From the NCBI RefSeq assembly GCF_000003815.2, contig NC_049991.1, positions 6,171,372 to 6,235,371 of the forward strand: DNA of 64,000 nt, read 5' to 3'. The position numbers were made by a program, and so were the translations under genes. Shown here piece by piece: positions 1 to 64,000 of the stretch. The notes under the pieces were generated by a model. That model saw only the letters and a list, made by a program, of their open reading frames with translations, made no database searches and was not told the DNA's origin. This DNA is from Branchiostoma floridae (taxonomy: Eukaryota; Chordata; Leptocardii; Amphioxiformes; Branchiostomatidae). The stretch's first letter is position 1. Every line of letters begins with the position of its first letter.

Positions 1-100
1 CAAATATGCTATTAGAAATATTCTGAATAAGGCAGTCTTTATAATTTTGACATCCAATGCACTATTTTAGCACATTTACATATTAATTATTTCATAAATT

Positions 101-219
101 GAGCCGTTAAAAACAGCGCGGAAATGAGTTGCATAAGGATTCCAGATTAAGTCCTTATTTTTGGGGGATAATAAGGAATATCCTCGTGCAACTTGTCCCT
201 GGACTGTTTTTAACCGCTC
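101..219. mobile_element. Short foldback MITE-like element
   Basis: The outer arms GAGCCGTTAAAAACAG and CTGTTTTTAACCGCTC are near-perfect inverted repeats, and inner segments (GTTGCATAAGGATTCC against GGAATATCCTCGTGCAAC) also pair. The whole 119 bp could form one hairpin. Confidence 0.6.
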
Positions 220-343
220 AAACTATCAAATTATGATGTAAATGTGAGAATACAAGGCAATAGATGTCAATATCATGCAGATTGCCTTATTCAGCCACCA
301 AAATTTTGCACCGTGCACTTTTAAGAAAATTGGGTACACATAC

Positions 344-493
344 CCGAGGGCTGTACGGCACATCCCAGCCTGGATAGGACACAGAGATGTTGGAGGTGTC
401 ATTGATGTACCTCGGATCCCATGGCTCCCACGTCTCCCATGATGACAAGCTTTCCTCTTCAAACATCGTTGAGTTGATTGGCATAGCTCTAAT
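344..493 (-). CDS. Possible orphan coding exon, unknown product
   Basis: The minus strand reads TCTGTTCCTCAG, then exactly 50 open codons, then CGG/GTATGT. The peptide contains MPINSTMFEEESL, ETWEPWDPRYINDT and VSYPGWDVPYSPR: Trp/Pro-rich with sequons NST, NDT and NIS, which suggests an extracellular protein. I do not recognise the family. Any partner exons must be to the left of the window or too diverged to see. A chance splice-flanked ORF is possible. Confidence 0.35.
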
Positions 494-499
494 CTGAGG

Positions 500-1390
500 A
501 ACAGAACGAGATTAAAAGAAAACTGAAATTCTGCTGCAGTACTGTAGAAAGCAGCTAGGAGGCTCATTAGCAAATTTTTCCTTCATTTTACCGACACCTA
601 TCTACATGATAAATACTGTGAAGTACCATCCACCGCTTCTCGAGTTATGCTGACCACAAAGTCATAAAAAACGGTATCAAAAACATAACTTTCGTGGAAA
701 AGGTCATTAGAAACATAACATATGTAGAAACTCATTCTATACCTACCTTTTAAGTTATGCGCGGGTAAGAGCTATCTCTCGCTCGTTGAAGCTAAGCCGC
801 TTTGAAATAGTGAGGCGGCGGAAGCCTTATATCTTTCTCTTGCGCATCTGGTGACGTGGGTTGATGACAACTGACCAATCAGAACGCTTGAAAGACCACA
901 CGTCCATAAAAGATCGCCCACGTTTTGGCACGTAGACAGCAAGTGTTCGTAGGTACGGTGGGCCTGCATGCGGTGTCTTAGCAATCCCACATGTACAGAT
1001 ATCGCACCTGCAACTTAACACTTGCGTAACGAACGATACACCGCCAGGCGTGGCGTTCAGACCACCTACTTACACTTTGTGGAGCCGTGCGAGTGACGTA
1101 CATGGCACAATTCTGCTTGGATGCAACCGTAGGAGCGAACTTGTGATAGAATTAGATTCTAGGCTATTCCAGACCCAGCGCCGATCTTTGTTGAGGAGTG
1201 GTCGGGGCAAAGTCGTGGGGGATGTGTTATACAGGTTTAGTTGTATGAGCGCAAAATAAACAGTGGCAGTGGTTTGTAACTTGCAAATAAACTTTCTACT
1301 GTTATGTCGATGAAGGTTAGACATCCAAGTAATAAAATACGCCTAAAACGTTATTCATTGACAAGCAACTGAATATGAATTTGGTCGGAG
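500..1390. other. No gene seen
   Basis: Short overlapping open frames on both strands (772-1324) have no recognisable domain or splice pattern. The block around 800-1100 is less AT-rich than its surroundings but I see no exon in it. Confidence 0.4.
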
Positions 1391-1710
1391 TGGACGTCAT
1401 TCGGACAGTTGTATCAGGGACAGTTTGAAGAAAAAAAATCACATAGCAAGTATCTTCCAAAACATAGATTCTCAAGCAACCGGATATATGTATGGTTTTG
1501 ATAACGGTCAGACGTTTTAGATAGCATCCACTATCTTTCATCAGTGTCACTATGGAAAGGCAGTGGAAACTATCTAAAACGTCTGACCGTTTCCAAAATC
1601 ATATCCAGTTGCTTGAGTAACTGTTGTTGTTTTTTTTTGGCGAAACTGGCTATATGACTTTTTTTTCTTCAAACTGTCCAACCGTCTGAATGACGTCCGT
1701 TTTTTGTGGA
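1391..1710. mobile_element. Long imperfect palindrome (foldback element)
   Basis: The left arm (about 1391-1533) and right arm (about 1567-1705) are inverted copies: ACGGTCAGACGTTTTAGATAG at the centre-left pairs with CTATCTAAAACGTCTGACCG, and GACGTCATTC, GACAGTTTGAAGAAAAA and CTCAAGCAAC recur in mirrored order. The spacer is about 35 bp. No transposase reading frame is present. Confidence 0.7.
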
Positions 1711-2479
1711 AATGTACAGGAAGTAATTTAAAAACAGCAGGCGTCCCACTTTGTCATCAATTCAGATATTTGAAAGGCCCGAATCTCCAATCATGCCCCC
1801 GCAGTAAAAATGATTGACTTGTGGATGCGGTCTCCTAGAGACGGCAACAAAACAAATCTGTACGACGCCAAATACGCAATTATAAGTCCGACTCCCACCT
1901 GACTCGCTGAACGCAGGCAAGGTGGTGAGAAAAATTACTTTTTGGTAGAAAAGGGGTCACTGACTTATCGTAGTATAAAGTATGTTCACGCACGCTCGCA
2001 AGAACCAGTGGCAAACAAGCCAAAAAAGGCGATTTTTTGAGAATCTTTAAATAAGTCGAATTTAGAAAATACCATAAATTGGCGCAAACTAAACACCAAC
2101 TGGCAACAAATTCGGCGTGGATATATACCACACTAGGCGCCGAAAAGGGAAACTTTATTGTGTGAAAATTAATAATATGTTATTTTCAATGTTGTTTCTT
2201 CTAATAATTATATAAATTTATGAACATACTGTATTACACATACGTAATACAAATTAAAATACTATAGGGTTGGTACGTATATGGATTGTGGCTGGTGAGT
2301 TTGGTAATTTCTGTATCTGTAAGTCTTAGAGTATTTTAAGGTAATGTTATGCGTATATTTCTTAAATAGTTACCCGTGTTGTGCGTGTATCATGCTTTTC
2401 TCATTGCAAATCTCCTTTAGGTGCATCTCAATAATTTTACATGTGTTTATATTTGATGCAAACACTGCAATTTCCAACA

Positions 2480-2572
2480 ACATAATCTGTGCTCCGTTTG
2501 ATCATGCTGGACAGGAACATGTGGAGACACTGGTGTCACCTCCCCGAGGATGAACTGAACTGAACTGAATCT
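2480..2572 (+). mobile_element. Possible LINE 3' end with ACTGA tail
   Basis: The segment around CACCTCCCCGAGGATG ends in GAACTGAACTGAACTGAA, a short 5-bp tandem tail like those at the 3' ends of RTE/CR1-type retrotransposons. No coding part is seen. Confidence 0.3.
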
Positions 2573-3109
2573 GTGCTTCATTCACAACTTGTGGCGGCAA
2601 GGGAAAATTTTGTGAAAAAATCACAACGCTTAAAACACGTTTTATCCGTAAGGATTACGTATTGCTTTTGCTGATGTGGTAATTTTCTTTAAAGACCATC
2701 CAGCTGTACCCTGGGCAAAGCACTAAGGAAGTACTCCCTACTGTGACCATCCCAGCAGCTAGAGTGGTGAATTGACCCCTATAAATACATAAGCTAATAA
2801 ACATCCCAGACTGTCTACACGCTGGAAACAAAGGCAGGGACAGATTAGCATAAAATACTGGTCAAAAATTCAAATATTTTTCTCTACTGGTTTTCAAGGA
2901 AACACTATCAAACCCTGCAGAATGATCCAGATAGTTGTAACAAAGTTACATAATCGAGGTTCTTATAACAGTGACTTTCAAATATTGGGAAACAAACCTT
3001 GTGTTCAAATTGAAACTTTCAACTCTGCTTTGCCAACTCTGTATCAAAGTGTCTTTTTGTATCTATAACACATAATTGCAACTTGAAAATCTTCCTTATA
3101 ACTGAATTA

Positions 3110-3203
3110 GCTCTGATATCTATGTGTCTAATATGGCTAATAATGTGGTGTCTATAGCTCTGATATTTATGTGTCTAATATGGCTAATAATGTGGTGTCT
3201 ATT
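3110..3203. repeat. 47-bp tandem duplication
   Basis: TAGCTCTGATATCTATGTGT and the following bases through GTGGTGTCTA occur twice in direct succession with one mismatch. Confidence 0.85.
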
Positions 3204-4105
3204 TGTAAGTGTACCAACAGGGGCTATGTAGACTGTACAATTGTAACTGTCAGTTATGTCTCAGAGTACCAGAGTAAGACAAGCCAGCATTTTCATTGCT
3301 TTATTTTCTGGGTTATGTAAAGCTTTATGTATAATCATACTTCAATACCTTATGTAGTATCCTAATATCAAAATTGAATTGAAAATAAACTTGTGTTGGT
3401 CAGGGGTCTCAGTCAGCCTTCCTCGATGTAAACTCCACCACAGTCAACAGAAGACTGAGCTCTAGTAGTTTACGTTAGCCGAATTTCGTGGGTGGTTTTA
3501 TAGTACGGGGTTGGTCTTTAACTAATTAGATCAGTTATATGAGCCATTGTATAAATATGACTGTTAAATGAACCTCATTTTTCTCCCGACTGGCTTCCTT
3601 GGGTTTCGTCAACTTGAAAGCAGCTCATTCACTCATGAAATTGTAAACAAAAAATTTAAACATTTTAGTCCCAAGATTACCTTTGTGCCAAATTTCAACT
3701 CATTCGATCAAGAAATGAGGCCGTTATGAAACCACTTTTTGAGACACACGCCAAAAAGATATCCTTCTTCGCGAAGGTAATGATTATATGTAACACAGGT
3801 TTTTGACCTTATTGTAGGCGTTTGTACTCATAATTTTGTCTTTGAGTGGGTCTCCAAATGATTAATACGACATCGTACCCCTTTTAAGTGTAAATAATCA
3901 AAGATGAAGTATTCTCCAGAACCTGCACATGCCAAACCAAATTACTGTAAGAAGTATCTTCGACTGAAAAAATCAAAGTCTTTAATGGCAGCTAGCGTTA
4001 CAAGTAGCCAATTAACTAAACGAGCTGATATCACATGTTCTCTTATAGAGAAATTTGCCGGCATTCCACTTGAGTTACTTTTAGACACGAACACAAATTT
4101 ACTTG

Positions 4106-4983
4106 TAAGGCCACAGCAAGTAAATTTTATGGCTGACATTCTATGCATAGTGCAAAAATAATGAGGTAGAGAGAAAAAAAAACTAGATGGGTAAAAAAAA
4201 ACAAGATGGCTAAATTTTCAAAATAAATACCATAAACGTCATAACAAGATTTGAAGTGACAAAACGTGGCATCACAAATAACAAGGCGTTCATTCCTGTA
4301 TTAAAGAAGTGAACTAGTGTAGTAAAAGTGATACTAGTATGGTACACTGGTATTACTTGCCAAGCTGGCAACTACAGCCATGGCTTCCATATTGGTGGCA
4401 ACTAGTTTAAACAATACAGAACTATTTTTTTTCGGCAATCTACAGAACCTGCTAGGCAATACTCTTGACTCCAATAGTTAATCCGAATCAGCCCGTATCC
4501 ATCTACTATTAAAGGGTTCACCTTTCCTGTCACATCATACAAACTGGAGTATCTTACAGTTAACCCAGTCACATATTGTACATACCAAACGTTTTGCAAC
4601 TACCTTGTAACCTGACTTATATGTAAATAGCTGTGAATTGTTTGTGTTGATATTGTCATTTTATTTGTTCTTGTCAGTTATCCTTTTTTGAGAGGTGATG
4701 TGAATATTAGCATACAGCTAGAGTGTATTACCTCTCTGTCCTGTTTTGTACTTTGTTGTTGAATAAATAAAATAAAAATCGTTTCACTTTTGCAACTATA
4801 GTCATGACTACTTCCCTAGTGTCACTTCTACAAGTATTATTACTAGGCTTTAACACAACATGTTTACCTATTTTTGTCTGACCATCGCCGAATAGGTAAA
4901 AAAAATTGTTGTTTTTTTCTGAAATCAGGCGAAAATTAATGAGCGCCCTGATGTCATTCATAATATTTACTTGTTGTGGCCTA
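4106..4983. mobile_element. MITE family 1, copy A (with internal insertion)
   Basis: The left end TAAGGCCACAGCAAGTAAAT and the right end ATATTTACTTGTTGTGGCCTA are inverted repeats continuing into GATGACATC-like sequence. Compared with the copy at 22539, extra DNA of about 350 bp lies between roughly 4425 and 4785. It has no transposase, so it is non-autonomous. Confidence 0.75.
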
Positions 4984-5041
4984 TAGTAGTTTTTTTTTTC
5001 CAAATACGGAGACTGGCTTCAACCTACGATGCTTCTAGCTA

Positions 5042-5270
5042 CGAGGGGCGTTCAATAAGTAATGCCCCTGACCAACTTCCAGTTGTTTCATCTAAATGAA
5101 ATTTTGTATGTGTAAAATAATTCATATCTCTATGGGTTATGTTGCAAAAAACAGTTGTGAACTAATTGTGGTTTCTGATTTACTTGTGTTTGACTAATAA
5201 CTGCGCCAAGTTTCATTAATCTCCTGCTATGGAAAATGGGTCAGGGGCATTACTTATTGAACGCCCCTCG
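5042..5270. mobile_element. Mariner-type MITE with perfect 32-bp terminal inverted repeats
   Basis: CGAGGGGCGTTCAATAAGTA with the next 12 bases (5042-5073) is the exact reverse complement of 5239-5270. The element is flanked by TA on both sides (5040-5041, 5271-5272), the target duplication of Tc1/mariner elements. At 229 bp it has no transposase. Confidence 0.9.
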
Positions 5271-5272
5271 TA

Positions 5273-7862
5273 CGACATGGCCATCCAAAACTCGCTCGTC
5301 CTGAACCTCCCCGTGGTGCTAGTTTAGATCGCCGGGCATACTGCATTGGGCTGCAGAAGAAACCGGCTGGCTATCCGCGTGCCTTGTCTAGCACCAAGGG
5401 TAGAACAAGCAGGTGCAATAGCATATTGAAATATGACTGTTATGATTATTCTATTCAAGTATAAAATAAAGTGCGATATCGTCAAATCACCTTAAAACTT
5501 ACCAATGTATAGTAGTAGTAAGAATGTAGCCAGTGTTTATGACCTTCATACATGGAATGTAATGTGGTGTCTTTTGCAATGCAATATTTCAGTAAACATA
5601 TTGAATTAGAATAGACTAAAATTTAAAAACAAACATTGAATTTTGAAAAGAAATTAATGGTTTATTGAAAATTTCAGACCGAACGATCTTGACCATCTTT
5701 AAATCGTTCCCTTTAGAACTAGAAAGGTTAGCTCTTTCAAAAACACCTATTGCAGACACTTGTTTTTACCTGACGAAAAACGTAAACGCATGTCTATGGC
5801 ATCTTGTAAAAACTCACCTCCCACCGTTTACAATTTTGCAAAAAGGAACAAGTTTAAATCAAATTTATAATGGATCCTCGGCTTTGCACGCGCCAATGCA
5901 ATTATTAACCTTTGCCTGACTTTACGTCTGGTTTAAATTCAATTCCCGGAAGAATTCTCCCCACTTTGTAATTCAAGTCCTCTCGAATGCATTTCGAACA
6001 CATTAATCTTCTTAGACCAAGCTTATTAGACAAGATGATATGCATAATATTTTACAGCATGAATATCTATAGAACACTATGACAGTACTTTTTTATCCAA
6101 CAAGAGAAAAATTCACCGTCTAAGTTCCCTGACACCTATGACCCCCCAATGACGTCACGCATTGTACACGTTACTGTATGTCATTGACGTCGAGAAACCC
6201 CAATGTATTGCGCCATTAGTAGTTCAAAAAAGCTGCTAGGATGTTAAAACCTATGACCCCCCCCCCCCCCAACCACAAGAACTATCTAACAATTTTAAAA
6301 AAATCGTGACCACGGGATGTCCAGAAGACGGAATATAAAGCAGATACTCTCCTCAAGTGCCAGATAAAGCAGCTTGGGGGGAGGGGGGCATTATCTAATC
6401 AATCCTTCCATTTGCCAACCCCTACCTTCATGCCAAATATACCAAAATCCATCGGTGAACTCTCGATTTCTTCTGTTAGCAGACAAGCACATATACTATT
6501 ATGTAAACTCTCCCGAAAAGAAATATATTGAAAAGATTTTACAGGACAATACTGTCTGCATAGGAGATCCTACTAGATTCACCAGCTTACTGATAGATAG
6601 GATAAATCCTTAGAAGAGTTTAGCTACTATGAAGAATGCGTAAGGCCCGGCAGCCCCAAGAACACGTGTCACATAAATGTGTCAGTAATACCTGACGAAA
6701 AATGATGGACATTTTGAGAAGACATAGCTTTTTTACAATGTTGAATTATGAAATCTTAATAATGTCGTCATTGAAGGAAGACGGGAAGAAAAGAGCAAGA
6801 AGTATGTTCAAATCAAAATAAATTTATTGGTTGTTTGGTCGCTCGATTAATTGGTTAGTTAATATATTAAACATTAATTGCTTCAATGATTGATTGATTA
6901 ACCGCCTAACAAGCCATCTATTGTTTGATTGTTTTATTGCTTAGAGACAGCGAACAATATGCGATGTTTTTAGATTTTACAAAAGCATTCCGTTCTTTAT
7001 ATTGTTTTCACATGTATTCTTCTTTCAACAACACCTCCTCGTTTAAGTTTTTGAATTTCGAATCAATAAATTCATTCAATTTCACTTCAATAACTGCCTA
7101 GTTGCCACCATTGAAACTTACATATTGCTATCAACTTCAGATTATTTAAGTTTATTAGCAACTTTATTCTACTTGGTGAGTTTCAAACCACCTATTGAAT
7201 ACATACAATAGGCAAACTGTTACGCAAACCATTTTTCTACTTACCCTACCATAAGTCTATCCAACTATGTACCAGATTTTCATATTATCCTACAGAATTA
7301 TTTTTCAATGATATTGGTTTCTTTATACGGATTTTGCTGTCAAAACACATAACCTCTGGCCTTTGAATGTGCTATAAGTAATATTTTGATTCCCACTATG
7401 TTGAGTTCGCTACGTAATCCCTGATTTTGCGAGCTCCTCACTTTAGATATTTAAGTTTCATGTGTGTCACATCGACTTTCTTAGAGAAGGTTGTATGAAG
7501 AAACTGCCCTCGTGTCTAGGAAAGGAATATTTTATTTCCAGTAACCGAACCGACAGACCAGTCTTTTCTCTCTCCCTCTCCCCTCTCTCTCTCACGTTTT
7601 ACTCGTCGTCATGTGAACCCATTCTCTGATAATATACCATCATCTTTTTTCCTCTACGTACATACTTCCTTTCTCCCCCGGTGTTTTCTTGCACGATAAT
7701 TATGACTAGTCAATCTTTATTCTGGAACCCAGACGCACAATTTTCTGTCTGGAAAATACAGAAAATTTGTAGGAAGTCTTCAAACTACTTGTTACGTTAT
7801 AACATGTTGCTTACATTTTTTCGTTCTATCCTTTCAGTCAGTGCTTATTCATTATAAATATT
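5273..7862. other. No gene seen
   Basis: AT-rich non-coding DNA with a C homopolymer at about 6259 and CT-rich sequence near 7565. Open frames at 5665-5919 and 6374-6613 show no domain. Confidence 0.4.
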
Positions 7863-8135
7863 CCCCGTTGCGTTAGCGGTAACGCAACCGCGCTGTTTGG
7901 CCATACATTTCCTATTTCGTGGAACCGGAGTTCAATTCGAGGGTCGACCCCACTTGGAAGGGATTGTGGTCGTCATTTTGAAAGGCGGCGTAAAGCGACT
8001 GGCCCTGTGTATGAGGAAGCTTCAGGCGTCAAACATATGCACGTAAAGTAACCCAACACACTTATTGAGAAGAGTAGGGGTGCTCCTGTTGGGTTTGGCT
8101 AAAAACGCGAGCTGTAGAAATACAACATTGCACTA
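7863..8135 (+). mobile_element. tRNA-like SINE or related dispersed repeat
   Basis: GCGTTAGCGGTAACGC, then GGAGTTCAATTCGAGGG, resemble the A and B boxes of a tRNA-derived promoter, followed by an unrelated tail (AAGCGACTGGCCCTGTGTAT). I believe this sequence type is widespread in amphioxus, but that is from memory. Confidence 0.45.
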
Positions 8136-8865
8136 CTAGTCCAAGATTCAGTGGTTCGTTTTCGGGTATTTGCGGATATGTCAATGACCCGGAAATACAG
8201 CGTGTCCAGGACGACACGTCCCGTAATGTCCGAAAATTTCCTGGTGCATATCAAGAAGCTTTCAATCAGGAAATTCTGCTTTTTATGTTGTGTAGCTATT
8301 TTATAAAGCACGAAGCTTTAACTCAGTCAAAGATGAATGCATTTACTTTTTTTCATAGAATTATTATCGTAACTGGGTTCCTACGAGTGGACGACAACGC
8401 CCTGCCATGACATTATCGTAACAGGTAACTAGATCAGTCTACTCATCCTACATACAAAAAATCAAGAAAATCTGTTTTTCTTTTCTTGGCAATAACGTTT
8501 CTTTTTGCAAAGACGCCCTGCGATTCCGAAACTAGCCAGTAGGGCGCCCAAACTTATGTCACTTCTTTCAAAACACAAGAGCTATTTATCTCCCAACAAT
8601 TGTTAACACGAACATGTCAAATACGTATCGACACTGCAGTTCCCTTGATTCATGAAAGGCGGTATTCTTATCCATGTTTTGTCACGAACGCCTGGCAACA
8701 GTATCCGTCAACAGTTCGTAAAGTGCGATTTGTCGTATCGACGATAGGCGGCGTTGTTGCACCGTACATGGCCTAAAAGAAAGACGACCACTGTCATCTT
8801 TGAAAATTTTCTTTTCTCAAGCATCGAGGAATTAAATTTCAAAGCCAAAAGCATGCGGTTAGGGG

Positions 8866-9090
8866 TGGGTACCGGTAGAGAAAATTCAGGTACAGGTATG
8901 GTCCAGGTCCAGAGGATCAGGTCTAGGTCCAGACCTGAACCTGGACCTAATTGTTTGTGAATGGATGATACTCAAAACAATGGTCCATTTCTCTACAAAT
9001 GGATCAGTTTTGTAGAGTATCCTATCTTCACGTAAACAAAGCAAACTGCCTCTGTTAAGTTAGACCAAGTTTGATTGTAGAAACTTGGTT
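8866..9090. mobile_element. hAT-like repeat end (TAGGGGTGGGTACCGG family), copy 1
   Basis: TTAGGGGTGGGTACCGGTAG is followed by runs of CAGGTCCAG-type sequence and ATGATACTCAAAACAATGG. It matches the reverse complement of the right end of the element at 63512-63947. The other end was not found. Confidence 0.5.
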
Positions 9091-9180
9091 AAAGAAATAT
9101 CAAGCTTCCTCTACTACCGTTTTTGGACCAATAAGCTTCATAAATACGTGAAGTCCTCCGCCGTAGTCCGGTATAATCTG

Positions 9181-9665
9181 TTATTACCTCCATGAAATGC
9201 CATGGAGGTTATATTTTCACCAGCGTTTGTGTGTGTGTCTGTCTGTCTGTCTGTCAACAAGATAACTCAAGAACGGCTGGATGGATTAGTTTCATACTTG
9301 GTGTGTTGGTGGGGTGTGATGGTAGCTGAAAGTGATTAGATTTTGGGCCCCGTAGCGACTTTCCTTGGTTGCAGCACAATTTCCGGTATTGCTATCTCGT
9401 ATTCTGAACAAGATATGGTGCCAATTTTCAAAGTGTTAGATAGCTCTTAGGCTCAGGAATAAGTGACACAAGTTTGGGCCCCTTAGCGTCTTGTTTTGGG
9501 ATAGCAGGGGCATTTTTGTCAAAAACTTCTGAAGTGGATAACTCAAAAAGGGAACCATGAATTTTCATGATTTTTGGTATGTAGGTACCTTAGACAATGT
9601 TATACAAGATAGAATACTAATTATGCAATATTAGATTACATTTGCATAATTAATGAGCTTATTTC
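9181..9665 (+). repeat. Hairpin-led dispersed repeat, copy 1
   Basis: It begins with the hairpin CCTCCATGAAATGCCATGGAGG, then a TG/TCTG run, then GATAACTCAAGAACGGCTGG and GGCCCCGTAGCGACTTTCC. It is homologous to 24115-24600. No coding capacity. Confidence 0.65.
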
Positions 9666-10186
9666 TAATCGGCACAACATCAGTTTCACCGATTTTTTCA
9701 GGTCCAGTTTTTCTGGACCGGTCCAACGAGAATAAATGGTTTTGTACCACTAATGCAAGTGAAAGAAGGAGGGGAGTATAGTTTTTTAGCCCGTTTCTGT
9801 GCCTGCGAGCGCGCAGTTTCGATCCACGGTGTTCTCGATGATATTTAGTAGATGGGTGTACTTAAATGTAGATCTGATTGTCCTGATCGACATTTGTCCT
9901 CCTGGTGGTCGACCTCGAAAATAGGAGTGTTTTAAGCTTATGTGAAAATGAGGAATATCTGTACCGGCAGGACTTCAAAAACATTCCCAAACGTAGTAAA
10001 CAACAACACTTATTACATGCCATTATTCATCCAATTTGAACAGCGTGATTGATGTCAGAAACTCTTTTGTACTCAGTCATTAATTTCAGATATCAAAACG
10101 CAATATCTTAACTTCAAAACACCCAAGCCAGACTATTATTGACAGATTTTGCAGAGCTAAAAATCATTCGTTTCTACTGGCTTGCC

Positions 10187-10391
10187 ATGGAGCAGCCGAG
10201 TACGGACGCTCCTGACCGAAATCGTCGAGCAGAACGAAAGAACAACCCCGATGTCAGCGGGACAAATGGACGACAGGACAGAAGCAAAGCGCTGAGGGGC
10301 AACATGGGAGGGCGACAATTAGACGAACAAGAAGTTATTGGCCAGCTAAAGATCAACTCTACTTACGGCTCCTATGATCGTGATAGCTCAG
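10187..10391 (+). CDS. Lectin gene exon 1: start codon and cytoplasmic tail
   Basis: The ATG at 10187 sits in a strong GCCATGG context and is preferred to upstream in-frame codons. The exon encodes 68 residues starting MEQPSTDAPD, rich in Arg, Asp, Asn and Gly, with no hydrophobic stretch. Near its end lies STYGSYDRDSS with two tyrosines, but not an ITIM or ITAM. It ends at a CAG/GTCAGT donor in phase 1. The frame stays open through the donor to 10627, but that part is intron containing a SINE. The 5' UTR and promoter are not identified. Confidence 0.72.
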
Positions 10392-13300
10392 GTCAGTTTT
10401 CGTTTTATCTATTGAGCAATTATCATTGTGAGAAATACTTTTTTTTTTATTTGAACGCATGTAAGAGGCAAGTAGAAACAGTCTCCTGGTTCCAGGGATT
10501 CGAAGATGCACCGAACACAGGCCCCAGCTCACAAACCCAACGCGGCAACCGCTACGCTAAAATGGGCTTGAAGGCGCTTGAAACCCACTGGTATGGTAGC
10601 AGAACACAGTATGACACGGGTACATAAAGTAGTGCGGAAAACTTGTTGAAGGAGAGGTGAAAAGCCTTATTTGAGGGGCAGCCAGATATAACCTGTGCTG
10701 TGTGGTCAAGGAAGGTGTCGACTCTGAGACTGTATGGTTTGGATCAAGGAGCTAATGTGTATATAAATGCGCCCAGTTACGCAACTGCCCTTCTAGTGTG
10801 AGCCGGCGGCAGTAAGTTGACCTCCGCAGAGAAGGCGATGCGCCGACAGGGTTCTGTTTTTTTTTTTAATATTTAGTGGCTTGTAATTCGTTTTTGGTAT
10901 TTCTAAAGTGCACTCTACACTTTTTTCCACCTCAAATCCAGTCACCTTTGGGCCTTAACTATAGAAATCCCCATAGGCTGAAAACTGTGTTCAGCTTCTT
11001 TATACTCCTCCACCTTTCCTTTGTACGTTCCTCGATTCTCCATCGTTTGATTTCCTCTTCTAGCCTGTTGCACACAGAGTCAGCATAGGAACCAGTGTAA
11101 GAGGCGAGTAGAAACAGTCTCATTGCTCCCAGGAATCGAACCCGGGTCCAAATTCACAAACCTAACGCCGTAAACACTACGCCAAAAAGGTTAGACTCCC
11201 TTTGATATGGTCGGTTTTGCGGCGTTTTAGTCCTACAGTCTACACACCACCACCAGTGGACGTAGCTCCCTACCCAATGCGGTCCATGGGCTATTTTAAC
11301 GTTAACGGTGATGGACAAATATGACAAGTTAAACTGAAAGGTGTGGACAGATTTTAAGTCTTAACCGCTAGCACTGCATATGTATGTAGGAATCCTTGAA
11401 ATAGTTGAACTGCAATTTCCAACAAAAAAAAGGGGACTCACCCAAATTTTTGACTGTACATCATCAATCTTTGTCAAGGAATGAACAATCCACTGCTGTC
11501 GTGACTTCACGTTATGCAGATAGAACACGTGACTTAGTAAGCAGTGGACCATAGGTTGCAGGAAGTCTACTGCGCCCGCCGTCTCTATAAATTCAGGGAT
11601 GGTTGTAAAGCTCTGATGGCTTCTTTAATCCCTCTAGCAAAAAAAAATAAATTCTGGTTCTGTGTCCAAGATTTCAACTTTGTCTAGTGAAACCGAAGGA
11701 TATATGTAGGAATGTTAGCTATCGATATCGTCTTGCAAGATAAATGCCCTTCCCATGTTTAGAAAATACAGACATGCATGGCAAAAGCTCGTTACTCCAA
11801 TAAAAGATAAAATTTCAAAAAGTACATAACAGAGAAAATCATATAAATTATGAAAATGTGAACGGAACCTCTTCCTTGACAATTACTGATATCAGTAAAA
11901 ATATAATCACCAACTACTGAGATGAGTACTTGTACTTATCATTCGGAAAACAGAAGAAATTTAAGACCTATCAAAAACAAATCAGTTTGGGAACACTTCA
12001 AGTCTTTTGCTCCATATTCTATCATTAGATAGAATATGAATATTCGTACTCTTGATTAAGCCACAGTAAGTAAATTTTATCGATGGCATCCTCGGCAGAC
12101 TGCAAAAATAGCGAGATGGGGCGAATGAAAGTAAGATGGATATACTGAGAAAAAAACAAGATGGCGAAATTTAAAAACAAATAGACACCTTAAACCTTGT
12201 AACAAAACCTGAAGGGGCACAACATGACATCACCGACAACAAGGCATTCATTCCTGTATTCAAGACGTGCACTGGTGTAGTAAAAGTGACACTCTTCTTC
12301 TTCTTCATTTTAAGCGCCAGCCTCATTTTGTTGAGGGCTCAGACACTGGGTGGTAGACTACTGTGGTAGACTGGTATCACTTACCAAAAAAAATTCTGAA
12401 ACCAGGCAAAAATTAATGAGCGCGCTGATGTCATCCATAAAATTTACCTGCTATGGCCTTAAGTTTTAAAACATTACTCCAGAAGCTGTGGATGGTTTTG
12501 CATGATATTTAGTAAGTACGTACGGCATGAAAAAAAAAGAAGGTTAACTACGATAATGAGCCTTCATGGACCGAGATTAAAATGTGTGTTTATTTATTAC
12601 CGATTATCATTTATTATATTTTTCAAAACATTCACATATTGAGAGACGTCAGGCGGTTATCTTGGAAATTGTTTAGTGTAGAAAATATCAGTGACTCAAA
12701 TACTTTTGTTTATGAATTATAGCACCGTATATACCTCAGGGGACCCTGAGTCAACCCTATATTAGTCTACCATGGAGAAACGTAATTAGGTAGATCAAAG
12801 ATGGCAGAAAAATACATTTAAACGTTTTGATGTTCAAATCTTATTTGCAGGCAATGGATTACATTGGACTAATGGTATCATTCCTGTATTACTCGAGTGT
12901 ATTCTAGCTCCCAAAGAGTCAGTAGCCAAAGAAGGAATAGGGGTCAAAAGCGTGTGTTTAGGTGGATAATAAATCCCTTTCGTCGGCCTCACTTCATATG
13001 AAAAGGATTTGAGATAAAATCTTGTGTATTACTGTCGTTATTTTATTGGAAAGATTCGTAATGCAGGCGATTGGCGGACGTTTACGTTTCTCTGTCCTGG
13101 GTGCTGCGGTCAGGTTTTTGCCGCTCAAAATTGACCTCTAGTGGATATTTGTTATTTGCAGTTTGTAATTGCCTGGTTCAAGTTACGGCGGCCATTTTGG
13201 ATTTTCAGGCGTCATCAGGGGTCAATGCACCAAAACGAGGCTAGAACGGCAATGATTTTTTATATCAAAGCATTTTGTCGTAAGACATCATACGAGAAGA

Positions 13301-16300
13301 TCAGTATAACGAGTTATTCTGTAAATATTGTTAAAGAGACGTGTTAACAGAACATTGCGCCGCCATCTTCCCAATCTGCAGATAATGAAGATGAAGAAGG
13401 CTGGCGTGACCAAGTGCGTCGTCTTCTGTCGGGTTCTCGGCTGGTCCACGTTGCCAAGATGACCATCGTCATGGCAACTTTGATATTAGCTGTAACACTC
13501 ATCCAGCTGCATATCAGCACGCCACATCAAGACATCAATACGGTAAGTCCTGTAGTATGCTTCATTTAAGGGTTAATGAACCGCTCCGAGGTGTATATGG
13601 TGTCATAACGCCTGGTCCTTTGCTATAACCACCGAATAAAACCACCGAAGCTCACTCGGTGGTTTCATTCGATGGTTATATTAATGCCCAGGGATTATGA
13701 CACCATATACAGCAAGGAACAGGCGGGTCATTAACGTTATTATTATATAGTCTACTATATTAACTACTACTAACGTTATTATTATATAGTCTACTATTAT
13801 ATAGTTTATTATATTATCATATAGTCTACCCAAACTTGCAAACTGCTCTGTGACGCATGTAAATCCCTTGGCACGTGTGAATTCCTTTGTCGGATTTCTA
13901 AAAATTCTAATTTGTTCTTTGGTACATACATTTGTAAAGAGTCAGATTGCATTTTGAAATCAAAACTTCCAGAAAAAATATTCTGAACATTGCAGTCTTT
14001 GGCTTTTTAGAACAAGACAATTTGCATCGACACCAGTTGCTGACCAATCAGAACGGTCGATACGCACCGGAATGGCCGCAATCTGTGTGTCACAGTGTCA
14101 TAACCAACATGGAACGGGGCCTTCTGATTGGTCCGCGGCGTCTGGCTATATGATATGGTCTATATCATATATACTCGCCACGCTTGGCCGTTTATTCAGT
14201 CGTTATAGGAACCGGCCATGAACTATGGCACCATATACACCTCAGGGTGGGTCTTTAACCCTTGAATACTAAACCTACCACACTGTTACCATTATCCATG
14301 GTTGTAAAATTTGGGCTTAAAACTTCTAATGTCTAGGCGAATTCGAACATTGTTCGAACAATTCGAACAATCGAACAATCTGCCGTAATTCGAACCAAAC
14401 CCATATTCTATTTGGTGTCATCTGCGGTCATTATAACCTGACAGTGCTGCCGGGTTCTTTTTATCTGGAGTACCTTGCATCATACAAACAAAATAGTTTG
14501 TTTTTTTCACAGATAAAAACTATTTTCTGGACATTATATCTATCCCGACACTTTGTTGGTGACCTTGGACATGTAACGAATCTACTGTAGTTTGTGTTGG
14601 TGACCTTGAACATTACAAGTGTTGTTTACCCCTCCCGCTATCCTGCGGCATAACTTGCGTGCAAACGTCGTTTAAAATAGCGACCAAGATAAGTCCAGCT
14701 GACCTCCTTAACGGCTTAAAATCACTGCAACGGTTGTCTGTTTTGAGGATATTTGAATGTTGCTCGGTTTTGAATTTTTGGTATTTGAGTGTTATTTTTA
14801 CACATATTTGTTACCCACCAGCATGGCACTAAGCTCAATAATAGAAAAAATAAATTAAAAGAATTCAAATAAAAAGTTTCAATTTACTCCTTATAGATAA
14901 AAAATGTAACAATTAGGGATTTCCGTTGATTTTCGGAGCTAATCATATCAAATGTTTGGCAAAGCACAACAATCCCTAGAACAATCGTCGTTAGCAGCAA
15001 AATTCGCAAAATCGCCTATTTAACTTAACCTTATCTAGACTGGGGCCCGCGGCAACTTTGACATTATAGCTCCCAAATGGCTTGTGCTAGAACAACCAAA
15101 CTTGGTGACTTTTCCTAGAATATTGTTGGCAACAATTTCCAAAAAATAGAGTGTGTTTATAATTTTTCGTGTTGCCAAGGCAACGGGTTTTTTCTGAAAA
15201 GCAAATTTTACAAGAATCAATAATTTTGGTTTAAACAATGGGATCTTAAGATTTTCTTGCTAATTTAAACTTCTTTTCATATATCTTTAATATCCAACAC
15301 ATCTTGGTTAAACATTTATAATTAAATATTCATAAATTATGCTAAAGAGATGACGTAATTGGTAAAAATCCAACATGGCCGACAATATCATGATGAAAAG
15401 TATAACCAGCTTATTTTCACTCGAATTTCATCACTACTTGGCATTTTCTTAAAGAAAACATTCAAATGAACGTTTTTAATCCATTTTCATGGGGTTTTAG
15501 CGTTAGATGTTGAACAAAATTTATCTTAAGACATTTAAGGTTGATAATCCAAGATAGATAAACTACAGATGACGTCATTCTATGACGTCATTTTGACGTC
15601 GTTGCGTCGGCTTTTGAAGTCTTATTACACTTAAATATTGATAAGAAACCTTTATTGGTAACTTCTTTTGTGAAATATTTAGGTTTTATGGGAATTCCCC
15701 GTTTATGCAAGGAAAATCAATTTATGACGTCATAACTACGTCACATTACGCCATAATGATATAAAAGTTTTATAAATTATAAAACTCGACCAGCATATCA
15801 CCCCCAGTAAGCCGTTTTGAAATTACGAAGGGGGGTCGAATGAACCCCCCCCCCCCGTGTACACTAAAACACAACCAGTAACTTTCTAGCGAGGACAGGT
15901 CAGCGACAATTACTACGGTGTGAATAGTCCGGATGAGTGGCGGGCCATTCTCACCCTGTCTATCATGCAAATGTCATAAACACACATCAAGCAGGCACTG
16001 TGCGGGAGTTCACACAAACAGTTCATCTATACAAGGACGTTATATCAGCCTTGATCTATATAACCTCCCTGTTCTATTTATAACGGTTAAAAGTGACCAA
16101 AAGGTGAAGAGACTAGAGAGATCTTACTACTTGAGATTTTTGAAATGATGGACCTGCAACAATTTTTGTCTCGTATTATCACGCGCTCCGTGACTTCAGT
16201 TGTATTAGCACACCTATATACATAGTGATGTATCGTGGCGTAGTGGATTAACGAGTAAACTTTTTAAACTCATGGTCTCGGGTTCAAATCCAAGTTGGTG

Positions 16301-19300
16301 TACTTTCCTTTTTTTTCGATAATATATATTTCACTATTTATCACTTATACGGTCGTTCATATTGAAATTTTGCTTTTATAAGGGTTTGCTTCTTGTGTTC
16401 ATTTCATAATAACCTTCTTGATACTATCTATTTGCGCGATCACAGTGTGTATTCATTGAAATATATTGAAGTGATACTGGTAGTTTATTGTCGAAACATT
16501 ACAGATCTGGCGGTGTAGTTTACAAACATGTCTTCGCAACTCGTCTTTAGAAGGAAACAAATGGAAGAGAGACCTTGCAGACAATCCTAGTTAAGTGGGC
16601 ACAATATACAGTCTTCATACATACCTTGTAACGTTATTTGTATTTCGAAGATTAATCAACAGACAATAGGTATGAACTATTTATCCCTGTCCCTGTCGTG
16701 CCACTAGATCAGTACGTGGTAATTGGGTACTTTGCATGTGAAGGGATCGTGTCCTCGCGAGAAATCTACTGGTTGTGTTTTAGTAACGAGACCACCCCCC
16801 CACCCTTCTCAGTCCAGGGAATGCCAACAAAGCCCACTAGTCTGGATATGTTAAATCACGGATTTCATTTTATGTCGTCCATACTATCCTGTTGTTGTTG
16901 TTTTGTTTGTTTGTTTTCAAATATTTTTCGGTTAGCAAAATATTGGCCTCGGATACTTTGTTGAAAGGGACTAGCAACGGGAAAGAATATTCAAGCAAAC
17001 GACAGTCGTATTCGTCGAATTTTCAGAGAACAAGACAGCTAGAAAAGAGTTAACTTTGTGAGGAAAATGTTTACTCGTGCAATTCTAATATATATATATA
17101 TATATGAATATAATTTAGTGGCAACACTTCATGTGTTTAAACATCATTCCGAAACAGGTGAGGAACCATTCAGCGGTCATCAGTAATCTGGAGAAACAAC
17201 TTTCGACGCTTCGGAAAGACCTCGAGACTCGCTTCGTGACGGTCAGTGAGCTAGAGGAGCAGGAAATACGTGTGGAAAGATGCATGGCACTCGTAAGCCG
17301 TCTGGAGTATCAGGTATTGAAGAGTGAGAAACGCCCCAACAACGGCTCTACACTCTACACTACCATTAAAAACCGCAACGACAACCACTCAGCAATGGTC
17401 AACCGTCTGAAGGGCCGAGGATCGACCCTGGAGAAACGCCACGAAAATCGTTCAGCACTGGTCAGCCCAGTGGAGGGTCAAGCATCAATCCCTGAGGAAC
17501 GTCTGGACAACTGCTCAGCACTGGTCAGCCGTCTGGAGGGCCAAGGATCGACCCTGGAGAAACGCCACGAAAATCGTTCAGCACTGGTCAGCCCAGTGGA
17601 GGGTCAAGCATCAATCCCTGAGGAACGTCTGGACAACTGCTCAGCCCTGGTCAGCCGTCTGGAGGGCCAAGGATCGACCCTGGAGAAACGCCACGAAAAT
17701 CGTTCAGCACTGGTCAGCCCAGTGGAGGGTCAAGCATCAATCCCTGAGGAACGTCTGGACAACTGCTCAGCCCTGGTCAGCCGTCTGGAGGGCCAAGGAT
17801 CGACCCTGGAGAAACGCCACGAAAATCGTTCAGCACTGGTCAGCCCAGTGGAGGATCAAGCATCAATCCCTGAGGAACGTCTGGACAACCGCTCATCACT
17901 GGTCAGCTGTCTGGACAACCAAATGTCAACCCTTGAGAAATGCCTAGATGACCGCTCAGCACTGGTCAGCCGTCTGGAGGACCGATTGTCCATACTTGAA
18001 AAATGCCAAAATGACCGCTCAGCACTTGTCAGCCGTCTGGAAAATCAAGTGTCAACCTTTGAGAAACGCCTAGATGACCGCTCTGCACTGGTCAGCCGTC
18101 TGGAGGACCGATTGTCCACGCTTGAAAAATGCCAAGATGACCGCTCAGCACTTGTCAGTCGTCTGGAAAATCAAGTGTCGACCTTGAGGAAACGCCAAGA
18201 CGACCGCTCAACACTGTCCAGCCGTCTGGAGGACCGAGTGTCCACGCTTGAGAAATTCCAAGATGACCGAGAGGAGGGAAAGGAAGAGAAAATAACAAAC
18301 CCGCAAAATGTCCCGAAAGGTCAGTGGAGTAGTTTCAGTTTATTTCAGTTTAATTATTTTACCAGGAATACATCTCAGGTCAGCGTTGACCTGTTTGAAC
18401 ATTGTGTGAACATAGTATTGAGTATGACTTGCCTATAATTACATTGAGCCTTTTTGCTCTTTCTTGGAGCAACTTTCCTAAAAAAAGACCATGAGTTAAA
18501 TTGTTTCGGTGCTTCCTTTTCAGCATGTTGATGGTCTTCTGTCATCTGTAAAATCTAGCCTTTTCATTGATAATTGCAGCGGTTATTCTAGAGGCATCAG
18601 ATAATAAGGTTGCAAATTGTTAAGGTTAGCTAGTTGGGTAACCCAGGCTGTGCATTGCTATACAGTGTCAACTGAACTAAATTATGTAAAACTATGAAAT
18701 ATAGTCAACTTTCTTTGCACAGCATGTCGAGTTATTTTTATATGCTTTCAGCTAGCTGATCATTGGATGTTTCTGTGTCCCAAAAAGGGTATTCCGGGTA
18801 TACGAAGCGTGGTGGAAGCTATTACAAGGTGTTTGCACAACACATGACCAACGACGCTGCCAAGCAGAGGTGTCAAGAAGATGGAGGCCATCTTGCTGAT
18901 GTCAAGACACAAGACCTGCACGACTTCCTTGTCTCCCAGATCATGAAGGTGGATGGAAGTGAAAGCCACTGGATCGGGCTACAGTATCTGTCGGTACGTG
19001 TCGTATTAGATACGATTATGTCTGGTTTCATTCTTAAATCTTTGCCCCCCCCCTCATTTCCCTGCGATAATATTTTTTTCCATTTTCTTAACTCATTCAT
19101 TTGTTCAAGTCATTCATTTTCCATCTTCTCAAGTCATTATTCTTTCACATTACCAAAACCATCCGTAGGCATTGAAAAATGGATCTTTGGCAGAGGGGGA
19201 TGCTACAAATCATCAGACAAAACATTTAAGCAAACCATTTTTCAATTAAAAAGAAAATCAAGCATACTTTCCCTCTTTCATGGTCATTTGTCTAAATTGA

Positions 19301-22300
19301 TAGAAAATCTATTGCTCAGAATATTTCAAGTTCCAAAAGATACACCGAAAAAAGTAAACATCACCAGACTTACCTGGCAATAATGGTTTTCAGCAAACCC
19401 CCCATTTTGTGCAGTGACATGTATCTGCATTCCATTGTACAGGCCAGTCTTTCCTATCCATATACATGGAAATAATGGCAAACATAAGCTGTCAAAAGTT
19501 ACCTACCTGAAGTTTAGTTTAGAACATTGATAGGGTAGTTCGGCCTCTAATGTGTCCATTTTCAACTTTCTGAAAACATTCTGACCGCTGGAATACATGT
19601 AAACCGCAGGAAAACGCACCTTGGTGATCTTTGACCTCCTCTGGCCTTCTACTGAAAGCTCAAAACTAACTTCTTTTCTAGTGTTCCAGACACCCAAAAC
19701 AGGCTTAAAAACCTACAACCCTTACCTGTAACCTACAGCTCCAAAATGCCAATATTTTCGACGAAAAACACATCTTCTGTCAGTTTTAAAACTCAATACT
19801 GTCTGGATCCCTTTGGAACCTTCTACTCAAGCGTCAATTTTTGAACTCTGCCCTACAGGGAGAGTGGAGGTGGTCAGATGGCACTGCGGCTGTCTTTACC
19901 AACTGGGCACCAGGAGAGCCTAACAATCCTGACCAGCAGTGTGTGAACCTCCGGCAGCCAGTCGGCTTTAGATGGGACGACAATCAATGCACAAAGACCA
20001 AGCACTTCATCTGTCAAATCGGTACTGTTACTCTACTCAGACTTTCAAACACTCACAAAAAGTTAAATCTCCTAACTAAGTGCCCTTTATGTGTGAATTT
20101 GTTTCGCTAAATGTTGTTGTTGTTGTCCAGGCTTTACTTCTAGTATTACGCTAGACGTGGTCTCTAGTCTCGGTGCTGAAATTTGATTTTTTTTTACGAC
20201 GCCTCAGGGGTGTCGTGTGCAATCTGCAAGAATTCTATAAATTGTATAGGAATCTGTCCACAGGAATGCTAGTCCACAGGAATGCTAGCGCTAGTCCAAA
20301 GGAATGCTAGTCCACAGGAATGCTAGTCCACAGGAATGCTAGTCCACAGGAATGCTAGTCAACAGGAATGCTAGTCCACAAGAGTGCTAGTCCACAGGAA
20401 TGCTAGTCAACAGGAATGCTAGTCAACAGGAATGCTAGTCAACAGGAGTGCTAGTCCACATAGTACATCGGGAATGTAAATTATAGAAAATGGGTCCTTC
20501 TAAAAAACAAGGACACTTGGCCACACCCGCTATCCAGATTGTAGAAAGTTTAGTTGTACATATTAGGACTCTGTATGGCATATCCCTTTTCCTGGGATGG
20601 TTTGTGAAAAACACACATTTTCTTCTCACTCGGAAAGATGACATATTTTTGAACCAGTCCAGAAAATCCAGAAAGGCCACTCACGGGCACTTTAAGGCCT
20701 GTGACAATTTTGGTCGAACATGAAATTCGAACCACTGCGTGACCTTAGGTAACCCCGCCGGGCCAGAGTGTTTTTAGAACGGTCCAATGTCAGTATCTAA
20801 TGTTACATTGCGAAAACAGGAACTTACGATGTATGGGTTACACTAACTACTTTTTAAGACTTATTAATGTTGAGTGTTAAAGATATTGATCTAGTATTTA
20901 TCAAATATCCACATAACTAGAAGCGGTTAGCAAAAGGGCACCCCCGCGAGAGCTGCAAGTGGTACAGTCCGAACATGTGTTCCGACCCCCCGGGGTGTGG
21001 AGTGGCAGGAAAACAGCGAGGCGCTCATACTTCAAGGAAACAGCAAAATAATGCTATAAATCGATATTTCTAGCCCAAAATGATTGTATGGCAGTTCACT
21101 GATGCCTTATAAGGCTAACTGCTTGCGAAATTTCGCATTGATACAACAGCGATTTAACAGATACAGACATAAAACATTCATATTTTACCATCGGTTTATG
21201 TTACGTACAGTCAAATATGTCTTTGGACGCAGTTCTTGTAGGGTAAGTAGTGTTTCGTCGGCCCCTGCCCACATCAGGGCACCAGTTTTATTACGAGTTT
21301 TGTGCAGATTTTGGTTCATTAAGCCTCAGACCTTCGGAAATCAAGCGGGTCTTCTTGCAATATCTTTTATTTCCGTGGCTGTATTGATATTTGTACGAAA
21401 AATACCCAAAAATTGTCAAAAAATTCTGTTTTTGCCCCAAAATGAAGCCTTACCTGGGTATAGCGGCAAGATCCCCAGGCATATTAGATATCACAGAGAT
21501 ATAATCTATTACTCCAGAAAATATGACTCAGTTAGACAATCATTTCATAGTGGGCACAGACCCATTTTAATAGCATCCCTATTTTTTACCAAAAAATGGT
21601 TTTTTAAACCCAAAACAGTGAGGATCCACAATTTTCTTGTCATCATATTTTGAATATGGGTGAATTACGTTAACTGGCCAAAAATTGTTGAAAACAGATG
21701 GTTACATTAAAAGTTATGGCCATATAACTGCGCGACTGAGAATCTACAGGTGTCACAGGCCTTAAACTGCCTGTGCTACAGGAAGCTGACAACAAGAGGT
21801 AGACATCCACCTAACAGTTTGCAAACAAACTCAATTGCTTTCTCTCCGGTTATACTCCCCAGAGATTGTGTATTTGGCCCATTTAAAACCTCAGAGCTAT
21901 TGTATTGTTGTTACAATGTTGTAATGCTGTTACTTCGCAACTACAACATTTTAATGTCCCAATTCTGGGCCGGGGTCATAACTGCATCAAGTCTGTCCTT
22001 TGAAAGTTTTTTCACAGACTACTTCAATTACCAAGAAAAACTAGATGTTGCAGATACGAAAAGAGTGGTTGTCATGTGGCATTGTTGACTGTATACGTAT
22101 GTATATAATACCACTTTTAAATGGAAGTAAAGAATCTTTATGAGTAGGTCGATGAAAGGACAAAAATATCTACAATACAGGAATATCCAGAAAAAAACAT
22201 TGAACTGGACATGCAATCAGTCCTAGGTTTGGCTTGTCTTATGCTCGACTCTAAAAAGACTGCAAGAGACCATCGTCGCCATAGCAAAGATTTTTATTAT

Positions 22301-25300
22301 CAATCTTGTTATACAATATGTTTCAAAGTCCGCAACAATTTCTGAATTATTCTAAAAAGCAGATCCAAACCGGCGTCCAACAACTCCGTTTGGAGCATCT
22401 ACGTATACGACAAGAATGAACTCGGAATGTTCTGAGTAAGAAATACTGAAAGAGCTTACCTGTGAACAACAACGTGCACTATTGTCTCAAAACTAATGGT
22501 AGATATATCTACGAATTCGACAACGTTTCCATCAGCGTTAGGCTAAATCAAGTAAATTTTATGGATGACATCCTCTGCAGATGGCAAAAAAAAGTGAGAT
22601 AGGGTGATAAAAAACAAGATGGGTAAAAAAACAAGATGGCTAAATGTTGCAAATATACGCACTTAACATTAAAAAAAGAAGTGAAGCGACGAAACATATG
22701 GTATCACAGCCTACAAGGCATTCCTTTCCGTATTCAAGACGTTAACTAGTGTGTAAAGGTGACACCAGTTTGGTAGACTAGTATCACTTACCAACATGGC
22801 AACGACACTCATGGCTTCCGCATTGGGACCACTGTTTCAACTATCTAACTGAATTTTTAGTTTCACTTCTACAGTCATAGCTACCTGGCTAGTGTCATTT
22901 CTACAAGTACAACCATCAGCCCATAACTGATCATCTCTGAAGAAAAAAATTGAAATCAGGCGAAAATTAATGCGCGCGCTGATGTCATCCATAAAATGTA
23001 CTTGCTGTGGCCTTACGGCGGAAAGATTAACAAAGCCGGGTAACTCTGTACAGGGGATCTGATCTCTAATACAAAAGCTTTTACACTGCAATTTACTTGC
23101 AATGAAACTGTTATCAACAGCAATTAACTCTGTTAGCGCCAATTAAACCGACTATTACATAGTAACCACCCAGGTAACAAAACTACCCCGGTGCACTAAT
23201 AGCTAGATTGGGCGTTTGGCTATATTCATCCCTAATTCTAAGATAATTGCCATCATTTGTGCTTGTTTTGTGACATTTATAATATATAAACAATATTTCA
23301 TGTCTAAGCGGGGAAGGGCAAATATATCTAAAACTTGGGCATAACAAATTAGAATTAGGCCGATTGTCACCTTGAAATAGAAATACTAAAATATAATATA
23401 GAATAAATATAATTGTACGAGAATATAATACAGAATGTCAACGATGTCAAACTATGGAAAATTTGGCAGCACTGTATCATAATTTACACGCGCTGTCCAA
23501 AACGTTGGAAAAGACGTCAAATTTCTTTAGAACATTGCGTGCTTAATTATTAAAGCCCTTTATACCCCGATTTCAAACGCCTTGCAATCACATATCCATC
23601 ATACATCTTATATAAGGACACTGGAATAAAAGAAAATAGAATTGAACAAAAAACTCTCCCCACCCACACACACCTACGTTAAACGCTGAAAATGAAGATC
23701 TGATGCAATTTACCCTAATTTTTGTACGGGGCTAAAACGGCTAACATACTAAAGTTAAATTGGGCTAATTATCAGGCAAATAATGAACGGTTGACTGCCT
23801 ACGCCTTATATCTGTCTTTGATGTTCTCTTTCCCGATTACACAATACTATCCTTACGTAGTCATTAAAGGAAATAGTCTCAATGTCTTGAATATGGGACT
23901 TTGCTTTCTGCCAAGAACTTTGACTGCCAAACAAGGCTTGCTTGACTGCCGTAAGTACTTATAAGCGATAATCCACACTGTGTACAAGTAGGCAAATATA
24001 TCCACGAATGTTTATACCATAGAACCAATAGTTTAAATGAAAAGCTAGACCCTATATGCTGATTTATTCAAACCTATAAATATCCATATATGTGTGTTCA
24101 GTTTGTTTGTTCACTTCGTGAAACGAAGGGTTTGTAGTCACTGCTGTTTTGATGTCAGGGGGTCGTTTGTCAGCCTGATAACTAGGGAACGCGTGAATGG
24201 ATGGTTTTGATACTAGTATTTGGTATGTGGGTGGGATTAGACATGACGAAAGGATGGCAGGAATTGCGTTACGGCAGGGCGCTCTAGCGGCGGGTTATGG
24301 TACTGCAGCGGAACTTCCGGTTTTGCTATTCTTTTTTGGGGACTTGTTTGGGTGATGATTTTTAAGTGTTAGGTAGCTGTGTAAAAGCATAGTAAGGTGT
24401 GTAAGTTTTGGCCACCTAGGGGTTTCGCAGGGGCGGTGAAAGTATTTTTGTTTTAGGTTTTGAGAAGGGATAATGCAAGAAGGGGTTGATTGATGTTAAT
24501 GACTGTAGGTATGCAGACAGCTTACGTAATGATGTACATAATTGTATGGTTGTTATGCAAATTAGGAGGTAATTTGCATGATACAATAGGTATGTGTAGA
24601 ATTCTTATATACGGCATGTCTGTGAACAGTCCAGCTACGTAATATCATGACAGATTGATCTGATTTTTCGTATGTAGGTAGTTGTTGAGAAGGAGAAGAA
24701 ACGTACGAGGTGTTTTTTCGTCTAGTGGCTTCTGGCGGTGTTGCAGGGGATGTTTGTACTTGAAAAATAGTGTTTAGTGTGCTAAGTGTGGCGATTTCGC
24801 AATAGTGGTTTATAATTAGGAATTACGTCATTCTGCGTGCAGTTGAGCTTGGGCCCCGGCCCCACAGGAAGTGACCCCAAAGGTCATAGTTGCGCAATAG
24901 AGGACTGCACGACTTATATATACCAGACGATTACAAGACAATGGTACTATAGGGACAGTACATTATACATGATGGGGTGTAAATGTTTCCTATAAGATTT
25001 GATAATCTGTAGATTAAGGGCAATGAATAAGGGCAATGATGATATTGTTTACAGGGGCCTATATTATACGTTTTAAAAGGGTTGTACATGTAACAGTTAC
25101 TACCGGTACAATACATTGTTGAACAAAGCAGGGTTTGTTTTTCACAGTAACTTGTAGTCACGGCAGGACTTGGGCCAGCTGAACTGAATTCACCGGGCGA
25201 CGCGCGGCTTGTCATGGTCGTCAGTAGGGCTCCCATAACCTGGCTAAATGGTTGGAAATTAACCACTCTACCCGGAAAAGTCAATACTTGGACAAATACA

Positions 25301-27656
25301 TGCGATGTACATCTCAAAGTTGAAATTTTATCAACTCACCATTTGGTTTTTATGTCCATTTGCAACGTGTTGGTGAACTTTATTTAGAATTTGTCAAAGT
25401 TATGAGACCTCTGAACATTCCTATGTCCCAAGAAATCCGCTGAAAATTCAAAAATTGGCTTTCCTTGCGGTAAATTTTTCCCTTCGAAGATTGTCGCCTT
25501 TCCTGATCATGTGTAAGGGACACGGGATCATCTAAAAAGTTCCATGAGTTGCAAGGCGCAAGCCCATATATATTATTTGTACTTTCATGTCTGGATTTCC
25601 CAGCGATTGATTAAAGGTGGGTCACAAGTGCCAATTAGCATAATCCCGCCATTTGTACTGATATGTGGCGAGAACGTTTGGGCAAGAGACACGTGGTCAT
25701 GTCAGAATTTCAATGAGTTCCAAGTCGCAAGCCCAAAATGAAAGTTATACGTTTATGTCTTGTTTTCCCAGCGATGTAATGTAGAGTATATAGGTCACAA
25801 GTGGTAATAAACATAAGCGCGTCATTTGTACTGATATGTCGCGAGAACGATTAGGTGAGAGATACGCACGGGGTCATGTCAAAAGTTCCATGAGTCACAA
25901 GTCGCAAGCCCAGATGGATAGTTATACCGTTGATGTCTTGATTTCTCTGCAATTTCATCTAGGGTAGGTCGCAAGTGCTAGTTAGCAGATTCATGTCAGT
26001 TGTACCGATAGGTTATTAAAACGATTGGGTAAGAGACAAGGGGTCATCTGAAAAGTTCCATGAGTTCCAAGTCGCAAGCCCAAAATGGAAGTTATACTTT
26101 TATGTACCTGAGGAGGAGCATTCCGTGACGACACCAGCCATCACATTTTGGAGGTGTTCGCTGGGGATGTGAAGATCATTTATGTGGATCTCACCAATGA
26201 CGGCGTTGATGTGGTCAACGTTATTGTTTTATGTGTTATCTTATTGATATTTTGATGCAACAGTCGATTTTAGCCCAGTCAATATAAGTCTTTATCTTTA
26301 ACTGGAGACCATGAAAGGTATTTTCTTTGTCCATGGAAATGAATGGACAGGGACAGTTTGTGTCATGTGCACAGACAAGAAAGGATGGATGATAGAATAT
26401 TTTTAAAATACAGCCTACTGCCTAAAGCCTTTTTTTCGGCGCACCTCACCAAACACATCAAAATCCATGTATAATTCCAACAACACTATTAAGCTAGCCA
26501 ATGACATGTCTACAAATAAACCCTGCACCACCGCACCATCACCCATTTCACGAAGGTTGAGTTCTGCGAACGCTTGTTTATTTTATTTTATTTGTTGTAC
26601 TATAAGTAGCTGTTATACATGTAGACCTTACGAAAGTCGTTGTACTTTTGTCGTGTCTCAATAAAGAATATATATGTTTTCGATTATCTGATCGTTGCAA
26701 AACCTGTTGAAATATAAGATTGTACTTGAAAAATATATATATACTAAGGCCACAGCAAGTAAATTTTATGGATGACATCAGCGCGCGCATTAATTTTCGC
26801 CTAATTTCATTTTAAAAAAATTCTTCTACAGGGATGGTCAACATGACGATAAAGTACCAAAATGAGCAAATATGTTGTGTTGTAGCCTAATAATTGTACT
26901 TGTAGAAGTGACACTTGCTACAGGACTGTAGTTGTAGAAATTAAACTTATTGGATAGTTGTAAAAAGTGAGTCCAATATGGAAGTCATGAGTGTGGTTAC
27001 CAACTTTGCTGGTAATGCCAGTCTACCACACTAGTGTCACTTTTACCCCATCAGTACATGCCTTGAATACAGGCATGAATGCCTTGTTGGCTCTGATACC
27101 ATGTTTTGTCCCTTTAATTCTTGTTACAACATTCATCACAACTTTATGGTGCCTATTTTTGAAAATGTAACATCTATTATCAGACACATCTATTATCAGA
27201 CACTCACTGGTTTTGGTTGCTTAATCATTAATTGACAGTCCTATTTATTCTTGAACTGCAGGCCCTGTCATCACTTGTCCTACTCGCTATGAACTGTTCA
27301 TGGGGAAGTGTTACCGCTTCTCCGTCGACCGCAAACCGTACAACGAGTCACGGGCCACATGTCACGAAGAAGGCGGTCGCCTAGCAACAGTGAAGAATAA
27401 CGAGACCCACAACTTCCTGGCCAATCACGTGAGAGCTACAACTAAAGCACACACCTGGATTGGGCTGACTGATGAGGCGACAGAGGGTCTGTGGGTTTGG
27501 GATTATGGCACCTTGCTGGTTGGTGATGGGATCTGGGGGACAGGCGAACCAAATGGTGGCACAGGGGAAAACTGTGTTCACATCTATCCTGATAAGGACT
27601 ACCTCTGGAATGACAGAATATGCCCAAGCTCTTACTACTACATCTGTGAAATCTAA
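10187..27656 (+). CDS. Type II membrane tandem C-type lectin with repetitive stalk (six exons, complete)
   Basis: Predicted coding exons are 10187-10391, 13382-13542, 17158-18319, 18788-18993, 19859-20021 and 27262-27656. Their lengths sum to 2292 nt, i.e. 763 residues plus stop, and every junction matches in phase (1, 0, 1, 0, 1). Order in the protein: hydrophilic cytoplasmic tail (about 1-94), one hydrophobic segment (about 95-113) with no cleavable signal peptide, a coiled-coil-like stalk of 21-residue repeats (about 123-509), CTLD1 (about 510-632) and CTLD2 (about 633-763). This is the topology of type II C-type lectin receptors: N-terminus inside, lectin heads outside. Both CTLDs carry EPN, which in this family indicates calcium-dependent mannose-class sugar binding. 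A pathogen- or glycan-recognition role is inference. No ITAM or ITIM is visible in the tail. Main uncertainty: the 7.2-kb last intron could hide a gene boundary, although the phases fit a single gene. Confidence 0.78.
10462..10565 (-). mobile_element. tRNA-derived SINE, family 2, copy 1
   Basis: On the minus strand: TAGCGTAGCGGTTGCCGCG (A-box-like), a disturbed B box (CTTCGAATCCCTGG), then the tail AGACTGTTTCTACTTGCC. It shares head and tail with the copy at 11094. It lies in lectin intron 1. Confidence 0.55.
11094..11200 (-). mobile_element. tRNA-derived SINE, family 2, copy 2
   Basis: On the minus strand: TGGCGTAGTGTTTACGGCG, then CCCGGGTTCGATTCCTGGG (a tRNA T-arm with a paired stem), then GAGACTGTTTCTACTCGCC. 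The anticodon region is not functional, so it is not a tRNA gene. Confidence 0.6.
12057..12461. mobile_element. MITE family 1, copy B
   Basis: About 405 bp, with ends TAAGCCACAGTAAGTAAATT and AATTTACCTGCTATGGCCTTA. The internal sequence matches copies A and C (AACAAGATGGC, GGCATTCATTCCTGTATTCA). It is inserted in lectin intron 1 and disturbed by a CTTCTT-rich stretch near 12296. Confidence 0.78.
13382..13542 (+). CDS. Lectin gene exon 2: transmembrane segment
   Basis: The acceptor is CTGCAG and the donor ACG/GTAAGT. The split Asp codon (G from exon 1 plus AT) restores the frame. The exon encodes an acidic then basic juxtamembrane stretch (DNEDEEGW, QVRRLL) followed by a hydrophobic run from about MTIVMATLILAVTLIQLHI, long enough for one membrane span. 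It has no stop and is too short to appear as a conventional long ORF. Basic residues on the N-terminal side fit an N-in, type II orientation. Confidence 0.75.
13568..14264. mobile_element. Nested inverted-repeat element in lectin intron 2
   Basis: AAGGGTTAATGAACCGCTCC with GAGGTGTATATGGTGTCAT at the left is inverted at the right (ATGGCACCATATACACCTCA, GGGTCTTTAACCCTT). Inside the left part a second palindrome (13571-13739) pairs CCACCGAATAAAACCACCGA with TCGGTGGTTTCATTCGATGG. A short TA-rich tandem repeat lies at 13733-13830. Confidence 0.6.
14265..17157. other. Lectin intron 2 remainder: no further exon seen
   Basis: AT-rich. It contains several TGACGTCA motifs (15560-15760), a C homopolymer near 15845 and a tRNA-like segment at 16228-16300. 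Open frames at 15933 and 16698 have no recognisable domain. Confidence 0.4.
16228..16300 (+). other. tRNA-like sequence (SINE head or tRNA pseudogene)
   Basis: GTGGCGTAGTGGATTAACG and GGGTTCAAATCC match tRNA A and B boxes with about the right spacing. The acceptor and T stems pair poorly, so a working tRNA is unlikely. Confidence 0.4.
17158..18319 (+). CDS. Lectin gene exon 3: 387-residue repetitive stalk
   Basis: The acceptor is CGAAACAG/GTGAGG (phase 0) and the donor AAAG/GTCAGT (phase 1). Fourteen consecutive 21-residue units start at 17389 and run to about 18270, preceded by more degenerate units. A typical unit reads SALVSRLEGQGSTLEK then RHENR: three heptads with hydrophobic a/d positions, as in a coiled coil. 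Units 2-8 alternate with a variant carrying SPVEGQASIPEER, whose prolines should kink or break a helix. Several units carry cysteine (DNC, EKC, SCL), which could give interchain disulphides. Many units have Asn-X-Ser sequons at the unit boundary. The exon ends in a Glu/Lys-rich linker before CTLD1. Confidence 0.8.
17389..17891 (+). repeat. Coding 126-bp tandem repeat (42-residue pair) in the stalk exon
   Basis: The pair of 63-bp units starting at 17452, 17578, 17704 and 17830 is nearly identical at the DNA level, with only a few substitutions. The units downstream of 17891 have diverged. This means recent in-frame amplification. The period is a multiple of three and of the heptad, so copy-number change would preserve both reading frame and coiled-coil register. 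Confidence 0.92.
18788..18993 (+). CDS. Lectin gene exon 4: N-terminal half of CTLD1
   Basis: The acceptor lies after the pyrimidine-rich stretch TGTTTCTGTGTCCC and AAAAG. An earlier CAG at 18751 is excluded because it would bring in the in-frame TGA at 18757. The donor is TCG/GTACGT (phase 0). The exon encodes SYYKVF, the CTLD helix segment AKQRCQEDGGHLADV, and WIGL, the hallmark of C-type lectin domains. The first cysteine of the C-terminal disulphide pair set (KQRC) is present. There is no N-terminal extra cysteine pair, so this is a short-form domain. The frame runs open past the donor to 19383, but that stretch is intron. Confidence 0.85.
19859..20021 (+). CDS. Lectin gene exon 5: C-terminal half of CTLD1
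   Basis: The acceptor is CCCTACAG and the donor ATCG/GTACTG (phase 1). The exon encodes GEWRWSDGTAAVFTNWAPG then EPNNPDQQC, RWDDNQC and HFICQIG. These are the WxWxDG, NW, EPN and terminal cysteine motifs of a sugar-binding CTLD. The usual WND calcium motif reads WDD here, a conservative Asn-to-Asp change that may or may not preserve calcium binding. Three cysteines (QQC, NQC, FIC) pair with KQRC of exon 4 in the canonical fold. Confidence 0.85.
20257..20462. repeat. 16-bp minisatellite in lectin intron 5
   Basis: About twelve copies of TCCACAGGAATGCTAG with C/A variation (TCAACAGG, TCCACAAG) and one 6-bp insertion. Confidence 0.95.
20696..21761. mobile_element. TTAA-flanked element carrying a 189-codon ORF
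   Basis: GGCCTGTGACA at the left and TGTCACAGGCC at the right are exact 11-bp inverted repeats, each bordered by TTAA (20692-20695, 21762-21765). A TTAA duplication fits piggyBac or Kolobok types. The interior has one longer plus-strand open frame (21084-21653, start read from the first ATG-like codon), basic and Phe/Ile-rich, with no recognised domain. Confidence 0.5.
21770..22535. other. Lectin intron 5: nothing recognised
   Basis: AT-rich sequence. The open frame at 21750-22088 has no domain or splice context. Confidence 0.35.
22539..23015. mobile_element. MITE family 1, copy C (best full copy)
   Basis: About 477 bp. The left end TCAAGTAAATTTTATGGATG and the right end CATCCATAAAATGTACTTG form inverted repeats of about 32 bp. 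It has no coding capacity and lies in lectin intron 5. Confidence 0.82.
23016..24114. other. Lectin intron 5: nothing recognised
   Basis: AT-rich DNA without exon-like or repeat structure that I can see. Confidence 0.35.
24115..24600 (+). repeat. Hairpin-led dispersed repeat, copy 2
   Basis: It begins with the hairpin CTTCGTGAAACGAAG, then GATAACTAGGGAACGCGTGA, ATGGATGGTTTTGATACTAG and GGAACTTCCGGTTTTGCTAT, in the same order as the copy at 9181. It lies in lectin intron 5. Confidence 0.65.
24601..25515. other. Lectin intron 5: nothing firm
   Basis: The minus-strand segment 25140-25320 has an open frame containing VMGALLTTMTSRASPGEF. It looks like part of a dispersed repeat rather than an exon, because there is no matching splice pattern. 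Confidence 0.3.
25519..26106. repeat. About 170-bp tandem repeat, 3.4 diverged units
   Basis: Units start near 25519, 25688, 25861 and 26035, each with GGTCATCTGAAAAGTTCCAT-like sequence followed by GAGTTCCAAGTCGCAAGCCC-like sequence. It lies in lectin intron 5. Confidence 0.85.
26745..27175. mobile_element. MITE family 1, copy D (inverted, one end lost)
   Basis: It starts TAAGGCCACAGCAAGTAAAT, continues through GCGCGCGCATTAATTTTCGC, and runs in the opposite orientation to copy C. The far terminus (about 80 bp) is missing. It ends less than 100 bp upstream of lectin exon 6. Confidence 0.72.
27262..27656 (+). CDS. Lectin gene exon 6: complete CTLD2 and stop
   Basis: The acceptor is TTGAACTGCAG. 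The split Gly codon (G plus GC) joins CQIG to PVITCPTRYELF. The whole domain lies in one exon: CPTRY and GKCY form the extra N-terminal disulphide of long-form CTLDs, then TCHEEGGRLATV, TWIGLTDEATEGLWVWDYG, GEPNGGTGENC, YLWNDRIC and YYYICEI, then TAA at 27654. EPN and WND are both intact, so calcium-dependent mannose-class binding is expected. Sequons NES and NET are present. The different exon structure from CTLD1 (one exon against two) suggests the two domains have separate origins or that one lost or gained an intron. Confidence 0.87.
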
Positions 27657-27844
27657 GGCTTGCTAGCTGCTACATGTAGACTATATAGCCAGCTACTACA
27701 TGTAGACTACAACTGTATAATGACAAGTATACTAGCACTGTGACAACATAAAACTAAAACAAGACATACGTATAGGCCCAGATGTGTATGCTTATAACTT
27801 TTGCTAGTCCTTATGTAAGATGTCAAGGACATAACTTTAGTCAG

Positions 27845-27850
27845 AATAAA
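27845..27850 (+). promoter_or_regulatory. Candidate polyadenylation signal of the lectin gene
   Basis: AATAAA occurs about 190 nt after the stop codon and just before the assembly gap, so the true cleavage site may lie inside the gap. Confidence 0.4.
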
Positions 27851-27867
27851 AGGATATGCGTTAAAGT

Positions 27868-27967
27868 NNNNNNNNNNNNNNNNNNNNNNNNNNNNNNNNN
27901 NNNNNNNNNNNNNNNNNNNNNNNNNNNNNNNNNNNNNNNNNNNNNNNNNNNNNNNNNNNNNNNNNNN
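27868..27967. other. Assembly gap
   Basis: Exactly 100 N, usually a placeholder for a gap of unknown size, 210 nt after the lectin stop codon. Confidence 0.99.
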
Positions 27968-29006
27968 ACGTTTAAAGTGACATAGATGGAAAACGTTATC
28001 GTTCTAATTCGAAGTATGGTAGCCTGGATGTCAGACTGTTTCGAGGGCCTATACAGCCCGACTCCTCGGCTCTAGGACCAACAAGGAAAACCTACAGGAA
28101 GCCACCCCCCCCCCCCCCCCGATTTAGAGCCCGATAAATATGATAGATATTATTGAGATATAACATCTATTATCATAATACCGGTACGTTTACGACGATT
28201 TCTCTAGCCATAATAATTTGACAAATTGTCAACGCATCATTTTCTCCAGTTACATGTTGCTGTTATAGGTTACCCTTGCCACTTCTTCTGTGTAACTTTT
28301 CTGCCACTCTTGTCCTGCTAAAAGCGTAATATTGTAATTGTAAGACGCCGCGGAATTACACGGCGAACGGGCGCGTGGTTGGGAGGGGGTAAAAATACCG
28401 GCCGGAAGAAACACGTCACAATTAACTGTCGCTATATACCTTTATACATCCTCTGATGTTCATTCCTTTTCTGTTAGTAAATGCATAAAACATAAACCTG
28501 CATGAGCATACAAAATGTCATGAGAAAACGGACGTATACTGTCAAGAATTTTCATTTAACTTCTGTCCGTCACAACCGCTATGACGTAACACTTCACTGC
28601 TAGCGTAGATATAAAAATGGCGGGAAAATGGCTGTGTGCGTTCAATTTTGCCCATTCAGTCGTAGATCCGGGCTATCATGCAACGGTTCTTCACACTTTT
28701 ACATGAGTTGTTGGTCACCAACAGAAATTCAAGATTGTTGTTGAATCATGTTCGTCTTGTGCCATGAGGATGTGTAATTATGATCTTCAAATCTGGCAAT
28801 GAATGTGACAGTGTGTTCGTCCCACGACGAGCTGCCTACCCCGAAAAAGATACTGAAAACTTTTGGCCTTGTTGTCTTCGAATGCATTGATATCGATGCT
28901 TTGTAAATGATGTATTGGACACCTATTGTTGCATGTGTAGATCTCTTTAAATTCCATTATTTTTGATCGGCCGGTATAAGTCTTGCTGCCGGTATTATGC
29001 CAATGC
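27968..29006. other. No gene seen
   Basis: Non-coding, with a 17-base C homopolymer near 28106. No exon recognised. Confidence 0.4.
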
Positions 29007-29116
29007 ATGTTAGCCATCTTGTTTTTTCTCACCCATCTTGTTTTTTTTCCGCCCTATCGCACTATTTTTGCAGACTGCAGAGGATGTCATCCATAAAATT
29101 TACTTGCTGTGGCCAA
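29007..29116. mobile_element. MITE family 1, terminal fragment E
   Basis: CATCTTGTTTTTTCTCACCC, then GATGTCATCCATAAAATTTA and CTTGCTGTGGCC, is the reverse complement of the left end of copies B and C. Only about 110 bp remain. Confidence 0.7.
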
Positions 29117-29289
29117 AGTATATAGTTGGAAAACGATGCTGAAAATACCACAGTGCCAACCTATTTTAATTTTACATTGATAAACAGAATTACTTCCACC
29201 AAAATCTCGGTGAATTTTCATGCTAATGCTTTAAAAACTAATTTTGGTTGTAGTGGAGGAGGAACTTGTGATACCATCCCTGTAATTAG

Positions 29290-30200
29290 ATGGTATCATA
29301 CGTACCGTGCGCAGACGTACATGGCTTTGGGCACCGGCTAAGATGGTTTACTGCCAACAATGAGTTCAACGTCACCACGAAGGTCAAGAGTATGTCATTA
29401 CAGAAAGACTCCTTCACGTGACCGTAACGTGAAATAATTGGTATTCTTGCACCTTCACGTAAACGTAAACAAGTTCCAAGAAAGGTTATGGAAAGAAAGT
29501 TATTTTATGATTTGTGTATGATATACGGATTTATACGATGGTGAGAGTTTGGCCTATCCCCTGCAAAGTTCAATTCCACAGTCTAAATTTCAAATCCTTG
29601 ATGTACCATTGCGAAAAGGCTGAAGCCAACGGAAAGCATTTATACGACCCAGTTGGTCGTTACAACTAAAAATAGCACTTTATTGGAAAAGCATGCTGCG
29701 TGGCTACATTTGATACGATTTATTTTTGGTGATTCACGAGCAGTTTTCTTACCTGGTTATGAAAGATATAGCAACAGCAATTTTTCATGTTCTTATGTGC
29801 TTACAAGTATTGTAGAAAATGTGTTGTAGAGAGAAGTTGACTACATATTCCTTACTTATTTGCAAAGGAAGATGGGAAAATCATATTTTCAAATTATTTG
29901 CTGTATTCTTTATTAGTATCAAAAGAAGAACCTAGGAATTGATACTTTCATGTAGGGTGTAGTGGCATCAAATGGATGTGTACATGTATGTGTGTTAGGC
30001 CATTGGGCTCAACATAAAGAGGTCCAGGTTTGATTTCTAACTTTCTTGCCAGACGGCATATCCTAGAAATAGGCAGTATTCTAGTTACTGAACGAAACTT
30101 TAGCTGTACCATATATGGTTTATCGCTTAGCTTTCAAAAACGTTTGGGACGTTTTATCAAGTGCCTTTGGTGACTTTAGACACCTTAGTTTTAGGAAAAA
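29290..30200. repeat. Dispersed duplicated block, copy 1
   Basis: It contains GCAGACGTACATGGCTTTGG, CACCTTCACGTAAACGTAAA, AAAAATAGCACTTTATTGG and GATTCACGAGCAGTTTTCTT in that order. The same order recurs at 31055, 32960 and 39280. Confidence 0.85.
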
Positions 30201-31054
30201 ACACTTGTGACTAGAAGTGCATTTTTGCACAAGCATTGGTGACAATACACTTGAAGGTACTCGAATGAAGACTCCTCTTTGTTCGTAGAATTTATAGTTG
30301 AACATTTTGAAGCTTTGATAAAGGGAAACACTCCATGAATTTTCAATCGATCTGGTCGACCTTCATCAGATGACTGATTCACTGCGCTGACGTTCCGAAG
30401 TGACGTCAGAAGTCTGAAGTGACGTCAGAAAAGAATCAAAAGTGGCACGGGAAGATGGAATCTACCACCGTCATGTTCCAAGGGGGGTTGATGCTCCCTG
30501 ATAAACCCTCGCCGAACCATGACACTGTGAGTCAGTCATCTGATGAAGGTCGAAGAGATCGACTATAAAAGTCTTAGTGTTTCCCTTGTGTTGAATCAAA
30601 CGTACAACTGTGTTGATGTTGTTTAATTGACTGCAGAAAAATGCTGTTAAAGACACCTTGTCCACACTGCTTTTAGAGCAAACGAGCAAATATGGATTCT
30701 CACCGCTACGGCATGTCATAGAAAGATGAAAGTCAGTCGTTAAAGTGAAACTCACTGTATGGTGAATCTCTTGAAATATGAGTACATATTTAACGATACA
30801 GAGTAAAATGCAACAAAATTGAGCACTTCTCTTTGGAAAGTTACTCTAACTTACTCATCAAAGACCTCTGGATAGGACAGTAAAAATTGGACAATAGATC
30901 GATAGATTGTTCTATTTGCATTTTGACAACACTATATATAATGACGAAAGTCGTTAATCGTTCTGGTTGGTCTGATGCTACATGTTAACACATTAAAACA
31001 TGCAACAAGTATGAATCTCCTGTGTTTAATCAATCAACATGGCGGGTGCACAGG
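30201..31054. other. No gene seen
   Basis: Includes two CRE-like GTGACGTCAGAA motifs near 30410 and 30420. The ATCGATCTGGTCGACCTTC block at about 30345 recurs inverted near 30540 (GAAGGTCGAAGAGATCGAC), giving a loose palindrome. Confidence 0.4.
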
Positions 31055-31950
31055 TGCGCAGACGCACATGGATTTGGGCACCGGCTAAGATGGTTTACCG
31101 CCAACAAAGTGTTCAACATCACCGCGAAGATCAAGTGTATGTGATTACAGAAAGACTCCTTCACGTAACCGTAAAGTGAAATGATTCGTATCCATGCACC
31201 TTCACGTAACAGTAAACGACTTCGAAGGTTATGGAAAGAAAGAGCTTTTATTATTCAGATATGATATGCGGATTTACACGATGGAGTATGATAAGATTTT
31301 GACATATCCCCTGCCAAGTTCAATTCCACAGTCCAGTCTAAATTTCAAATCCTTCATGTATCGTTGCGAAAAGGCTAAAGCCAACTGAAAGCATTCAAAC
31401 AGCCCAGTTGGTCGTTACAACTAAAAATAGCACTTTATTGGAAAAGCGTGCTGTGTGGCTACATTTGATACGATTTATTTTGGGTGATTCACGAGCAGTT
31501 TTCTTACCTGGTTATTGTAGATACAGCCACAGTTATTTTTCATGTTCTTATGAGCTTACAAGTGTAATATAAAATATGTACTAGAGAGAAGTTGACTACA
31601 TATTTCTTACTTATTTGCAAAGGAAGATGGAAAAATCTTATTTTCAAATTATTTGGTGTATTCTTTACTAATATCAAAAGAAGAACCTAGGAATTGATAT
31701 TTACATGTAAGGTGTAGTGGCATCGAATGGATGTGTGGTTAGGCCACTTGGCTCATAGCTCAACATCGAGAGGTCCTGGTTCGATTCCTAACTTTTCTTG
31801 ACAGACAATATAGCCTTGAAAAGGGCAACATTCTAGTTACAGAACAAAGCTGTAACTGTTCCAAATGCGGTCTTTCGCTTAATTTCTAAAAACCTTTGGT
31901 ACACATGTATAAGATGTTCTTTGCCAGCAGAATCCAGTACCTTTCGTCAG
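31055..31950. repeat. Dispersed duplicated block, copy 2
   Basis: This is the closest relative of copy 1: GCAGACGCACATGGATTTGG through GAAGAACCTAGGAATTGATA, about 90% alike by eye over more than 600 bp. Confidence 0.85.
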
Positions 31951-32579
31951 CACTGCTTATAGCATTGGATAATGATGTATTGTGTATCTTTAGATTTTTG
32001 TGTATGTATTATGTATATTGACAATAAACCAAAGTTCGAACTTCTATCAAAGTTCGTGTGTTGGATCTGTATGCATAACTGTGGCAAATGCAAACATATC
32101 CAGAATATGTGATAGATTATGGAAATTCCATATGTTGGATCTGACAGTATCGGCTCCGTAAGACAAGACAAAGAACAAAATCGACATCATATCAGCACGA
32201 ACAAAACGATATGCCCAAAGTCCATTACCGTATATTGTCAAGCTCTTGAACAGCAGTACATAACTTTTATTTATCATCGATTTGTAATGATTATTGTATT
32301 TTATCATGCTGTTAATTGGCAACAAATGTATATAAGTTGATTGATGTATTTTACCTGTAGTGTTTGTAAAAAAAAGTTAGTAACTTTAAACCTCACAATT
32401 CAGCCTTTTGGCTGCCAGGAGTTTTCAATCAATAAACCAGTTTATATATCTGTCAAAAATCCTTGTTTTGGTATTTTGTCATAATAAGGTTCCGAACTAC
32501 GTTATCAGATTTTCGGATTTGTTACGAATCCCTGGTTTGATGAGACTGTATTGTTATTTTTTTATGTTGTTATTATTGG

Positions 32580-32852
32580 GTGGGCCGATACGATACGACA
32601 GTAATTGCCCAAGGTGCGGCCAAGGTACCGTAGGTTTTAAACCACTCACACCGCACAATCGCACATGTGGCGGGTTCTTTCACGTGCCTGGGGCTCTCCC
32701 CAGACCTCCATTTAACGTCCTATCCGACGTTAAGTGAGGAAAGTCGTGTAAAGTGCTTTTCCCAAGGGCACAAGATCGGTAACAAGGCAGCTAGATTCGA
32801 ACCCGCGACCTCTCGGTCATGGGCCGAACACACTGCCGCTGCGCTACTCGGT
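32580..32852 (-). mobile_element. tRNA-derived SINE, family 1, copy 1
   Basis: The minus strand gives GGTTCGAATCTAGC (B box) and then a body with TGCCCTTGGGAAAAGCACTT and ACACGACTTTCCTCACTTAA. The same body occurs at 37254 and 38445. Confidence 0.65.
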
Positions 32853-32959
32853 CTCACTGTATTCGCCTGTATTCGTCAAAAATACAAAAGAATACCTGTA
32901 TGTATCCACCAGCCAAGGATTCAGGGTCATTTCGTGCAATGTAAACATTGCCATAAGCT

Positions 32960-34050
32960 CACGTTTGACAGGTACGCAGAAGTACATGGCCTTTACTGCC
33001 CAGAATGACTGGAGAAGTATGGAGAAGGTCAAGAGTATGCCTGGACATTCACCTTTACGTAACCGTAAATGACTGATAGACATGCACCTTTACGTAACCG
33101 TAAATGACTGATAGACATGCACCTTTACGTCACCGTAGACGACTTCGAAGAAAGATTAAGGAAAGAGTGTTTTTTCTTTGTACTGTTTGTATTCGACATA
33201 CGATGGTGGATCGTGAGGGTTTTACTTATACCCTGCCACTTTCAATTCCAATGCAGCTCGAAATTTCAACATCCTTGAAGTAACGTTCCGAAAAGGCAAA
33301 AGCCATCCGACGGTACTTAGAAAATGACGTCGGTCGTTTTAACTAATTATAAAAATAGCACTTCATTACACTTGACAGGCACGACTGGTGGGTGCATTTG
33401 ATGTTTGATTAGAGTTATACTTGGTGATTCACGAGCAGTTTTCTAATATTTGCCCCGTCTGGCTATGTTAGATACAATAGCAGTTATGTGCATAGTTCTT
33501 TTATCAACAAATATTATAACAGACTAAAAAGGTCGGCATTTGCTCGTGAGTAAATATAGCATATTTCAATCCACCTGACCCTGTATATTTTGAGTCCCTG
33601 TGCCCTGTTGTTATAAGCTAATGACCTAAAATGCGGCATGGAGGTGCCTTGGATATATATCCATAGGACTTCATTGACACTTTTTGCAAACACCTCTTAA
33701 AACAGTTAATGTAGGTTTTATAGGCATTTTCAGAGCAAAAATATGTAACTTTGGCTCTTACGTAGATGCCCTTGTATTATAACCAAATGACCTGAAATTT
33801 GGTATAGAGGTGTTCAGAACATAGGCTCACATAACGTTCACTTCTGGCATATCGTAACCAAATGTATAGTGCATATCGTAAGACACAGAAATTCAAAGTA
33901 AACGACAAAATTCTGAAAACTACAAGAAATTATGACTGTTTCACACAAGGTTTTATTAGACAACGCTTAGCTTTTATAAACCATTGGTGCATATGCATCA
34001 AGTGTTCTTTTAGTGTTTAAGATTTTAGACATCTCAGTTATAATTAAGAT
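32960..34050. repeat. Dispersed duplicated block, copy 3
   Basis: A more diverged copy, with the CACCTTTACGTAACCGTAAA segment itself tripled (33046-33140) and GATTCACGAGCAGTTTTCTA retained. It ends just 3' of the ependymin-related gene. Confidence 0.75.
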
Positions 34051-34353
34051 ATCAGCGTCTAGAGTTGCAGTTATTAGGTTACAGCACTCTAAATCAGCTT
34101 CACTGTTAAACCAAATCAGGGCAAGGCAGCAAAGGGAGATCCTTGCTGCGTAGGCATGTCCTGAAAGAAAAAGAGCGCATAGCGAATCTATTATATATGA
34201 ATAATGAATTTGATCACATAACGATAATGAAGTACCGCTACAACAATATCAAGTAAAATTATTCGTTTTTCGTTTTTGAACTTTTCTTGATAGAACAATC
34301 AGAATAAAGGAAAAGACACTAATCAATAGCTCAATAGTGTGTAACTGACATCA

Positions 34354-34376
34354 ATGTTTTTATTTATTTATTTATC
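34354..34376 (-). promoter_or_regulatory. Candidate polyadenylation signals of the ependymin-related gene
   Basis: TTTATT occurs three times in overlap on the plus strand, i.e. AATAAA repeated on the minus strand, roughly 230 nt downstream of the TGA. Confidence 0.4.
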
Positions 34377-34597
34377 AATCTTTCAGGGTAGTCCCTACAG
34401 TGCACTAAACAATAAATCAATTGTTTGGTTGCACCTACGTGACATTCACGTGATATTCACGTGACACCCATGTGACATTAATGGTTGGCTAAAACTAAAA
34501 GTGCTAGGTAAATTCGGATTAGAAGATGTAAATACATTAGTTGATGAAAACCGCTTTGTTGCTGACTTTTCGTTTTTTTTTGGGAGGGGGGGGGTGT

Positions 34598-34749
34598 TCA
34601 TCCAAACATATCCAGTATCGATAAAATACGTACCACAACGTTGTCTAGTTCTGTGTCCGTCGGGCAAGGTGGTCTGGGTACATCGAACACCGAAGGGTCC
34701 TTAATCGATGGGACAATGTCGACGAACTCAATGGAGTGAAGAGAGGGAT
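34598..34749 (-). CDS. Ependymin-related gene exon 6: C-terminus
   Basis: The acceptor is GTAAATTACAG. It encodes SLHSIEFVDIVPSIKDPSVF, DVPRPPC and a short tail ending at TGA (34600-34598). The DPSVFDVP motif is the most diagnostic part of the protein. Confidence 0.78.
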
Positions 34750-37700
34750 CTGTAATTTACAAAACAATATGGGTCATTCGCAAATGCATTCAAAATCTAA
34801 GCCCTACGTTCCTCATAAACATATTCAACAGCAAATATGTTGTTACTGGTTATGGTAATTTCGTCAATGAATTGATAATGTACATATCGACCTAGCAAGG
34901 GGTAGTTTGTCGTAAATATGAAAAATGATAAAGAGTAGTCATACTTGTTATATATTAGAGTAATTTTCAGAACGAAATACTGTTATAAGATGTATTATAT
35001 GTTGCAAGCAAGGTTGATGAACGTGCCTTCTGTGAGTGAACTTGTAACGTGTAAGTCTTAGTAAATATTCCCAACTTAACCATCATGTAAATGTGTTAAC
35101 TGACCCGGCCCTGTGCCGATCACAGTCTCCAGAACGGGAATACAGTCGTCAGCGGTGTATGAAATTCTCCCTTTGATGTTAGGAGCGAAGGCGTCAACAG
35201 AGTACTCGTTTACCCTCAGTCCCTGAGGGCCGCCATATTGGAGAGAACCAATGAAAGCGGCTTTCTCTGTGAAATGTAAATGGTCGATTCTGCTTCAAAA
35301 TATGCAAAACATGGTGTATTACGTTTCTTCAAAGACAACATATTTTCATCAGGGCACTACCGATTGGTTTTATTCCCAAAGGCCGCAAGGTGTCGTTGCG
35401 AACAAATGCGGTTCCAAACGTGACTTAGTTTGTACATGTACACCCTCTTCGTGACGGTTGTTTGGTTTTTCTGATAGAGACTGGCTCCTTGACACGTGTA
35501 TGTGTTGGAAAGGGGAGTTTACAAGTTGAATCCATACATTTGGGACCGCGTTCTTTCCATACGCAGCGACACGTAACTCCAGTACTAGTACGAAGCACAA
35601 TCTGTCATTGAAGAAGGTAGCTGAAATACTACCGAAACTTTGGCTGCTACGATTACCACCCTAATACGAACATCGAAATAAATGAAACGGTCTGACAGCG
35701 AATCTCACTCATACAAAGCATTCAGATTTTAATGATGTTCATATAGTACCCAGCTGCATTATATGATTGATGTTTCATATGACTAATATCTTAAAAGACT
35801 AGTACATTTCTGTATCACTTACCTGGTACACAGTTCAGCAGGGGTTCGGTCATCTTGCTGGGGGTACACGTGCCCGAAACTATGGTATATGACTCCATCT
35901 GTTGTGAAAATATAACAAAGATATGGTCAAATACTAATATATATGTACAAGGTTGGTAGCACTTCAATGTTTCTGATATCTAAAATTTAAATATTCATTT
36001 TTTTTCTGTCATTAAATGATTTGCTACATGACGTTGTCAAATGGCAATGACATGTTGTATGTTGCAGTGCTTTTTTGTTCTAAAGGATACCAATGCATAA
36101 AAGATGTCACAACTATAATACACTGCACTGTCATGTTGATGGAGCCAAGTAGATCCAATATGGCGGCCATTTCTCCCAAACGAACATTATAAGCCAGTTC
36201 CGAGTAGTGGTCAAAGTTCAAGTTGATTCAGTAAATTACTTTAAATGCATTTGCGGTATCGCCATAGACTGTAGTCTAAAACTATATTGGAAAAACCTTC
36301 GCGGTACTTAAAATTCACAAACATAAAACACTGCGATGTTTCGGCATTTACAAGAGTCTAAATGCCTCCCAAACTGTACGAAATTATGTGCACATCTTGC
36401 TGTGACTGTGAGACGTTGTAAGTGTGTTCATTGCGTGCACATGCTATCAATCACTCCAAGGGTTACTGGAGTTCAAAAAATAAAAGTAAACCTTGTTGAA
36501 GTCTTGCACAAGTCTGAACCCTTTTCCCACCGTGGCCGCTCTCATGTTGTTGTAGTCATAATAGTACATCAATGTCTGGTTCGTTGTCGCTGTAATATCA
36601 AGAATATGTGCTTCATTGTGTCATCATTTTCAAAACATATTTCCTAAAAAGCCAGGCATGTACTAAACAAAATGTCTGACAAGAAGTTTATTGTAGGGCA
36701 AATCATTATGTGTTTGCGATGCAAAGCCCCCACCCCTCCCCTAATTACTATACGATAAGTTACATTCTGTTTGGCCTCTTGCTGTAACGACTACATTATA
36801 CCATTTTCTGTCGCAACATTAAGGAAAACAACGAAGAATATAACACATCATAATGAATTTGTCGAGCGGGGTTTGGGTTTGCCATTTATTTCATTGTCTG
36901 CAATCTCCATGCATTAAATTTCATTCAATAAAGTGACCCTAATCCACGATTGTAATTAACACACATTACTTTGAATGTGCATGATCTGTTACATATCTAG
37001 TATGTTTGTTTTTAGAATTGTATTGTCCTATAATGGGTATTGTGCTCGAAAGGAAATATATTACTTAGTTACCAGAAAGTATCTTACTTAGTTTGCCACC
37101 GCTCAGTGTGTCACTGATACTACGCATGGTACCAGACCACTGCTTCGGTGTACAACAATGGCTTTGGTTGGGGTCATCCACAGGGGCTGCGATCGTTGCA
37201 ACTAGCAAGCAAGCTTGGGAACAAAGAAACATAAGAATAATGCAACATTAGTGGCGTCGGGAAGGCGTAATGGTAAGGTGTTTGGCCCAGAACTTAGAGA
37301 TCATTGGTTCGAATCTCCTGACATGCCCCATTGACTTTGTGCCCTTGGAAAATGCACTCAAAACAACTTTCCTCATTTCACTTGGAAGCAAATAAGTACC
37401 ATTGCAACTGCGATCAAAGACGTTAAATGGACTTCCATTCTTTGAAGGGAGACACAACTTGAGCCCATACAAGAACTCAACACGATTATTGAAAAGGTAT
37501 TAGGGTCCATCTCGGTGCGAGAGGACCAAATAGCTTTATTCGGATATACAGCTCGTAATGTTTATTGCAAACCTTGTGTGCTACTTCATGAGGTATACTG
37601 GGTATGCATTACAAGCAAGCAAGCAAGCAATCTAGAGCAACGAGAGATATTTATAAGTAGATGGGCTAACGAAAATAGTATATAGAAGGCAACATATATC

Positions 37701-37793
37701 TACATGTAGTAGGTTAATACAATTATTACAGCACAAATCCTTCTTTTCAGAAACAAGAAAATCTTGCTCACCGATTGCCACGAGAGTCAGCAT
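34598..37793 (-). CDS. Ependymin-related secreted protein (six exons, complete)
   Basis: Minus-strand coding exons are 37793-37772, 37213-37088, 36589-36492, 35898-35823, 35266-35105 and 34749-34598. They sum to 636 nt (211 residues plus stop), with all junction phases matching. Residues 1-17 (MLTLVAIACLLVATIAA) form a signal peptide. The mature part has the family features: CCTPKQWSG near the start, YYYDY, a middle CTPSK...LLNC, the block FIGSLQYGGPQG, DDCIPV, and the C-terminal IKDPSVFDVP then PPC. Six cysteines follow the signal peptide (27, 28, 93, 105, 149, 190). Sequons are NQS (23) and NQT (53). Ependymin-related proteins are secreted or lysosomal and share a hydrophobic ligand pocket; the ligand here is unknown. 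The last exon could instead splice at a good donor (GTG/GTACGT, 34634-34633), changing only the last residues. Confidence 0.85.
35105..35266 (-). CDS. Ependymin-related gene exon 5
   Basis: The acceptor is TACATTTCACAG and the donor CCGG/GTCAGT (phase 1). It encodes KAAFIGSLQYGGPQGLRV, then the strand-rich segment NEYSVDAFAPNIKGRISY and DDCIPVLETVIGTG. Confidence 0.83.
35823..35898 (-). CDS. Ependymin-related gene exon 4
   Basis: The acceptor is TTTTCACAACAG and the donor CCAG/GTAAGT (phase 1). It encodes MESYTIVSGTCTPSKMTEPL then LNCVP; the two cysteines are conserved positions in the family. Confidence 0.8.
36492..36589 (-). CDS. Ependymin-related gene exon 3
   Basis: The acceptor is GATATTACAG and the donor AAG/GTTTAC (phase 0; the donor is somewhat weak). 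It encodes TTNQTLMYYYDYNNMRAATV then FRLVQDFNK, beginning with a sequon. Confidence 0.78.
37088..37213 (-). CDS. Ependymin-related gene exon 2: signal peptide end and first cysteines
   Basis: The acceptor is TTCCCAAG and the donor CTAA/GTAAGA (phase 1). It encodes CLLVATIAAPVDDPNQ, then SHCCTPKQWSGTMRSI. The CC and following aromatic residue are typical of the family's N-terminus. Confidence 0.8.
37254..37445 (+). mobile_element. tRNA-derived SINE, family 1, copy 2
   Basis: GGCGTAATGGTAAGGTGTTTGG and ATTGGTTCGAATCTCCTGAC form the tRNA-like head, followed by TTGTGCCCTTGGAAAATGCA and ACTTTCCTCATTTCACTT. It lies in intron 1 of the ependymin-related gene. Confidence 0.68.
37772..37793 (-). CDS. 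Ependymin-related gene exon 1: start codon
   Basis: A 22-nt coding exon gives MLTLVAI plus one base, with donor ATCG/GTGAGC (phase 1). The ATG lies about 60 nt downstream of the TATA box, so the 5' UTR is short. Confidence 0.78.
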
Positions 37794-37853
37794 CTTGGCT
37801 ACAGGTTCTGGTGAGTTGTCGAGGTGAAATGAAGCTGGGCATTTCGTCTCGAC

Positions 37854-37862
37854 TTTTATATA
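37854..37862 (-). promoter_or_regulatory. TATA box of the ependymin-related gene
   Basis: On the minus strand TATATAAAA lies about 60 nt upstream of the ATG, which would place transcription start about 35 nt upstream of the start codon. Confidence 0.55.
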
Positions 37863-38172
37863 CTACACCGTGTCTTGTTTTAGCTCTGACTTCACTGTGT
37901 GAGGTTATTTGTTTGAACTTTGTCCAGAATACGCTGTGACTCAAGTTAAACATTACCTCACGGGGCCTGGGTGTTTTACTCGGTTGTTTGAGTTCAAATT
38001 TTCGCTACGATCGTGATACTGTTTCATATGTAATACGTCATCTTTGACAAATTGTATTATCACCATGTTTTTATTTTATTTTGATAGGAACATCTATTTT
38101 CAGTCGTTCAATATTTCACAGCGTTAAAATGACACGAGGTCATTGCCCCCGCTACAGCCACAAGCAAGCCAT

Positions 38173-38184
38173 CCACACACACAA

Positions 38185-38221
<37 letters not shown>

Positions 38222-38253
38222 CGCACACACACACACACACAGACGCACACACA

Positions 38254-38287
<34 letters not shown>

Positions 38288-38306
38288 CGCACACACACAC
38301 ACACAG

Positions 38307-38342
<36 letters not shown>

Positions 38343-38354
38343 ACACACACACAT
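38173..38354. repeat. Compound CA and GA microsatellite
   Basis: Alternating (CA)n and (GA)n runs with interspersed GACGCA. It produces spurious long frames (His-Thr on one strand, Cys-Val on the other). Confidence 0.98.
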
Positions 38355-38444
38355 GCATGTACACAGACAGTTACAAACAAACAAACAAAAAATTTAACGG
38401 TTCTTGGTGGAAATCAATGTGCAGATGTTGGCACATCGACGCAC

Positions 38445-38625
38445 CAAATCCGTAGTGTGTTTTTGGCACACAGTTAGCAGAAGAAGCTCGGTGGGCGTCA
38501 CTCCACCGTAAGGGAAAGTCGTGTAAAGTGCCTTTCCCAAGAGCACGTCGGGGCAAGGTGGGAATCGAACTCCGAACCTTTCGATTCCGAGCCGAACACT
38601 CTACCAGTTACGCCACGCCAACGTC
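38445..38625 (-). mobile_element. tRNA-derived SINE, family 1, copy 3
   Basis: The minus strand reads GGCGTAACTGGTAGAGTGTT (A box), AGGTTCGGAGTTCGATTCCC (B box), then GTGCTCTTGGGAAAGGCACT and TACACGACTTTCCCT. Confidence 0.72.
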
Positions 38626-38631
38626 ACCAGA

Positions 38632-39020
38632 CAGTTACAAGCAAGACCTTTAATTGGATTGGTGACGTCAGTGTTTGTTTCTAACCATCCGACCCGTATC
38701 AGCAATAGCTGATGAGACCTTTTCTTAGCTATGACGTTATTGTTTGTCTCTAACAATCACCCCCCTCCTACACGCACACACATACACACACCCTTACATG
38801 CAAGACCTTTATTAGGATGTGACGTCAGTATTTGTTTCTAGCCATTCGACCCATATCAGCAACAGATAATAAGACTTTTTCTTAGATATGACGTTAGTGT
38901 GTTTGTCTCTAACTTACCCCCCCCCCCCCCGAACAAAAAAAAAAACACACACATAGAGCCTTACTTGGATGTGACGTCAGTACTAGTGTTTGTCTCTGTC
39001 TACTTGACCTGAAGACTGGC
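38632..39020. repeat. About 155-bp tandem repeat with CRE motif, three units
   Basis: GTGACGTCAGT recurs at about 38662, 38819 and 38971, each followed by TTTGTTTCTA-type and TATCAGCAA-type sequence. The third unit is truncated. Confidence 0.82.
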
Positions 39021-39279
39021 AGAGAAGAAAATATCAAAGCGCATATTGTTCGGTATATCGTATTGTGTTTGGTCGTTTGTTAACCTTTATGATCGGCAGA
39101 ATTTCATAATGATGCACCCTCGGGTCAGAGAGCTGAATGTAAGTCAAAATTCCAGTGAGAATAGTTTAAACTATTTCATAACGCAGTTTACCAACTCAGA
39201 TTAAATTTTTATGCTAAAACTCGAAAACAGATTTCGGTAGAAGTAGAAGGAGAAGATTATGGAACGGTCCCTGCGATAG

Positions 39280-39840
39280 ACAGGTTCGCAGACGTACATG
39301 ATCGTACATGGCTTTTACCACCAAAGGCAGGGAGTCGATCAAGTGTATGCCATTACAAAAATTTCACCTTTACGTACGTGTGTCACCTTTACGTAACATT
39401 TAAATGACAGATAGACATGTACCTTAACGTAACCTGAGTCGACGTTGAAGCAAGGTTAGGGTAAGAACGCGTTCTTTATAATACTTGTATTTGATATACA
39501 GTGTGGTTTTGACCTATCCCCTTCTACGTCCAATTCCACCCTCTACATTTCAAACCTGTCATGTACCGTTGTGAAAAGGCCTAAGCTGCCTGACGGTCGG
39601 TGGGTACAACTGAAAATAGCACTTTATCGGAAAGGTACGCTGCGTGGGTGCATTTGATAAGAGTTACACTGGGTGACTCGCAAGCAAGTTTCTAGCATTC
39701 ACTACTACGCTTAGCTATCACAAACTTTTGTACATATAAATCAAGTGTTCTTTAGTGTTGACATAAAAGTATTGTCGGCCATGCTGGTTGATCAAAACTG
39801 AAAGTGCTAGGCAAATTTGGATCAGTTTTGGGATTTCTAG
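39280..39840. repeat. Dispersed duplicated block, copy 4
   Basis: It contains GCAGACGTACATGATCGTAC, CACCTTTACGTAAC, AAAATAGCACTTTATCGG and TTCTTTAGTG, then CTGAAAGTGCTAGGCAAATT. The last piece also occurs near 34494, so the duplication unit reaches to the 3' edge of the ependymin-related gene. Confidence 0.7.
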
Positions 39841-40293
39841 AGAGTGTCATCCACATTGTCAAATCAACATGATTTACGCAAAAAATTCAAAGAATTTAAA
39901 GATTTACGCAAAAAAAATTACTAATAGCAAGTATTCAAGTCCTAAACCCACATCTACAATTATTATAATATATACTAGTGTAGTTGACATGCAAGCAAAA
40001 GCCCCATGAAGAGAATTGCACCTGATATAAATCGATGTACGTTCGCCTGGATTTTATTTCAGCCAACAAAGTCTTAACTACCGTGAATGAACGTCCCCCT
40101 GAGCTATGATAGCTCTGAATAGTATATTCTGGTATTTTGTAACCGATGCCGACATTAAATCGATGGAACCAATCGTTAATTGCCTGCCTTTAAGCTTGCA
40201 AAGCAAATCTAAACGACCCGAGAGTTCTTCTGCATACAAAGCCCCCTGGGCTATAGATAAAAGGCTTGCCTTGGTATGATCCATTCACGTGAA

Positions 40294-40727
40294 ATGAATG
40301 ATCCGAACTTGTTTACGTCAGAATCAGACGACATTTCGCACAATATTGTCATCATGTACGGTAGTCTGTCAGCAAGGTGAGAAAAAGCGCTAGCAAAATG
40401 GCGGCGTTATGATTAACATAGTGCCAAATCTCCGCTTAGATGTGTTATGAATGATCCAAACTTGTTTACGTCAGAATCAGACGACATTTCGTACAAGAAT
40501 GTCACCATGTATGGTCGTCTGTCAGCAAGGTGAGAAAAAACAAAATGGCGGCGTTATAATTGACATAGTGCCAAATTAGTTATGAAATTAATGATCCGAA
40601 CTTGTTTACGTTACAATCAGACGATATTTCGTACAAGATTGTCACAATGTACAGTCGTCTGTCAGCAAGGTGAGAAAACCCAAAATGGCGGTGATATAAT
40701 TGGCATGGTGCCAGATTTGCGCTTAGT
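40294..40727. repeat. About 145-bp tandem repeat, three units
   Basis: Each unit has ATGATCCGAACTTGTTTACG, CAGACGACATTTCG-like, GTCTGTCAGCAAGGTGAGAA and AAAATGGCGG. Units start near 40294, 40447 and 40590. Confidence 0.88.
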
Positions 40728-42149
40728 TGTCTCTCGCACAAATGAATTATAATCAGCTTTCAATATTTTGCCCCTGCCACCGTATAATGTACACACTGGC
40801 ACACTGCCGAGCTGAGCTTCGATTGGTAATGGAGGTCACAGTTTCTCGGTAATGAACAGGAAAACACAACTATTATGATAAGGCTGACATGGCCATTATT
40901 TTGAAGCACTCAAGGGTAAAGGAAAGCTATAGTGTCGAAATTAAGATTTTGTTCGTCTCAAATAGTGTATCAAATGGCATAGTTGACTCTTTATGCTTTA
41001 CTGACATAATATCTACTCATCTATTCATCTTGGAGACAGTTGGGTTGTTTCTTCAGTCGTGTGCTGATAATCTTGTTTATGGCAAATCAGCAGCTGTTAC
41101 AATGTTAAGCGAGGTAGCAACCCATCATTTCACAGTTAGTGCCCGCGCAACATTACTGTTGCCACTCTTGCTCTGCTTTTTTATTAGAATTAATGAATGA
41201 GAACTTTATTGTACATATGTACCCACTGGGTTAAGTACATCTGTATCTGTATCTATATAGCCAGTATAACAACCCTTTGGCGTAACACACCAGCTTCTGT
41301 ATCTGCATCTAAATTTCTAAAGCTGGTATATCCGCCCTTCGGCGCAACACATGTACACCAGCTTCGAAGTACAGGTCGCAACTAATTTACATGTACTTTT
41401 GACAAAATAATTTACATGTAATATTTACAATGTCAACCAACAGAAGGATCATATCTTACTAGTATACTAGTATTCGACTTCTTATAGCTTCTTTGTGATG
41501 AGATTCGTGAATATCGTGATTCAAAGACACTACCAAATTGTACTGTGAATAGGCGTATTCTCAGATAAAACTACCATTTCAGATAAAACTACCATGCACG
41601 GAGAGATTTATGTTGTCGTTTTTACCGTTATAAAGCGACAATTTTCCTCTTTTCTTCGCTGGTAGAGAATAACTGAAATACAAAGATGTTACAATTGCAA
41701 AGACACGGTAAACGGACATGCACTGTTGAATATTGCCGTTTGTTTGTGGCCTGTGTTGGTTTGTTCTTTCGACAAAACTCTCTCACTTATTCTGACGAGG
41801 CACCGGAAACTTTTGTTCTCGTTTTCACGGAACCAATGGTTGTGGGGACTTCAAAGTGATATCTTGAAAACCCAGATATCTTCAGTGTGCATACCTCGGA
41901 TATCACTGATATTGTACGAGTAGATTTGTAAACTTCTATTTTAAATTTGGCAGTATTATGGTTAGTGGCGTTATCGTGAGGATTCAAGCTGCATTTGTAG
42001 AGATACACGTATGTTCCATCGACATTACTAAGCTGTTACTTGCGCAATTTTCTGCATAAAAAAGCGGAAAACAAATACGGAAATGACGTTCGAGGTAATG
42101 GCCGGAAATGACGCCAGAGAGATCTCATCTACAGATAGTATCGGACGGA
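40728..42149. other. No gene seen
   Basis: Includes a partly tandem repeat at 41235-41370 (CTGTATCTG..., CCAGCTT...GGCGCAACACA). No exon recognised. Confidence 0.4.
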
Positions 42150-43880
42150 AATCATATTCAGTCTTACTCAGAAGACGGTAAACAGAAACACATGCATTGA
42201 GGACGACGAAGGTAACTTACTAACTACAAAGTCAGACATAACAAGACGCTGGAAAGAGTACTGTCATGAGTTGTACAATTACCAGCTAACAGCAGAACAA
42301 GATGTGCTGGAAGAACTGAAAGCATACACATGTACATGTCAACTACAAGAAGACGATGACCCTGACATCCTTGAAGCAGAAGTGATCTCAGCCATCAAAA
42401 CCTTGAAACTAGGAAAGTCACCCGGCATTGACAATATACCTGCAGAGTTACTGAAAGCTGGGGGCGACCCAGTGGTCAAGATGTACACAAGAATCTGTAA
42501 CTATGTATATAAAACAGGGAACTGGCCAGAGGCTTGGACAACCTCTATTGTCATACCACTTCCAAAGAAAGGAAACCTAAAGAACTGCCAAAACTATCGC
42601 ACTATCAGCCTGATTTCTCACCCAAGCAAAATCCTTCTAAAGGTCATCCTAAAGCGGCTTCAACCACAAGCTGAACAGATTCTCGCAGAAGAACAGGCCG
42701 GATTTAGGAAAGGCAGGTCCTGCGCTGAGCAGATCTTCAATTTACGTATGATCTGTGAGAAGTACAGGGAGCTTGGGAAACCAGTGTACCACACATTTGT
42801 TGACTACAAGCAATGCTTTGATAGGATTTGGCAGAACGGACTGTGGGCAGTAATAAAATGCGCCGCTTCAACATAAGTCGGGGCATCATTAACTCCATAG
42901 AAGCACTCTACAAAGCGTCACAAAGCACAGTCATGATAGGCAATGAGTTCAGTGAGTGCTTCCCTACGTCAGTAGGAGTGCGACAAGGGTGCCTGCTGTC
43001 ACCAACACTCTGCAACATCTTCTTGGAGAACATCATGAGAGAAGCCTTGCCACCACTAGAGTCTTCGGTCAAACTTGCAGGCCGTATCATCAATCACCTA
43101 CAATTTGCTGACGACGTTGACCTGATTGATGGCTCCAAACAGGACCAACAAACGCACTTTACCTGGACTCTACCAGCCGAAGATACGGTATGGAAGTCAG
43201 CCTTGAGAAGACCAAGTGCCTTGTGACTGGCCCGTCAGACACAGTACAGGTTACGGTGAGAGGCACTGACCTAGAACAGGTTAGTGAATTTACATACCTG
43301 GGCTCCCCTCAGACAGAGGACTGCAGTTCTGTGAGGGAGATAAAGGTCAGGATAGCCAAGGCAACCTCTGTACTGTCGAGACTTAAGCACATCTGGAATA
43401 GTCACAACATCTCCACGCCAACAAAAATCCAACTTCTACGTTCCCTTGTGCTATCAATTTTCCTGTATGGTGCTGAGGCTTGGACTCTAAATGCAGAGAT
43501 TGTGAAACGGATAAACGCATTCGAGATGAACTCACACTTCTAACAGAGAAGTCATGCAGCGTGTTAATACCCTCGTTGGCCCACGTCCAAGTTTCCTGTC
43601 ATTAGTGAAAAAGAAGAAACTACAATGGTTTGGCCATGCCACAAGAGCAAAGGGTACTTTGACCCATACTATACTCCAAGGAAGGGCGGAGGGTCCAAGA
43701 CCTAGGGGACGCCCACGTCGGACTTGGACTAGTGATTTGAAAGAATGGACGGGACAAACAATCCACCATCTGGCAACCTTGGCTGAGGACAGACAAAGGT
43801 GGAAAACTTATGTTGATGGATGTGCTGCCCCTACGGCCGGTGAGGCTATGGGACCGGTGAGGTGAGGAGGTGAGAACAAG
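42150..43880 (+). pseudogene. 5'-truncated RTE-type non-LTR retrotransposon (reverse transcriptase relic)
   Basis: Reading frames at about 42184-42876, 42828-43226, 43190-43543 and 43554-43865 together resemble one reverse transcriptase. Seen in order: RRWKEYCHELY; the finger motif LGKSPGIDNIPAELLKAGG; EEQAGFRKGRSCAEQI; VDYKQCFDR; GVRQGCLLSPTLCNIF; the catalytic FADDVDLI; FTYLGS; LFLYGAEAW-like FLYGAEAWTL; and the C-terminal LQWFGHATRA with RPRGRPRRTW. This set is typical of RTE-like elements. The endonuclease domain is absent (5' truncation). Frame breaks occur near 42855 and 43150, and a deletion lies near 43543. Short GGTGA repeats after the last stop look like a 3' tail. It is dead by sequence. 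Confidence 0.88.
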
Positions 43881-46800
43881 AAGACATTATGATCAGATCT
43901 ATATAATCTGAGTTAACTATGACGTCATTGATAAAACCGGACGTAACATTGCATACCCACAATTCAACTTTATAAAAAGGTAAATTTCGCTAGTGTCATC
44001 ATTACTTAGATATTAATACGCAACATTATAATCATTTAGACCTTCTAATCTTTTTTTTACAACGAAAGATAAATTATCTTAATATCCTCGTCCCTATAAT
44101 CTTTTTCATTAGTTTTGAGCAGAATTTGTTGGAGATGTAATCAGTTTATTAGCGCCACTTTATGAAACAATTCCAATTTTGATGTATCTTTCTGTGTCAG
44201 TTTCATCCATCAAATAAAGTCGTCAAGTAAAAAGATGCCTTAGACGGTTTTGATTATATTACACGAGATAAATCATTTACATTAATCACCCCTATGTATT
44301 ACATTTTGAAAATTCAGAGCATTGTAATTTTTATGTGTACATATATGATTAAGATGTAGATTTATAGAAAGTGTGGACAATGCAATACATGGCAAACCCA
44401 GGCAGCTTAGCCGATATTGTAATTGGGTGCCTTGGTATTGTACAAAAGGGAATAGCCACAAAACGGCATTCTGCCTTGTCTCAAAACTTGGTTTACCTTC
44501 ATATGGGAAAATCTTCCATTCACACGTCCTGTACGCTACAGCTCAAATGTTTTCTGTGTGTTCACAGCCCGTTGGCTTCCTTTTGACCCCATTTCCCAAA
44601 ACAAAAACATCGAATCAATAGCCGGAAATTAAGTCCAACTCCTGGACGTCATTAACATAGTATTACGACAGCACCCATGGACAGCTTTGTCCATTGAAAA
44701 TTACCTGCACATACGAATTAGGAAAAATAAAATGTAGAAAAAACATCAAGACTAGGAGATATGATGCCGCAAATCTGATATGTGCTCATTTACATATTCG
44801 TGACGAGACAAATGCGACAGTAACCCCATGTGGAGATCGTTATTTGATATTACATAAGACAGAACTTGTTTTTCCATTTCTATAAAACTGTTAACTGGTA
44901 TTGCCTGACAAAAAGACAGCAGGTGGTCTTGCCGCTGTTTCTCGATAGCAAAAATTGATTGTTCCTCTTATGTTTTCTTTCAAGTGATGAAAGCAACTAT
45001 AATGGTAAGATAAACGCCGAAATACTTTTATCTTTTCTTCAACAGACATCAGACTTACCTTCTAATCATTTTGGCACAAACTTGAAAGATTCTGCTTTGT
45101 TTGACGTCTTCTATTTGAAAGGAGGAGAGATAATGGTCTCGTCAGATTCATCCTTGGCAATACCAAACCTACCTTTCATCGCCCACGTTGTTATTATCTT
45201 AAAGTTTGCTATCATGTACTTTTAAAACCAGCCAGAATCAAACTAAAACAAACTCGGTGCTAATTTTCTCTCTTTTTTTCAAGCTACTGCTGAATCGGCT
45301 GCAAGTAGGCACTGTGATGTTATGAATTCAATTTTTGGAATAGATACGCTTTCCCGGCCGCGGTGACTGTTTTAATAGCTATGCAAACTGTTAGTTCATA
45401 TGAAACCGTTGGTAGATGGAATCAATATTACAACGTTCTGATTAGTATGAGACAAATGCAGCTTTTTAATGGACTGGAGGTTTGCTGTTGCGAAATTTTA
45501 TCTTCAATCCTTTTTTATTATTGTTGTTTTTATCCCTTCAATGTGTTACTGATGTATGGTGTACATAAATCTTTATATCTAGACCTTTAACCCATTGATA
45601 CGCAAATTCCATTTGGTTATTTTTTATCCAATTTGACCCACTCATTGACTTTCAGTATAATCATTCTTCGATTTCTGGACAAACATTACTGTAATAATAC
45701 TAGGTAGTTTTGATTCAATTTCACTTTACCTTTACCTAGTCCCATCCTCATGTCTGATGTTCGGGGACTATGTTAGCATCCAGTATCAGCCTCCTCCACT
45801 CCCTTCTGTCTCTTGCTCTGTGAGCGCACTCAGCCAGTGGCTGAGTACTTTCACTACTAGTTTATTATAACTTCCGTTGTCTATTTACAAATCTTCCTTA
45901 TCTATTTCTGATCGTATATATGATGTCATGTTATGATATTTTTAGTATATTATACGTTATGTTTTGTTATCACATGTTATGATTTCTTGTGTTATGTAAT
46001 AATTTGATATGCTATGTTATCTTCTATTTCAACAGCATTGAAATACAAAACCTAAAACATGATTCTCAAAGATACCAAACAATCAAGGACATGCGAACCA
46101 TCGCAACAAAACTTTACTGTGGCTTCAATATTTCAATATGTACAAAGATTCTTCTTACTACGCTGATCAAAACAAACATTTTACATTTTTGACTCAAACA
46201 TTGAATGAAGTGCCAGCAATGTACTTCACTGTACTATATTGCACTGTACTATTAATACCAATATTCTTTATTCGACATATTGTCTTCAGCGGAGCATAAC
46301 TTCAAACATAGCATATTAGATTTGAAGTTATCAAAAATCAACCCACCAAAGGTTGGGCTAGCACTTTCCAGGCATTTTCTACACGCCAAAGTGCCAAAAA
46401 TTTGTACTTCAATTAAAAAGGTACATGATTCTTTTTCTGGAGTTCTATTTCCTTCTTGGACAATTCTGAGGTATTCATAAAACATATTTAAAAATATAAT
46501 CATGCACTTTTTGTGCATGCGCGCATGTGATGCATGTTATCTGCACACTATGTCATTGTCCCTTGCGGGCATGCATTGTCATATATTTGTGTTCAAACTA
46601 AACGCTGTCAACAGTATTTTGAAACTGAAAAATGTAGTACCAAACCCATAGATGGAGCAAAAATGTGACGGCTTGGCCATTGTATAACGAAAAATTCATT
46701 TGTGTTGAAAAAGAACTTCTTCCAGGACAATCCCGGAAAACGATAGTGCCAATCATTTCCTCACACAGTCTTTTACACCTCGCTGAACAAGAAAGGAACT

Positions 46801-47578
46801 CGACGATCAGTTCACCTTTGGTATTTCTCTGAATTGCACATAGAAATTCTTCTGGCAGTGACAAAATTGCTTCTATGGAACATTCAATGTACATCATAAA
46901 TCAATGATTTAGCACTGACGGTAACGTTACTTCAATTACTGATATTCAATATTGGCAGAATCGCGAGGGTAGCGAGAATACGCTGTGGAATACCAAGGCG
47001 TCATGGTAAGCTCAGACTGGGTTGACGCCAAATAAGTACCTGTTCATTTGTCATCACAAAGGCAATGAATCCCACAAGCAAGTGGTGACATATGCCCAAA
47101 GCTTTCTTTTCATTTCAGTTCAATCATATTCAAACAAAAATATCACCAGTGCTCGTATGACAACACTTTTGGTGAATTCTTCGTCAGGATATGAAAACGA
47201 GTCGTCATCAATGAGAAACTTATATTTTTCCTTCTACGAAGTCATCGTTTGTATGCACGACGCTTCAATTCGTATAGGAAAGGTTTGAAAATAGGCCACA
47301 TTACCCACAATCGCTTGCAGCGAGAACAATGCAAGGTGTTCAAATCGTCAAGTCAAATGTACTTATTCGGGCATACTTTTCTACAATACCTACGTCATAA
47401 CTACCAAACTACAATATCTCATTTCGCTCTGATTCTTTCGTGTCTTGCAATACATTTCTCAACGCAAGTGATTCTGGGTAACGGAAACAATGGTGATGAT
47501 GATGGTAAGCACGAGTCCTCTTGACGCCATTTTCAATATGGCGGACGGATATGGCTGGTGGTTTTCCCGTGATGCATT
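43881..47578. other. No firm gene between the LINE relic and FBXL16
   Basis: AT-rich. Open frames at 44371, 44959, 45363 and 46989 show no domain or splice context. The FBXL16 3' UTR should occupy part of the right side, but no clear polyadenylation signal was picked. Confidence 0.4.
46598..46897 (-). other. Open frame with faint F-box resemblance
   Basis: A 99-codon minus-strand ORF contains SIEAILSLPEEFLCAI, CSARCKRLCEEMIG and TIVFRD. The LPEE start and the RCKRL block recall an F-box, but the spacing and hydrophobic pattern are imperfect. The second half looks random. It lies 700 nt downstream of the FBXL16 stop on the same strand, so it could be 3' UTR. Not counted as a gene. Confidence 0.15.
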
Positions 47579-47727
47579 TCACTCGATGACCATGCAGCGC
47601 GGAAGGTGCTGTGCGTAGTACTGGAAGAGCTCCGGCGTTGTTCCCGGGCAATTCGTCAACTCCAGTTCCTCTAGATTCTTCAACTGGACCAATCCGGATA
47701 GGCCTGCTGGTGTCAGGAGAGGGCAGC
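47579..47727 (-). CDS. FBXL16: F-box and leucine-rich repeat protein 16, last exon
   Basis: The acceptor is CCCCCTTAG. It encodes [48 protein letters not shown], then TGA. This closely follows the known C-terminus of vertebrate FBXL16, including the terminal VIE. The residues form the final leucine-rich repeats of an F-box protein related to SCF ubiquitin-ligase adaptors; FBXL16 itself is reported to act atypically. The split Gly codon (G plus GC) matches the donor phase of the upstream exon. Confidence 0.92.
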
Positions 47728-50311
47728 CTAAGGGGGAGGGGGGCGAAGAGAAAATATCATGTCAAAATAGTTATATTAGATACAGTCAAACTCGTCTAAG
47801 AGGACCTCCAGGGGGGCCTAGAAAATTCGATCGTCTTAGACGATAGGTCTTCTCATGAATAAGGAGAGTGACGAGCCACAAGACAAGACAGACACAGATT
47901 TTTAAAGTAAAAATTCATGTCCTTTAATCATCCACAAGCGTGGATTTATGCAAGTACAAGATACAAATACATGTAATGTTTTACCAATTGAAGTAGTATT
48001 GTAACGTTCGCCAAAGTTAGGACATTTCTTGTATCCCTGCAAGAACATTGAAGCCAAGTGGTTTCTTGAAGTGGATTTTTGCATGGCAAGATTTCAGTAA
48101 TTTGTCTTCTTCCAATCAAATAATAAAAGCCTTTGTTGTAAAGAATTCATTTTTCATAAAAGGAAGCCTATTACACGGTACGCCCACGTTTACATTTCAT
48201 TTTACGACACATAAGGTTGTTTCGTTTTAATGAGTAATACGCGATGAAAAATCTTAAACCCTAGTTAGGTGACCTAACCCTATTTTTTCTTTACGCAGTG
48301 ATTGGTTAATGATGATTGTCTCAATTTTTGCAGTGAATAGGAAAATAGACGCAAAGATTGTATGATAAAGGGGAAAATGTGGAATGGTGATTCATATTTC
48401 TAGATGGCTCTACGCAGTGCCCTTGAAACATCACCATAGAACGACCTGTTTTATTGAACTATGCACTACGAAGCTATCAAATCACGAAATCCTGGCACCG
48501 ACAGCCGGCTTTAAACTGATATCCGCTCCACAGCGTTCTTTATTGCACTATAAAGTGTGCATTTTAAAAACATGAAATATACTGCTGCCATGTGTGGTGG
48601 AAAAGAGCTAGCTCTAATGGGACTAGAGAAAGATAGCCGGATCTATCTCTGGTTTCTAGAGGTCGAAGAGGTCAGAGCACCTTGGGATCATACCATTTGC
48701 AAAGTAGCAGAGGGGTGGCAAATGTGATAGAAAGCACACATCTCAGAAAACGGATGAAAAGAAAGCAGAATTTTAATTTAAAGCATCTTATGCATCCTGG
48801 AAGAAATATTGACATTTTGCATCATTCTTGCCACCTGCCAAGTTCAATATCATATCATAGATTCACCCGTCAGTCATAGAGTAAAGCTATTGTCTTGTGA
48901 TAAGTGTTCTATGCAAAACATTCCAAGTATCAGCACCAAGGACATGCACCTTGATTTTTTACTGAGGATTTTGTAGCGTTTTCGAGGCACCATTTGGAAC
49001 TCAAGACTCAATTTTACTTGTACGTTCCTTTGAAAAATGATTGCAAAAAAAAGGATGCATTTCCCCGGATTCAAACCGGGGTCTCAAAGTTACCAACTAA
49101 TTGGAACCAAGAGCTCAATGGCAAAGCTTCTACCAATTGAGCTACATGGACATCTTTTATCATGCAAGCTAAAAGTACACGACCTTATCTTTTAAATTGA
49201 ATAATGACCGTTATCTTTCACTGGCAGATGCTAATTTTTTTCTTTATTTGCAATGTGAGTGTCCCTTAAACAGCGTCACGTAACCAATTTTTCCGTTGCA
49301 TGTGGTATACCTGTTACATTGTATATCGTTTGCAATGGGCTATACGAAAATTGTTCAAATCGTTACGAATACATTTGGTAAATTTTACCTTTGCCTATGT
49401 TTTTGGGTGCGTGTGACTAACTGTGGACAGCATAGCTCGAAAAATCTTGCATAGATCTTTATTTTATGTGGTATATTGGTAGGTCGTGTTGGTAGGTGTT
49501 TGTAAATGAAGAGACGATTAGATTTCGTTTCCCCTAACGGCCGTTTTACTGTATGCATCGAAACTTCCGGTTTTGGTGTCTCACTGTATATTTCAAAGCT
49601 TACCTTGGCTTTTATTCTGGCGTTTGTTTTCGTTCTATTTGGATATCACCCTGGTGATGTTGAGATCTTCATTGTAAATATGCTTTAAGTTGTCTGTAAG
49701 GTACTTTCTCAGTCTATTTGATACCAGTCCACACACCCACGCTAAATCGCCCACACAGTCACTTCTCAAACTATGCCCAGGAAAAGGTTGGTGAAAATCA
49801 ATGCCCTTCGCGAAACTTTTAAAACTGAAATATAATTGAAGTACGGAAACCTTCGTACGAAAATTCTACACGAGGTATATGTTTTACTTAAAAGTATTCA
49901 AAGTGCCTTATTGCAAAAAAAAAAGACATTTTACGTTCAAGCAGGCCAAATAAATTTACTCTGTACTATATTCGGCAAAATTGCTTCGCAAGTTAATTTC
50001 TCGTTTTGTTTGTATATGATTACCCGTAACGTTTAACGATGAACAACAACCTCCTACACTCCAAGCAGATGTTGGGGATGAAAGATCGTGATCTTTCCTT
50101 TACAGCCACCCATTCCTTACAAATGCTGACATTTCGCATGTCCAAAACCAGTCACTTATTTTGAATTGTTCTTGTTGGCTTGGATGACTGTCAAAGATGC
50201 TGGGTTGTCACCCACCATCTGCTTGACGACACCACTCCCCCCATCAAAAAAAGACTAATTCTAACGCAATTAATTGACCAACCAATGAGAGGCCGTAATT
50301 GATTAACTGAC
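47728..50311. other. Last FBXL16 intron
   Basis: AT-rich non-coding DNA of 2.6 kb. Apart from the tRNA-like segment, no feature stands out. Confidence 0.6.
49056..49158 (-). other. tRNA-like sequence with expanded middle
   Basis: The minus strand has GTAGCTCAATTGGTAGAAGC (A box) and CCCCGGTTTGAATCCGGGG, a T-arm with a perfect five-base stem. The region between them is expanded by sequence resembling the head (CATTGAGCTCTTGG, CCAATTAGTTGG). It is a tRNA pseudogene or SINE head within the last FBXL16 intron. Confidence 0.5.
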
Positions 50312-50460
50312 CAGCCAATGAGAGGACCCTGAGCTTCTTCATGCTGTAGATGTGCTGCAGGCCGAAGTCCTGGACTTGACAGCACCAGCGGAGGTACAGA
50401 GCCGTCAGTGACGTCATGGTAGATAGAAAACCCAGCCCGGTGTCTGTGATACGTACGCAC
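50312..50460 (-). CDS. FBXL16: F-box and leucine-rich repeat protein 16, penultimate exon
   Basis: The acceptor is TGTTTTTCAG and the donor GCTG/GTCAGT (phase 1). It encodes [50 protein letters not shown]. The block [13 protein letters not shown] is highly characteristic of FBXL16. Intron positions match those expected for the family. I found no earlier FBXL16 exon between 50460 and the right edge, so the rest should lie beyond 64000. Confidence 0.92.
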
Positions 50461-52760
50461 CTGAAAAACAAACATGGCCGTCAGTGGGTCATTCTAAGTC
50501 AAGAAGGTCCGAGAGTCGGAAGGATTCTGCGTACTTTGCATATGATGTCGTGATACAATTTTACACTTTGAATAATGCGCATTTGGAGTTATCATTACAA
50601 GAAAATCTTTGTTAGTGAGAAAATGATGTAAAGGGCAACAAAACACACAAAACGTTAACAAAATTAGTCATGGGCATATTGTGTGTATGTTCATTTAGTA
50701 AGTAAACACTTTTTTTTTATTTTATTTTTCGTTTCTGCAAACATCCCGGCCAGGCCCCTGTTTAGAAATGGGACCTAAGCCTAAGCAGAAGCTGCGCAAG
50801 GTATATTATAATATCATGTTAACATCCGAGCAAAGCTCTAAGTAAAGGAATGGTCGATGAATGACCCAATAATCTGACTGGCCACAAGCAGTCACTCAAT
50901 CGCGTTTACTTCGCGACGGTTGGTTGACGTCTTTTGGGGAGGCAAACCCAATTCTCATGCCTTCGTGAACATCACTCAAATTGACAGGCTTTGCTAAAAA
51001 AGAGCGCTTTAGGAGCGTAAATTGACTGTTGAGTCGCGGAAGAAATGGAATATTGATCGGTTCCGTCGGCGGGAGATATATTAGAAGCGCATTACGCGTG
51101 AGAGGCCATAGGCATACAAAAGATACACGTTTTGTTACCGATGGTGCCAACACATGCATACCCAACCAAAAGCTATAGAAGGGGAAGATTCAACATTTAC
51201 ACACTGTCAGTTTTTATTGGCAAGCTTTCAAAGGTTAAGATTACCATTTGTGACCTTCGGCGTGATCTCTGCTATCGTAGAGATATAATCGAATCAGGGT
51301 TTGCAAATAGCGAGCTCAATATGGCTTGTCTGGATCGCCTGCCCTGACATACATGTTTTCTACTGAGCTGAGCAATTTTTCATGTACCTTGCACGAATAT
51401 TTCTTAATCAGCTTGTATAAAAAAAGCCCAAGGGACCATACACATTGTGCATAGCAACACTATATTATTCGTTAACAACCGAAGAGATAGGAAAAGTAGG
51501 GCGGTGTGATATTACAATGTATCCCGGGAGAGTTGTCACTGAAAAAAAATCAATATGGCGGCCGAGTTTCTAAACGTCGTCCTTCGTGAATTGTAATGAC
51601 TCGAGAGGGCGTCTAGTCCTATTATATATGTTTGGGTCCTGAAAACATTTCATATATTTACCTTTTCATTGCACATTTAAAGTATATGTACATCATTGAA
51701 GAATCTAGACCGTCAGAGATTGAAAATCTCAAATAGTCTGTGTGTTCATCTAGTGAATTCCTCTCTATATGTCTCTCTCTATCTTACACTGTATCAAAGA
51801 ATTATGTTAGCCCGTGTTGTTACTAGAATGTTAACATTTATTCTATTCCTCTATTTTGTGTAATAGCTGCTGCAATACATTGTACCGTGCACAATTGTCG
51901 TGCAATAGTTCTCTTTCTTTCTTTAAAGTGTATACCTCTCCGCCACTTCAGTTCTCAATATCTGTTTCAATTTTTCTCTCCCTCTCTCTTTCGCACTCTC
52001 TCTCTCTCTCTCTCTCTGTATGAATGGTACCTTATTGTGGAAAGTTCTTTTCTACCGCATATCAACATGTACAACACAGAGCCAGAATACCACGAGTGCC
52101 GACCCCTCCTACCGCTCTGCCTCTACACGCTAAATCAAACCTGGCAGTGCTCACATTACATCCTGCGTCTAAATTTAGCCTGATTATACTCTCTAACGCA
52201 CTGGTCGATTCAAACAAGCTCGAAACTTTCGATCGAGCACTTTGGATTCATGCAAATCTTTACGACCGTAGCTGGTAGTTAAGTGCCCTTCTGCTCTCTC
52301 TTCTGTGACCCTGTTAGAGGTTAATAAATAAGTTGTGGGCTCGCTGTGTGCTTTTAAGTGCAGGCAGTGATTTGTGGAAAATGGAGGGTTTTCTCTTCGT
52401 GTAACCGTCTCTTATAATGGCAGGGTCACAGCCTCAAAGCAAGGCCCGAACGGGTTGTTTTGCGGTACAGAAAAGCAACTGACTGTACATTAAAACTATA
52501 CTCAGATTATATAAAAATTACTTAAATAATTCTTATTGTACGTTTTGTGTGTTTTCCTGTCTTTCATAATATACTTGTACTTCTTTTGCTTCTGGAAACT
52601 GGTTTAGGGAGACAAGGCAGCGCTATTAATGTTTGCATTCAACTCAAATTATATCTCACAATATGGCATTGAAGAAATCACTACATTTCTCTTCTCTTTG
52701 CGGTTGAGGATATGATAATAGATAAATGCATGTTATATTATTTTAAAAAAAAAACACGAC
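50461..52760. other. Probable FBXL16 intron; no gene seen
   Basis: Contains a CT microsatellite at about 51985-52019. Open frames at 50896 and 51887 have no domain. Confidence 0.4.
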
Positions 52761-52879
52761 GGGATGAAATTTAGCGTATGTTACATCTTTCAGATTTTGA
52801 GGCTAGCTTATGGGCCTCGTCCTCGAGCTAGAGCTCATGGTCATACTGCTCTTACTCGAGAACATAATGAGCACCAATG

Positions 52880-53000
52880 GGAGCTCTGGATTCTTAATCA
52901 CTATCAAAATCCATCCAATAGGAGCTTAGGATTCTTAATCACTTTCAAAATCCATCCAATAGGAGCTGAAATTCTCTGTCACTATCGAAACCAGTCATCA
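52880..53000. repeat. About 41-bp tandem repeat, two to three units
   Basis: ATTCTTAATCACTATCAAAA with TCCATCCAATAGGAGCT recurs in direct succession; a third unit is diverged. Confidence 0.8.
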
Positions 53001-53265
53001 CACCTTCAAAAATTTGACATGTCTCAGTAGATCAGTCTGACAATATTGGCCCGTGTCAGCACATATGCATGAATCAACGTAATTGGGATGTTCTCAATTT
53101 TTCTGACTTAGAGGCCGGTTGGCCTGCATCTTCTAGGTTCCTTACCAGTGGAAGGGCTCCTACATTTTCAGATTCGCTATTTTCACCAAACACGGCAAGG
53201 CAGGTAGGGTCTTGTGGCCGCCTTCTTAAGAGTAAGACCTTCCCGGCATGATAACCTTGCCACGA

Positions 53266-53482
53266 TTGCATCCTCCTACGCAGGCACACCCCACGTAGAA
53301 ACAGCCTGTCTGGATGTACCCTGCTTTCCCAACCGAGGCCTATTCTCTGATTGACTGACAGCTGGTTTGGGTAGGTTGGGGGGGGGGGGTCCACAGGAAC
53401 TAAGAGTGACGGTTAAGAAAGCAGGGTACATCCAGACAGGCGATTTCGCTGCTGGATGTCCCTGCGTAGGAGGATGCACGAT
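53266..53482. mobile_element. Foldback element
   Basis: GCATCCTCCTACGCAGG and GCCTGTCTGGATGTACCCTG at the left (53266-53330) are inverted at the right (53416-53480: CAGGGTACATCCAGACAGGC, CCTGCGTAGGAGGATGC). The spacer contains a G homopolymer. Confidence 0.78.
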
Positions 53483-53745
53483 TGTTGAAAATAGCTTATG
53501 TGCACCCACTCACCCCAGTACGAACTACACTAACGGAGGGAGAAGGACGCAAAGGAGGCTAGCTTTGGTCAGATCTACCTTGAAGTGGAGGAAATTGAGT
53601 CGTGACACATTATCACGACGACGGGGCTTGCAGAAGAGGAGTCGCCGGAGGCAAATATTTGCACTTCGTTGATGTAAATGTCTCGACAGCGGCTTTAAGA
53701 TTCAACTTAGATCAGCAAGGCAGTTACATTGCCGGCTATGTTATT

Positions 53746-53844
53746 CTCCAAGCAGAGGTCGAGTCGCGGAGATATACTAGGAGGAGCGGCTCTGTATTTT
53801 TTTCGACTACTAGTATATCTCCGCGACTCGACCTCTGCTTGGAG
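53746..53844. mobile_element. Hairpin with perfect 35-bp arms and flanking 8-bp direct repeats
   Basis: 53746-53780 is the exact reverse complement of 53810-53844 (arm begins CTCCAAGCAGAGGTCGAGTC), with a 29-base loop. CGGCTATG occurs just outside on both sides (53733-53740 and 53849-53856), like an 8-bp target duplication. Confidence 0.8.
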
Positions 53845-53984
53845 AGTACGGCTATGTGACGTAGATTTGTCAAACAAATTTTGCCATCCGTAATATAATG
53901 GCTGAATAAAACCTCGATATCTGATTCAATGTTTGCTGTATACGAGGGTATCATGTTAACAAGGGTACATTGAATATTATGCAA

Positions 53985-55760
53985 TTGAAAGATTTAATTG
54001 GTATATAGTGCCGCTCTAAAAATCACAAAAGCTTTCAAAAAGATAAAGGCTATTTATAAGACGTTCCTGTCAATATAAATGTTTTGTACTATTGACAGGA
54101 TGTTTTTGTCGTTCTTGTCAGTAAGATTTTTGCAGTATAGTTTTTGACATTATTCACAAGTTGCTTCTGAGCATAAAATGATATTTGCATTATTGACAGG
54201 ACATTTATATTTCAACAATATTTGATACCATCTCCAGATACTCACTTTGTTTGTATCTAAGGAGCCTGTAACTATGACATACTAGTAGTACATATTACCC
54301 ACAATTCATCACACTGCGCATGCGGAGTTTAAACCATGATCCGGATTATTGCTGAAAACGGTCCAACGGTCTGTAGGTTAAATTGGCTGTGAAATAAATA
54401 AAACTCAAAACAAATAAAAACTGAGAAATGATTCGTAAATCTCGGCATGTGCTGCAAACACTCAACATGTATATTGTATTCCCAGTTCACCCAATTATTC
54501 CCCAATGGCAATGTCGTTTAAAGGAGGAGAAATGATGGTAGGAATCGTCCGGGGACCGGGCGTCATCTGGTGCCGGGGCTCTACACTGTTTACACTGCAA
54601 TCTGTTACACAGTGGCAGTGTGGGTCATGTTCCGCCGCACTGTCATTCGTCACCACTCAAATCACATTAGGACTAGTCCATTTCAAACGACCACGGGGGA
54701 GCAGGCTATCTGAAAACGTTCTTATAAACTGCGAATTTGAAGCTGAGAAGATGAAGCGTCAGAATTTCATGGCAATTTGATATTTTTCATTATTCTGAAA
54801 TTAATCATATATGTAAAGAAATTCACGTTAAAAACGACGTTTTCCTTTAAAAATGACAGCAAAGTTTTGACATTGACTTTCTTGATTGTATGTATAACGC
54901 AATGCAATGTATTTGAAACCGTGGCCCAATGCATTCATACTGTCATTATGTATCTTGCACCCCCCACCCCCCGCCCAAGTTGTGCATAAAATGTAGCCGG
55001 TACGTGCTATTGTGGTGACATTGTGTTATTGTCTTTGACGTTTGAAGGACAATTGGTCGACTTTAGCATGACTCACACACACCAACTAGACATTATTAAA
55101 CACTGTCTGTCTTTCACTGTTTGACCGAGAACTGAGTGAAAATTAAATTTTCCGTAGCACCCTGGGAACAAGAATGCATCGTCCCCTGGGCACGAGTCCC
55201 TAATGGAGCCGTGAACACTAAATTATCGTCTGCATCACTTCCTGTCGTGATTTATTCACAGACATTCCATTCATATCGACAAAAATGGCGGGATTTCTAT
55301 ATCCTTGCCTTGTTCTATGCTAATATGTCCTCGATAGTAAGTGCAACATAAATGTTTAGAATATGTGTTTTCACATTTAGCAAAATGGCTTGTACTTAAC
55401 TAAAACATTTAATTCAAAATGGTAGACATGATTATTATGGGTTGTAACATTATATTGCATGTAAATACGTGGGAAGCTATTAGTTAGATGTCTTTGAGCC
55501 ATTGCCTTTTAGTTTATAGCTGTATTTGGAAATTTTTATGGGGTTATTTGAACATCTCTTTGTCATACTTTGGTGAATTAATTGTCGTTAAGTATGTAAT
55601 CATCAAAAGGTCGCATCAGCTATAATGTTTACGCCTCTTTCAAGTTTACTACTATTCCGAGTGTATGGGATCACGAGGTACTAGTACTTTTATTTGAACA
55701 TCTTAATTGCCCTATTCCCCCTGCTCCATTATATTTATGATGTTATAGGTATATTTTTAC
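53985..55760. other. No gene seen
   Basis: AT-rich. TTGACAGGA-type words recur between 54065 and 54200 without a clean period. Open frames at 54505 and 55136 have no recognised domain. Confidence 0.4.
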
Positions 55761-55769
55761 TGTCATTAG

Positions 55770-56560
55770 CTACAAACCTGAAACTACATTTACTGTCATT
55801 ATCTGCAAATTTGAAACTACATTTTCTGCAAATCTAAAACTACATTTACTGTCATATTCTGAAAATATGAAACTACATTTACTGTCATATTCTGAAAATC
55901 TGAAGCTACATTTACTGTCATATTCTGCAAATCTGAAACTACATTTACTGTCATATTCTGCAAATTTGAAACTACATTTACTGTCATATTCTGCAAATCT
56001 GAAACTACATTTACTGTCATATTCTGCAAATCTGAAACTACATTTACTGTCATATTCTGCAAATTTGAAACTACATTTACTGTCATATTCTGCAAATCTG
56101 AAACTACATTTACTGTCATATTCTGCAAATCTGAAACTACATTTACAGGCATTTTCTGCAAATCTGAAACTACATTTACTGTCATATTCTACAAATCTGA
56201 AACTTCATTTACTGGCATTTTCTGCAAATCTGAAACTTCATTTACCGGCATTTTCTGCAAATTTGAAACTACATTTACAGGCATTTTTTGCAAATCTGAA
56301 ACTACATTTACAGGCATTTTCTGCAAATCTGAAACTACCTTAACTGGCATTTTCTGCAAATCTGACACTAAATTTACTGTCATTTTCTGTAATTCTGAAG
56401 CTATTCAAGATGGGGAAATATAGTTTCAGATTTGCAGGTAATGACAGTAAATGTAGTTTCAGATTTGCAGGTAATGACAGTAAATGTAGTTTCAGATTTG
56501 CAGGTAATGACAGTAAATGTAAATTCAGATTTGTAGATAATGACAGTAAAAATAGTTTCA
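55770..56560. repeat. 33-bp minisatellite with an orientation switch
   Basis: About 19 direct units of AAACTACATTTACTGTCATA plus TTCTGCAAATCTG (55770-56398), then about four units in reverse complement (GTTTCAGATTTGCAGGTAAT plus GACAGTAAATGTA, 56423-56560). The period is a multiple of three, so long frames appear on both strands. Confidence 0.95.
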
Positions 56561-58627
56561 GATTTGTAATCCCTCTACGATTATCAAGGTCAGGCGATGC
56601 CAATGGCAATGCGTTGCCATCGCACACTACCTATATGCGGACGTGCGTGGATTGTTAAAACGTTTGTCTGTCATCGTTATATTGTATATTTACAATATCC
56701 TACTCCCCTGGCTTGAATGAAGTCATCTTTTAGTGCAGAGTAGGTGTAAAATACTTTTTGAATTGCGTGGACATAGTGCCTCAGAGAAATGGCTATAATT
56801 AGATCATTTATTTCCTTTTAAAAGTGCTACCGTTAACAGTTTTGTTTATGATCGCATGTGAAGAAATGCAACATTGTATCAGGGTATAGCTATGTTGTGA
56901 GGAATCAGATGAACTTGCAGTATGTTTTTTCTAAATGTCTGACTCGAGCACTGTTTGGGTGCAAATTTTCTAGCCTTTTTAATGTTTTCTTTTCAGGATA
57001 TGCCTGTGCAAAAATATGTAAGTCTTCTTTGATTTAGATTTATTTGTAGTATTTGTGTCTGCTAGTCTTCAGACTATACAATCTGAGAAAAAGTTTTAAC
57101 AAGAGTTTGGAGTTACTACAATATTCTTCGAACAGTGACGATATAGATACATACCTCCAAATTTTCATGTCTTACAGCATATCTTTTTCACGGGTTATCT
57201 AGTCTCGAGAGAGAGCACGAGACTTCAACGACAGGTGTTTGCATCTTATCGGGGTGGGCTTTAAAAGGTGTGAAACGGGTTATCGGAAGATGCAAGACAT
57301 TCAAACCATCGGCATAGTTGTTTGTCATTGGATTACGAAAAGGGCGATCGAAGAAAAACGAAAGCAAAAATCTATAATGGGATAAACTTGAAAGGAGTTT
57401 GAAATGGAATGGGGGCGAGGGAGATCCATTTAACGTTTGGATTCCGGAGTATCTGATAATTGATCTGCATAGCAACATCAATAGCGAAATTTGATTAATT
57501 CCAACGCTAATTCGATCATACAAATACATCCTGCACAGATTTCGTTAATGCTTTTCAATATTTTGTACTGTAATTTCATATCGTTTCGCATGCTATAATC
57601 ACGAAAAATACTAGATAAAATAAGATATTTTATTATAGATGACAAATCAAAATTTTATGGTGCGTTTGATGACCTTTGACCCCAACATGGCGTCTATCCT
57701 AATTTATCATTCTACCATCTTGACCCTTTTTATTCGCCATTTCCCAAAGGAATTGGGGCCTGTTTTACAACCTTGCATTATGGCTGAAAATTGAATTTCA
57801 ACGTATTAGGCAATGCATCATCTGTGTAATATCATACATCACAATATATATTTTTTTGTAGAAGCTGCGTGAATGTTACTCTAAACAAGAATGACCACCA
57901 TTTTATTGAATATGTTGATAGCCCCTATTGAATGGAAAATTTGGATCATTGAACGAATAGTTTAGCAAACAACCTTGATGTGTTAATATGACAGTGTCCT
58001 ACATAGGTTTGGGGATCCCTAGGGGGATATTAGCTACACGCACTACAACTAAGCACCACTCCTCCTATATGGGGAAGGGTGAAATTGATACATAGTTAGA
58101 TTTGATATAATTATTTTGATTTGATTTATGTCTTCAAGGTATGAGAGGTAGACCGTGCACTGATTTCAAGTTTTAACAATGTGCAAATTGTGTTGGCTAC
58201 GTGTAACCTAAATATCTTAACCTCCTAATATCTAATATATTTTAACCTCCTTGGTTTAACAAATGACTATAAGTGTTCCAAACATTTTTTTTTATTAATC
58301 GAAAAGGATTGTAGGAAGCTGTAAAAATGGATCATGAAAAATATCGTTACGGTTGTTTTTTTTAATTATCATTTGAAATAGTTCCATATAGCTACTACAC
58401 TCATACATTTAAGACAGAATGTCTTTCTTTCATATAAAGCTATACTTAAGCATTCAGTACGGAGATGGTGGTAATTTCTCCAATACGGTCGATTTAGAAA
58501 ATGCAGTTGGTAGCAAAGACCACTTGAAAAGACAAAGACAGCAATAAAAAATCGTTGAAGAGGTTCATCAGTCACGTATGAATAAAGACTTCAAGACATC
58601 GAAAATTTGGAGATATGTCTATATGCC
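56561..58627. other. No gene seen
   Basis: AT-rich non-coding DNA. The open frame at 57188-57529 (minus strand) has no domain. Confidence 0.4.
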
Positions 58628-58631
58628 TTAA

Positions 58632-59576
58632 CCCTCATCCGACCGTTACATTTTTACGACGAATCTGACCGTATGGGGTCATTTTTGACCCCATTTTGTT
58701 TTCCTCATAGACATATTTCTGCTGGCTTATTTTGTCATTTCTATGTATTTACTGTTTCACTAATCTATGAAAAATATTTTGACAAGTTTTGGTGTCAGTA
58801 GTTATTACTCATTATCATAATTTATGCAGAAAAAGAGGAGAAACCACATTTGCTTTGAAAATCTACCATACTCAACTAACTTAAACAATGTTTTGTCTTA
58901 TCAATTTCTAAACAATAATTGTGATGATGCAATAATACTGATAGCATAATAATGTTATTTAACAAGAAAAAATACAATATTTGTGAAAAGTAACAAATGT
59001 ATTACTTAATTATGCACCATATTCCGCCATCTAAACACATACATACAATAACTCTTGTCTATTTTCCCGCAAAGATCTTTCTTGTAGGTTCCTTCTGCAC
59101 GTTCTGTCCATATATTGTTTTTTTTTTAATTAATTAGAAACATTTTCACTTTCAGTAGCATAGGTAATTAGTGTGAATTATCATAATTTATGCAGAATGT
59201 CGAAAAACTGTGTTTTACAGTAAAACACTAAATTTCTTTCAAAATATTTGGTGTTTACTCATCTAAGCAACTATAACTTGTTGCTGTAATAGCAATGATG
59301 AGGAATGCCTGTTATTCTATTGAAATGTCTTGATATTTATGTAATTTATGATTTATAATTGGCTGGGGTCATTTTTGACCCCACCGAACAAGACACAGAC
59401 TTTCAAGTATAGCTTATACAATAATGGGCAAAACTCGGTGAAAAATTGGTAGATGTTGTAAGACATGTATACAAACAAATTCATGGAAGGAATTTTTTCT
59501 CTGATGAAAAATGTTGCTTTGGCAGATTAAAATATACGCCTGGGGTCAAAAATGACCCCATACGGTCGGATGAGGG
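58632..59576. mobile_element. Non-autonomous piggyBac-type element
   Basis: It begins CCCTCATCCGACCGT and ends ACGGTCGGATGAGGG, is flanked by TTAA on both sides (58628-58631, 59577-59580), and has the internal palindromic motif GGGGTCATTTTTGACCCC near both ends and again near 59363. These are piggyBac hallmarks. At 945 bp it has no transposase frame. Confidence 0.88.
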
Positions 59577-59611
59577 TTAAAAAATCATCACTGTTTGAAC
59601 ATATTCCAAGC

Positions 59612-60570
59612 AACACATTCCATGCGTGTGTATATCATTTGAAAAGTGCACAAAGTAAATCGTTTTTACTAAAAGGAAGCTTGGGACGCTTGAAGGGTGG
59701 ATTGAACTAGACTCGAAATGTATGCATTATTGTCATACAGTTATGCAAGACATAAAGAAAATTGAGGTTGGTTTCTATGCCTTAAAAGGTGACTAAAGAA
59801 TATTGTAGTTGCAGCAATAGAAAAGAACACTATTAGGGAGAAGCTGGGGGAAATTGTAGAATGATAGTCAGCGTGGGACTGTAAATTGTTCTTGTTTGAT
59901 TTCCCTAAGGCATAACTCCGGCACGTAATTGCTCTATTACTGAGGAATTCTCACAATAGTGCTACAGACACTCCGACGACATTTGGCACCACTTAGCGTT
60001 TGTAGCCCACATAGAAAGGTACTAATTGGTCTCTTAATTTGTAATTTGTGCATGCTTACCGATGAAAAAGACACAGTGAAAAATGATGTAGCATAAGCGT
60101 ACGACTTGCATGTGAGATGGGTCTTCTCGAATCGTGCGCTGAACGTGCGCTGAACAGCGTGCTACTGTTACTCTGTCAACATTTGGCCGCCATTTTTGTC
60201 ACCTTTTAAATCCGTCCGTCATTGTCTATTATGGATTGTAACGTTACACTGAATAGCAGTTTGCTTTAAATCTGAATATAATCTTATGATAAATTTACAA
60301 ACTCATTTGACAAAGCAGAGTCAATTTATGTGTCCTAAGCTATTGTTTCATCCACAATAGTTAGCAATCCCTCTATAGAAATAGCATATATTTACAATAC
60401 ACGGCGAATGGTGCAACATATTCCATGCCTGTGTATATGGCACAGAATATGTTGCACCATTTGAAAAGTACAAAATCGTTTTTACTAAAAAGAAGCTTAG
60501 GACGCGGGGAGGATGGATTGAACAAGAGTTGACATCTGTGCATTATTGTCATTCAGTTAGCAATTCTTGT
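59612..60570. repeat. Duplicated segment pair with hairpin
   Basis: The sequence from CATTTGAAAAGTGCACAAAG through GGATTGAAC and TGCATTATTGTCAT at 59637-59750 recurs at 60459-60560. The second copy is led by a hairpin AATGGTGCAACATATTC / GAATATGTTGCACCATT (about 60407-60465). Confidence 0.7.
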
Positions 60571-63511
60571 GGATAACACGTGTACAACTAAGTACAACAT
60601 AACTGTTACAATCCCCCCATGCCCAATAACTATTCGAAAGTGAGCGTTGTTAATACGGGGTCACCAGACAGGGTGGCTCCTATACCGTTAAAATATTCAT
60701 GGAATGCACGGCTAAAACTCCTCCAATTTTTGGCCGCCAGTGCAAGATTGTTATCTCCCAAGCGTTCTGTGAAGATTGCGCACTTAAGTCATCTGTGAGG
60801 CAATCTGTTTAAGATGTAGCTGCAGCGATTGGTCGGATAAATGACATACTGCAGGGATTACGTGACCTGTTGGTGGTAACAAGTGTTGGCTGCAGGCAAA
60901 ATTCGGTGATGTCATGACCTTCTTGGAAAGGAGTTTTGGCGTACTGTCAGACAGTGCAGCAATCCAAGCCATTACACATCAATAAAATGGCGCCGACACG
61001 GATACTTTTACGACGTCTAAAGGACCATAAAAAAGGTTTGAATTACACCATTCAGATTAGCCAAACGCGTGAGAAAAGCATGGTAAAAGTGTAGTTGGTG
61101 TCGCATAAATCAGACATAAGGTTGGGCCTATTCAAAAATTTACTAATAGACAAGATATCAATGGCAAGTCACATTGTAGGGTTACATGTATGTCATTTTG
61201 ATAGATTTTTAAAGAATTTGGAGGCTGTCTATCTTTACACGCTAAAATTGCACTTGCTTATAATGATACATTACAACACAACAAATACATAACCCATCGA
61301 AGAATCCTGTTACAACGGTTGCCATTAAAACTAGAATCTTTTTAACCCCTTGTAAGTTTTCCCTGCCCCTACTGTATTTGGTAAACAAAATCAACTGTTT
61401 ACTTCACATTGACATAAATCTAAGTTCGCTTACTAGTTAGTTACCTTAAATTCATTTATTGTTTTTTTTCTTGCATCTATAAGAAAAGAATCGTGATATT
61501 TCCGCTGTATTGCTGAACCAAGAAATCAAGATGGCCGCTCAAATTTGTCCAAAACCGTTCCCTTCTTCTCGGCTCCCCTTGGCGAAGCAGCTCGCAGACT
61601 GACGTTAGTCAAGCATGTCCCCTAGTTGTTATTGTAAACCGCAAAAAAAATCAATCGCTTCCCAAAACGCAATGCAGCGTTCTCCGTCAGCTAGACTCTA
61701 TCATATATAAAGAACTCTATTGCACATCAATTGTACATGATACAATGTATGACAACAACTATTACACAAAGTACAAAATAGAGGTATAGGAGAAAGCTTA
61801 ACAACCTAGTTTACATAACAATGAGGGCTAACATAAGTCTTTGATATAGTATTGCAATGGAGAAGGCTAATCATTGGTTTCGGTATTCTTTCTGATAGCA
61901 GAGCAGTTCTTGACATATTTGCCTATTTTTGCATTATGGGAGTTCTGACATCTAAAGATATATGTGTATCGCAATGTGAAATATACCGTGTACGGCACGC
62001 TTCGAGTGCTGTACATGGCGAGGTCTACATAGACTCAAATGCATTATCTTTGAGAGGTAGCATCCCAGATGATGTACATCACAATACAAAATCCATTAGT
62101 GTCGTGTTCCGAGGAAACGTGTGCACGGCGGTTGAGACCTATTCGGACAAGCTTGGGTGCACATCCCATCTTGTCTTGTCATCTCGTGTTGTATAGACAC
62201 TTTAACATAAAACCCTTGGGATGTGTTCTCTGAATGTATTGAAGAATCTCTCCGTGGACTCTGGTAAACCCCAAAACCTGTAGGCACCATCATTTAGGGG
62301 TGTACATTTTTCATGTTCCTTCGCATTACACATAGGAATACAGAGCCAGAGAACAAAAAAATAAATTGTTGTAAGGCTTTTAACAATCTTCCCTAATATG
62401 CAAATTAGATACATGTATTTTGCATATCTGTCACCAATGTTCTCTAATATGCAAAATAGGTAAACACAATTTGCATGCTTGTGATAATCGCATGAAGTTG
62501 TTTTGCCGGTCTACTGTATCTTACCACTTGGGGTCATTAACACGATGGAATTGTATTTCTTCCAGAAAACTAGTTCTCTTCAGAAAATTGTTTTGCCCCA
62601 TGAGACGTATTGGCCTTTTGCGCTAATGGTGCAACCGAGATTTATCGTTGTGTAGTATCTGTTTATGGTGCTGAAATTTCGGTGGTTGTTAGCTCGTAGA
62701 AAGTGAAGGATGCCTCGGTGATTATCCACCGTCGTTTGCCATCTAGGTCACCAAACCTTCATCTACAACACTCTGGTAAATCACATATAGCCTTTATCTC
62801 AGCTTCTATTGCAACCCTCCGTTGGAAGCCCAATGCAATATGCGTAATATATAGCTGCTGCAGTCTAGAGGCATTTTCATTTGCCCGTTTTTAGTCATGA
62901 ATAAAGTTCGTATATCTTTATGATTTCTTGAGACCTGAAATGGTCGTAAAATACACTGTAGGGATCCTAACTCTCCTGAAAAGGATGTAGATATTACCAT
63001 TTGGATAGTTGGACTTCCAGAGAGCTTCTTGTTTGAAACGGTGAATCTTTTTATGAAAACACTTTATCAAAATCAGGAATGCATCTAAAAGCTCTGCTTG
63101 AATGCGTCTCCCCATTTTAGGTAAAACGGATATATAGTAACATCTTTGATTTCCGCCCGGTGGTTGCACCGCCAGATTTTACCACTTGTGACGCACGCGG
63201 GTGAGCGATTATCTAGGACGCCGATCTGTTTTGAATAATAACGAACTTTATTCTCCGGAAGCTAGCCCGACATTCGTGTTACACGTATGCCGACATCAAA
63301 GAGGTGCTGTGATCCTTACATCTTGGGTAATTAACCCTGTAATGAGTGTTATTGGCCGAATGCGCGTCAATACCGTGCTCTCAAGTCGGGCGGAAGAATT
63401 TTGACCCAATTAGGTATATCTCAGAATGCGTGCTGTGTAAGTTAATGATTGGGTTATCATACGCAAGCTTATTATTGGTCACGTCTGTTGGACGTCTCAT
63501 TGTGTTAAATG
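60571..63511. other. No gene seen
   Basis: Open frames at 60784 (minus), 61852 (plus, 114 codons) and 62918 (minus) were read for domains without success. ATGCAAAT-type octamer words cluster at 62390-62470. Confidence 0.4.
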
Positions 63512-63947
63512 TAGGGGTGGGTACCTGTACGGTGTACCGGTAGAAAACCATTTCTTTCTTATTGGACAGGTCTGGATAAACCGAACCCGACAAAATTCGG
63601 TGGACCGGATGTTGGACCTATTGGATTATATGATCAGGCATTCACGCGTTTGGGGGCTTACCGGTCGAAGAAAATAACAAGAGCAAAGTAGAGTAGAGTC
63701 TATAATTATTTCGACCAAGTTTTACATTCAATCGTATAGAGGTAGTTAGCTTTGTAGGGTTTTAAAACGCCAATGGGGAGTCGATGTGCCACAAAACAGA
63801 TTTCTTTGTAGAGAAAGGAACCATTGTGTTGAGTATCTTCCATTCACAAGTTTTCACACAGGTCCAGTTCAGGTCAGGACCTGAAACTGATCCCCTGGAC
63901 CTGAACCGAACATGGGCCTGAATTTTTTGTACCGGTACCCAACACTA
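63512..63947. mobile_element. hAT-like element with TAGGGGTGGGTACC ends, copy 2
   Basis: The left end GTAGGGGTGGGTACCTGTAC and the right end TACCGGTACCCAACACTA are inverted. The interior has mirrored GGTCCAG/CTGGACC words. About 436 bp, with no transposase. No convincing target duplication was found. Confidence 0.55.
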
Positions 63948-63968
63948 GGTATATGTCAAGATGTGCAC

Positions 63969-64000
63969 TAGGGCTGGGTATCGGTACAGCTTACCGGTAC
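63969..64000. mobile_element. Start of a third hAT-like end, cut by the window edge
   Basis: CTAGGGCTGGGTATCGGTAC repeats the terminal motif of the preceding element 25 bp after it. Confidence 0.45.

What the first reader, a model, noticed from the sequence alone, without database searches (positions are those of the whole stretch)
10187..27656. Type II membrane receptor with repeat stalk and two different C-type lectin heads
Six exons spread over 17.5 kb join in perfect phase to a 763-residue protein: tail, one membrane span, 387-residue repetitive stalk, short-form CTLD1 and long-form CTLD2. I know vertebrate type II lectins with a coiled-coil neck and one CTLD (DC-SIGN type). A neck of this length followed by two unlike CTLDs is unusual. 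Four exons are not obvious in ORF scans, so automated annotation may split this gene.
Basis: partly seen in the sequence, partly recalled or inferred. Interest (0 to 1): 0.75.

Follow-up and report, generated by a model that had tools for sequence, protein, structure and literature searches.

The report
Amphioxus membrane lectin with two heads
Six exons in what is probably lancelet (amphioxus) DNA join in frame into a predicted cell-surface receptor that likely carries two different sugar-binding heads on a long repeat stalk, and annotated relatives of that stalk end in quite different heads, so lancelets likely swap recognition domains on a shared rod.

Summary
In detail: six GT-AG exons at the stated places splice without a stop into 763 residues, with GC 0.49-0.54 against 0.36-0.40 in the introns. 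Two C-type lectin-like domains (CTLDs) are certain (Lectin_C, E 8.5e-42). The closest annotated proteins are Branchiostoma. The tail-span-stalk order is confirmed by lancelet paralogs that align across the first two splice junctions. New here: those paralogs carry other heads on the same span and stalk, a Link domain (P0001, P0002) and a PAN/Apple-like domain (P0003). The stalk is not one coiled coil: a 144-residue helix at its outer end is predicted, 130 residues of it confidently; the proline- and sequon-rich 42-residue repeats are not. The two CTLDs come from different lineages: CTLD2 keeps the calcium/sugar motifs, CTLD1 only part. The weak link is exon 5 to exon 6 across 7.2 kb: nothing independent supports it, and the closest relative of CTLD2 sits on a short neck of its own in a B. 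belcheri gene model. I give 0.6 to one transcript holding both heads. Exons 4-5 are a phase 1-1 cassette; skipping them would leave a one-headed form. New variant of a known kind.

The parts
10187..10391 (+). Exon 1: start codon and most of the cytoplasmic tail (residues 1-68)
   Evidence: GT-AG, phase 0 to 1; tblastn match of C3YRM1 (P0004) residues 112-163 at 10232-10372, 40% identity, E 0.002
13382..13542 (+). Exon 2: acidic tail end and the single membrane span (span about residues 95-115, 13459-13521)
   Evidence: tblastn match of C3YRM2 (P0003) residues 150-216 at 13369-13551, E 1.3e-5; hydropathy maximum 2.12 at residue 95
17158..18319 (+). Exon 3: 387-residue stalk
   Evidence: matches P0001-P0004 (best E 7.9e-39); P0001 and P0002 align without gaps across the exon 2/3 junction
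17383..17886 (+). Four 126-bp (42-residue) repeats; 8 prolines and 8 N-glycosylation sequons (residues 198-365)
   Evidence: copies 2-4 differ at 1-2 of 126 nt, copy 1 at 6-8
17848..18279 (+). Outer rod: one predicted helix of 144 residues (residues 353-496), largely 21-residue (three-heptad) units
   Evidence: AlphaFold2: blocks covering residues 363-492 have pLDDT 80-96, the two end blocks 50 and 52; 3.5-residue periodicity 4.78 against a shuffle maximum of 1.41 for residues 366-491
18788..18993 (+). Exon 4: first part of CTLD1 (short form)
   Evidence: CTLD profile E 2e-19 on the ORF; segments of 51-59% identity in each of P0007-P0014 and P0025
19859..20021 (+). Exon 5: second part of CTLD1 (EPN ... 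WDD); with exon 4 a 369-nt phase 1-1 cassette
   Evidence: CTLD profile E 6.7e-20 on the ORF; phases
20022..27261 (+). Intron 5, 7,240 bp; no domain found; holds two copies of a MITE-like element
27262..27656 (+). Exon 6: whole CTLD2 (long form, EPN ... WND) and stop codon
   Evidence: CTLD profile E 2.9e-40; 71% identity to P0015 residues 728-857, E 1.5e-54; lectin fold
27845..27850 (+). AATAAA, possible poly(A) signal, 189 nt after the stop codon
   Evidence: position only

Best explanation
This locus is a probable lancelet gene predicted to encode a single-pass type II membrane protein with a cytoplasmic tail of about 94 residues, one membrane span, a 387-residue repeat stalk and, likely in the same transcript, two C-type lectin-like domains of different lineages at the tip, which would act as a multivalent glycan-binding receptor. 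Shown by sequence: the exons, the span, the repeats, both CTLDs, and the homology of tail, span and stalk to annotated Branchiostoma proteins. Predicted: the outer 144 residues of the stalk form a continuous helix, about 21 nm if straight, with heptad periodicity, so several chains would bundle and cluster the heads; the 42-residue repeats nearer the membrane, with 8 prolines and 8 N-glycosylation sequons, would be a flexible or glycan-coated spacer. Predicted: CTLD2, which keeps EPN, the Glu two residues before the Cys, and WND, would bind mannose/fucose/GlcNAc-type sugars with calcium. CTLD1 keeps EPN but has Gln at that Glu and WDD, so it would bind another ligand, or bind weakly, or serve as a spacer. 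Inferred: surface recognition of microbes or glycans. The tail carries none of the YxxPhi, acidic dileucine, ITIM, hemITAM or NPxY patterns tested, so uptake or signalling would need other motifs or partner chains. Inferred: the heads were recruited onto an older tail-span-stalk unit by phase-1 exon shuffling.
For: Six in-frame exons with exon-like GC. P0003 aligns through exons 1-3 (score 112; 500 shuffles mean 31.5, maximum 57) and P0001/P0002 align without gaps across the exon 2/3 junction (89 and 88; shuffle maxima 51 and 46). Stalk homology to 7.9e-39. Other heads on the same base: Xlink 1.4e-17 (P0001) and 3.4e-17 (P0002); PAN_2 0.0012 (P0003), just under its curated cut-off. CTLD1 falls in a 14-row lancelet clade (100/99) and CTLD2 pairs with P0015 (100/99), so the two did not arise by duplication inside this gene. 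P0003 and P0004 both read LPKG near the end of the stalk, as this stalk reads VPK|G at its exon border (suggestive only, P0001 has PKG only inside its Link head). Of the 13 other CTLD1-type rows of that clade, all 12 that reach their end run past 'CQIG' into more protein; the 13th, P0025, is broken off. This exon too ends in a donor there; the CTLD2 exon is the first recognisable domain downstream, in the right phase, and ends in a stop. P0007 and P0009 show short- and long-form CTLDs in tandem in one lancelet protein.
Against: No transcript was available, and no database protein matches the whole model. A search with residues 1-185 gave none at E 1e-3 among 631 candidates, so tail homology rests on pairwise tests. 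The closest relative of CTLD2 (P0015) is preceded by its own short neck, not by a CTLD1; that model is itself a fusion with a choline transporter. Chimeric lancelet gene models, among them a Lectin_C fusion refuted by ESTs, are documented (PMC4967905, passages), and this model could be of that kind. My exon scan of intron 5 recovered only 1 of 4 known exons, so an overlooked exon is not excluded.
Confidence: 0.6

Rival explanations
1. Two neighbouring genes: a tail-span-stalk-CTLD1 receptor ending in an unseen last exon after 20021, and a separate neck-plus-CTLD2 gene whose first exons lie between about 20.1 and 27.2 kb.
For: P0015 of B. belcheri joins a 71% identical CTLD to a short neck instead of a CTLD1; intron 5 is the longest (7,240 bp); lancelet gene fusions are a known error (PMC4967905).
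Against: No match to the P0015 neck (residues 601-728) anywhere in the window outside the repeat stalk, at E up to 5; none of the nine ORFs of 60 or more residues on the + strand of intron 5 has a Pfam match reaching its curated cut-off (two sub-threshold matches at 0.033 and 0.091 look like chance). The first AATAAA or ATTAAA after 20021 is at 21706. Both searches would miss a short or diverged exon.
Confidence: 0.27
2. One gene with alternative heads (not exclusive of the best explanation): the stalk donor 18319 and the CTLD2 acceptor 27262 are both phase 1, so exon 3 can join exon 6 directly and give a 640-residue receptor with CTLD2 alone, beside or instead of the two-headed form.
For: Exons 4+5 are 369 nt with phases 1-1; the skipped form stays in frame, 640 residues plus stop. 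In P0015 the same type of CTLD follows a neck directly.
Against: No transcript evidence. Phase 1-1 exons are frequent in lancelets, more so among domain exons (PMC4284660, passages), so compatibility is expected by default.
Confidence: 0.3
3. A pseudogene or a haplotype-specific, dispensable copy with no function.
For: Lectin_C is over-represented among dispensable lancelet genes (PMC12373286, passages); MITE-like copies lie in the introns.
Against: No frameshift or stop in 2,292 nt; the core cysteines of both CTLDs are kept; synonymous exceeds non-synonymous divergence in 11 of 15 comparisons of the last six stalk units (pairs not independent).
Confidence: 0.08

Closest known systems
Lancelet tail-span-stalk paralogs C3YRM2 (P0003), C3YRM1 (P0004), LOC144868504 (P0001) and 'kinesin-like protein 2' (P0002)
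   Same: P0003: tail, span and sequon-rich stalk in the same order; P0001 and P0002: same span start and stalk
   Different: Heads are PAN/Apple-like (P0003) or Link (P0001, P0002), not CTLDs. P0004 has tail and stalk homology but no span and no recognised head in its model. P0001 and P0002 as annotated begin at a Met inside the span and lack the tail.
Kupffer cell receptor CLEC4F and langerin
   Same: Type II, extended heptad neck forming a trimeric coiled coil, C-terminal lectin domain; tail, span and neck each in single exons (PMC6422238, passages). CLEC4F is among the nearest solved CTLDs to CTLD2 (E 6.3e-21).
   Different: One CTLD encoded by three exons; here CTLD1 is in two exons and CTLD2 in one, and there are two CTLDs. 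The searches made here found no vertebrate relative of tail, span or stalk.
DC-SIGN / L-SIGN (CD209, CD209L) and CD23
   Same: Type II, repeated neck, C-terminal CTLD (PMC7822156, passages); cow CD23, DC-SIGNR and DC-SIGN lead the fold matches of CTLD2
   Different: 23-residue neck repeats as printed there (this rod has 21-residue units), one CTLD; a proline/sequon repeat block is not known to me in them (recall)
Mannose receptor family (MRC1, MRC2, PLA2R1, LY75)
   Same: Several CTLDs in one chain; best PDB matches of the tandem
   Different: Type I receptors with 8-10 CTLDs (recalled); here type II with two
C. elegans CLEC-38 and insect immulectins
   Same: [quoted passage not shown] two CTLDs in each is from recall
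   Different: No repeat stalk known to me (recall); not compared by sequence here
Lancelet tandem-CTLD proteins P0007, P0009, and lancelet ApeC proteins with two consecutive CTLDs
   Same: P0007/P0009: short- and long-form CTLDs in one protein; 40 and 42% identity over 98-99% of the CTLD region. [quoted passage not shown]
   Different: P0007/P0009 have pentraxin and MAM-like domains and no stalk match; the ApeC proteins have CUB and ApeC domains

Membership tests
C-type lectin-like domain (Pfam Lectin_C, PF00059) | profile score above the curated cut-off, two domains | tested here: met
   142.7 bits against 22.6, two stretches
C-type lectin-like domain (Pfam Lectin_C, PF00059) | calcium/sugar site with EPN or QPD, and WND (motifs recalled) | tested here: inconclusive
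   CTLD2: EPN, Glu two before the Cys, WND, all present. CTLD1: EPN but Gln at that place and WDD. Binding itself not testable here.
Vertebrate type II lectin receptors with neck (group 2: CLEC4F, langerin, DC-SIGN) | type II single span | tested here: met
   one hydrophobic segment, charge bias, no other window above 1.2
Vertebrate type II lectin receptors with neck (group 2: CLEC4F, langerin, DC-SIGN) | coiled-coil neck that oligomerises | tested here: inconclusive
   144-residue helix with heptad periodicity predicted; oligomer state not testable
Vertebrate type II lectin receptors with neck (group 2: CLEC4F, langerin, DC-SIGN) | one C-terminal CTLD in three exons (CLEC4F) | tested here: not met
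   two CTLDs in the model, in two exons and one exon (CLEC4F)
Mannose receptor family | type I topology with 8-10 CTLDs (recalled) | tested here: not met
   type II, two CTLDs
Lancelet tail-span-stalk family (P0001-P0004 and this gene) | homologous span and stalk in the same order | tested here: met
   met for P0001, P0002 and P0003; P0004 lacks the span in its model
Lancelet tail-span-stalk family (P0001-P0004 and this gene) | shared cytoplasmic tail | tested here: inconclusive
   P0004 E 0.002 and P0003 pairwise; tail absent in P0001/P0002 models; database search with residues 1-185 empty

The most novel reading that the evidence does not exclude
Lancelets have a family of type II surface receptors built on a constant tail-span-rod unit to which phase-1 head exons (Link, PAN/Apple, one or two CTLDs) are exchanged in evolution and, through the symmetric exon 4-5 cassette, also in splicing, so that one rod presents alternative or paired recognition heads.
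Probability: 0.4. Interest if true: 0.65.

Novelty: new variant of a known kind. Interest (0 to 1): 0.45.

Why it matters
Vertebrate type II lectin receptors put one CTLD on a neck. A chordate outgroup that puts two unlike CTLDs, a Link domain or a PAN/Apple domain on one homologous rod would show how such receptors can be assembled by exon shuffling, and it gives concrete junctions to test in the dispute over whether lancelet domain novelties are real (PMC4284660) or gene-prediction errors (PMC4967905).

Tried and rejected
Internal duplication as the source of the two CTLDs: rejected, they fall in different clades. Other CTLD exons, or a second copy of this gene, in the window: none found. 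A P0015-like neck exon in intron 5: no match. De novo exon scan of intron 5: zero candidates, but it recovered only 1 of 4 known exons, so it says nothing. Tail and span database search: empty. Whole-genome search for further family members: not completed. The whole stalk as one coiled coil: not supported by prediction (from five sequences), and the inner 75 residues do not beat shuffles in heptad periodicity (1.10 against a maximum of 1.14). Known uptake or signalling motifs in the tail: seven patterns scanned; apart from a bare LL and an acidic cluster, none.

Literature: ten searches of open-licence PMC papers; I saw listings only (titles and starts of abstracts), except passages of PMC4967905, PMC12373286, PMC6422238, PMC4284660, PMC3130637 and PMC7822156. 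In those listings I saw no description of this architecture; the exact pair 'type II transmembrane' and 'two C-type lectin domains' gave 0 papers. Papers outside that library were not searched.

Full report
What is there. The six exons join to 2,292 nt with no stop before the TAA at 27654-27656. All borders are GT-AG and the exons are clearly richer in GC than the introns. The start codon at 10187 is the first ATG of its open frame. An AATAAA lies 189 nt after the stop codon.

Where it comes from. Four of the 6 proteins found with the whole model (only the 7,993 candidates sharing most words were scored) and 11 of the 31 found with the CTLD region (386 candidates) are Branchiostoma; the best four and the best nine are among them. 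I infer a lancelet; no call identified the species. No database protein matches the whole model. Proteins shorter than 0.55 or longer than 1.75 times the model were not candidates, so split annotations would be missed.

Tail, span and stalk. The exon 2 region matches C3YRM2 (P0003) at E 1.3e-5, exon 1 matches C3YRM1 (P0004) at 0.002, and the stalk matches P0001-P0004. P0003 aligns through exons 1, 2 and 3 with score 112 (500 shuffles: maximum 57). P0001 and P0002 align without gaps across the exon 2/3 junction with 89 and 88 (maxima 51 and 46); P0004 reaches 78 (maximum 58) over the tail but lacks the span. This supports the first two joins from outside. Against it: a database search with residues 1-185 found nothing at E 1e-3 among 631 candidates.

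Swapped heads. P0001 and P0002 end in a Link domain (1.4e-17 and 3.4e-17), P0003 in a PAN-like domain (0.0012, 19.4 bits against a cut-off of 21.1; its UniRef name is Apple domain-containing protein), P0004 in nothing recognised, and the window gene in CTLDs. These are database gene models, and fusion errors are common in lancelets (PMC4967905), so each stalk-head join needs transcripts.

Stalk. Residues 198-491 are fourteen 21-residue units; the first eight alternate in two types, making four 42-residue repeats, of which copies 2-4 differ at 1-2 of 126 nt and copy 1 at 6-8, a sign of recent duplication or conversion. The whole stalk has a 3.5-residue hydrophobic period (7.54 against a shuffle maximum of 1.2). 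AlphaFold2 on five sequences (mean pLDDT 61.8, pTM 0.25) gives one 144-residue helix at residues 353-496, of which the blocks over residues 363-492 have pLDDT 80-96, and pLDDT under 50 through most of the 42-residue repeats. Those repeats hold 8 prolines and 8 sequons; the last six units hold no proline and one sequon. I infer an outer rod and an inner flexible, glycosylated spacer.

Heads. CTLD1 lacks the N-terminal disulfide pair and CTLD2 has it. In a tree of 47 of the 84 CTLD rows extracted, CTLD1 lies in a 14-row lancelet clade (100/99) and CTLD2 pairs with P0015 (100/99). CTLD2 has EPN, the Glu two before the Cys, and WND; CTLD1 has EPN, Gln and WDD; the role of these residues is recalled from mannose-binding protein. 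The model of CTLD2 alone (mean pLDDT 75.7, pTM 0.76, with residues 80-90 and 96-100, part of the EPN loop, under 50) matches cow CD23, DC-SIGNR and DC-SIGN at TM-scores of 0.67-0.68, rmsd near 6 and E of 4e-9 to 7e-9.

The weak link. Exon 5 ends in a phase-1 donor just after 'CQIG', where 12 of 12 related lancelet CTLDs that reach that point run on into further protein. Exon 6 is the first recognisable domain downstream and fits the phase. Against this, P0015 shows the same type of CTLD behind a short neck; no such neck was found in the window, but a diverged or short exon could be missed. I put 0.6 on one transcript holding both heads. Because exons 4-5 are 369 nt in phase 1-1, skipping them gives an in-frame one-headed receptor. 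The literature reports a high share of 1-1 phase exons and fast exon shuffling in lancelets (PMC4284660, passages), and Lectin_C enrichment among dispensable genes (PMC12373286, passages); both fit.

Verdict. A real, probably functional gene of a known kind, type II lectin receptors, in a variant with two unlike heads, belonging to a lancelet group of stalk proteins with exchanged heads.

Noticed in passing
window 22536-23017; pieces at 4105-4412, 4818-4988, 12057-12461, 26745-27122, 29006-29124: MITE-like dispersed element, complete copy 482 bp with 37-nt terminal inverted repeats (86% complementary); copies or pieces lie in introns 1 and 5, and pieces on both sides bracket the CTLD2 exon.
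   Followed up: partly
window 42139-43865: Reverse transcriptase fragment (RVT_1, 9.3e-16 on the first ORF) spread over several overlapping frames, a decayed retroelement.
   Followed up: partly
window 55756-56403 and 56416-56566: 33-bp tandem array of about 20 copies that stays open in several frames, followed by about 4.6 copies that by eye run in the opposite orientation.
   Followed up: no
window 20248-20460: 16-bp tandem repeat, about 13 copies, shortly after exon 5.
   Followed up: no
P0015 (B. belcheri, named 'High affinity choline transporter 1'): Annotated protein joins a sodium:solute symporter to a neck and CTLD, probably a gene-prediction fusion.
   Followed up: partly
P0025 (B. 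belcheri, Bbelb_155010): Another lancelet protein with a hydrophobic segment near its N-terminus and a CTLD1-type domain, the domain broken off in the model.
   Followed up: no
window 27868-27967: Gap of 100 N, 17 nt after the possible poly(A) signal.
   Followed up: no
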